Source: Thermodesulfovibrionales bacterium
GTDB taxonomy: Bacteria; Nitrospirota; Thermodesulfovibrionia; Thermodesulfovibrionales; SM23-35
DNA: 40,184 nt
Assembly (NCBI GenBank): GCA_031082155.1
Contig: JAVHLL010000018.1
Location: forward strand, 1 to 40,184
Direction: 5' to 3'
Position 1 is the stretch's first letter. Each line of letters begins with the position of its first letter. The notes under the pieces were generated by a model. That model was not told the DNA's origin and did no database searches. It worked only from the letters and a program-made list of their open reading frames with translations. The translations under genes and the position numbers were made by a program. Shown here in pieces: positions 1 to 40,184 of this stretch.

Positions 1-103
1 TCCCTTCCAATCATACAAATTCTTAGGCGTGTCCATCAATTCGGGGGAAGCTCACCTTGAAATTGAAATTTATTTTCATTGTTCATTGCATATTGATAAT
101 TGT

Positions 104-586
104 TCATTGATTATTACCCTGTTTTTCGGTCAGTTCTCTCATCACCATCTTTATCAGCACCGGCACTCGTTTTTCTATCGTCGGGGTGAGTTCGAGGCCT
201 TCGTCGAGGCTTTCGGGTTCGATGCCGATGAAGACGATCTCTTCGGGCTTTGTGCCGAGCATTTTGGAGGTCTTGATGACGTCGGTGAAATCGATTCCGT
301 GGGCCGTCCTGAGCATCGGCTTGTTATCGGCAAGGCCCTCGTCGGTAAAGCGGTAGATGGTGCCGGGAGGGTCTCCGGTTATTACCGTATCTATGACGAT
401 CACTTTTTTCCTCCCCTCGATATAAAACAGGAGGTTCAGCCCCATGGTCCCTCCGTCCATAAGTTCGATCTCAGAAGGAAAATCCATCTCCATCATTTTT
501 TTTATCGTATGGACTCCGACGCCCTCATCTTTCAGGAGGATATTGCCGATGCCAAGGATGAGGATGGGTTTAAGGGTTAAGGACAT
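104..586 (-). CDS. [NiFe] hydrogenase maturation endopeptidase (HybD/HycI/HyaD family)
   Basis: A 160-residue protein, the usual length of the family that cleaves the C-terminal tail of the hydrogenase large subunit once nickel is in place. The N-terminus has the family motif GIGNILLKDEGVG. Glu21, Asp66 (VIDT) and His96 (RTAHG) match the three nickel-sensing ligands known from E. coli HybD. Its likely substrate is the large subunit at 1517-3307, which keeps a 29-residue tail after the CIACAVH motif. It lies on the same strand as the hydrogenase genes, but beyond their terminator and an acetyltransferase, so it may have its own transcript. No clear Shine-Dalgarno precedes the ATG at 586. The end of the gene runs into an AT-rich TGTTCATTG-type repeat (about 75-120). 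The family call is firm; the assignment to this hydrogenase is inferred from position. Confidence 0.9.
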   Translation of the reverse strand: MSLTLKPILILGIGNILLKDEGVGVHTIKKMMEMDFPSEIELMDGGTMGLNLLFYIEGRKKVIVIDTVITGDPPGTIYRFTDEGLADNKPMLRTAHGIDFTDVIKTSKMLGTKPEEIVFIGIEPESLDEGLELTPTIEKRVPVLIKMVMRELTEKQGNNQ

Positions 587-603
587 GATATACAGAGACG
601 CAT

Positions 604-634
604 GGAGATTTGTTGAGACTCATTGAGACTGAGG
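604..634. repeat. GAGACT-rich short intergenic repeat
   Basis: The segment reads GAGATTTGTTGAGACTCATT followed by GAGACTGAG. A close relative is found inside the giant glycosyltransferase gene at about 14480-14525, which suggests a dispersed family. The rest of the 587-722 gap shows nothing recognisable. Confidence 0.45.
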
Positions 635-722
635 GAGAGTGAGAGAGATGCTCTAAACGCTGCAGCGGATTTCATATCTAATTATACTCCAACAGCATAT
701 GCCCTCTGCAAGGAGGATCTCT

Positions 723-1298
723 TTATTCAACAATAAAAGATTGTAAATTGGCTTCATCAGGCAGGGCTGTTAAATCCATATTAAAAAAGGTCAGGTTTCT
801 TCTCATTTTTTCCTCGGTCCAGTTCCACCACTGAATATCAAGGAGTTGTCTGATGATAGTATCGTTGAACCTCATGCGCAGCTTTCTGGCGGGAGTGCCT
901 GCAACGACTGAGAAGGGTCCAACGTTTTTTGTAACTATCGAGCCCGCGCCTATGACTGCGCCGTCGCCTATGGTTACCCCCGACAGGAGAATGGCGGAAT
1001 CCCCGATCCATACATTGTTGCCGATAACCACATCTCCTTTGCTGGTTTGTATAGGGTTCCCGCCGATTCGTTTTTGTAATCTCGCCTGGATATTCGCCAT
1101 ATTCATCACATGCTCAGCGGTTAAAATCTTTACGTCAGGTCCTATTGCGCAGTATTTCCCAATGCTGCAGGCAGAAATGCCCATTACGGAGATTTTGCCG
1201 TTTATGTAGGTGCCGTAGCCGATGGTGCAGGGGCTTATTATTACAGAGTCGGGGTGGACATAGATTTTATTTTTTTTCAGATAGTCTTCAGTCATCAA
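723..1298 (-). CDS. Hexapeptide-repeat O-acetyltransferase (CatB/WbbJ-like), paralogue 1
   Basis: A 191-residue left-handed beta-helix acyltransferase. Hexapeptide repeats run from about residue 20 to 145 (IGYGTYINGKI, IGKYCAIG, VVIGNNVWIGDSAILLSGV, IGDGAVIGAGSIV), followed by the AGTPARKLRMRF segment typical of the xenobiotic/sugar acetyltransferase subgroup. The His in TAEHVMN is the likely catalytic base. The expected reaction is acetyl transfer from acetyl-CoA to a sugar hydroxyl or amine. A clearly related protein of nearly equal length is encoded at 24493-25065 in the glycan island, so this copy probably serves glycan decoration rather than the hydrogenase it follows. The start could be either of two adjacent ATGs, and no strong ribosome-binding site is seen. 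Confidence 0.85.
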   Translation of the reverse strand: MMTEDYLKKNKIYVHPDSVIISPCTIGYGTYINGKISVMGISACSIGKYCAIGPDVKILTAEHVMNMANIQARLQKRIGGNPIQTSKGDVVIGNNVWIGDSAILLSGVTIGDGAVIGAGSIVTKNVGPFSVVAGTPARKLRMRFNDTIIRQLLDIQWWNWTEEKMRRNLTFFNMDLTALPDEANLQSFIVE

Positions 1299-1379
1299 AG
1301 ATAATTTTTTGTAGTCAGTATTTTAAAAATATCCATGTAATAAGCTAAACATATTATACCCAAATCCAGCAATAAGGAG

Positions 1380-1455
1380 GTCATTGCGAGTGAAACGAAA
1401 CAATCTCGCCTCTTTCATGGAGAGTGCCGCGCACCCTTCAGGTGCTCGCAATGAC
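1380..1455. repeat. Intergenic inverted repeat (GTCATTGCGAG ... CTCGCAATGAC)
   Basis: Perfect 11-bp inverted arms at 1380-1390 and 1445-1455 enclose about 54 bp with smaller self-complementary stretches. The TCATTGCGAG arm recurs in degraded form near 24256. It lies between the hydrogenase terminator and the acetyltransferase and resembles the mobile non-coding palindromes common in such genomes. Confidence 0.7.
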
Positions 1456-1466
1456 AAAACGAATCC

Positions 1467-1498
1467 AAAAAAAAAGGAGGTGCCTTTCGGCACCTCCT
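1467..1498 (-). terminator. Rho-independent terminator of the hydrogenase operon
   Basis: Read on the minus strand, a perfect 10-bp stem (AGGAGGTGCC / GGCACCTCCT) with a GAAA tetraloop is followed directly by nine T residues. It starts about 18 nt after the large-subunit stop codon and separates the structural genes from the downstream acetyltransferase and protease genes. Confidence 0.93.
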
Positions 1499-1516
1499 CG
1501 TGAGAACGAGTATCAA

Positions 1517-3307
1517 CTAAATCTCGGCATCGTGTGCTAGTCTTGTTGCACTTCCGTCTGTTCCCATCTTGAACTTCATAATCGTTGAACCGTCCGGTTT
1601 TACCACGTGGACAGCGCAAGCGATGCAGAAGTCATAAGTGTGCATAACGCGGAGCAGTGTTATGTAGAGACCATCATCGACACCTGGATTATAAGTCCCA
1701 AGAAGACCTGAGACTACAGCCCAAGGCAGTCCCTGTATCACCTGCTCAGCTGCACCCGGGTTTCCAGCTGTATCACGCGGAGAATGGTTCCATGTGGACG
1801 GAACTACGCACTGGTAATTCTTGATGCGCTTGTTCTCAATCGTGATCCAGTGGCCGAGTGCGCCTCTCGGTGCCTCAGCCCATCCGGCGCCTGATTTAAT
1901 CTTGGTCGGGAGCTTCGCATACACGTATGTAGGAGCGGTCAGATTGGCCGCAAGCTGTGACAGCCATGCTACCGGCGCTGCTGTTTCTGCCATGGCATCG
2001 GCGACGAATTTGCACTCCAGCGCACGGCATGCGTGCCTTCCGAGTATGCTGACCAGAGAACCAGGGTACACAAACGGAGGGTTGAGAAGAGTACCCGCTG
2101 TTGTCGCAAGCTGTGTGATAGTATAATTACCACCCATCAGCGGAGTGACAGGAACTGATGATGATGCTCCCGCTCCGTCGCCAACAGTGGCTCCGTTCCC
2201 TGCGAGAACACTTGCAATTACGCGTGATATCGGACCGACCTCGCAGACTGTAGTTCCAAACCTCGGGGCCTTCAGCCAGGAGTATTCCTGACCAGCACCG
2301 GTGACTTTGGCGACATCCGGCAGGGTCACGCCGTTTCCGGGATAGAGCCCGTCATTTACGCCAAGCGCACCTGCATCGTAGTATGAATAGCCGACAAACT
2401 CCCTGATGTTCGACAGGAAGGAAGTCGGACCGCCGGTTATGGAAAGAGCTAGCGGTAATGTAACCAATCCTCTGCTGAGAAGCAGGGCTTCTGCACTGGT
2501 TCCCGCTTGGATCGGGTACTCACCGTATGACAGGAGTGCCCCCGGCTGTGTGCCTAATGTCCAGTATGTTCCGTAGGTATTGGCAACTGTGACGACGTCA
2601 GGGATGTAAGCGGTGTTGATGAAGTTCCTGACTGTGTCGAGCAGGTTCGAGAATGTGACGACATCAGACATTGTCGGCAGGGTTGTTGCACCGCCCGGAA
2701 CGATGGCGTTCTGGATCGGCTGCCTACCGCTGAAGATTGCGCCTGCGGAATGCATCTTCCTTCTCATGGCGAGCGCTTCAACGTAGTTGCTTACAACCGA
2801 TTGGCCGTTCGGCATTGGAAAAGAACCCGGGATAAGCATTTGCAGTCCGGCTGGAGCTGTATATGTCGGCGAGAACGGGGCGCCAAGAGACGAGGCATCG
2901 ACAAAGTCGAGTGCCGCGAGGTGATAGAAATGGGTGATGTGCGACATGACCGTGTCTGCGCCATGGATCAGGTTGCGGAGGATCTTCCCGTTGTCCGGAA
3001 TATGGGTGCGGCCGTCATCGTTTGTGATCTTTGCCTGCGGGAGTGTCTGGAGATTGGGTGCAACTTCCAGAGCATTGTCAAGGCTTCTCACGGAAGCCAT
3101 GGTATGCCCGGTGGGTCAAACCCCGCAGATTCTCTGGGTGATGACAGGGGCATCTCTCGGGTCCCTTCTCATCAGGATGTTCTCAAAACCCCTGAACATG
3201 GTTCCAGAGGCCTGAGCAGTGACAGTTGAAAGATTCGTATCGACTGTCACAACCCATTTTGAATGTCCTTCTATCCTTGTTAAAGGATCAATAGTAATAG
3301 TTGGCAT
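1517..3307 (-). CDS. [NiFe] hydrogenase large subunit with in-frame TGA (probable selenocysteine) at the N-terminal CxxC
   Basis: Catalytic subunit of a periplasmic group-1-type hydrogenase (H2 to protons and electrons), about 596 residues if the TGA is read through. It starts with PTITIDPLTRIEGH. The N-terminal nickel motif reads RICGV-TGA-PTGHTMASVRSLDNAL, where the family has RxCGxCxxxH, so the TGA at 3116-3118 replaces the second cysteine (residue 64). The C-terminal motif is TYDFCIACAVH (Cys561, Cys564, His567), with Phe instead of the usual Pro in DPC, followed by a 29-residue tail for the maturation protease. The remaining frame is open and well conserved. The start has a strong GGAGGTG site and lies 17 bp after the small-subunit stop. 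An Ala/Thr/Gly-rich stretch occurs near residues 325-375. Without recoding, translation would yield only a 63-residue fragment. The alternatives are a nonsense mutation or a sequencing error. Confidence 0.87.
3082..3098 (-). promoter_or_regulatory. SECIS-like hairpin downstream of the in-frame TGA
   Basis: On the minus strand a perfect 6-bp stem GGCTTC/GAAGCC encloses a five-base loop, CGTGA. After one U-U mismatch, two more pairs (CA/UG) extend the stem. The loop begins 23 nt after the TGA. Known bacterial SECIS elements lie in the coding sequence shortly after UGA, with a short stem and a G among the first two loop bases; this candidate satisfies all of those. It overlaps the conserved codons MASVRS, so coding constraint alone could explain part of the sequence. 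Confidence 0.5.
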
Positions 3308-3324
3308 ATTTTACACCTCCTTCC

Positions 3325-5247
3325 TTAAGCAAAATTGAAGAATTTCCCGACTTTGTCGGGGAATGTAGGTTCTGTACAACCGTGGCATCCGGCACCGCTA
3401 CCAACACACCAGTTAGTGCCGTATCCATTCGGGGCGTCAGCATTCCATCTCCTGAGGGAGCAGTCTGCCTTCGTCTTCCTGCCTTTGCAACCGAGAACAC
3501 CAATGCAGCCTGTATATCTCACATTTGAAATGGGATCGTTGCTCCACTTGTTCTTGTAGAGCAGCGAGCTGTTGATATTGGCGTTCAGTATAGGATCAAC
3601 CTTCGGGTTGGCGTACGGCGGATTTACCTCATCTGCTGCAGTGTAGCCCTGGTTGAAACGCCACTCGCACGGACCTGCGTTGCACTGATACTGGCCGAAA
3701 TAGTCGATCGGACGGCCATATGCCTCGACAGGCGGGAGCTGGAGGTTTGTTGCAAGGATGTAGGCGATGGTGCCGACAATCCAGTCGGAATGCGGCGGGC
3801 AACCACCTATATTGATGGTCTTTGCTGCGAAATCCTGCAGCGCGCCGTTGAATTTACCGGCTTTGACATAGCCTTTATAAAGGGCTCCTGATGCGCCTGT
3901 CCTGTTTCCAGCTGCTGCCGGGATTCCGCCGAATGAAGAGCATGTTCCGACGCAGAGGATGGCTGCTGCGCTTGTACCGAAGAGGGTACATTCATGCAAC
4001 ATGGTCTTGTCCGCCTCGGCTGTTGCGCCAAACTGTCCGCCCGTAAGCGGCGGTAGGGTAACGGCACCCTTCAGGAAGATCTCATCTGTACCACCGATTG
4101 CTAAAGTCCCTGCCAGTGTGAAGACGGTGCTTGTAGAACTACCGTAACCATCAAACAGGGTTGCGATGCCTGAATCAACGATCAACGCATCCTGTACAGT
4201 TCCAGCACCTGGTCCGTCAGTAACTCTTGTCCCGGTTTTCAGGCTTGATCCTGCAGCGATGACGCTTGTTGGAACGACAACCATCGGGCCGCTGACTGCC
4301 CGGCCAATTGTGTTAGAAGTGTCTGAGGTAATTATTCTAACAGTAGCATTTAACGTGAAATTGTTGGCTGATCCGGCATATGTCCATACAGCTTCGGCGG
4401 GCAGAGTGTTAACCGGGGCTCCCAGGGTGTCAACCTCTGAAAGCCAGAGACGGTCGAACGAACTGGTTGCGATGGTTCCGGCTGCCAGTGTTGTGCCAAT
4501 GCCGAGTATGCTTCCCTGCTGGGTCTGCGTGCCTCCTCCGTCTGTACCTCCGGTGACCTCAACGGTACCTGCTGTGACAGTTATAGGATTGGCAAGTATT
4601 ATATTGGCGTTAGTGCGGTCTGTTCCGTACAGGGATGAAACCGCAGTGTTGAAGCTTGCGCCCAACGCTGTCATGGCCGCCCTGTCATCAGCGTCCGCTA
4701 CAATGGTGTCTGCGGGAAGTGTGGTGCCTGCAACGAGCTCACTGCCTGCCCCGATAACGTCATTCGCAGCAAGTGCGACCGGAGCGGCGCCGACGAGTGT
4801 ACCGTTTGCCGATGCTGCGGGCACTGATACGACACTTGAGCCGGCAGCGAGAATACCTCCGGTACGGGACCAGATGGTGCAGAATTCCTCACTACCACCT
4901 GTTGCCGCTGACGGGATCGCACCCTCTATTGCGAGAACGGTTGTTTTTCCGATAGCGCTGACTGCGGCACCAACTGCCAATGCTCCTGCTGATGCACAAA
5001 GCTGCTCATTGTAGTCGAGGTCGATGTCATGGAGTAACAGATCATCAACTTCACGATCCTTTATGCTGTTGGCAAGCGACATCGTGCAGCCTGTGCAAGC
5101 CTGACCCGGAAGCCAGACAACGTGAGGTCCGCCATTGCCGACCTTTGCGAACGACTCTTCGATTTTCAGAAGGTCTGTCGTGGTAAGACCGAGAGCGCCG
5201 GCTGCGATCGTGCAATACTTCAAGAATTCTCTACGAGAAATTCTCAT
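3325..5247 (-). CDS. [NiFe] hydrogenase small subunit, Tat-exported, with a ~290-residue insertion
   Basis: The iron-sulfur electron-transfer subunit, 640 residues where relatives have about 270-380. The N-terminus has a twin-arginine signal (SRREFLK). Proximal cluster ligands are Cys51 and Cys54 (ACTGC), the Cys of VGTCSSFGG and that of GGCPPH. Distal and medial ligands lie in TGCIGVLGCKG, KADC, NWCVGSGAGCHGCTEP. A Cys in NWC, where classic [3Fe-4S] enzymes have Pro, predicts a [4Fe-4S] medial cluster. Where the family has H-x-x-CPRR, this protein has QYQCNAGPCEWRF. Residues about 130-415 are extra: low-complexity Ala/Gly/Thr/Val sequence with repeats such as AAGSSL-x2-GT, inserted between EGAIPSA and the VGTCSSFGG strand. 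The start has a good GGAGGG site. It is co-transcribed with the large subunit and, upstream, the cytochrome. Confidence 0.92.
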   Translation of the reverse strand: MRISRREFLKYCTIAAGALGLTTTDLLKIEESFAKVGNGGPHVVWLPGQACTGCTMSLANSIKDREVDDLLLHDIDLDYNEQLCASAGALAVGAAVSAIGKTTVLAIEGAIPSAATGGSEEFCTIWSRTGGILAAGSSVVSVPAASANGTLVGAAPVALAANDVIGAGSELVAGTTLPADTIVADADDRAAMTALGASFNTAVSSLYGTDRTNANIILANPITVTAGTVEVTGGTDGGGTQTQQGSILGIGTTLAAGTIATSSFDRLWLSEVDTLGAPVNTLPAEAVWTYAGSANNFTLNATVRIITSDTSNTIGRAVSGPMVVVPTSVIAAGSSLKTGTRVTDGPGAGTVQDALIVDSGIATLFDGYGSSTSTVFTLAGTLAIGGTDEIFLKGAVTLPPLTGGQFGATAEADKTMLHECTLFGTSAAAILCVGTCSSFGGIPAAAGNRTGASGALYKGYVKAGKFNGALQDFAAKTINIGGCPPHSDWIVGTIAYILATNLQLPPVEAYGRPIDYFGQYQCNAGPCEWRFNQGYTAADEVNPPYANPKVDPILNANINSSLLYKNKWSNDPISNVRYTGCIGVLGCKGRKTKADCSLRRWNADAPNGYGTNWCVGSGAGCHGCTEPTFPDKVGKFFNFA

Positions 5248-5265
5248 ATCTTTATTCCCTCCTTT

Positions 5266-5466
5266 CTACTTTTTAATAACTTTTTTGAACAGGGAATTTT
5301 TCCCTGTATTTCGCGAAAAGAATTTCCGCGCTGCTTCCTCACAGGAAAGCTTTGTCTCTTCTTTCTTCTTCTCTTCGCTGAAATTCTGCCATGCGTGCAT
5401 CACATCCTTCAGCATGTCCTTCGAGCCTGAAGTAAAGAAGTCTCTTCTGCTGTACTCTTTCAACAT
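5266..5466 (-). CDS. Small SRRDFF-motif protein of the hydrogenase operon
   Basis: A 66-residue lysine-rich protein starting MLKEYSRRDFFTSGSKDM. The SRRDFF motif looks like the n-region of a twin-arginine signal, but no long hydrophobic h-region follows; instead the chain is polar (NFSEEKKKEETK) with one Cys. I do not recognise a family. It may be the remnant of a Tat-exported ferredoxin-like protein, or a small chaperone or assembly partner. I chose the ATG at 5466 because AGGAG lies just before it and it starts 11 bp after the cytochrome stop; an upstream in-frame ATG at 5523 would overlap the cytochrome gene. It ends 18 bp before the small-subunit start, so it is in the operon. Confidence 0.6.
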   Translation of the reverse strand: MLKEYSRRDFFTSGSKDMLKDVMHAWQNFSEEKKKEETKLSCEEAARKFFSRNTGKNSLFKKVIKK

Positions 5467-5476
5467 GTCTCCTGTC

Positions 5477-6223
5477 TTACCATCTATTGACATGGCAGTC
5501 ATTGCACATATCAGAGCCGGCATTGCTTGACCTCAGGAAGAATACCTGAGTTCCCACTGATTTACCACCTGTCATCTGTTTGCCTATATAAGCAATGGTA
5601 TCATGGACAGAATGGCATGTGGCGCACTCAAACTGATCAGCAGTTGCACCAGTTCCATATAAAGGATAAGTGAGCAGTCCCTGATCTCCAGGAATCCAGA
5701 GTCTCCAGGGTGCTGTCGGGCAGGGCTGTGGCGGCGGAAAACCGTTGTTGTCCTGGTTGTTATCCTTTGTGGGGTCGTACGTGAAGCTGATCGGGTGATC
5801 ATTGGTAAGGTCTGTTCCGAGCATAGCCCAGAAGGTCGGGTTCATCTCATAGTCGTAATTTTCGTTTGTGTGGGAACCCGGTCCCGGATAGTTCACCAGT
5901 GAACTAAACACCCCATTGTGACAAACCAGACAGAGCGAGGACGGAGCCTGGGGCTGCTTGTTCTCGTTCATGTCATATGAAGGGCTGTCATAGAGAGTAT
6001 AAGTCTGTGCTGCCTGATCCCTGTTCCAGATCGGATAGTCACCTGTTCCGGAGTGCGGGCTGTGACACATGGCGCAGGGCTCAAGAGTATCATCTCCTGT
6101 CATTACCCCAACATCATGAGGGGTACCTGCAATACCGGGCTGACCACTTTCTCTGGCCCAAAGCAGTGTAGCAACGCTAAAAATAAGCATAAGCGCTACT
6201 GCTAACAATAAAACTTTCTTCAT
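5477..6223 (-). CDS. Periplasmic tetrahaem c-type cytochrome
   Basis: An exported cytochrome of 248 residues with four CxxCH haem sites, in order CAMCH, CLVCH, CATCH and CNDCH. A Sec signal peptide opens it (MKKVLLLAVALMLIFSVATLLWA). The PCAMCHSPHSG and ECATCHSVHD segments are typical of multihaem electron carriers of metal- and sulfate-reducing bacteria. As first gene of the hydrogenase operon it is the likely electron acceptor for the small subunit, linking periplasmic H2 oxidation to the membrane. The start at 6223 is preferred over an ATG at 6238: the latter lies within the GGAGGTG ribosome-binding site of the former, and the shorter form begins directly with the signal peptide. The gap to the next gene is about 10 bp. 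Confidence 0.92.
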   Translation of the reverse strand: MKKVLLLAVALMLIFSVATLLWARESGQPGIAGTPHDVGVMTGDDTLEPCAMCHSPHSGTGDYPIWNRDQAAQTYTLYDSPSYDMNENKQPQAPSSLCLVCHNGVFSSLVNYPGPGSHTNENYDYEMNPTFWAMLGTDLTNDHPISFTYDPTKDNNQDNNGFPPPQPCPTAPWRLWIPGDQGLLTYPLYGTGATADQFECATCHSVHDTIAYIGKQMTGGKSVGTQVFFLRSSNAGSDMCNDCHVNRW

Positions 6224-6245
6224 TCTTTTCACCTCCATCTCTTTT

Positions 6246-6455
6246 TTAAAATCCTGATGAATCGGATGTCCCGATACAAGATACCGGGACGTTCAAACCT
6301 ACTGACGTCCTCCTTTTTTCACCTCCTTTCGAAATTCCTAGCTGAGAGCATTCTGGAGTTGTGGTATTCAAAACTGGCTGTGAAAACCAAGGATACACAG
6401 TAGAGTGTATGGGTTGGTAAGTCGATAAAGGAATGCTTTCAGCTGCTCTATTCAT
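6246..6455 (-). CDS. Possible small ORF in the hydrogenase leader
   Basis: A 69-codon frame whose ATG at 6455 follows an excellent AGGAGGG site at normal spacing. The predicted peptide (MNRAAESIPLSTYQPIHS...) has no recognisable domain, signal or composition bias. Its 3' part overlaps a run of unused Shine-Dalgarno-like sequences and the hairpin at 6268-6290. It could be a leader peptide whose translation influences the downstream operon, or a chance frame. Only the ribosome-binding site argues for it. Confidence 0.25.
   Translation of the reverse strand: MNRAAESIPLSTYQPIHSTVYPWFSQPVLNTTTPECSQLGISKGGEKRRTSVGLNVPVSCIGTSDSSGF
6268..6290 (-). promoter_or_regulatory. RNA hairpin in the 5' leader of the hydrogenase operon
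   Basis: On the minus strand, GUCCCGGUAU pairs along its full length (two G-U pairs) with GUAUCGGGAC around a CUU loop. It sits about 45 nt before the cytochrome start. No U-tract follows, so it is not a simple terminator; it could stabilise or gate the mRNA. Confidence 0.5.
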
Positions 6456-6531
6456 CTTCCCTCCTCATGAAGGAATCCCCCAGCTTCGTGCTACGATCGT
6501 TAGTTTCAATAAAACTTTTTTCTTCGATTGG

Positions 6532-6549
6532 TTACGTGAATCTACGTAA
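6532..6549. promoter_or_regulatory. Candidate operator: TTACGT-N6-ACGTAA
   Basis: A perfect 6-bp inverted repeat with a 6-bp spacer lies in the 210-bp gap between the LuxR-type regulator and the hydrogenase leader. Its size and symmetry suit a dimeric helix-turn-helix protein, and the adjacent regulator is the obvious candidate. There is only one such site, so chance cannot be excluded. Confidence 0.4.
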
Positions 6550-6665
6550 ATTTTAGTAAGATCACAGGAAAAGATGCAAGCAGGAAAAAGTTTGAAAAGA
6601 ATAATTACAAAGTATTACTTATTCTTAAAACTATAGTTGCAAGAATAGCGGAATATCATGACAAA

Positions 6666-7298
6666 TCAAGACAATTCAGAATAATGCAGCGCAAGGTGAA
6701 GTCTGTCAGTTACCCCGAGCTTCTTATAAATGCGGTTACAGTGGGATTTAACCGTTTGTTCGCTTATGTTCAGTTTTTGAGCTATCTCTTTATTCCTGTA
6801 CCCCTGGCAGATATGATGAATAATTTCCTTTTCTCTTTGTGCGAGGCGGACATTTTCAGTTGTCTGTTTTGTAAGAGTGAGAATTTTCATTAACGTTGTG
6901 CGGTCTAACCATATTTCTCCTGCTGAAACCGCCCGTAAGGCTTTTTTAAACAGGTCTGAATCAGCACTCGGGGGGAGTATGCCAATAACCCCTTTCGCAA
7001 TAAGATTTTTCAGGTCTCTGTTTGTGATGAAACCTGAGGTTCTATCTCCCAGAAGAAGGATTTTCAGGCGGGGTTGAACAAAAAAATCATCGGGAAGAGT
7101 TAAAAGCGCGCTTAAGTCAGAATGGAGATCAGACACGATAACATCAGGGTACTGCGCATCCGCTTCTTTCAGGTCACTAAGCCAGCTTTCCCCGGAAAAT
7201 ATCCCCGTAAGGGTAATCCCCTGCTCTTTTTCCAGAAGGCTTTGCAATGCTTCAGAGAAAAGCCTCGTACTGCAGCATATTGCGACTTTTAGGGCCAT
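6666..7298 (-). CDS. LuxR/NarL-type regulator with degenerate receiver domain
   Basis: About 210 residues. The N-terminal half (1-120) has the layout of a response-regulator receiver, with Asp in VIVSDLHSDL at the phosphoacceptor position. The acidic pair near the N-terminus is missing (ICCSTRLF instead of a DD-containing strand), and the conserved Lys after the fifth strand is replaced (GILPPSAD). Phosphorylation may therefore not control it. The C-terminal 65 residues are a clear LuxR helix-turn-helix (LAQREKEIIHHICQGYRNKEIAQKLNISEQTVKSHCNRIYKKLGV, split here by function into scaffold and recognition helix). It stands directly upstream of, and on the same strand as, the hydrogenase operon and probably regulates it. 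The start at 7298 matches the domain edge; an upstream ATG at 7319 is possible. Confidence 0.85.
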   Translation of the reverse strand: MALKVAICCSTRLFSEALQSLLEKEQGITLTGIFSGESWLSDLKEADAQYPDVIVSDLHSDLSALLTLPDDFFVQPRLKILLLGDRTSGFITNRDLKNLIAKGVIGILPPSADSDLFKKALRAVSAGEIWLDRTTLMKILTLTKQTTENVRLAQREKEIIHHICQGYRNKEIAQKLNISEQTVKSHCNRIYKKLGVTDRLHLALHYSELS

Positions 7299-7366
7299 AT
7301 TTTTATGTTTGCACTCCATTCATTGAGTGGATTGTCCCTGTCAAAAAACCGTTTCAATCTCTGCAA

Positions 7367-7618
7367 TTACATATTATCCCTCAAATCGAATAATAACGCT
7401 ATTATTTCCTGAACTTGCTCTTCTATTTGATCATTGTATTCAAAAGCAGCATCGAGGTTTTCTTCTGTAAACACTTCTTTGCCCGTCAGTAACGCGGTGA
7501 ACAAGTCTGCGGTAGTCTTTATCTGAATAATGTGGGTCTGTATGTTGTTTGTTATTTCCTGTTGCCTGGCTTTTTTCTCTTCCTTCTTATCGTCTGTTGT
7601 TTTCTCTTTCTCTGCCAT
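7367..7618 (-). CDS. Small charged helical protein of unknown function
   Basis: 83 residues. The N-terminal 20 are Lys/Glu/Asp-rich (MAEKEKTTDDKKEEKKARQQ). The rest is predicted helical and acidic, ending in QVQEIIALLFDLRDNM. There is no signal peptide, no cysteine and no recognised domain. A strong GGAGGG site seven bases before the ATG supports translation. It precedes the LuxR-type regulator on the same strand by about 70 bp and could be co-transcribed with it. The helical form would suit a small binding partner or anti-regulator, but that is a guess. Confidence 0.65.
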   Translation of the reverse strand: MAEKEKTTDDKKEEKKARQQEITNNIQTHIIQIKTTADLFTALLTGKEVFTEENLDAAFEYNDQIEEQVQEIIALLFDLRDNM

Positions 7619-7650
7619 GGTTATTCCCTCCGTAATGGATATTACAAATT

Positions 7651-7850
7651 TTAATCAAAAGAATTCCTCGAAGCTTTGCTTCGGGGTAACTATATCCCTT
7701 ATTCTGTCATTCCCGCTTGTCGGGAATCCTTCTGAGATAATGCGTATACACAATAATACTGAAAAGCAAAGAAAGATTCCGGACAAGCCGGAATGACATC
7801 TTTAGAATACCTCGTCCCGAAAGCTTTCGGGACTGCTGAGGTTATTCATT
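7651..7850. repeat. Composite palindromic element, copy 1 (~200 bp)
   Basis: First of three nearly identical copies (others at 28701-28898 and 38479-38676), all in the same orientation. From left to right it holds a hairpin CCTCGAAGC-TTT-GCTTCGGGG, a REP-like hairpin ATTCCCG-N5-CGGGAAT, an AT-rich centre, the inverted partner ATTCCGG-N5-CCGGAAT and a 20-bp perfect palindrome centred on AAGCTT, ending TTATTCATT. It has no ORF. This copy differs by an extra A (TTTAGAATACC) and CTGAGG in place of CGGGG. It lies between divergent genes. Confidence 0.92.
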
Positions 7851-8020
7851 TTCTATACTATTATAACGAAAGACAAGTTATAATGAGACATAAAAATTAT
7901 CCCATTTTATCTTTAAGAAAACATTCGGTAATTCAAGGAATAGAGAAATGAACCATCCCCTTGCATGAAAAGGCGGGTGAAAGCCATGAAATTTGTATTT
8001 TCGGTTTAATCACAAAAATA

Positions 8021-8042
8021 TAGAGTCTATGCGGAGACTCTA
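8021..8042 (+). promoter_or_regulatory. Leader hairpin before the TPR-glycosyltransferase gene
   Basis: A perfect 8-bp stem, TAGAGTCT / AGACTCTA, with a six-base loop lies 23 nt before the ATG at 8066. The stretch upstream (7851-8020) is AT-rich and carries GGCGGGTGAAAGCC at about 7970-7985, which I could not match to a riboswitch class. The hairpin lies close to the ribosome-binding site and could affect initiation. Confidence 0.4.
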
Positions 8043-8065
8043 CTTGCATCTGAGAGGAAAAGAAT

Positions 8066-10123
8066 ATGGATATTGAGAACAAACTGAGCCTTGCCTTCAA
8101 ATATTTTCAGGAAGGGAATATGAAACAGACTGAACACGAATGTCTGGAAATCTTGCAAGTACAGCCTGATAATAGTGACATTCTCCATCTTCTGGGCGTT
8201 ACCTGCTATCATCTTGGCGAGCATCACCGTGCTGTTGAATTTTTGACAAAGGCACTTCAACTTGATGATCAAAACTCGGATGTACATTATGATCTGGGGA
8301 ATATTTTCCAGGATCAGGGGAAACTCGATGAAGCGCTCAAAGCCTATCAGCGTGCTTTGGAAATTGAACCTGAACACCCTGATGCCCATAACAATATCGC
8401 CATGGTTTTTCATGATCTCAAAAAGCTTGACCAGGCTATAGTGCACTACCAGAAAGCTCTGGAACTCACGCCACAGAGTGCAATGATCCACAACAATATC
8501 GGACTTGCCTGTCAGGAGAACGGGGAACTTGCAAAGGCTATAGCCCATTTCGGAAGAGCGATACAGCTTGATCCTAGTTTTGCCGATACCTACTTCAACA
8601 TGGGCAATGTTTTTGTGACAGAGGACAATCTTGATACCGCTTTACAGTATTACCGCAAATCACTCGAATTGAACCCGAACCTCATCGAAGCATATGTTGC
8701 TATGGCTGATATCCTTATGAAAAAAGGAGAGTATCCACATGCCATACCGGTACTGAGAAGACTCTTGACCCTATATCCTGATTCTGCCGAACTTCATAAT
8801 AACCTTGGCAAGGCTCTGGGCGCAATCTGGCAGCTTGACACTGCGCTGGAACATTTAAAGAGAGCGGTGAAGATCAATCCGGACTTTGCAGCGGCCCATA
8901 GTAATCTGGGAAACACTTTCAGAAAAATAGGGAAACTGGATGTAGCTACGGAACATATCAATAACGCCCTTCACCTTGATCCGGAAATGATTGAAGCTAT
9001 CAGTAATCTCGGCGCTCTCTATAAGGAAAAAGGGCAATTCAGCGAAGCGATTGCCTGTTACCGAAGGGCATTGAATATTGATCCGGAGAATGCAGTGGTA
9101 CATCTTGATCTGGCGCTTCTTGAGTTGTTCCTTGGGCATTTTAAGAAAGGATGGGAAGAATACGAGTGGCGCTGGAAGTCAGGGGGTGCACAAATGCAGA
9201 GTTTGCCTTATCCCCTGTGGGATGGTTCCTTATTGAAAGGAAAGAAAGTGTTTCTCTATCCTGAGCAGCGTATCGGGGATGATATCATGTTTGCGTCCTG
9301 CATTGCTGAAGTCATTACTCAAGCGGAGGTCTGTGTTTTAAAATGCGACGCAAGGCTTGTTCCACTCTATGAACGATCTTTCCCCGGCACTAAAATAATT
9401 GGGAGAGTTGAGGGTGACAGGTATCCGCCTGAACTCCCGCCTCCGGATTTCACAGTGCCGGTCGGAAGTCTGCCGAGGATTTTAAGGCCTGACCTGGCGA
9501 GTTTTCCGCAACAGAATTCATATCTTGTTCCTGATGAGACAAAGGTTGAGGAATGGAGAAGTCGATATAGCGATCTTGGGGAAGGGTTAAAGGTTGGGAT
9601 ATCCTGGCGTGGGGGTGCCACGCCGGATGATATAAGAATTCGTTCAACAAAACTGGAGCGCTGGGCTGATCTTTTTGCGGTAAAAGGGATGCATTGTATC
9701 AATCTGCAGTACGGGGACTGTGAAGGAGAACTGAACGAGGCAAAAGAAAAACTCGGTGTAAAAATTCATTTCTGGAAGGATGCAGACCCCCTGAAAGACC
9801 TCGATGCTTTTGCAGCGCAGATTGCAGCGCTTGACCTGGTCATTTCAGTTGATAATCCGACAGTGCATATCGCAGGGGCGCTGGGAATTCCTGCGTGGGT
9901 GCTGCTGCCCTCTGTCTGCGACTGGAGATGGATGCAGGATTTCGAAGATACCCCGTGGTATGAGAGTATACGGCTGTTCAGACAGGAAAAACCGGGGGAA
10001 TGGGATGTGGTGTTTGAAAGCCTCCTCAGTTATCTCAGGGAGTCTGCAGCCGTCGGGAGGGTGGCGGATAGAAAGATATCCAGGTCGTATAAGGATGGTA
10101 TGCGCAAAGCTGATGGAAATTAG
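8066..10123 (+). CDS. TPR protein with GT9-like glycosyltransferase C-terminus (paralogue 1)
   Basis: 685 residues. About ten tetratricopeptide repeats fill residues 1-355 (units like AHNNIAMVFHDLKKLDQAIVHY). A GW-x-EYEWRW linker at about 360 leads to a C-terminal domain related to heptosyltransferase-type (GT9) enzymes. That domain shows YPEQRIGDDIMF near 396, VGISWRGG near 509, and ISVDNPTVHIAGALG near 592, where the nucleotide-sugar-binding loop of GT9 enzymes lies. The TPRs probably present a protein acceptor or partner, and the C-terminus would transfer sugar. No signal or membrane segment, so cytoplasmic. Start chosen at the ATG after AGAGGAAAAG. Relatives sit at 27044 and 29954. The sugar and acceptor are unknown. 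Confidence 0.85.
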   Translation: MDIENKLSLAFKYFQEGNMKQTEHECLEILQVQPDNSDILHLLGVTCYHLGEHHRAVEFLTKALQLDDQNSDVHYDLGNIFQDQGKLDEALKAYQRALEIEPEHPDAHNNIAMVFHDLKKLDQAIVHYQKALELTPQSAMIHNNIGLACQENGELAKAIAHFGRAIQLDPSFADTYFNMGNVFVTEDNLDTALQYYRKSLELNPNLIEAYVAMADILMKKGEYPHAIPVLRRLLTLYPDSAELHNNLGKALGAIWQLDTALEHLKRAVKINPDFAAAHSNLGNTFRKIGKLDVATEHINNALHLDPEMIEAISNLGALYKEKGQFSEAIACYRRALNIDPENAVVHLDLALLELFLGHFKKGWEEYEWRWKSGGAQMQSLPYPLWDGSLLKGKKVFLYPEQRIGDDIMFASCIAEVITQAEVCVLKCDARLVPLYERSFPGTKIIGRVEGDRYPPELPPPDFTVPVGSLPRILRPDLASFPQQNSYLVPDETKVEEWRSRYSDLGEGLKVGISWRGGATPDDIRIRSTKLERWADLFAVKGMHCINLQYGDCEGELNEAKEKLGVKIHFWKDADPLKDLDAFAAQIAALDLVISVDNPTVHIAGALGIPAWVLLPSVCDWRWMQDFEDTPWYESIRLFRQEKPGEWDVVFESLLSYLRESAAVGRVADRKISRSYKDGMRKADGN

Positions 10124-10165
10124 TCAATATTTTAATATCCAAAAAGTGAGTGCAGAGCGGTAAGT

Positions 10166-10196
10166 TTGTCGTTCCGGCTTGTCCGGAACCCTTCTT
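10166..10196. repeat. REP-like palindrome (single unit)
   Basis: The core GTTCCGG-CTTGT-CCGGAAC (10171-10189) is flanked by TTGTC and CCTTCTT. It belongs to the same family as the inner arms of the ~200-bp element and lies between two genes on the plus strand. Confidence 0.75.
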
Positions 10197-10268
10197 CCCT
10201 TTCTTTGTGAGCAATAGGGAAAATCGCTTTATATTTCATAATATGAATAATTCGCTTGGAAATGTCCC

Positions 10269-12239
10269 ATGAACATACAACAGGAAATCCAAAAGGCCCT
10301 AAACTATTTCCAGGCAGGTGACCTGCAGCAGGCAAAAGAGCTCTGTAGGAGGGTCCTGAAGAAGCAGCCTGAGCACGGAGAGGTGCTCTACTTTCTCGGC
10401 GTGGTATACTCACGGCAAGGCAATCACGACCTCGCAATACAGACCATCAAGAAAGCACTGGAGTTTTACCCGAATAATCCCGACGCTTACCATCTCATCG
10501 GCATGTCCTGTCAGGAGCAGGGAAAGACTGACGAGGCGATCGAATATTACCGGAAAACCATAGAGTGCAATCCCGGGTATGCTGAAGCGTACAATAATCT
10601 TGCCAATCTGCTCAAGGAAAGATTGCAGACCGGGGAGGCCGTTGGGTATTATCAGAAGGCACTCGACCTGAAGCCTGATCTCGGCACTGCCTGGTATAAT
10701 CTGGGAGTCATATTCCACGAGAAAGATCAGCATGAAAAGGCTGCCGGGTATTTAAAAAAAGCCCTCCGGGTTGATCCTGCAAATGAGAATATTTACCATA
10801 TTCTCGGACTGTCCCTGAACAGACTCGGAGAGGTCCAGGAAGCGATTGAGTGCTTCGAGAAGGCAGTGAAGTTGGATCCCGATCGCGCTGATATATACAC
10901 TAACCTCGCGAACACCTTTCATGAAAAGGGCGACCGGGATGAGGCCGAACGCTGTTACCGCCGTGCGCTCCAATTACAGCCTGATGCCTCTTTCTATTAC
11001 AGCAATCTTCTTCTGTCGCTTAACTATAATCCACGTTACGATATGCAAACTATTTATAACGAGCATATGCAATTTGCCGAACGGTATGCGAAATTGGCCG
11101 GGAATTTTCTCAACGCGGATTGGAATGAAAGGGCTGTTGACCGGCGTCTCAGGATAGGATATGTTTCCCCTGACTTTCGGCAGCACCCGGTTGCGTACTT
11201 CATGGAACCGGTGCTCCGTGTGCATGACCACAAAGAGTTTGAGATTTTCTGTTATGCCGACGTCATGCATCCGGACGATGTTACCGTTCGCATCAAGGGA
11301 CTTCCTGATCACTGGCGCAGCATCTACGGGAAATCTCATGAGGAGGTTGCAGCATTGATAAGAGATGACAAGATTGATCTTCTCGTTGATCTTGCCGGCC
11401 ATTCAGCACACAACCGCTTGCTGGTTTTTGCCCGTAAACCCGCCCCCGTGCAGGTGAGCTGGATAGGGTATCCTGCCACAACCGGTCTTGCAGCTATTGA
11501 TTACAGGATTGTCGACCGGTACACCGACCCTCCCGGCATGACTGAGGAATACTATGCCGAGAAGCTTATACGGATGCCGGACTGCTTTTTGTGTTATCTT
11601 CCCGAGAAGGATGCACCCGAGGTGAATGATCTCCCGGCCCTGAAAAATGGGCATGTTACTTTTGGCTGCTTTAATAATTTTGCGAAGGTATCGGGTGAAA
11701 ATTTGGTCCTCTGGGCGCGAATTCTGAGGAGGATGCCGGGCTCCCGCCTGATCATGAAATCCAAGGGACTTTCGAGCGCAGGCATGCGCGGAAGTATCCT
11801 GGATTTTTTCCGGCAGCAGGAGATCGACGCAGGACGCATCGAACTGCTCTCCCGGACTCCTTCAGTCGGAGAGCATCTTGCCCTCTATAACAGGATCGAT
11901 ATGGCCCTTGATACGTTCCCCTATCATGGAACAACCACAACGTGTGAAGCCCTGTGGATGGGAGTACCGGTCGTAACACTTGAAGGGAAAACGTATGCCT
12001 CGCGGGCGGGGGTGAGTCTGTTAACGAATACAGGTCTTGCGGAACTGATCGCACAGAGCCCTGAAGAATATGTGGAGAATGTGGTGCACTTATCAAGTGA
12101 TATGCCGGGTTTGGCGAGCTTACGGTTGCGGCTGAGAGATATGGTCTCGCAATCACCGCTGACGGATGCAAAACGGTTTACTGCCAGTCTCGCAAAGGCA
12201 TATAGAGAAATGTGGACTCGGTGGTGCGGGAAAGAGTAG
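10269..12239 (+). CDS. TPR / GT41 O-GlcNAc transferase-like protein (SPINDLY family), paralogue 1
   Basis: 656 residues. Residues 1-275 are about eight TPRs with repeated Asn pairs (EAYNNLANLL) resembling the Asn ladder by which O-GlcNAc transferase grips peptides. The GT41 catalytic half follows from about 291. Landmarks are RLRIGYVSPDFRQHPVAYF (His306, matching human OGT His498), VDLAGHSAHNRL (His378), APVQVSWIGYPATTGLAAID, FNNFAKVS (Lys473, at the place of OGT Lys842) and FPYHGTTTTCEALWMGVPV. All key residues are present, so an active UDP-sugar-dependent protein O-glycosyltransferase is likely. The start ATG lies about 145 bp after the preceding TPR gene. Two further full-length members occur at 34019 and 36173. 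Confidence 0.9.
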   Translation: MNIQQEIQKALNYFQAGDLQQAKELCRRVLKKQPEHGEVLYFLGVVYSRQGNHDLAIQTIKKALEFYPNNPDAYHLIGMSCQEQGKTDEAIEYYRKTIECNPGYAEAYNNLANLLKERLQTGEAVGYYQKALDLKPDLGTAWYNLGVIFHEKDQHEKAAGYLKKALRVDPANENIYHILGLSLNRLGEVQEAIECFEKAVKLDPDRADIYTNLANTFHEKGDRDEAERCYRRALQLQPDASFYYSNLLLSLNYNPRYDMQTIYNEHMQFAERYAKLAGNFLNADWNERAVDRRLRIGYVSPDFRQHPVAYFMEPVLRVHDHKEFEIFCYADVMHPDDVTVRIKGLPDHWRSIYGKSHEEVAALIRDDKIDLLVDLAGHSAHNRLLVFARKPAPVQVSWIGYPATTGLAAIDYRIVDRYTDPPGMTEEYYAEKLIRMPDCFLCYLPEKDAPEVNDLPALKNGHVTFGCFNNFAKVSGENLVLWARILRRMPGSRLIMKSKGLSSAGMRGSILDFFRQQEIDAGRIELLSRTPSVGEHLALYNRIDMALDTFPYHGTTTTCEALWMGVPVVTLEGKTYASRAGVSLLTNTGLAELIAQSPEEYVENVVHLSSDMPGLASLRLRLRDMVSQSPLTDAKRFTASLAKAYREMWTRWCGKE

Positions 12240-12282
12240 GGTCCGAGGGGTCAGGGAATCGAGGGTACGAGGATTCAAGTAA

Positions 12283-12320
12283 TTTTGTCATTCCGGCCTG
12301 GCCGGAATCTTTCTTAATTT
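12283..12320. repeat. REP-like palindrome between convergent genes
   Basis: TTTTGTCATTCCGGC leads into the hairpin ATTCCGGC-CTG-GCCGGAAT (12290-12308) and then a T-rich tail. Lying between the end of the GT41 gene and the end of the giant glycosyltransferase gene, it could terminate both. A nearly identical stretch, with the same flanks, sits inside the giant gene at about 16105-16148. Confidence 0.75.
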
Positions 12321-15300
12321 TCAGAACAAGGTATTTTTGATATTTTCCCCAGCATCCAGCAGTAATTGAGCCTCGCGTGTTTTATTCTGGGATAGCAGCA
12401 GCTTCGCAAATTCAGAGAGATACCCTATCAGGTCGGATTTATTGCTCTTCATTTCTTCTACATATTTCGCAGCTTGTTTCTGCTGACCCAGAGTTACATA
12501 CGCTGCGACGAGTGGGAATAACGCCTTTCCATATGCCGGGTTTTTTTTCAACAAAGGTCCAAGGGTATGGACAGACCGGCCGGGATCACCCATAATGATC
12601 TCGCACTGCGCACTCATCATAATTGCATCGCATGACGAGGGATTGAGTTCCAGTGACTTTCTGTATGATGAAAGGGCCTGTGCGTACTGCTTCAGGTTAT
12701 AGTATGTATTGCCTAAACTTTCATATGCCTTCGCAAAATCCGGGTTCAGGGCAATTGCTTTCTGAAAATATTCAAGCGCCTCCCCGTATCTTCCTATTCC
12801 CGATGCCTGTACCGCAAGGTCATAAATCGCCCTGAAGTCATTTCCTCCTTTTTCTGAAAGCCTTTTCTTGCCCAATTCATAGTAGTATGCATTCTTGGTG
12901 CGTAGAGTATCTTCATCAAGCATCCCATAATGGTGAATCGGAATCGGACACTGCCTGATCTCGATGCCCAGATTTTCGAGGGATGGTTCTATACGTTCAT
13001 GAACAGGATTTTCGAATCGTAAGCTTTTATCATTCGGGAACAACCTCACTTTTTCTCCCGGGAACCAGCCCGTACCTGCTTCTTCGTTTTTGTAACTTCC
13101 GTCGTTTGCCACCCATCCGGCGGTGTTTGTGGGCTGAACATAATTTCGGGTAACAAAGAGATAAGCTACTCTGTTTATCCCCCCCTTTTCTAAAGGGGGG
13201 GTAGGGGGGATTACTAATTGTCTCAACGCCTCATGATCCGATGGCGATATCACCTCATCAGCATCCAAAATCAGGATCCAAGCAGATGTGGCTTTTGAAA
13301 GAGCGAAATTCCGTGCATCTGCAAAACTGTCAGTCCACACAAAATCGTATACCTTTGCTCCAAGGTTTTTAGCTCTTTCCTTTGTTCTGTCAGTCGAACC
13401 TGTGTCAACAACAATCATCTCATCGACAAGGGATTTGATGTTTGTAAGCGCTCGGGCGATATTCTCTTCCTCGTTTTTCACAATCATGCAGACAGATAAT
13501 GAAACTGATTGAGACCGCAAAGCCGAGACTGTTTCAGTCTCAACTGAGTCTCCATGGATCTCATTTGTTTTTTGCATCTCTTTGATCCTTCTCTCACATT
13601 CCGCGATCAGAGCTGCAATCTGAGTCGGCATTCTACCCAGGTTTCTTGCCATATTGAGGAGGGACAGCGCAGGTGCAACTCTTTGCTCGGAAAGCAGTAG
13701 TTCAGCAAAATAGACAAAATAGGGGGTGCCGTCAAAGTTCAATTTCTCAAGCTGCTTAAGGTACTCGTTGCCTTTTTCATGTTCTCCAGCGGAAGCATGC
13801 GCAACAGAAAGGAGCAGCAAGGCCATTGGATACTGAGGTTCTTTAATGAGCAATTGTTCGAGATATTCAATGCAATCCCCGGGTCTTCCGCCGCCGATCG
13901 CCGCATGCGCCAGTAGTATCACGGCATCTCTCCACTCGACATGGTCCTGAGCGATTGAAGCGGCTTGTACTAATGCAGAAAATGCTTCCTGAAAGTGATT
14001 CAACCTGTAATGGGCATTACCTAGGCCATAGAATCCTTTCGGGAAATCAGGCATGAGCGACACGAATTTTTCCCAGTGACGCAATGCTTCCTCAAACCGT
14101 CCAAGTTCAGATGTCTGTACCGCGAGTTCATAAATTGCCAGCAGATCATCATCACTTCTAAATTTAGATTTGCCCAGTTCGTAATATTGCTCCCCCTTTT
14201 TCACTACTTTCGTCAGATCCAGCTTGCCGTAGTGATGGACCGGAACTTCACAATCTTTTATCGGTATCCCTGCGGCATTGAGCGAATTCTCGACAAGCTC
14301 ATGCACCGGTTCTTCAAAACGTATGCGTGGATCATTCGGGAACAATCGTACCTTTTTACTCGGAGACCAGCCAGTCCCTATCTCCTGCTCGAGATAGGTG
14401 CCGTCATTCCCAACCCATCCTGTCGTATTCATCGATACAACGTAGTTACGCGAAAAGAGGGAATAAGCAACTTGAGAAGATGAGACACGTTGAGATTCAT
14501 TGAGACTAATTGAGACTGGGGACTGGGTCGTCATGTCTCTACGAATCTCATGTTTTGCAGAAGTTATGAGAGTTCTCAGTTTTTCAAAATCAGAGGGGGC
14601 TATGGCTTCATCGGCATCCAGAATGAGGACCCAATCACCTGTGGCTTTTGAAATGGAGTAATTCCGCGCATCGGCGAAACTGTTCGTCCATTCGAAGTCA
14701 TACACTTTTGCCCCGAACACTTTTGCTGTGTCTTTTGTCCTGTCGGTTGAGCCGGTGTCGACAACGATCATCTCGTCGGCAAGTGGTTTGATGTTCCGCA
14801 GGCACTTGCCTATGTTCTTTTCTTCGTTCTTGACGATCATGCAAACGGAAAGAGTAGTGAGTTGAGTATCTTGTGTTCGTTGCGTTACCTGGGTTTTTTG
14901 TGTCTCCTCAGTGGTATATGAGCTATCAGCTATGAGCAATGAGTTTCCTTTGTTCTTAGTGATTTCCTTCGGCCCTATCTTCTCCCTTAATGCACCGGCA
15001 AGGGCAAGGGAATCATCGTCCATATCAAATGCAAGTAATGCCTTTTCTATTACATCCATGGCTTCCTGATACTGCTCACGCTGCAGGAGAAGATCAGCGA
15101 GTATATATTTGAGCTTCTTGTATGACGGGTGCAATGCCGCAGCTTCACTGAAGACGAATGATGCCCTTTCCAGGCGCTCAAGAGCAACGGAAGCGGAATG
15201 ATAGTTTGTTGCTACGGCTTCCGCAGTCGGAGACAGAATGAATGCCCTTTCAAGCAGTGTAAAAGCAGGTTCATAATTCTGTGCGCTCCATTGCACTGCT

Positions 15301-18300
15301 CCAAGGTTTGCGTATGCCTCTCCAAACCCCGGGTCGGCGTCTATAGCCTCCCTGAAAAGCTGCTCAGCATCAGCATGATTTACCTGCCGGTAAGCCTTCA
15401 TTCCTTTCAGATTCAGTGCTACGGGAGATTTGTTATTCAACGCCAATATTTTGTCGGCAAGAGCATCTGCATCATCGTATTCCTGCATCCCTTCCTTGCA
15501 GATGCCCGCGAATTCGAGCCATCTCACGGTGTTCTTCAATGAATCCGGCACAGCATCGAGCACATCGAGTGCATCCCTGAATTGCCGCTGGCTTACCAAT
15601 AATTCAACAAGCGCGTGATGCAATCTCCTGTCATCAGGGGAGGAACCCAGGCCATCTATGAGTATGGATAGCGCTTTATTCATATCCCCTTTCTCGCTGA
15701 ATTCATGTGATGCCATCAGCGCATTCACTGCATGCAACTTTTGGCTGTTCAGGCTCTGGCTATCAACAACCGACCACTTGCTGACGAAACTTCTTCTTTC
15801 TTTAAAAATCTCTCTCTTCTTTGCCGCAGTGATTTCATCTCCTGCATAGGAGATAAGCACATCCCCTGCAATGAAGTTGCTGAATCCTTCCATTGAAGTC
15901 CTGAGGCAGTAATCTTCGACAGTGAATTCAGGAGAACGGAAACGGTCATCAAAAAGACCTATGATATCGGCCAGATCATGCCTGAATAGCATGCATGCAT
16001 CCTTGAGCCTTCCCACAAGTGCATGACGGTGTTTGTTTCTCTCCCTGAACTCTCTTGCCTTAGTCTCCACAAGGCTCGATGAGTCTCGACGAGTCTCTTT
16101 TATATTTTTGTCATTCCGGCTTGGCCGGAATCTTTCTTTATTTTCAGTTTCACTCGACCCCTTGACCTCTTGGACCCTTGAATTCTGAATTTCTATTCTT
16201 TGCGGTCCCTCTACATTTGTCATCATCGGTCCGATGATTCCTGCATTGTCTACCCTGCGAAGACAATCAAGCATGCCGGAGAGCCAGGATTCCGTGACAA
16301 CAACTCCATCATTGATGATCAGGATATGATCCCCTATTGATTCCGTGATCCCTGCATTGCATACCTCCGAAAAGGTGGGAAAAGGTTTATTTGCTGATAA
16401 AATCCCCCCCAGGCCCACTTTCCCAAATAAATCGGTACCCCCTCCTTTGCTAAACTCCACATCTTTCCCCCCTTTTTGAAAGGGGGGTGAAGGGGGATTA
16501 CTGGTAAAGTGTTCCTCTGATCCTTCATTTTTACCGGTGGGCGTTACCAAACTGTAATTTTCATTCTCCTTTACCAATTTCCTCATCCATTTAGGAGGGG
16601 CAAATGAATGATCGAGAGGTACAAAGAGAATCTCATGGTGTTCGGGGGTATGTTTTCTGATGTTTCTTATGCATTTTCTTGTAGCATCATTATCACCGGA
16701 TATGAGCAGGATAATGGAAACGAAATCCTTACGGTAAGTGTTCTGCTTCCGGGGTTTATCTTCTTCAAACGGTTTGGGGCTTGTTGATATACAGGCTGTC
16801 GGCTCTCCAAATGCCTCTCTTGACACTGAAATGTCTGAAGTGAATTGCTCCGGTGATTTCATTCCTCCGGTATACTGCTTCAATTGAATCAATGCATTTT
16901 TGAATGGATCATCAAGCCGGCTTTCTCCGCGCTTCTGATCCATCTCTCTTAAAGCATTCAGGCCGCGCTCAGCATCCTCGGCTGTTGACAGATACTTCGG
17001 AACATACTTCTGGAAAATTTGCAAATCTTCACGAATCCTCTTTTCCTTGTCCCTGTGTTCTGCGCCCTGAGGAGAGTACAGGTAAAGCCCAAGGTATTCA
17101 GGGATATGGAGCATCTGGGTTCCCTCGGCAATCCTCAGCCAGAATTCCCAGTCTCCCGATGAGGCAAATGATTCATCAAAATAGCCGTACCTGTCGTGGA
17201 GCGCTTTCCTCCACATGGGTTGCGGGCCCATATAGCAGCAGAGCGTTAGGATCTCCCTGTTGTAATCCTTCCAGTGATAAGCTCCACTGGGTGTGTGATG
17301 ATCGAAGGTCTCATTTTCTGTCGCGGTTTTAATGACGTCTGCATAGACGAGGCCAATGTCAGGATTCTGATCGAGTGTGTTTGCCATGATTTCCAAAGCA
17401 TCTTTCCGGTGTCGGTCGTCCGCATTGGCATTGGTGATGTAGTTACCGGAGGCGAGTTTGATGCCACGGTTCCATGCGGCATACACTGTTTCGCGTTTTG
17501 TCCGGACATAAATGATGTTTTCAGAGGTGTTTTGAAACTCTTCTACAATTGCTTTTTCATTCTGCTCAGATCCACTGTCAATGACAATAATCTCAAGTTC
17601 GCCCTTTTGATATAAGGTTTGCTCTATAAGGTCTTCAAGGCATCCGCGCATGAACCGCTCTGAGTTGTAGGTAGAGATGATGGCAGAGACTCTGATTTCG
17701 TTTGAAGGAATAACAGGCTGAGGTGAAGCACTCTTAAGTTGTGTGATATTCTTTGAGGGTGATGGCTGTAATGTTTTTTCCGAAAATTTTGCAAACCATA
17801 TACTGGTATTATCAAACACACCATGTTCAGAAATATCAGACCGCGAGAAGATCAATTCATTTACAGCTTTTATAACACCTTGGCCATCAGAGCTGTAGTC
17901 ATGTCCACAGAGAATACCCCCGGGTTTAAGACATTTAAGAGATATAGAAATGTCGCGATGGACATTCTCATAATCATGAGCCCCATCAATAAAAATTATA
18001 TTGAAGAATCCAGGAAGCAGAAAATCACTGAACTGTTCTGTAGATCCCCGTAGAATACGAATTTTTTCACTGAACCACTCGGTCTGGCGCAAAAAATCCT
18101 CAAAAATACCAAAGTCTGTTGTTAGTAGTGTGTGGGCTGTTGAATCAAGCTGACGGATGCCCTGTTGTTCAAAATTACGCCAAATATCCAGACAATATAA
18201 CTCACGTGCTGAATTTTTGATTGCGTAACCGATAGCATTTGTTGATTTGCCCCGGTAAGAACCAATTTCAAGAATTTTTGCCTCTGCAGGTGATCGTCTT

Positions 18301-21236
18301 ACGAGTCTGTATAAAGCTAAAATTTCCGGTGTTGTAAACCATCCTCCAACCTTTTCTATATTGCATGCAATTGCAGTTTCTTCAGCGTCTGGTGGTGTTT
18401 TCATAAGTTCTGGTAAGTTTGATGAACTTATACTGCTTTTGTCCCCCCAATTAATATCCCAAATGTCTAAGTCTTTGAAATATTCTTTCCCATATTGTTC
18501 AAACCATTCCAGAACCTGCTTTTCACGCCAAACTTCAGGTGCGTCGAGAATTGATTTATCGAAGAAATCATATCCCTTGAACCATTCTTCAGGAGAAGGC
18601 TTAAGCCCTAAATTACTTTCGTCTTTGCTTGGAGCATATAAGGCATTGATATCGCTTATAGACTTTTCGGGATTACGGATACGTTCCAAACATCTATACC
18701 AGGCCTGCTTGATAAGAAGATTTCTCCAGTTCACAAACTGAAAATGCATTAAACCATATTGGTAACCTTTTATTACAAAATTATTACCTTTAAGATTAGC
18801 CGGAATCCTTCCTAAATGAAAATCCTGCTGATGGTATGAACACTTGCCATCATCCGCAAAAATAAAGGCTTTGTAGTTATTTGTCCAGACGGAATTGTCA
18901 TAGCGATATTGGGTAGCTGAGCGCCAGAGTTGGATCCAGGCTAGAACTAACGAATCACCTGGCTGAAGTTTAAGAATTTCATCCCTTAATTTGTTCCCTT
19001 CAGTAAGGTTTGCCGTAAATGCTTCATCCACATCAATGATAATAAAATGTGTTCCGCCAATCGTCCGTCCTGCCTCAAGAAGAGGTTGACGGTATCCAGT
19101 TTCATTATATTCCCATTTTTCTTTGCGCAAAATTCGCTCTATATTGCACTCTTTGGAGAGAGATGAAACAATTTCAACGGTCTTATCATTTGATGCATCA
19201 TCCAGAATACAGATTGCATCTGCAAATTGAGCAACAGCTTTTAGGCAAAATTCGATATATTTTTCTTCATTTTTAGCCGGGATGAGGGCAACGATTTTCT
19301 TCTTATTTGTAAATTCAGTTTTACCATGTTCTGGTTTAGTAATCATCAATTGGGAGGTTGCATCAGAAAAATGTTCCTGAATCCAAGGGTCATTAATAGC
19401 AGAGGGAAAAAGGTTATCGGCATTTTGAAATAATATCAGTCGACCTCGTAAGTGCTCTGCAATTCTTATATTCGCAAAATCAGAATAATTTGGCAACAAG
19501 GCATGATATGTATTATGAGGATTTAGGTATGGTAGAACAGCACTCAAGTCGCATACTTTACCTGCTCCATAGTCATCATAGCCGTATTCATTGTGTCCGG
19601 GAACCTTAAAGTCATCAACGATAATGATTGCTTGGCATTGTGAATCGGATATTAATTGAATTTCCTGAGGCAATGGCCAGTAATTTTCCCAGTGCGCATC
19701 TAAAAAGAAAATGCATTTATCTTCCTGATTAAGTTTCGGGAGCCATTCAGATAAAAACACGTCTGAACTCTTCAGGATTTGTTTGATATTACTATATCTT
19801 GCAAGACGTACTTTGCTAATTTCATGAAATTGCTTATTAGAATCGGTGGTCCAGATCATTGTGTGAGGGTAATTCAGTGCAATAAATTCTGTCGTCCATC
19901 CTAAAAAAGTACCAGTCTCAACAATATGGGAAGGTGAAAATATTCTAATGATCCAATCAAAAAAAGCTTGAAAATAGATATCTCTATGAAATGCATGTTC
20001 TATAGGCGATTGTTTGATCAGTTCAATTGCTTTTTGAAAAGGTGTTTCTTGGTTAGTTAACATGAAGAGTTTTTCTTCTCCAGATGCAATATTTTTAGCT
20101 TCTTTTGTTTCTAATAATCGAAGTGCAGCGCAATATATTGTCTCTTTATGACTTGACATATTAACGGGGGATTTTTTTATGAGATATTTATCATGTCCAC
20201 CTATAGTTCTACATCCACAAAGCCAAATAATAGCCTCTTGAGATTTTGATAAATCGCTGTTTTCGAGTGCAATCATCGGCTGGGGTTCTGACATTGCTAT
20301 GCCATTTTGGGAAACTATAAGTGAAAGAAGAGAAATGGCATGTCTATTATTTAAACAATCGGTTGATGGATATAAGAGTTTTTCATCGGCAGCGAGATGG
20401 AAGGCAGAATCTATAAGCTTAGCTTTAACAATACCACGTGAAGAATACCCTTGCACCTCATTTATTACTTGTAAAGATGTGTCGCGAGCTTTTTCAATAC
20501 CAAGTTTTTCATATACATTATTCGTTGACCAATCGCGGTTAAAATTTCCGACACTATGCCAAAGGCCATAGCCATTATCAATAATTAAATCGAATATTGG
20601 TGAAAGATCTTTTAGAATCTGCACTCCGGCTTCGCAAAACAAAAAGGGGCCAGCGGTTTCTTGTTCTGCACAATCTTTAATTGACCAAAGCTTCCAAGTC
20701 CCCCAAGCGAGCGCGTGAGGATTAAAAAAAGGCACTTTTTTGACTTTAACTGCTGCCAATTGTGAAAGATACTCGCTTTGAGTATCTGATAAACCCAAAT
20801 CATATACGACTATTTTCCATAAATTTTGAATACAGTGCCGATGCAAACTCCCGATGAGATCAATTAATTGAGGAAAATTGAAAGAAGAAGCAGCACTAGC
20901 GATTACCCATTTGCCATCATTGAAAATATTATTTTTTTTAGGAATAAGAGTATCGATTAGTGGCGGAACATACTCACATGGTCGATTAGTTTGTTGTAAG
21001 AGGATGGTAATTTCTTTGCTGAGATCCTCAGGTCTCAGTTGAATTGATTTAATATACTCCCTCGTTTGCGACGGAATTCCATATCGCAAATATGATTTTG
21101 CCAATTCTAGACGTATACGCACGCTATCATTGCCACTTTGTAAGTGTCTCATAAGAAAAATAATTGCTTCATGGGGGGATAGTTTTTGTGCATCTTGAAT
21201 TATTGATTCAAGCGAAGCTTTTGATTTATCAATCAC
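12321..21236 (-). CDS. Giant multidomain glycosyltransferase/methyltransferase/TPR protein (2,971 aa)
   Basis: A single uninterrupted frame. Approximate domains by residue: helical TPR-like start 1-85; glycosyltransferase-like domain 105-365; methyltransferase-like 400-640 (IVETGTFLGWTTE); GT2 644-930 (VALIPAKNEEKY, IIIDVDEAF); methyltransferase 960-1150 (ILEIGSYRGKST, FIDGAHDY); GT2 1178-1440 (VSAIISTYNSERF); GT2 1505-1795; TPR 1830-2090; GT2 2125-2320 and 2579-2760, both of the WaaE-like beta-glucosyltransferase type (LSVCMIVKNEE, LILDADE); TPR 2345-2555 and 2790-2971. The last two GT2-TPR modules are a tandem duplication. Six stretches appear to be translated intergenic repeats. It should assemble several sugars of one glycan in the cytoplasm. 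The 5' 3.4 kb is AT-richer than the rest, suggesting fusion of parts of different origin. The start is an ATG with weak SD. Confidence 0.85.
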   Translation of the reverse strand: MIDKSKASLESIIQDAQKLSPHEAIIFLMRHLQSGNDSVRIRLELAKSYLRYGIPSQTREYIKSIQLRPEDLSKEITILLQQTNRPCEYVPPLIDTLIPKKNNIFNDGKWVIASAASSFNFPQLIDLIGSLHRHCIQNLWKIVVYDLGLSDTQSEYLSQLAAVKVKKVPFFNPHALAWGTWKLWSIKDCAEQETAGPFLFCEAGVQILKDLSPIFDLIIDNGYGLWHSVGNFNRDWSTNNVYEKLGIEKARDTSLQVINEVQGYSSRGIVKAKLIDSAFHLAADEKLLYPSTDCLNNRHAISLLSLIVSQNGIAMSEPQPMIALENSDLSKSQEAIIWLCGCRTIGGHDKYLIKKSPVNMSSHKETIYCAALRLLETKEAKNIASGEEKLFMLTNQETPFQKAIELIKQSPIEHAFHRDIYFQAFFDWIIRIFSPSHIVETGTFLGWTTEFIALNYPHTMIWTTDSNKQFHEISKVRLARYSNIKQILKSSDVFLSEWLPKLNQEDKCIFFLDAHWENYWPLPQEIQLISDSQCQAIIIVDDFKVPGHNEYGYDDYGAGKVCDLSAVLPYLNPHNTYHALLPNYSDFANIRIAEHLRGRLILFQNADNLFPSAINDPWIQEHFSDATSQLMITKPEHGKTEFTNKKKIVALIPAKNEEKYIEFCLKAVAQFADAICILDDASNDKTVEIVSSLSKECNIERILRKEKWEYNETGYRQPLLEAGRTIGGTHFIIIDVDEAFTANLTEGNKLRDEILKLQPGDSLVLAWIQLWRSATQYRYDNSVWTNNYKAFIFADDGKCSYHQQDFHLGRIPANLKGNNFVIKGYQYGLMHFQFVNWRNLLIKQAWYRCLERIRNPEKSISDINALYAPSKDESNLGLKPSPEEWFKGYDFFDKSILDAPEVWREKQVLEWFEQYGKEYFKDLDIWDINWGDKSSISSSNLPELMKTPPDAEETAIACNIEKVGGWFTTPEILALYRLVRRSPAEAKILEIGSYRGKSTNAIGYAIKNSARELYCLDIWRNFEQQGIRQLDSTAHTLLTTDFGIFEDFLRQTEWFSEKIRILRGSTEQFSDFLLPGFFNIIFIDGAHDYENVHRDISISLKCLKPGGILCGHDYSSDGQGVIKAVNELIFSRSDISEHGVFDNTSIWFAKFSEKTLQPSPSKNITQLKSASPQPVIPSNEIRVSAIISTYNSERFMRGCLEDLIEQTLYQKGELEIIVIDSGSEQNEKAIVEEFQNTSENIIYVRTKRETVYAAWNRGIKLASGNYITNANADDRHRKDALEIMANTLDQNPDIGLVYADVIKTATENETFDHHTPSGAYHWKDYNREILTLCCYMGPQPMWRKALHDRYGYFDESFASSGDWEFWLRIAEGTQMLHIPEYLGLYLYSPQGAEHRDKEKRIREDLQIFQKYVPKYLSTAEDAERGLNALREMDQKRGESRLDDPFKNALIQLKQYTGGMKSPEQFTSDISVSREAFGEPTACISTSPKPFEEDKPRKQNTYRKDFVSIILLISGDNDATRKCIRNIRKHTPEHHEILFVPLDHSFAPPKWMRKLVKENENYSLVTPTGKNEGSEEHFTSNPPSPPFQKGGKDVEFSKGGGTDLFGKVGLGGILSANKPFPTFSEVCNAGITESIGDHILIINDGVVVTESWLSGMLDCLRRVDNAGIIGPMMTNVEGPQRIEIQNSRVQEVKGSSETENKERFRPSRNDKNIKETRRDSSSLVETKAREFRERNKHRHALVGRLKDACMLFRHDLADIIGLFDDRFRSPEFTVEDYCLRTSMEGFSNFIAGDVLISYAGDEITAAKKREIFKERRSFVSKWSVVDSQSLNSQKLHAVNALMASHEFSEKGDMNKALSILIDGLGSSPDDRRLHHALVELLVSQRQFRDALDVLDAVPDSLKNTVRWLEFAGICKEGMQEYDDADALADKILALNNKSPVALNLKGMKAYRQVNHADAEQLFREAIDADPGFGEAYANLGAVQWSAQNYEPAFTLLERAFILSPTAEAVATNYHSASVALERLERASFVFSEAAALHPSYKKLKYILADLLLQREQYQEAMDVIEKALLAFDMDDDSLALAGALREKIGPKEITKNKGNSLLIADSSYTTEETQKTQVTQRTQDTQLTTLSVCMIVKNEEKNIGKCLRNIKPLADEMIVVDTGSTDRTKDTAKVFGAKVYDFEWTNSFADARNYSISKATGDWVLILDADEAIAPSDFEKLRTLITSAKHEIRRDMTTQSPVSISLNESQRVSSSQVAYSLFSRNYVVSMNTTGWVGNDGTYLEQEIGTGWSPSKKVRLFPNDPRIRFEEPVHELVENSLNAAGIPIKDCEVPVHHYGKLDLTKVVKKGEQYYELGKSKFRSDDDLLAIYELAVQTSELGRFEEALRHWEKFVSLMPDFPKGFYGLGNAHYRLNHFQEAFSALVQAASIAQDHVEWRDAVILLAHAAIGGGRPGDCIEYLEQLLIKEPQYPMALLLLSVAHASAGEHEKGNEYLKQLEKLNFDGTPYFVYFAELLLSEQRVAPALSLLNMARNLGRMPTQIAALIAECERRIKEMQKTNEIHGDSVETETVSALRSQSVSLSVCMIVKNEEENIARALTNIKSLVDEMIVVDTGSTDRTKERAKNLGAKVYDFVWTDSFADARNFALSKATSAWILILDADEVISPSDHEALRQLVIPPTPPLEKGGINRVAYLFVTRNYVQPTNTAGWVANDGSYKNEEAGTGWFPGEKVRLFPNDKSLRFENPVHERIEPSLENLGIEIRQCPIPIHHYGMLDEDTLRTKNAYYYELGKKRLSEKGGNDFRAIYDLAVQASGIGRYGEALEYFQKAIALNPDFAKAYESLGNTYYNLKQYAQALSSYRKSLELNPSSCDAIMMSAQCEIIMGDPGRSVHTLGPLLKKNPAYGKALFPLVAAYVTLGQQKQAAKYVEEMKSNKSDLIGYLSEFAKLLLSQNKTREAQLLLDAGENIKNTLF
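13172..13218. repeat. C7/G7 palindrome inside the giant gene
   Basis: CCCCCCC-TTTTCTAAA-GGGGGGG with a trailing TAGGGGGGATTA. In the gene frame it encodes PPTPPLEKGG, an insertion of about 16 residues in the last GT2 domain just before VAYLFVTRN. It is a member of a family usually found between genes. Confidence 0.75.
14470..14560. repeat. GAGACT-type repeat inside the giant gene
   Basis: Contains TTGAGATTCATTGAGACT and ATTGAGACTGGGGACTGGG, related to 604-634. It is translated as SISLNESQRVSSSQ in the penultimate GT2 domain, immediately before VAYSLFSRN. This is the same position at which the C7/G7 palindrome interrupts the paralogous last GT2 domain. Confidence 0.6.
16060..16200. repeat. 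REP-like plus CTCGACCCCTTGACC-type repeats inside the giant gene
   Basis: Contains TTGTCATTCCGGC-TTG-GCCGGAATCTTTCTT (about 16114-16144), flanked on the left by GAGTCTCGACGAGTCTC and on the right by CTCGACCCCTTGACCTCTTG. The REP unit and its ATTTTCAG flank match the real intergenic copy at 12283-12325. It is translated as about 50 polar residues within the third GT2 domain. Confidence 0.75.
16381..16505. repeat. C-rich/G-rich palindromic repeats inside the giant gene
   Basis: Includes CCCCCCTTTTTGAAAGGGGGG (about 16467-16487) and a preceding arm with AATCCCCCCCAGGCCC. Translated as NPPSPPFQKGGKD and KVGLGGILS within the third GT2 domain, between the strand YSLVTPTGKNEG and NAGITESIGDHI. The peptide PPFxKGG is the known signature of translated copies of this intergenic repeat. 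Confidence 0.75.
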
Positions 21237-21559
21237 TACGCGGATCCTTCCTTAGCGATTAAAAATAATTTTGCAGTGGATAGTTGCTGACGAATATATA
21301 TATATAAATCCATTAAATTTAAGAATACTTATTGAATATATTAGCATAATGATATATGTTTAAAATAGACTGTCCTGAGACGCTTTTGATAGGAACGAAA
21401 TAAAAATACTTTAGTTTAAAATATCATTTTTAACCTGAAAGTGTTTCTGAAGATAGTATATTCGAAATTTTAAAATGGTTGTTTAATAAACTAATTTTAT
21501 AAAGTGATGTAGACAGGCATTAATGGTGGTTTTTCTATAAAGAAATATCCGAGGATTAC
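21237..21559. other. AT-rich divergent intergenic region
   Basis: 323 bp between the giant gene (minus) and the FKBP-sulfotransferase gene (plus). Very AT-rich, including TATATATATAAAT near 21297. Promoters for both genes must lie here, but I cannot point to a convincing -35/-10 pair. No ORF, no strong hairpin. Confidence 0.5.
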
Positions 21560-22684
21560 GTGGTGCAGGTGCAAAGAGGTAATACAGTGCTGGTTCATTT
21601 TACGTGTAAATTCGAGGATGGAACAATCTTCGAGTCTACTGTGGGTAAGGAACCTCTTCGATTTACGTTAGGGCATAAGCAGGTTTTCTCAGGCCTGGAT
21701 GAAGCTGTAGTCGGGATGAGACTGGGAGAGTCAAAAACAGTATTCTTTCGATCTGCAGAAGCTTTTGGTTCATACCGAAAAGAATTGGTGAATGTAATCA
21801 GTTTGAATCAATTCCCAAAAGATATACAAATAGATCTTGGTAAGTATTACCGTTTCAAAATGGAGAATGGCAACATACTTGAGGGAATTGTAACCAAAAT
21901 AACGGATTCAAATTTTATATTGGATGCTAATCATCCTTTGGCTAATAAAGATTTAATCTTTGACATCAAACTTATGGAAATATTGCAACCTAGTCCTCCT
22001 TATATAATTTCGTCATATCCTAGATCTGGTAATCATTGGATTAGATATATAATAGAATGGTTCTCAAAGAGGCCGACTTTGGGAGAAGGCGACGAAAGAT
22101 GGAGACGAACTGTTGATACTCCAATATATGAAGGAATGGCGCAGCAAGAAATATGTAGAGTCGAAATCCAAAATACAAATCCAATAGCTGTAAAAAGACA
22201 TTTTATAAGAGATAACGATAATCGTGATTCGGGGTTAATACTGATTGTTAGAGATTTCAATGAATGTATTGTTAAACATATCAAACCCTATGTAATAAAT
22301 GAAATAAATCATAATGTATTATTTGAGAATATATCTCAATACGTAAAACTAATATATGATTACGATAATTGGCATGCAGATAAAATATTATTATTTTATG
22401 AAGACTTAATAGAAAATTGCGAGCCTGAAATAAACAGGTTACTTATGTTTTGTAATATTTTCAATGATTATGAATTCAGGCAATTTATTAATCATATTAA
22501 TAAACATAAAGAAAGATCGATTAAATACTATGAAACCGGAAAAGGGAAATCGGAAACAAAGGGAATAGCTACAAAATATCACATCCACACATTATCGAAT
22601 GAAAAGAAGACATTAATACAAAATATATTACTAAGAGATCATAAGGAGATTTTTAATAAATATTTGATTAGATATCAACAGTAA
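21560..22684 (+). CDS. FKBP-type prolyl isomerase (SlyD-like) fused to a sulfotransferase
   Basis: 374 residues. Residues 1-140 are an FKBP of the SlyD type: GNTVLVHFTCKFEDGTIFES, FTLGHKQVFSGLDEAVVGM, GESKTVFF, then an insert-in-flap region and DANHPLANKDLIFDIKLMEI. From residue 143 a PAPS-dependent sulfotransferase begins (IISSYPRSGNHWIRYIIEWF, the 5'-phosphosulfate loop); LILIVRDFNECIVKHI is at the place of the 3'-phosphate-binding strand but lacks the usual Ser. The reading frame is continuous through the junction with only a few linker residues. The start is GTG at 21560 or 21563, after GAGGA. The fusion could couple folding of a proline-containing acceptor protein to its sulfation, or merely chaperone the transferase. 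The gene is strongly AT-rich. Confidence 0.85.
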   Translation: MVQVQRGNTVLVHFTCKFEDGTIFESTVGKEPLRFTLGHKQVFSGLDEAVVGMRLGESKTVFFRSAEAFGSYRKELVNVISLNQFPKDIQIDLGKYYRFKMENGNILEGIVTKITDSNFILDANHPLANKDLIFDIKLMEILQPSPPYIISSYPRSGNHWIRYIIEWFSKRPTLGEGDERWRRTVDTPIYEGMAQQEICRVEIQNTNPIAVKRHFIRDNDNRDSGLILIVRDFNECIVKHIKPYVINEINHNVLFENISQYVKLIYDYDNWHADKILLFYEDLIENCEPEINRLLMFCNIFNDYEFRQFINHINKHKERSIKYYETGKGKSETKGIATKYHIHTLSNEKKTLIQNILLRDHKEIFNKYLIRYQQ

Positions 22685-22791
22685 TCTGAAGAAACAAAAA
22701 GGGTTAAAAGAAACCGTTCGGTTGTGCCGTTTTTTCTCGAATTAAATGTGACTATTACTTTAGCTTTAAAACAGTTTGTAAATTTAGGTAT

Positions 22792-23496
22792 TCAGTTGTT
22801 GCCAACTATTTCACGAATACAATCTCGTGCTAAAATTAATCCTTTCGTTTTCAAATGAAGTAAATCATGTGAAACGAACTCCGCAGGCGAATTAGATATT
22901 TTTGTTGACAAATCATAATAAAATTTGCCATGCATTTTGCTGAACTTCTCAAGTAATGTGTTAATGGTTTGTCTGTTTTCAATGTATTCATTATTTTCTT
23001 TTTTTAGATTGATATGTCCTGTAAAAATAATAGGTTTATCCCTCAATTCATCGATAAGGGCTACATAGTCCCTGTGAAAATCGATGTCATTTTGAGTATA
23101 TATTTTGTAGTTGACAAGTAATTCTTCACTTGGGGGGGGGATATTATGATTGCTGTATTTTAAAAATCGGTTTTGTTGGAAGTAATAACCGTTATACTCG
23201 ATTACTTTAAGGCTACTTATCTCCACCAGATAAAGATCGGCCTTGTCAATCATTAACTTATTATGAAGAAATAGCGAATCAATATCTTGTCTCTTTTGAT
23301 TGCCTCCATAAAAAGTATAGATGTACTGCAAAAATTCAGATGGTATCTGTTTCTCTCCCCGGAGATGCTTTATTAACTGGATATGTTCTTTAATTGTATG
23401 GGTATAGCCAACAGGCTCGTTAAGGAATATAAAGTTGCCATTAAAATCATTGGGTATTGAGTAAACCCTGCAAGAGCCTATTCTAAATATTCTCAT
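22792..23496 (-). CDS. SGNH/GSCFA-like hydrolase or acyltransferase, putative
   Basis: 234 residues. The N-terminus MRIFRIGSCRVYSIP has the GSC block I expected of GSCFA/SGNH proteins (Ser as nucleophile), and near the C-terminus SHDLLHLKTKG matches the block V DxxH pair. The middle (TGHINLKKEN) could hold the oxyanion-hole residues. Such proteins add or remove acyl groups on surface glycans, which suits the neighbouring genes. No signal peptide. It converges with the FKBP-sulfotransferase gene across about 107 bp and lies 24 bp downstream of the methyltransferase gene 23521-24102, so those two are probably one transcript. The match is by motif only. Confidence 0.6.
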   Translation of the reverse strand: MRIFRIGSCRVYSIPNDFNGNFIFLNEPVGYTHTIKEHIQLIKHLRGEKQIPSEFLQYIYTFYGGNQKRQDIDSLFLHNKLMIDKADLYLVEISSLKVIEYNGYYFQQNRFLKYSNHNIPPPSEELLVNYKIYTQNDIDFHRDYVALIDELRDKPIIFTGHINLKKENNEYIENRQTINTLLEKFSKMHGKFYYDLSTKISNSPAEFVSHDLLHLKTKGLILARDCIREIVGNN

Positions 23497-23520
23497 TATG
23501 ATGCAGCATAAAAAAGATTT

Positions 23521-24102
23521 TTAAAAGGATGATTCAAAAACTCTTACGAAAAAAACTAAGCCTGATAATTTATCTATCATCCTTGAGTAATCCATGACAC
23601 TAGGTTCAAAATAATCATCAAATACCATTACGCCATTTTCTTCCAGGTGTTCAAACGCTAACAGGAAATCTAATGTTATACCTTCAGCGGTGTGAAGACC
23701 ATCGATAAAAACCAAAGAAAACTTTAATTCTTTAGGTATTAAATTGGAATCGAGAACTTCCTGTGTTGAATGTTTCAGTGCTGTTACTCTCTCGAAAATG
23801 CCATAAGTTTTGATATTACTCAGAAACTCGTCAAAGGAATTTTGATTTGTTCCCTTCTGTATATAGGCAAGTCCGCCAGTATGTGGATCAATGGACCAGA
23901 TTCTTTTTTTTGAGGCAAGGCCTATTAAAACAGTGCTTCTCCCCCAGGCAGACCCGATTTCAAGAATATCACCATCGAGATTTTCAGTTTCTTGAATCAG
24001 ATCAAATAACTTTAGTAACTTATTCTGATCAGTCCAGCCTTTACAAGAAAGTGCACTTTGTAAGGCCATTTGTTTCTTCTGAGAGGCTAATAAGGTATTC
24101 AT
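23521..24102 (-). CDS. Class I SAM-dependent methyltransferase
   Basis: 193 residues with the Rossmann motif GDILEIGSAWGRSTVLIGLA (motif I), WSIDPHTGG (motif II acidic residue), SLVFIDGLHTAEGI (metal-binding Asp/His region as in the Methyltransf_24/cephalosporin-hydroxylase group) and GVMVFDDYFEP. It resembles the second methyltransferase domain of the giant protein (ILEIGSYRGKST, FIDGAHDY). A sugar O-methyltransferase is plausible from context. The C-terminus is a little short for the family, ending FVRVFESSF, but the core is complete. It is the first gene of a two-gene minus-strand unit with 22792-23496. Confidence 0.8.
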   Translation of the reverse strand: MNTLLASQKKQMALQSALSCKGWTDQNKLLKLFDLIQETENLDGDILEIGSAWGRSTVLIGLASKKRIWSIDPHTGGLAYIQKGTNQNSFDEFLSNIKTYGIFERVTALKHSTQEVLDSNLIPKELKFSLVFIDGLHTAEGITLDFLLAFEHLEENGVMVFDDYFEPSVMDYSRMIDKLSGLVFFVRVFESSF

Positions 24103-24492
24103 CTTTGCTTCTTTCTCATTCGATTATATCATCTTCTCTGGATATTTCTCGAATTTGTTGACATGGGTCTAGTCAATATTGTTGAGATGAAAATTGATGA
24201 GGTTTAAAAACAAGGTTCAGAGATTTCAGAATTCAAGGGTTCGGGTGAAAAGCATTCGGTCATTGCGAAGGAAGTTTGCCGATCTTATTCCAAGTAAAAG
24301 GATAGATTGCTTTGTTGCGTTCTATTTATCGAGAGTAATTTTTGCAAAAATATGATATTTTTCTGTAATAAGTAATCGTTAAAAATTATTATTATAATTA
24401 TTATGTGATGTTTGGAAATGTTATTTCATATATGTTACAAATATCCTGTGAATAAATTTGCAGATGTCATTGTTCCTTAAAGGGGAAACCCG
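24103..24492. other. AT-rich divergent intergenic region with degraded repeat
   Basis: 390 bp between the methyltransferase (minus) and the acetyltransferase (plus). It contains TCAGAATTCAAGGGTTCGGG (about 24227-24246) and GGTCATTGCGAAGGAAG (about 24255), both resembling decayed members of the repeats seen at 16180 and 1380, then an AT-rich stretch with TTATTATTATAATTATTATG that may hold promoters. No ORF is supported. Confidence 0.5.
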
Positions 24493-25065
24493 ATGGATGA
24501 AGATTATCTTAAGAAAAATAATATATTTATACACCCAAACTCTATAATAGCAACTCGTCTTTCTATTGGCTATGGCTCACGCATAAATGGAAAAATCATA
24601 ATAAAAGGTGACGCGGGCTGTATTATTGGGAAATATTGTGCGATAGGTTCTGATGTTAAAGTTATTACTTCAAACCACGCAATGAATACTGCTAATATTC
24701 AGCGTGCATTAGAAAAACGCATTGGCTTAGACACTATGGAGATTAGCAAAGGGGATGTAGTTATCGGGAATAATGTCTGGATTGGGGATTCTGCAATTAT
24801 TTTATCCGGAGTAAATATAGGCGATGGTTCAATTATAGGTGCAGGAGCGGTAGTCACTAGAATTGTTGAACCATTTGCAATCGTTGCTGGTTCTCCCGCC
24901 AAAAAAATGCGCATGAGATTTAAGGATAATATCATTAAACAATTGATGAATATAGCATGGTGGAATTGGACTGAGGAAAGAATAAAAAGAAATATAAATT
25001 TTTTTAAGCTTGATTTAACATTAGTCCCTGATGAAGTGAATCTAAAAGAATACATTGTAGAATAA
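24493..25065 (+). CDS. Hexapeptide-repeat O-acetyltransferase, paralogue 2
   Basis: 190 residues, clearly homologous over its whole length to the protein of 723-1298: same start (EDYLKKN), same core (VVIGNNVWIGDSAI), same AGSPAKKMRMRF segment and the same ending in YIVE. The His in TSNHAMN is the probable catalytic base. The gene is much more AT-rich than its paralogue, so the duplication is not recent, or one copy came in from elsewhere. An AGGGGA site precedes the ATG. It lies ahead of the TPR-glycosyltransferase genes on the same strand (145 bp gap). Probable role: acetylation of a sugar in the local glycan. Confidence 0.88.
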   Translation: MDEDYLKKNNIFIHPNSIIATRLSIGYGSRINGKIIIKGDAGCIIGKYCAIGSDVKVITSNHAMNTANIQRALEKRIGLDTMEISKGDVVIGNNVWIGDSAIILSGVNIGDGSIIGAGAVVTRIVEPFAIVAGSPAKKMRMRFKDNIIKQLMNIAWWNWTEERIKRNINFFKLDLTLVPDEVNLKEYIVE

Positions 25066-25210
25066 AACATAGAAACTATCTTAAAAACCTTGTAAAGCCA
25101 CATCCGACTGTCATTCCTGGGAAGGCGTGAAACCCTGTATTTCAAGGCGTTATCGCTGGATTTGAGTATAGATCCCTTGAAAAAGTGGAATACACGGAAA
25201 TACGGAACAA

Positions 25211-27040
25211 ATGTATATGGATATAAATCAGGCCATACGGTTAGCTTTTGAATATTATCAAACTGGGAAATTGAATGAGGCTGGAAAGCTCTGCAATGAA
25301 ATCTTGACAATGCAACCTGACAATTTTCATGCATTAGGTCTTTTGGGGGCGGTATGTTATGAGGGTAAGGATTATGCCTCCGCGATACGTTATTTAAAAC
25401 AGGCGTTAGAGATTAATCCGGGGAATGCCAATGTATATTATAATTTAGGACTCGCTCTGCATGAGCCAAAAACGCTTGATGAAGCGATAGTGCATTATCG
25501 CAAAGCGTTGGAGCTTGAACCGGATTTTACTGATGCATATTACTATTTAGGCACAGCGCTGAAAATGCAGGGAAAGCTGAATGAAGCGGTGGAGTCTTTT
25601 GATAATGCACTCTCTTATGATCCCTGCCATGTCAAAGCGCGCTGGGCCCGATGTATGTCCAGACTAAATATTATTTATCCTGATGAATCGAGTATTCAGT
25701 CCTCCCGGAGCCGTTATAGGGATGAACTGATACAATTACAGGAAATACTGGTCCATGAGGTGCCACAGGATTTAGAAGCCCTTGCCGAAACAGTAGACAA
25801 TCAGAAACCCTTCTATCTGGCCTATCAGTGCTTGAATGATAGAGAGCTGCAGCAGATCTATGGTAGTCTGGTATGCAGAGCCATGTCTTTCAAATACCCT
25901 CAGTTTTTCAATCATCCTCCTCATCCCTCTTATACGAATGAAGAACCGTTGAGGATCGGTATTGTGTCCGGGTATTTCTGTGAGGGGTCTGTCTGGAAAA
26001 TTCCGCTGAAAGGCTGGCTCGAGAATATCGATAAACAACGGTTCAACCTTTACGGATACCATACGGGAAATATAAACGATGAGAATACTGAGATTGCACG
26101 ACAATCCTGCAGAAAATTTGTTCATGGCAGGTATTCATTCGAGAATCTCTGCAAGATTATTCGAGAAGATAATCTCCATGTGCTGATTTACTCTGAAATC
26201 GGTATGGATCCAATCTCGCTGAAGCTCGCCGCGCTCAGGCTTGCTCCTCTACAATGTTGTGCTGTTATGGGACATCCGCAGACATCAGGACTTCGGACGA
26301 TTGATTACTATTTGAGTAGCGATCTCATGGAGCCCCCTGATGCTGATGATCATTACGATGGAAAATTAATACGTTTGCCGAATCTCTCTCTGTACTATAC
26401 ACCAGTTGAAGTCTCGGGTACATGTATTGATCGTCAGACCTTTAACCTGCGTCCGGAGTCGACCCTTTATCTTTGCTGTCAATCAATATTTAAATATTTG
26501 CCTCAGTATGACGAGGTGTATCCGAGAATAGCCCAACAGATAGGCGACTGCCAATTCCTGTTCATTGAACATCAAATGAATTATATTACAGAAGAATTTC
26601 GCTTGAGGATAGGACAATCATTTGATCGGTTTGACATGAATGCTGACGACTATGTTGTTTTTCTGCCCCGCCTTGATCCGGCACAGTATCGTGCGATAAA
26701 TGAACTCTCAAATGTATTTCTTGACAGCATAGGCTGGTCAGGATGCAATACCACGTTTGAAGCAGTTGCCTGCAATTTGCCTGTGGTGACTCTTCCGGGC
26801 AACCTGATGCGGGGCCGGCATGCTTTCGCAATATTAACCATGATGGATGTAACAGAAACCATAGTAAATGCTCTTGATGAGTATATTTCATTGGCTGTCC
26901 GACTCGGACAGGATGCAGAGTTGCGTACATACATATCAGAAAAGATATCGAGAAATAAGCATCGCATCTATAACGACAATACCTGTATTCGGGCACTTGA
27001 AGAATTTCTTGAAGCAATGGTAAAAGAAAAGCTGACATAA
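25211..27040 (+). CDS. TPR / divergent GT41-like (SPINDLY-related) protein
   Basis: 609 residues. Residues 5-145 are four TPRs; the rest is a divergent O-GlcNAc-transferase-like half starting at about 238 (PLRIGIVSGYF). The fold signature is kept: RLAPLQCCAVMGHPQTSGLRTIDYY, CQSIFKYLPQYDEVYP (Lys at the OGT Lys842 position), GCNTTFEAVACNLPVVTLPG and RGRHAFAILTMM. The two histidines conserved in the three sister proteins are replaced (GYFCEGSVWK and YSEIGMD). It may use a different acceptor or mechanism, or be a non-catalytic partner. The start may be ATG 25211 or 25217; MDINQ is the usual beginning in this set. The next gene starts 4 bp after its stop, so the two are co-translated and may act together. 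Confidence 0.8.
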   Translation: MYMDINQAIRLAFEYYQTGKLNEAGKLCNEILTMQPDNFHALGLLGAVCYEGKDYASAIRYLKQALEINPGNANVYYNLGLALHEPKTLDEAIVHYRKALELEPDFTDAYYYLGTALKMQGKLNEAVESFDNALSYDPCHVKARWARCMSRLNIIYPDESSIQSSRSRYRDELIQLQEILVHEVPQDLEALAETVDNQKPFYLAYQCLNDRELQQIYGSLVCRAMSFKYPQFFNHPPHPSYTNEEPLRIGIVSGYFCEGSVWKIPLKGWLENIDKQRFNLYGYHTGNINDENTEIARQSCRKFVHGRYSFENLCKIIREDNLHVLIYSEIGMDPISLKLAALRLAPLQCCAVMGHPQTSGLRTIDYYLSSDLMEPPDADDHYDGKLIRLPNLSLYYTPVEVSGTCIDRQTFNLRPESTLYLCCQSIFKYLPQYDEVYPRIAQQIGDCQFLFIEHQMNYITEEFRLRIGQSFDRFDMNADDYVVFLPRLDPAQYRAINELSNVFLDSIGWSGCNTTFEAVACNLPVVTLPGNLMRGRHAFAILTMMDVTETIVNALDEYISLAVRLGQDAELRTYISEKISRNKHRIYNDNTCIRALEEFLEAMVKEKLT

Positions 27041-27043
27041 GCA

Positions 27044-28654
27044 ATGGATATCAATAAAATGCTTCATTTAGCATCCCAGTATCGCCAGGAAGGCAGATTT
27101 CAGGAAGCTGTAGGAACGTATAAAAAAATCCTGGAATTAGATCCGTATAATTTTCACATTCTTAATTATATCGGTAATGTTTTACAGGATCAGCGGAAAC
27201 ATGATGAAGCTATAGAGTGTTATCAAAAAGCAATCCAATTGAATCCAGCCTTTGCGGGATCATACTATCATCTCGGTACTCTTTTTGAAATAATGGGCCA
27301 GTATGATAAAGCAATACAGTATTATGAGAAAGCTATCCGGTACGATCCTCATTTTGCAGGCTCTTATAATAATTTGGGAAATGTATATAGGAAGTTAGGT
27401 CGCGTAGATGAAGCGATACCCCATTTTCAAAAGGCTATTGAAGTCAACCCCCAGTTTTGGGGTTCCTATTATAATTTAGGAGAAGTGTATCAATCAAAAG
27501 CTCTTGATGATGAAGCAATAGCCTTTTATCAAAAAGTTTTGCAGTCAAACCCTCAGCATATCGGCACAATGAACAATATGGCTAATATTCTGGTGGAAAG
27601 ACAACAAATAGATGATGCCTTATCATATTGTCAAAGAGCAATCCATTTAGCCCCTGAGTATGGTGAACCACATTTGACTAAAGCAATGATTCTGTTGCTG
27701 ATGGGAAATTTTGAAGAAGGCTGGAAGGAGTATGAGTGGCGATGGAAAACAGAAGACGCCAAACAGTGGAAACGACAACTCTCCCGACCGGTATGGAATG
27801 GTTCACCACTGAAAGGCAAAACATTGTTTATCTATACAGAACAGGGGGTAGGGGATGAAATCATGTTTGCCTCATGTTTCCCGGATGTCATACCCCAGGC
27901 TGAAAAATGTATTATTGAGTGCGACAGGAGACTTGTCCCGCTATTTTCCCGTTCTTTTTTGGGAACGGAGCTAATTGAAAGAATTGGAAATGATGCAGGT
28001 ATTCAGTCGGAGCCGCCCCTTTTTGATATGGTAATAGCCATGGGCAGTCTGCCCCTCCATTTTCGCCCTGTCCTCTCATGTTTCCCGCAAATAAAATCTT
28101 ACCTGATTCCTGATCCTGAAAAAGTGGACAAGTGGCATAAAAGGGTGAGGACTTTAGGAGATGGGCTCAGAGTAGGAATTTCCTGGAGAGGGGGGAAAGA
28201 CCCGCGTTCAAGAAAAGTACGGTCTGTCTTTTTAGAACAATGGCAGGAAATTTTGCTTCTCAAAGGAATTACCTTTGTGAATCTCCAGTATGGTGAATGT
28301 AAAGAGGAAATGAAAGCAGTAAAAGAAGAGTTACAGGTAATTATTCATGATTGGGAAGATGCAGATCCTCTAAAAGATTTGGATGATTTTGCTGCGCAGA
28401 TATCCGCCCTTGATCTCGTTATTTCAGTGGATAATGCCACAGTTCACATGGCAGGGGCATTGGGTGTTCCTGTCTGGACATTATTGCCATATTCACCGAA
28501 CTGGCGATGGATGTTAGACCGTGAGGATAGTCCCTGGTATCCGACAATGAGACTCTTTCGTCAACCTTCGCTTGGGGATTGGAAAACAGTAATGATAAAA
28601 GTCGGCCAGGAACTCCAGGACCTGCAGAACAAAAAGTTTCAACCATCGCCATAA
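27044..28654 (+). CDS. TPR protein with GT9-like glycosyltransferase C-terminus (paralogue 2)
   Basis: 536 residues; six TPRs in 1-215 followed by the EEGWKEYEWRWK linker (about 225) and a GT9-like domain: LFIYTEQGVGDEIMF at about 260, VGISWRGGKDPRSRKVRS near 376, VNLQYGECKEE, and ISVDNATVHMAGALGVPVW near 460, ending SPWYPTMRLFRQP. It is very similar to the C-terminal half of 8066-10123 and has the same order of motifs, but fewer TPRs. It starts 4 bp after the divergent GT41-like gene. The copy 2 repeat element follows 46 bp after its stop. Cytoplasmic; donor and acceptor unknown. Confidence 0.87.
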   Translation: MDINKMLHLASQYRQEGRFQEAVGTYKKILELDPYNFHILNYIGNVLQDQRKHDEAIECYQKAIQLNPAFAGSYYHLGTLFEIMGQYDKAIQYYEKAIRYDPHFAGSYNNLGNVYRKLGRVDEAIPHFQKAIEVNPQFWGSYYNLGEVYQSKALDDEAIAFYQKVLQSNPQHIGTMNNMANILVERQQIDDALSYCQRAIHLAPEYGEPHLTKAMILLLMGNFEEGWKEYEWRWKTEDAKQWKRQLSRPVWNGSPLKGKTLFIYTEQGVGDEIMFASCFPDVIPQAEKCIIECDRRLVPLFSRSFLGTELIERIGNDAGIQSEPPLFDMVIAMGSLPLHFRPVLSCFPQIKSYLIPDPEKVDKWHKRVRTLGDGLRVGISWRGGKDPRSRKVRSVFLEQWQEILLLKGITFVNLQYGECKEEMKAVKEELQVIIHDWEDADPLKDLDDFAAQISALDLVISVDNATVHMAGALGVPVWTLLPYSPNWRWMLDREDSPWYPTMRLFRQPSLGDWKTVMIKVGQELQDLQNKKFQPSP

Positions 28655-28700
28655 TCGTGCCAGAGGTTCGGTACATATGAAGCCTCTGCACTATTGAAGT

Positions 28701-28898
28701 TTAATCAAAAGAATTCCTCGAAGCTTTGCTTCGGGGTAACTATATCCCTTATTCTGTCATTCCCGCTTGTCGGGAATCCTTCTGAGATAATGCGTATACA
28801 CAATAATACTGAAAAGCAAAGAAAGATTCCGGACAAGCCGGAATGACATCTTTAGATACCTCGTCCCGAAAGCTTTCGGGGCTGCGGGGTTATTCATT
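28701..28898. repeat. Composite palindromic element, copy 2 (198 bp)
   Basis: Same sequence and orientation as the other two copies. The 20-bp palindrome has one change (GGGGC for GGGAC). It sits between convergent genes, and its right end TTATTCATT supplies the stop codon of the hepT-like gene (TCA on the plus strand at 28894-28896). Confidence 0.92.
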
Positions 28899-29310
28899 CC
28901 AGATGCTTCGCAATGATATTCAGAAAAACCTCGATATCGCGCAATCCTTTTTGCAGAACATCGTAGACGATATCGTAATCAACGTCTTCATAATCGTGAG
29001 CAAGCACATTTCTGAACCCGACCATCCTGAACATTTTATCGGTCAATTTGGCCGGAATAATCTTTTCTTCATGTAAAATAGAGAATGCTTCGCTCATAGT
29101 TGTGGGTTTTCTGAAATCATTGTAGGCTATCACTGCCTCAGCCAGATCAATTGCAGCCTGTGCCTCTAAATACAGATAGCGTTCAACAGCACCCCTAATA
29201 TCTATATTCTCCCTTATTGCTTGCTTTGTAAATGTTTTATATCGTTTCAGGATGGTTAAGTATTTCCTGGTTGAGCTTATTTTGTTTTCAATTGCTTGTC
29301 TGTTGCTCAT
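28894..29310 (-). CDS. hepT: HepT-like RNase toxin (HEPN domain, DUF86)
   Basis: 138 residues, all-helical HEPN fold. The catalytic motif RxxxxHxY is intact as RNVLAHDY near residue 110, so RNase activity is expected unless it is modified. The partner gene upstream encodes the MntA-like nucleotidyltransferase and overlaps by 4 bp (ATGA), the usual arrangement. In characterised HepT/MntA pairs the antitoxin AMPylates the Tyr of this motif. The length is normal, but the stop codon lies within the end of repeat copy 2, so the last residues may have been changed by insertion of that element. Confidence 0.9.
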   Translation of the reverse strand: MSNRQAIENKISSTRKYLTILKRYKTFTKQAIRENIDIRGAVERYLYLEAQAAIDLAEAVIAYNDFRKPTTMSEAFSILHEEKIIPAKLTDKMFRMVGFRNVLAHDYEDVDYDIVYDVLQKGLRDIEVFLNIIAKHLE

Positions 29311-29756
29311 GCGATGGCTTTTGTAAGGCCGTATTTTGAGAGCATTGTATGGAAATCAAAATACTCATTCAGGATTTTCGGCTCAACCACGACTTTATAA
29401 GGTTCTCTTTCAAAAATCAAAAGGCCTTCTTTCAGGATGGAGTATTTCAGTTCAGGACTTTTCGTCAGATTCAATATGACGATATCGACTCTGTCAGACT
29501 TCAGGATTTGGCTAATTTGAGCGATGAGATCAAGTTTGATGGAAAACATCCTGGCGGGTTTTATGTTGCCGAAGTAAACGGCGAAGTCATAGTCACTCAA
29601 CGGTCCGCATGATCGTCCAGCCCTTGATCCGAAAAAATATACCAGCTTTATTTCCCTATACTGCGTCAAAACTGGTTTCAAAATATTTAAATTATCCCCC
29701 ATCATTCTTTTATCAGAGGACACACCTTTTCCTGAAATGCACTTTTTTGTGAGCAT
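29307..29756 (-). CDS. mntA: MntA-like nucleotidyltransferase antitoxin
   Basis: 149 residues from the first ATG. The minimal nucleotidyltransferase motif GSx10DxD is present (FGSRAGRSCGPLSDYDFAVYF), followed by the third acidic strand DRVDIVILNL. In characterised systems this protein transfers AMP to the Tyr of HepT and silences it. The start is uncertain: an ATG pair at 29705/29702 (MMGDNLNILKPVL) is nearer the usual N-terminus, and neither site has a good ribosome-binding site. The gene is divergent from the TPR-glycosyltransferase at 29954, with 197 bp between them. Confidence 0.88.
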   Translation of the reverse strand: MLTKKCISGKGVSSDKRMMGDNLNILKPVLTQYREIKLVYFFGSRAGRSCGPLSDYDFAVYFGNIKPARMFSIKLDLIAQISQILKSDRVDIVILNLTKSPELKYSILKEGLLIFEREPYKVVVEPKILNEYFDFHTMLSKYGLTKAIA

Positions 29757-29953
29757 GAAAAAATATTAACACACAGGGCATGGTATTGCAACGAATTGCT
29801 ATGCATCAGGGGTTTGGCCCTTGTCTTCTTTTTTTACTCTTGGTAGCCTCTGCAATTGCCATAATCCTCAGGGTAGTTTTGCGAAAACTCTCGCGTATAT
29901 AGCAAAATAAGTGAATAGAGCACAAGAAATGAGACACGGGATGCTTCACAGAG

Positions 29954-31612
29954 ATGAGTAAGCAAACGAACATACAAAGGGCAATTCAGTATTTTCAGGC
30001 AGGGAATTTGCTGAAGGCCGAGGAGATTTTCAGAAAAATATGGAAGAAGTCGCCGGATAGTTTGGAAGCAGTCCGCTATCTGGGACTGATTGCATATCAA
30101 AGAGAAGATCATGATTCAGCGATCAGGTATCTGAAACGCCTAATTGAACTGAATCCAACAGATGCATATACATATAATAATCTCGGCTTTCTGCTGAAAA
30201 GCAGAGGACTCCTTGATGAAGCCATAGAGTATTTTAAGAAAGCCATACATCATAATCCCATTTTCAGCCATGCGCTTTATAATCTTGGGAATGCACTCCA
30301 TATGAGAGGGCAGCTTGACGAGGCCATAGAGTATTACAGGAAGGCTTTGCATCTCAATCCCAAGGATTTTGAGGCATGGAACAATCTCGGGAATGTTTTT
30401 AGAGACAAAGGGTATCTGGAGGAGGCCAAAAATTCCTATCAGAAGGCTTTGCAGATCAATCCGGGTTTTGTTCTCGCACACAATAATCTCGGAACAGTTC
30501 TCCATGACCGGGGGCAGTTTGAAGAAGCCTGTAAATCTTATCAGAAAGCGCTGGATATCAACCCCAAGTATCTCCCTTCCTATAATAATATGGGGGTCGC
30601 TCTTCGTGAAGAAGGTCGGTTTCGGGACGCAAAGATGTGGTATGAAAAAGCCCTTGCAATTGATCCGGACGATCCTGAAGCGCATTGGAATATGGCGATC
30701 ACCTCATTGCTGGAAGGCGAACTTGAGGAAGGGTGGCGCGAGTATGAATGGCGCTTGAAGAGAAAGGGAGTGACGGTTCTGGAAAGACCCCCCTCCCAGC
30801 CCCGATGGAATGGAAGCAACGCAGCGGGCCGAACTGTTCTGTTATATGCAGAGCAGGGAATGGGGGATACAGTTCACTTTATCCGCTATGCACCATTGGT
30901 TGCCGGGAGGGGTGCAAGAGTGATTGTTGAATGTCAGAGAGAACTGTTGACCCTGGTGAAAAATGTAAAGGGAGTTGAGGAAGTATTTGAGAAAGGAGCA
31001 GAATTACCTGCATTTGATATATGGTGTCCTCTTTTGAGTCTGCCACTACTGTTTGCAACAAAGTTAGAAACCATACCAGCGAATGTTCCCTATTTATCGG
31101 TTCAGGAAGTGCGGAAAGAATCATGGAGACAGAGGCTGCTTGGTGGTCCTTCAGGATTCAGGGTGGGCCTGGTCTGGGCAGGAAACCCGAAATACCGTCA
31201 GGACAGAATTCGGTCATGCCCATTGGAGTTTCTTCAGGCACTGAGTAATTTGGACCGGATTGTTCTGTACAGTTTGCAGAAGGGGCCGTCAGCCCAGCAA
31301 ATTGAGAATCCTCATGGCGGATTGAGAATCATCAATTATATGGAAGAAGCAAACGATTTCGAGGATACGGCAGCTCTGATTGCAAATCTTGATCTTGTGA
31401 TATCTGTTGATACGGCAGTTCTGCACGTAGCAGGTGCCATGGGGAAGCGAACGTGGGCCCTGCTGCCTTATACGCCTGACTGGAGGTGGATGTTGAATCG
31501 TGCCGATAGCCCGTGGTACCCTACAATGAGACTTTTCCGGCAGCCAAAATTTGGGGATTGGGAATCGGTGATACAGAACATCCTGAGAGAACTTATTCAG
31601 GAGATCAAATAA
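29954..31612 (+). CDS. TPR protein with GT9-like glycosyltransferase C-terminus (paralogue 3)
   Basis: 552 residues. Seven TPRs in residues 1-245, with Asn-pair ladders (AYTYNNLGFLL, AWNNLGNVF). After EEGWREYEWRLKR (about 262) comes a GT9-like domain: VLLYAEQGMGDTVHFIRYAP near 294, VGLVWAGNPKYRQDRIRS near 404, VISVDTAVLHVAGAMGKRTW near 482 and SPWYPTMRLFRQPKFGDW at the end. It is more distant from paralogues 1 and 2 than they are from each other in the catalytic half. Two sulfotransferase genes follow on the same strand with short gaps, which suggests one operon that makes and then sulfates a glycan. Confidence 0.88.
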   Translation: MSKQTNIQRAIQYFQAGNLLKAEEIFRKIWKKSPDSLEAVRYLGLIAYQREDHDSAIRYLKRLIELNPTDAYTYNNLGFLLKSRGLLDEAIEYFKKAIHHNPIFSHALYNLGNALHMRGQLDEAIEYYRKALHLNPKDFEAWNNLGNVFRDKGYLEEAKNSYQKALQINPGFVLAHNNLGTVLHDRGQFEEACKSYQKALDINPKYLPSYNNMGVALREEGRFRDAKMWYEKALAIDPDDPEAHWNMAITSLLEGELEEGWREYEWRLKRKGVTVLERPPSQPRWNGSNAAGRTVLLYAEQGMGDTVHFIRYAPLVAGRGARVIVECQRELLTLVKNVKGVEEVFEKGAELPAFDIWCPLLSLPLLFATKLETIPANVPYLSVQEVRKESWRQRLLGGPSGFRVGLVWAGNPKYRQDRIRSCPLEFLQALSNLDRIVLYSLQKGPSAQQIENPHGGLRIINYMEEANDFEDTAALIANLDLVISVDTAVLHVAGAMGKRTWALLPYTPDWRWMLNRADSPWYPTMRLFRQPKFGDWESVIQNILRELIQEIK

Positions 31613-31646
31613 CCTACAGCCTAATTTGGAATATAGGTTACTACAA

Positions 31647-32390
31647 ATGAAGGAAGCATCTGTGACGGCAATGAAAAAAATTATTGTGGTAAGTCATGAA
31701 CGTTCCGGCACACATTTTTTAATGAATACGATTGCCCTCAATTTTGATTACATAGCACAGCCATGGATAAACTTTGACTTTCAGTTGGGAATCAATTTCT
31801 ATCACTCTGCAACGCTGCGAAATTTTTTTGAATCAATTAATCAAAAACCGCTAAAAAATATTATCAAATCGCACCATCCTTTCGGGTTTTTTGCTGAGAG
31901 CATAGATTATCTGGCTGATACATATCATATCTTTTACATCTATCGTGATCCGAGGGATGTAATGCTCAGTTACTGGGAAATAATGCAGAAGCTTTCCTGG
32001 GATGAGGGGCCAAGGTCAAATACAGTTGGCGATTTTATGCGTTCTGCGCCTCGCGGTGCCATGCTTCGGTATCAAAAGGAGCAGATGGCTACTGTCCTTC
32101 ACCGATGGAAAAGTCATGTGGAGAGTTGGGTAGGATTCGCAGAGCAGCAGGATAACAAAATTATTCTCATACGCTATGAAGACTTAAATATCCACTTTAA
32201 TGATACAGTCGGAATGATAGGTAAAAAAATCGGTCAGTTGGCAGACTCCCATAAAAGACCAGGCATCGGTGAAAATGTGGTTGTTCCTGGTAAGGGAAAA
32301 ATCGGCAGACATCGTGAGCATTTCCGAGTAGAGGATTATAAATTTGTAGAGGATACCGTGGGTGCAACGATGTCGGTATTGGGGTATTAG
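31647..32390 (+). CDS. Sulfotransferase (PAPS-dependent)
   Basis: About 247 residues. The 5'-phosphosulfate-binding loop is VVSHERSGTHFLMN near the N-terminus, and the 3'-phosphate-binding strand is IFYIYRDPRDVMLSYW. Between them IIKSHHPFGF matches the region of the catalytic His. RYEDLN is the usual acceptor-side motif. The end, GKGKIGRHREHF, corresponds to the conserved G-x-x-G-x-W/H region. Possible starts are TTG 31626, ATG 31647 and ATG 31671; the last begins directly at the first beta strand, and none has a strong Shine-Dalgarno site. It follows a TPR-glycosyltransferase gene and precedes another sulfotransferase. The expected product is a sulfated sugar or protein residue. Confidence 0.85.
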   Translation: MKEASVTAMKKIIVVSHERSGTHFLMNTIALNFDYIAQPWINFDFQLGINFYHSATLRNFFESINQKPLKNIIKSHHPFGFFAESIDYLADTYHIFYIYRDPRDVMLSYWEIMQKLSWDEGPRSNTVGDFMRSAPRGAMLRYQKEQMATVLHRWKSHVESWVGFAEQQDNKIILIRYEDLNIHFNDTVGMIGKKIGQLADSHKRPGIGENVVVPGKGKIGRHREHFRVEDYKFVEDTVGATMSVLGY

Positions 32391-32438
32391 AAGCGCTATG
32401 TATTTTTTGTTGGTTGATCGAACATTCAGCGTGAGATT

Positions 32439-33206
32439 ATGAAAATTATCTTCTGTACCGGGCTGATCCGTTCAGGCTCAACATGGTCATATAATGTAAG
32501 CCGGCTTATAGGTGCTGCCTTAGCTGAACACCTGCAGATGCCTTTTTGGTGCGGATATAGAGATGCACAGAATTTAGACAGTGTATTGGATGAGTTAACG
32601 GGTATGGGTAAGCCGATAGTTGTGATAAAAACCCATTGGCCATCAAGAAGGGCTTTGGAATTCATGAAGCATGAATCGGTAAAAAATATCTATACCATAC
32701 GAGATCCAAGAGATTGTGTTGCTTCAAGGCATTTGAAAACAAAGGATAGCTTAGACAATTCGTTGAACGTAATAGTTAAAAATCTCGTTTTATTCTTTCC
32801 TTTTTACCAGCAGTGCAAAAACACGCTTTTTGTCCGATATGAGGAAATGATGAAAGATTCACAGAAATATATCCGCGCTATAGCAGAACATCTGGGAGTT
32901 ACTCTGAATGGTAGCCTTGCTTCAAGTATAGATGAGCAAACAGGTATGGAAAATGCAAAAAGGATTGCTGAATCCCTTTCTGCAAGGTCATCGGATACGT
33001 TGATACATGACAGGGGACATCTTGTTGACCCTCTGACAATGCTTCACGATAACCATATACAGGGTGGGATATGCGGCAGGTGGAAGCAGGAATTCAGCAA
33101 TGAGCAAAAAAGACTGCTACTCAATACCTTAAAATCATGGCTTGTAATTCTTGGATACGAGACAGATGATTCGATTGATGATCAGTTATCAGCACTTGAT
33201 TCCTAG
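32439..33206 (+). CDS. Sulfotransferase (PAPS-dependent)
   Basis: 255 residues. The PAPS loops are FCTGLIRSGSTWSYNVSRL and IYTIRDPRDCVASRH; VVIKTHWPSR holds the probable catalytic-region Lys/His, and LFVRYEEMM follows. The C-terminal HIQGGICGRWKQEFSNEQ is the family's G-x-x-G-x-W-K end motif. It resembles 38759-39439 more than its direct neighbour (both have RSGSTWxYN). Its TAG stop and that of the converging TylF-like gene overlap in the palindrome CTAG, so no terminator lies between them. Confidence 0.88.
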   Translation: MKIIFCTGLIRSGSTWSYNVSRLIGAALAEHLQMPFWCGYRDAQNLDSVLDELTGMGKPIVVIKTHWPSRRALEFMKHESVKNIYTIRDPRDCVASRHLKTKDSLDNSLNVIVKNLVLFFPFYQQCKNTLFVRYEEMMKDSQKYIRAIAEHLGVTLNGSLASSIDEQTGMENAKRIAESLSARSSDTLIHDRGHLVDPLTMLHDNHIQGGICGRWKQEFSNEQKRLLLNTLKSWLVILGYETDDSIDDQLSALDS

Positions 33207-33925
33207 AGTTTAAAAACCATTGCCTGCATGGTAGGTAAAACTATAGGGAATTCTTTTTTTAGAGAGAAAAATTCATCGACTGCCTTTTTAACGCCAGGTG
33301 TATCGCGGACCAAATAATCATCAAAAAGCATTATGCCTCCTTGATTCATCTTTTTATAAAAAAACTCACAGCATTCAAGAGTCGAAGCATATAAGTCAGC
33401 GTCAATATGTACGAATGAGAAAGATTCTTGTTGAAGCCCAGGAAAGGACTGGGAAAATGTATCTTTTAACATTATGATATTGGGATAACTCTGGAAAATA
33501 TTTTTCACGTCCATTATCAAAGTATCTGCAAATCCTCCCTTCCTATGTATGTCAATATCGGATGTGACATCAGGAAACCCTTCAAATGTATCAAGTGCGA
33601 AATGCTTTCTGTCCTGATTTACCGAAGCAATTAATGCAGATCCCCCCCCTCTATAGACTCCGCATTCAGCGGAACTGCCGGGTAACGTGCTTGTTGCCTG
33701 AGCAGCCTGGAATACTATATAAGCCCTGTCGAAATCAAGTTTCGTGGCATGCTCAATCTTCTCGTATATCGCCAGGAAGACTGAATAATTGTTATCTTTG
33801 CGAAGAAGCAGAATTTCCTTGTAGCCGAGATATAAGTTCAGGCCGATAAAATATTTGTCCTGATATTTTTTATCAGGAAATACAACAGGCTGATTTATTG
33901 ATATTTTACCTTTTAGCCAATCCAT
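33203..33925 (-). CDS. TylF/MycF-family O-methyltransferase
   Basis: 240 residues. The family marks are SSAECGVYRGGGSALIA (SAM-binding loop), FALDTFEGFPDV, SFVHIDADLYASTLECCEFF (metal-binding Asp) and GGIMLFDDYLVRDTPGVKKAVDEFF. TylF and MycF methylate sugar hydroxyls with Mg2+, and many relatives lie in surface-polysaccharide loci, so a sugar O-methyltransferase is the best reading. It is transcribed against the sulfotransferase and is followed, upstream on the same strand, by the two GT41-type genes about 93 bp away; it could be the last gene of that unit. Confidence 0.88.
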   Translation of the reverse strand: MDWLKGKISINQPVVFPDKKYQDKYFIGLNLYLGYKEILLLRKDNNYSVFLAIYEKIEHATKLDFDRAYIVFQAAQATSTLPGSSAECGVYRGGGSALIASVNQDRKHFALDTFEGFPDVTSDIDIHRKGGFADTLIMDVKNIFQSYPNIIMLKDTFSQSFPGLQQESFSFVHIDADLYASTLECCEFFYKKMNQGGIMLFDDYLVRDTPGVKKAVDEFFSLKKEFPIVLPTMQAMVFKL

Positions 33926-34018
33926 AGGAATTGCCTATTACTTAGATCCAGTGATAGGAACTGTCATTATTAATGTTTTCATACTTATGACCGTTAAGTA
34001 ATATATTATATCGGCACA

Positions 34019-36130
34019 TTATTTATTGCCGGAACGGATATCGGAACCCACAGAAGTCTCGCACCATCTTCTCCATATGTCTCTATACATTGTTTCAAGA
34101 TTATTTGCAAAACGATTTGCATTGGTCAAAACAGAGCTTGCCATGGTCTTTCGCAGAGTATTGCGAAGATATACAAGTTTCTCCAGATCTTTTGAAAGAT
34201 TCACGGCTATTGCTGCATATTCCTCGTGCGTTTTTGCAACGAATTCCGCAAGGCCCACATTTGAGAGAAGACTTGCCCCAACACGTGCAGCATGGGTTTT
34301 CCCTGCAAGGGTAATGACAGGCACCCCCATCCATAATGCTTCACATGTGGTGGTTGTTCCATTGTAGGGAAAAGTGTCAAGCCCGATATCTACACGGTTG
34401 TAAAAGTCAAGATGTAATCTTGAAGAGAGTATACCTGAGTGCAACTCGATCCTGTTCTCCTCTATACCATTTTGTGAAAATATATCCATAACTTTGTTGG
34501 ATGTTGATTTGTCACCAAGGCTGTTTGCTTTCATGATGAGCTTGGAGTTCGGAACGCTGTCGAGGATCTCCGCCCAGAGTTCTATTCCCTTGTGGGTTAC
34601 CTTGGAGAAGTTATTGAACGATCCAAAGGTGAGATGCCCTGCGGAGAGTGCAGGAAGAGGACTAACCTCGGGGCTTTCCTTCTCGGGAAGGTAGCAGAGG
34701 AAACTTTCTGGCATCCGGATGAGTTTTTCCGTATAGAGATGCCCGGTTAGCCCGGGGGGATCGGTATAGCTGTCGACAATCTTATAGTCCATGGAGGAGA
34801 GACCGGTAGTTGCAGGGTACCCGATCCAATTTACCTGGACAGGGGCTGGTTTGCGGGCAAAGACGAGTAATCTGTTGTTAGCGGTATGTCCCGCAAGGTC
34901 AACGAGAATATCAATACCATCGTTTCGTATCAGGTCAGCGACCTGCTGGTCGGACATGCCTGCAATGCTATGCCACTGTCCTGCATACTGACGAAGTCGT
35001 TCCGTAACATCGTCTGCCCGTGAAACATCGGAATAGCAGAATATCTGGAAATTCTCTTTGTTATGTGCAGCGAGTACGGGTTCTATAAAATATGAAACCG
35101 AGTGCTTCCTGAAATCCGGAGAAACATACCCGATCTTCAAAATTCGATCTGGATTCTTTACACTCGAATGAGGAATAATGTCACAGGACAATGGCTCTGC
35201 ACATTGTTTTGCAAAGTGAAGATGTTCGGAAAAAACCGTCATGGAATCATAGCGGTCATGGTAGAGCATGAGAAAAAAAAGGTTGTCATAACAGAACGTG
35301 CAATCAGACGCTATCGAAAGCGCACGCCTGTACCAGGATTCAGCTTCCTCTGAACGCCCGTAGTCTCTCAGGGCATTTCCAATATTCACAGTGGCCTCAA
35401 TAAAATCAGGCATCAGGGTAAGTGCCTGGCGGTAATGCTCGATAGCACCATTCATCTCATTCTTTTTCTGCAAGACAATTCCCAGGCCATTATGTGCTTT
35501 GGCAAGGGTGGGATTTATCTGGAGAGATCTCAGATAATATGCTATCGCCTCATCCAATTGTTCTTTATCTGCATACAGAGATCCGAGCATGTAACAGGCA
35601 TCATCCAGATTAGGATTAAGCTGGAGCGCTTTCTGATAGAAAAGAATTGCTTCATTGAAGTATTTCCTGTCGTGTGAAATAGTGCCCAGATTGTAATATG
35701 CATCAGCGAGATTAGGATTACGCTTTAAGGCCTCTTGATAATAAGCTATGGCTTCGTTGATCTGATTTTTTCTCTGGAAGACATTCCCCAGATTATGATA
35801 GGCTTCAAAGTGCTCCGGATTCAGCTGCAAGGCTTTCTGATAGTGCAGTATAGCGTCATCGAACCGGCCCATTTCTTTCAATGCATTTCCCGTGTTGAAA
35901 TGAATGTCCGCACTCGCGGGTGAAAATTCGAGGGCTTTTCTAAAATACTCTAATGCGGGCATATAATTTCTTAGGGTGAAATGAATGATTCCAAGAAAAT
36001 TCAAAGCCCTGAAATCATCCGGCCGTTTTCTTATCACTTCTTTCAGAAGGGCTTCTGATTGTCCCAAGTTCCCTTTTTGGTAAGACTGGAGGGCTAAACT
36101 GAATTTTTGGTCAACCATCATCGAACTCAT
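34019..36130 (-). CDS. TPR / GT41 O-GlcNAc transferase-like protein (SPINDLY family), paralogue 2
   Basis: 703 residues. About nine TPRs fill 5-310; the GT41 half begins near 328 (ILKIGYVSPDFRKHSVSYF, with His343 at the place of OGT His498). Further marks are VDLAGHTANNRLLVFARKPAPVQVNWIGYPATTG (quoted as two parts: AGHTANNRL and APVQVNWIGYPATTG), FNNFSKVTHKG with the OGT Lys842-equivalent Lys, and FPYNGTTTTCEALWMGVPV. All catalytic positions are kept. It lies 42 bp after the similar 736-aa gene, so this is a tandem pair in one operon. No good ribosome-binding site precedes ATG 36130; ATG 36118 is an alternative. Confidence 0.9.
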   Translation of the reverse strand: MSSMMVDQKFSLALQSYQKGNLGQSEALLKEVIRKRPDDFRALNFLGIIHFTLRNYMPALEYFRKALEFSPASADIHFNTGNALKEMGRFDDAILHYQKALQLNPEHFEAYHNLGNVFQRKNQINEAIAYYQEALKRNPNLADAYYNLGTISHDRKYFNEAILFYQKALQLNPNLDDACYMLGSLYADKEQLDEAIAYYLRSLQINPTLAKAHNGLGIVLQKKNEMNGAIEHYRQALTLMPDFIEATVNIGNALRDYGRSEEAESWYRRALSIASDCTFCYDNLFFLMLYHDRYDSMTVFSEHLHFAKQCAEPLSCDIIPHSSVKNPDRILKIGYVSPDFRKHSVSYFIEPVLAAHNKENFQIFCYSDVSRADDVTERLRQYAGQWHSIAGMSDQQVADLIRNDGIDILVDLAGHTANNRLLVFARKPAPVQVNWIGYPATTGLSSMDYKIVDSYTDPPGLTGHLYTEKLIRMPESFLCYLPEKESPEVSPLPALSAGHLTFGSFNNFSKVTHKGIELWAEILDSVPNSKLIMKANSLGDKSTSNKVMDIFSQNGIEENRIELHSGILSSRLHLDFYNRVDIGLDTFPYNGTTTTCEALWMGVPVITLAGKTHAARVGASLLSNVGLAEFVAKTHEEYAAIAVNLSKDLEKLVYLRNTLRKTMASSVLTNANRFANNLETMYRDIWRRWCETSVGSDIRSGNK

Positions 36131-36172
36131 GTCATTTCACGCATTGCGTAATCCCCAGCATAAGGTATTATA

Positions 36173-38383
36173 TCAAGCAATGCCTTGAAAAGTGTTCTTT
36201 CCACGTTCTGTTTTTATACAATAATCTGCCCATATGTCGTGATAAGATTTTTCGAGGTATTGTATAAACTTTTTAGAGTCCATGAGTGGTGAAGATGCCA
36301 TCATGTTGCGTAAGGTATTCCTCAATAAATTTAACTTGCGAATATCATGTGAAAGATTTAGGGCTATTTCGCTGTATTCATATTCGGTCTTTGCAATCAG
36401 TTCCGGGAGGCCGACGTTTGAGAGGAGACTGACTCCGACACGGGATGCATGGGTGTTACCGGCGAGTGTAATAACCGGAACCCCCATCCAGAGTGCCTCG
36501 CAGGTCGTCGTTGTTCCGTTATACGGGAAGGTGTCAAGTGCAATGTCGATCCGGTTGTATAAAGAAAGATGAGGAAGAGAAGACGGCTCCCATGGCAGGA
36601 ATTCAATTCTGCCGATATCAATATTTCTCAGAGAAAAAAGCTTCTTCGCATGCTGTCGGGTTTGTTCATCAGCAAAACACTTTGCTTTCAACAGCAAACT
36701 GGCATCCGGAACAGCTTGTAAAATCTGGGCCCACATCTCGACGGTCTTAGCCGATATCTTGGAGAAATTGTTGAAAGAACCGAAGCAAATATGTCCTGCT
36801 GACAGTACCGGTGGGTCAGCAATTTTATCGGGACACTCTGCAGGAGGGAGATAGCATAAAAAACACTCAGGCATACGGATTAACTCTTCTGTGTAAAAGT
36901 GATCTGTTAATCCCGGAGGATCGGTATAGGTATCAACAATTTTATAGTCTATCGCAGAAAGTCCGGTCGTAGCAGGATACCCTATCCAGCTCACCTGGAT
37001 AGGAGCAGGTTTTCTAGCAAACAAAAGCATCCGGTTATGCCCTGTATGCCCGGTAAGATCGACGAGAATATCGATACGGTGTTCACGTATCAGTTCAGCA
37101 ACATCCTCGTCAGGTTTTCCGACTATGCTCAGCCAATGATCAGTGTATCCCTGTATGCGTTTTGTTACCTCATCCGGGTTCACGACATCTGCATAGCAAA
37201 ATATTTCGAAATTCGTATGAGTATGGGCAGAGAGTACCGGTTCAATGAAATAGCCAACGGAGTGTGTTCTGAAATCCGGGGAAACATACCCGACTCTCAG
37301 TCTGCGATCACTTACTGATTCATTCAGGTGAGGAAACCGATGCGCAATCAAAGGCCTTTCGAATTGCTCAGCAAATTTGATGTGCTCAGAGAAAACAGTT
37401 TTGGGATTATTCTTATCGTCATAAGTCATTGTGAAAAGGATATTGCTGTATCCAACATTATAGTCAGATTGAATCTCCAGTGTGCGTCTAAAATATCGTT
37501 CAGCTTCATGAAGGTTGCCGGCGTCTTTCAAAGCATTTCCTAAATTATTGTACACAGGTACGTAATGAGCATCAATCTCCATTGCTTTTTGATAGCAGGA
37601 TATTGCCTGGCCCAGATGTCCTTTTGCATGGTATGCTGCTCCCATATTGTTATATGCTTCGACGTAATCTGCTTTGATTCCCAATGCTTTCTGATAGCTT
37701 GTGATAGCATCATCAAGGTACCCTTCCTCCTTCATGAGTATCCCAAGATTGTTAAAAGCCTCTGCAAAATTGGGATTAAGCGTTATTGCCTTCTGATAAG
37801 AGGATTTCGCATCATCACGTTGCCCCTTGTTCTTATATGCGTTTCCGAGATTATTATACGCGTCTGCGAACTGTGGATTGATTTGTAAGGCTTTTTGATA
37901 ACAGGCGATAGCTTTATCGAGTTTTCCCTGTTGCTGCAAGGCAAGGCCGAGATTATTATATGCCCCGAAATGATCAGGCTTAAGCTCCGTGACTTTCCGG
38001 TAAGAGTCGATAGCTTCATCAATTTTGCCCTTATCTTGAAGGACGATCCCCAGGTTAAAATATGTTTCACTCAAATTGGGATTGAGTCCAATTGCCTTTT
38101 GGTAACTTCCAATAGCTTCATCGAAGAATTTTGTTTTTTGGAAAATATTGCCGAGATTGTTGAATGCCTCGGCAAAATTTTGATCACTCTGAAGGGCTTT
38201 CTTGATATAAGTAATTGCCTGGTCATATTCTCCGGCCTCAGAATAAATCATCCCGAGTAAATGCAAGGCATCTGCATGGTCCGGTTTTCGCTTTAATATT
38301 TTTTTGCAAATGATCTTTGCCTGCTTCAGATTGCCCTGCTGTAATAAGTCTAGTGCTGAATCAAGAGCCTTATTGATATTCAT
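36173..38383 (-). CDS. TPR / GT41 O-GlcNAc transferase-like protein (SPINDLY family), paralogue 3
   Basis: 736 residues, the longest of the three full members. About ten TPRs run from 3 to 340, very regular, with the Asn ladder (AYNNLGNAYKNKGQ, AFNNLGILMKEEG). The catalytic half starts near 358 (RLRVGYVSPDFRTHSVGYF, with His374 matching OGT His498), then DLTGHTGHNRM, APIQVSWIGYPATTGLSAID, FNNFSKISAKT and FPYNGTTTTCEALWMGVPV. An active protein O-glycosyltransferase is expected. It is first of the tandem pair; repeat copy 3 lies 96 bp upstream of its start, between it and the next gene on the same strand. Confidence 0.9.
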   Translation of the reverse strand: MNINKALDSALDLLQQGNLKQAKIICKKILKRKPDHADALHLLGMIYSEAGEYDQAITYIKKALQSDQNFAEAFNNLGNIFQKTKFFDEAIGSYQKAIGLNPNLSETYFNLGIVLQDKGKIDEAIDSYRKVTELKPDHFGAYNNLGLALQQQGKLDKAIACYQKALQINPQFADAYNNLGNAYKNKGQRDDAKSSYQKAITLNPNFAEAFNNLGILMKEEGYLDDAITSYQKALGIKADYVEAYNNMGAAYHAKGHLGQAISCYQKAMEIDAHYVPVYNNLGNALKDAGNLHEAERYFRRTLEIQSDYNVGYSNILFTMTYDDKNNPKTVFSEHIKFAEQFERPLIAHRFPHLNESVSDRRLRVGYVSPDFRTHSVGYFIEPVLSAHTHTNFEIFCYADVVNPDEVTKRIQGYTDHWLSIVGKPDEDVAELIREHRIDILVDLTGHTGHNRMLLFARKPAPIQVSWIGYPATTGLSAIDYKIVDTYTDPPGLTDHFYTEELIRMPECFLCYLPPAECPDKIADPPVLSAGHICFGSFNNFSKISAKTVEMWAQILQAVPDASLLLKAKCFADEQTRQHAKKLFSLRNIDIGRIEFLPWEPSSLPHLSLYNRIDIALDTFPYNGTTTTCEALWMGVPVITLAGNTHASRVGVSLLSNVGLPELIAKTEYEYSEIALNLSHDIRKLNLLRNTLRNMMASSPLMDSKKFIQYLEKSYHDIWADYCIKTERGKNTFQGIA

Positions 38384-38478
38384 ATGTTATTCGCCAGAAA
38401 ATGCTTTGAGGGTTTACCGATATAGTTCATGTATTTAGGAAAACGGAGTGATGCGCCTTTAAATAGATTTTACCAGCA

Positions 38479-38676
38479 TTAATCAAAAGAATTCCTCGAA
38501 GCTTTGCTTCGGGGTAACTATATCCCTTATTCTGTCATTCCCGCTTGTCGGGAATCCTTCTGAGATAATGCGTATACACAATAATACTGAAAAGCAAAGA
38601 AAGATTCCGGACAAGCCGGAATGACATCTTTAGATACCTCGTCCCGAAAGCTTTCGGGACTGCGGGGTTATTCATT
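38479..38676. repeat. Composite palindromic element, copy 3 (198 bp)
   Basis: Almost identical to copy 2 and in the same orientation, with the 20-bp terminal palindrome perfect. It lies in the 375-bp gap between the sulfotransferase (ends 38759) and the GT41 gene (starts 38383), both on the minus strand. It therefore lies in the upstream region of the GT41 operon, and may carry or displace its promoter. The rest of the gap (38384-38478, 38677-38758) shows nothing else. Confidence 0.92.
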
Positions 38677-38758
38677 CATAGGGGGTGGACCTTGGCATAT
38701 CTTTTCCTTTTGCTTTATGGGGAATGCTTTCCCCTGGTTACGAAACAAGACATGTTAT

Positions 38759-39439
38759 TCATACCGGATAATTATTGCGTAGAAACCATTCATGGTGTTT
38801 TCTCTCAATCTGATCCAGCAGCTTGTCGTCCAAAAAACCTTTCCATGAACCATGTCTTCCATCGGTAATATGTCCCTGGTGAAGAAGATTTTCCATATGG
38901 TAAAGTGAATTTTTATTGCCAGCATTTTCATAGCGTAATGCCTCTATTTGTGAAATAATTTCCTGAATATCAGCATTATTTATTTTCAGAATACCCGCAA
39001 GTTCTGTCAATGTAGTATATTGATCACTGATCATTGATTCATAACGCATAATGAAATCAGCGTATCTTCGCCATTGATGATCGTTTTGAATAAGCTTGTC
39101 AGCCAACTCCAGGGACGGTTCCTGATTCCATTTTCTTTTCGAGCTCGCAAGTGCATCTCTGACGTCGCGATAGGAATAGAGGATGATTTTAGGCAGATCC
39201 AGCCGTACAAGGTTCTCATTGAAATCATGTATCTTTATTAGCATGATTCTTTTTTGTGGCAGTTTGGACAGATCGCCAATCCAACCGAAACTGGATATCT
39301 CACGAGTGAATGGGGAATTCATTAATAAGAGACGTGTGGCATTGTATAACCATGTACTGCCGGATCTCTGCATCCCTGCACTGAGGATAAGAATCTGTTT
39401 GTCAGATGATATGATTAAATTTTCAAGATCAGAATTCAT
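38759..39439 (-). CDS. Sulfotransferase (PAPS-dependent)
   Basis: 226 residues. The 5'-phosphosulfate loop is LSAGMQRSGSTWLYNATRL; MLIKIHDFNEN is at the catalytic-region position, and IILYSYRDVRDALASSKR is the 3'-phosphate strand with the conserved Ser. The ending GHITDGRHGSWKGFLDDKL is the usual closing motif. It is closest in motif style to 32439-33206. ATG 39439 is 27 bp after the stop of the methyltransferase gene 39466-40184, so the two genes probably share a transcript. Confidence 0.87.
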   Translation of the reverse strand: MNSDLENLIISSDKQILILSAGMQRSGSTWLYNATRLLLMNSPFTREISSFGWIGDLSKLPQKRIMLIKIHDFNENLVRLDLPKIILYSYRDVRDALASSKRKWNQEPSLELADKLIQNDHQWRRYADFIMRYESMISDQYTTLTELAGILKINNADIQEIISQIEALRYENAGNKNSLYHMENLLHQGHITDGRHGSWKGFLDDKLLDQIERKHHEWFLRNNYPV

Positions 39440-39465
39440 ATGGGCATGCTTACAAAGTTAAAAGT

Positions 39466-40184
39466 CTACTTTCCCCCCCTGACAAAACCTCTGCAGAGAG
39501 ATAATTGTTGCGGGTTATCGACAAGCTTCCATCCTTCAACCCTTTGGAAACCGGCAGCGTATGTCATGTTCATGAGGCAATAGAGGGTGGGCGCCCACCA
39601 GTTAGTATCGTTATTGCCATATTGTTTTCCGGGATAGAATTCCATGACCATCTGCTGGCCTGCATACCCATGTCCGAGCCCTCCCCGGTAAGGACTGAAA
39701 TCATCCAGAATCGCTGATTCGATGTAGACGTCGTCTTTGCATAGAGAGGAGATCTTGTCGAGCGCCAGCAACGGGTGACGGAGATGATACACGGTCCCGA
39801 AAAAAAAGACTGTATCAAAGAGCCCAAGGTTTGCTTCAGAAATATCATAGATTGACATCTCGATTCGTTTACAGATGTTTTCGGAGTAGCCCAGAGCCGA
39901 ACGACATAAATCGAAGGATTCCCATGCTCTTCTGTCACTTTGATTCAGGTTCCCCAAATAATCGGAAAAGTCATCGATGGCTACCACTTCTTTTGCCCCT
40001 CGTTTCAGCGCTTGAAAAGTCCAGTAACCATCCCATGCTCCGATGTCAAGCACACGCTTGCCGTCCAGGTTATCCGGGATTCTGTATGCTGCAGGATTTA
40101 GAGGAGCCCAGCCAGGGGTCACAATTCCATGGGGAAGTTCTATCTTATGATACCAGAATGGAATAGCCTTGATTTTGTTAAGCA
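39466..40184 (-). CDS. CmoB-like SAM-dependent methyltransferase, 5' end beyond the window
   Basis: At least 239 residues; the frame stays open to the right edge, so the start lies outside. The visible N-terminal part (IPFWYHKIELPHGIVTPG) is characteristic of the CmoB/DUF1698 group, followed by the SAM motif KRVLDIGAWDGYWTFQAL, EVVAIDDF, and FDTVFFFGTVYHLRHPLLAL. A GTG at 40122 could be taken for a start, but conserved family sequence continues upstream of it. True CmoB modifies tRNA wobble uridine; here the setting among sulfotransferases and glycosyltransferases fits better a sugar-methylating relative of this group. Its substrate cannot be told from the sequence. Confidence 0.85.
   Translation of the reverse strand, partial: LNKIKAIPFWYHKIELPHGIVTPGWAPLNPAAYRIPDNLDGKRVLDIGAWDGYWTFQALKRGAKEVVAIDDFSDYLGNLNQSDRRAWESFDLCRSALGYSENICKRIEMSIYDISEANLGLFDTVFFFGTVYHLRHPLLALDKISSLCKDDVYIESAILDDFSPYRGGLGHGYAGQQMVMEFYPGKQYGNNDTNWWAPTLYCLMNMTYAAGFQRVEGWKLVDNPQQLSLCRGFVRGGK

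Follow-up and report, generated by a model that had tools for sequence, protein, structure and literature searches.

A probable selenocysteine codon at the bridging-cysteine position of a [NiFe]-hydrogenase large subunit in Thermodesulfovibrionales

The window considered here, i.e., the whole 40,184-nucleotide stretch of Thermodesulfovibrionales DNA that was analyzed, contains a gene for the large subunit of a [NiFe] hydrogenase in which an in-frame TGA occupies the place of a metal-binding cysteine. The locus raises the question of whether this codon is read, with which amino acid, and whether an enzyme of this kind has been described before.

The large subunit and its gene cluster

The elements of the large-subunit gene on which the analysis relied were as follows:

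1517–3307, minus strand: [NiFe]-hydrogenase large subunit, 596 aa plus stop, with one in-frame TGA (Pfam PF00374, PDB HysA, AF2 model)
3116–3118, minus strand: TGA codon of residue 64, the putative selenocysteine (Sec), at the bridging Cys of the N-terminal CxxC (HysA alignment, 18 homologues, order-wide recurrence)
3125–3127, minus strand: TGC encoding Cys61, which in the N-terminal motif binds Ni terminally (66 of the 89 related genes have TGA here)
1616–1627, minus strand: C-terminal motif Cys561-x-x-Cys564 (DFCIACAVH), both residues encoded by normal Cys codons
3314–3322, minus strand: strong Shine-Dalgarno sequence AAGGAGGTG, preceding ATG 3307–3305 and read directly from the sequence

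When TGA was translated as U, the frame running from 3307 to 1517 (minus strand) had a single internal stop, the TGA at 3118–3116, in the context ITQRICGV-U-PTGH. The product matched the PF00374 (NiFeSe_Hases) domain with an E-value of 9.4e-104 and 348.6 bits, against a curated cut-off of 25.8, and in the phmmer comparison with PDB sequences its best match was HysA of D. vulgaris (4.7e-76), so that Pfam, NCBIfam and PDB all pointed to a [NiFe]/[NiFeSe] large subunit; in the phmmer alignment, U64 fell on the second Cys of QRICGVCPTAH in that protein (5jsu). The AF2 model was of middling confidence (mean pLDDT 72, pTM 0.83), and its best Foldseek match was 2wpn_B, the large subunit of the D. vulgaris [NiFeSe] enzyme (TM-score 0.90 by target). 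The initial annotation, which described the TGA as the only interruption and placed it on the second Cys of the N-terminal CxxC, was thus borne out by the 596-codon frame and the HysA alignment, as was its reading of two ordinary cysteines in the C-terminal motif. The region that it gave, 3050–3307, does lie within the gene's N-terminal portion; it came without the strand, which is minus.

Alignment of 18 homologues revealed that R59, C/U61, C/U64, C561, C564, H567, E13 and R481 were invariant, with U64 taken as Cys, and that all four Ni ligands of the two CxxC motifs were Cys or Sec in 18/18 sequences, as is characteristic of [NiFe] large subunits. The proton-gate Glu13, the active-site Arg481, the C-terminal His567 and a nearby HycI gene belong to the same set of characters; His567 follows the C-terminal motif at the expected maturation cleavage site, where cleavage is predicted. 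The second N-terminal Cys of the family (C64 in E. coli Hyd-2, C68 in D. gigas) forms the Ni/Fe bridge, and we take residue 64 to be its counterpart. By homology, residue 64 would therefore bridge Ni and Fe, and the presence of an in-frame TGA at the bridging-Cys column was confirmed.

The gene belongs to a cluster that includes the following neighbors:

3325–5247, minus strand: hydrogenase small subunit, 640 aa, with the Tat signal RRxFLK and the cluster cysteines present
104–586, minus strand: HycI/HupD-type maturation protease of the same cluster (Pfam, NCBIfam)
5477–6238, minus strand: multihaem c-type cytochrome (CXXCH), the likely electron partner, upstream of the small subunit
6666–7319, minus strand: LuxR/GerE-type regulator, upstream of the cytochrome

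An acetyltransferase-like gene separates the large subunit from the protease. The order cytochrome, small subunit, large subunit was also found in the related genomes G014 and G003, and in G014 the protease and the adjoining LuxR-type gene were present as well. Between its cluster-binding parts, the small subunit carries about 260 inserted residues, among which Ala, Gly, Thr and Val abound, at a site where G014 and G003 have a short stretch only. A small ORF of 85 aa without a Pfam match (5266–5523, minus strand) lies between the cytochrome and the small subunit and overlaps the cytochrome gene. Elsewhere in the window, a 2971-residue ORF (12321–21236, minus strand) with glycosyltransferase family 2 domains, a methyltransferase domain and TPR repeats is located among several TPR/glycosyltransferase-41 genes (25211–38383). 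The host genome (G000) encodes two more group-1-like hydrogenases with all-Cys ligands, on contigs C2 (L145:4576-6015) and C12 (L146:3425-4987), the N-terminal motifs of which are RICGVC and RFCGVC.

Recurrence of the TGA and the hairpin downstream of it

A DNA pattern for R-[IF]-[C/U]-[G/A]-V-TGA-[P/T] was run on 176 genomes (85 genera) of the order, with the reversed pattern as a control. TGA at the bridging column was found in 89 genes from 87 of the 176 genomes and 51 of the 85 genera, while the reversed control returned 0. The first (terminal) position of the N-terminal motif was also TGA in 66 of these genes (UxxU) and TGC or TGT in the other 23 (CxxU). This pattern required the second TGA; the converse pattern, with TGA in first place and TGC/TGT in second place (UxxC), gave 0 matches in the same 176 genomes. 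Consequently, within the reach of these patterns, the bridging Sec comes first and the terminal Sec is optional. Sampling across the phylum (396 genomes) gave 92 positives, which all came from the same class, some of them from outside the order, and the rest of the phylum sample gave none; UxxU was additionally present in two genomes of the Actinobacteria-type class (the class of MAG L060). Homologues with Cys were common and had TGC or TGT at the TGA column, so that the alternation of UGA with UGC and UGU, proposed initially as a check, was indeed observed.

Phylogenetic analysis of 103 large subunits placed N-terminal Sec in at least three places, namely, the group of the window gene (G000, G003, G012 and G014), the Actinobacteria-type pair and a HynB/Hyd-2-like group. 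A careful tree, thinned to 55 rows, required four changes, and a single clade of N-terminal Sec was rejected by the AU test (p 1e-4). A single origin was thus rejected, with the caution that several branches were long and the data set was thinned; this comparison of trees does not separate independent gains from losses or horizontal transfer. The classical enzymes with C-terminal Sec formed one separate clade (support 100), and the window gene was located outside it.

The mRNA downstream of the TGA can form the following element:

3082–3098, minus strand: SECIS hairpin with a 6-bp stem GGCUUC/GAAGCC (3098–3093 with 3087–3082) and the apical loop CGUGA (3092–3088)

The hairpin occupies nt 18–34 after the TGA codon (nt 21 to 37, with T of TGA as 1) and has G at the second position of its loop, as expected from the rule that a bacterial SECIS is a hairpin just downstream of the UGA with G in a small apical loop (PMC1088965). 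An Rfam search of the window gave no match. Compared with synonymous shuffles, the hairpin of the window gene had z -2.79 (p 0.012), and the mean z against synonymous-codon shuffles was -1.21 in Sec genes, compared with -0.10 in Cys genes and -0.49 in genes with C-terminal Sec. Among 21 Sec genes, 89.7% of the cells paired, five of the six pairs had changed on both sides, and the covariation score was 0.478 vs 0.173 after shuffling (0/500), these 21 rows having been picked for being in this register, which favors the structure. In the same columns of 20 Cys homologues, covariation was at the shuffled level. With three registers allowed, all chosen on the Sec set, 30/41 Sec genes vs 0/45 Cys genes had a complete stem in one of them. 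In UxxU genes (related loci L010, L012, L060, L157 and L034), the second UGA itself starts a further hairpin (UGACCCA..UGGGUUA, UGACC..GGUCA or UGAAC..GUUCA) that is mostly missing from genes with one UGA. Its mean z was -0.92 in UxxU vs +0.47 in CxxU genes, with few genes individually significant and the related genes not independent; it is suggestive only, and this hairpin may help to decode the first UGA.

Decoding machinery and competing readings of the TGA

The host genome (2.65 Mb, 100% complete) contains the whole bacterial selenocysteine set, which had been named at the outset as something to be sought: selA (608 bits), two selB genes over the cut-off that are 62% identical to one another, two selD genes that are 52% identical (C35:120915-121838 and C35:75993-76916 of G000), and a canonical tRNA-Sec (selC) with a UCA anticodon, G73 and an encoded CCA. 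Each selD has its own in-frame TGA near the N-terminus, at the catalytic Cys/Sec site of SelD. Together with an in-frame UGA that aligns to a functional Cys in Cys-containing homologues and with the hairpin described above, this is the composition expected of a bacterial selenoprotein gene and its host. Across the 176 genomes, selA was present in 84/87 carriers of the TGA gene vs 69/89 non-carriers (Fisher p 2e-4, uncorrected for kinship), and tRNA-Sec was found in 10 of the 11 carriers tested for it. In G003, G101 and G171, the three carriers in which selA was not detected, a canonical tRNA-Sec is present, so that a missing contig is the likely cause. No tRNA-Sec match was obtained in the Actinobacteria-type carrier G460 (1.3 Mb, probably incomplete). 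Sec machinery was also present in G028 and other f10 genomes of the order, in which the pattern found no TGA hydrogenase.

A second match of the tRNA-Sec type in the host (G000:C35:118549-118639; L153:4550-4642; RF01852, 56 bits) combines a tRNA-Sec-like body with a GCA anticodon and U73, which are identity elements of tRNA-Cys, and lies directly upstream of selB2 (G000 C35:116653-118506). Such a tRNA beside selB presumably matches the type that Vargas-Rodriguez et al. in 2018 are said to have named tRNA-ReC and that reportedly recodes UGA with Cys; the GCA anticodon, U73, the tRNA-Sec-like body and the adjacent selB make up the likeness. The GCA-type tRNA was found in all four window-type carriers (G000, G003 by eye, G012 and G014) and in G438, as well as in G028, a genome without a TGA hydrogenase; in six HynB-like carriers tested, none was above the threshold.

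This arrangement gives substance to an alternative in which SelB recodes the UGA with Cys through the tRNA-ReC-like tRNA-Cys, either always or under selenium scarcity, leaving an ordinary [NiFe] site. The position of this tRNA beside selB2 in the host, its presence in all window-type carriers and G438, and the recoding reported in the 2018 study speak for it. However, canonical tRNA-Sec, SelA and SelD are present as well, the six HynB-like carriers have the UGA and no GCA-type tRNA above the threshold, which argues for Sec as the product in the family at large, and keeping UGA at one column would have little point if Cys were always inserted. This alternative, in either form, is judged unlikely, though by no means negligible. 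For the window lineage, a tRNA-Cys of Sec-like shape beside a second SelB means that the UGA may sometimes be read as Cys, and the codon may accordingly give Sec, or Cys as a fallback.

The remaining readings dispense with recoding of this codon by SelB. A lone TGA one base away from TGC or TGT in draft assemblies might raise the suspicion of an error in sequencing or assembly, or of a pseudogene with a nonsense mutation of recent date; but the same codon occurs in 87 genomes and 51 genera, two of the carriers (G024 and G030) are single-contig genomes, which speaks against assembly error, and the flanks, the SECIS and the operon are conserved. Recurrence in 87/176 genomes refutes this reading for the family, and for the window gene it is highly improbable. 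Close relatives were checked for a decayed gene and none was found: conservation extends to both flanks of the UGA, and the operon is kept among them, in agreement with what had been said initially of an intact frame and operon. If the TGA terminated translation, the 527-aa ORF that exists from the internal ATG 3100 could yield a truncated product with a non-hydrogenase role. Yet the strong Shine-Dalgarno sequence before ATG 3307–3305 indicates that translation begins upstream of the TGA, and none is visible before ATG 3100 on direct reading of the sequence. Residues 1–63 are at least as conserved as the remainder (56–60% vs 45–50% to G014 and G003). As had been pointed out, such a start would cost the Ni-binding motif, since both N-terminal Ni ligands are lost, together with Glu13, while the maturation protease and the small subunit are still kept; a shortened protein is accordingly very hard to credit. 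Finally, no evidence was found in favor of TGA as a sense codon genome-wide (code 4 or 25), and many ORFs of the host genome and its relatives end in TGA, whereas the in-frame TGAs found sit at Sec-type sites (SelD and the hydrogenase), so that the chance of such a code is vanishingly small.

Recoding as the way to a working enzyme, which was the initial proposal, is thus supported by the conserved TGA and its alternation with Cys codons, by the sel genes, by the covarying hairpin and by the lack of decay. The preferred reading, considered very probable, is that the locus encodes an uptake [NiFe] hydrogenase, exported and linked to a cytochrome, in which SelB and the SECIS put Sec at the second N-terminal Cys. 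SelB, directed by the hairpin, would insert Sec at residue 64; judging from what is known of the family, the large subunit would bind Fe(CN)2CO and Ni, and the neighboring protease would cut off the tail after His567 once Ni has been inserted. A Ni-Se-Fe bridge, by homology, would then stand in place of Ni-S-Fe, and the dimer, exported by Tat, would deliver the electrons of H2 to the cytochrome. Many relatives would have Sec at the terminal N-terminal ligand as well, and in the window lineage the tRNA-ReC-like tRNA-Cys with its own SelB may allow Cys at this UGA, for instance under selenium shortage. Compared with a thiolate, a bridging selenolate should be softer and more acidic, and it should be re-reduced more readily after oxidation; the likely advantage, again from family knowledge, is a putative guarding of the N-terminal ligands from lasting oxidation along with tuning of catalysis.

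Relation to known selenium hydrogenases and significance

With the [NiFeSe] HysA enzymes of D. vulgaris Hildenborough (5jsu) and Desulfomicrobium baculatum (1cc1), the putative window enzyme would share the large-subunit fold, the exported heterodimer and Sec insertion by SelB and a SECIS. In those enzymes, however, Sec takes the place of the first Cys in the C-terminal motif (DPULGCAVH) and is a terminal Ni ligand, whereas here it would be at the N-terminal bridging Cys, and often at the terminal one too in relatives, while the C-terminal motif retains Cys (DFCIACAVH instead of DPUxxC). Since the C-terminal Sec is absent, the enzyme is a variant of the [NiFe] hydrogenases and not a classical [NiFeSe] member. 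The NCBIfam HysA model gave 328.6 bits on the window protein vs a cut-off of 780, and none of the N-terminal-Sec proteins tried reached the cut-off of an NCBIfam model.

Methanogens also have Sec-containing hydrogenase subunits, FruA, VhuU and VhuD with two Sec. The multi-Sec VhuD, unlike the window large subunit, is not a Ni-binding subunit, and the alpha subunit of the methanogen [NiFeSe] enzymes (F420-reducing and F420-non-reducing) carries a UxxC motif (PMC13188914). Two reviews of prokaryotic selenoproteins, one of them PMC13188914, give hydrogenase alpha subunits with UxxC only. Engineered precedents exist. Sec was placed at single Ni ligands of E. coli Hyd-1 (PNAS 2021) and, in the C61U, C64U, C546U and C549U variants, of Hyd-2 (Evans et al. 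JACS 2024, PMC11212049), where all four variants were active, below the native enzyme. These substitutions include the N-terminal pair, C64 being the window column by homology; they were made singly by UAG suppression, and the same text, in its accessible part, mentions neither natural bridging Sec nor double Sec. Activity with Sec at each position indicates that the chemistry of a bridging Sec is feasible. A synthetic [NiFe('S2Se2')(CO)3], obtained from a nickel selenolate precursor, models the [NiFeSe] site (PMC4510704) as a small molecule, while the window case is a protein. In the open-access PMC literature, no report of natural bridging or N-terminal Sec in hydrogenases was found, bridging Sec appearing there only in engineered form. 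The initial view that a bridging Sec had not been described thus held within that literature, and as far as it shows, a natural bridging Sec is new, although priority is not certain.

A wider proposal, put forward tentatively, is that these genes represent a widespread natural class of [NiFe] hydrogenases with Se in the Ni-Fe bridge, mostly as UxxU on nickel and of several independent origins. In the window lineage, the UGA might moreover be switchable between Sec, supplied by the canonical tRNA-Sec, and Cys, supplied by tRNA-ReC and a second SelB dedicated to it, which would make a selenium-responsive site from one gene.

In the hydrogenases known so far, Se is a terminal Ni ligand and has been studied in that position with H2 production and O2 tolerance in view. 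With a natural selenolate as the bridge, and often a second Sec bound to the same metal, the inner coordination sphere would be a different one, and the scattered distribution of bridging Sec over the tree suggests that it is useful. Standard gene callers would truncate these genes ahead of the N-terminal motif, so that surveys requiring an intact CxxC would miss them; such overlooked hydrogenases would be present in about half of the sampled genomes of the order. The effects of bridging Se on H2 binding, catalytic bias and recovery from O2, so far approachable through engineered E. coli variants with reduced activity, would thereby become testable in natural enzymes.
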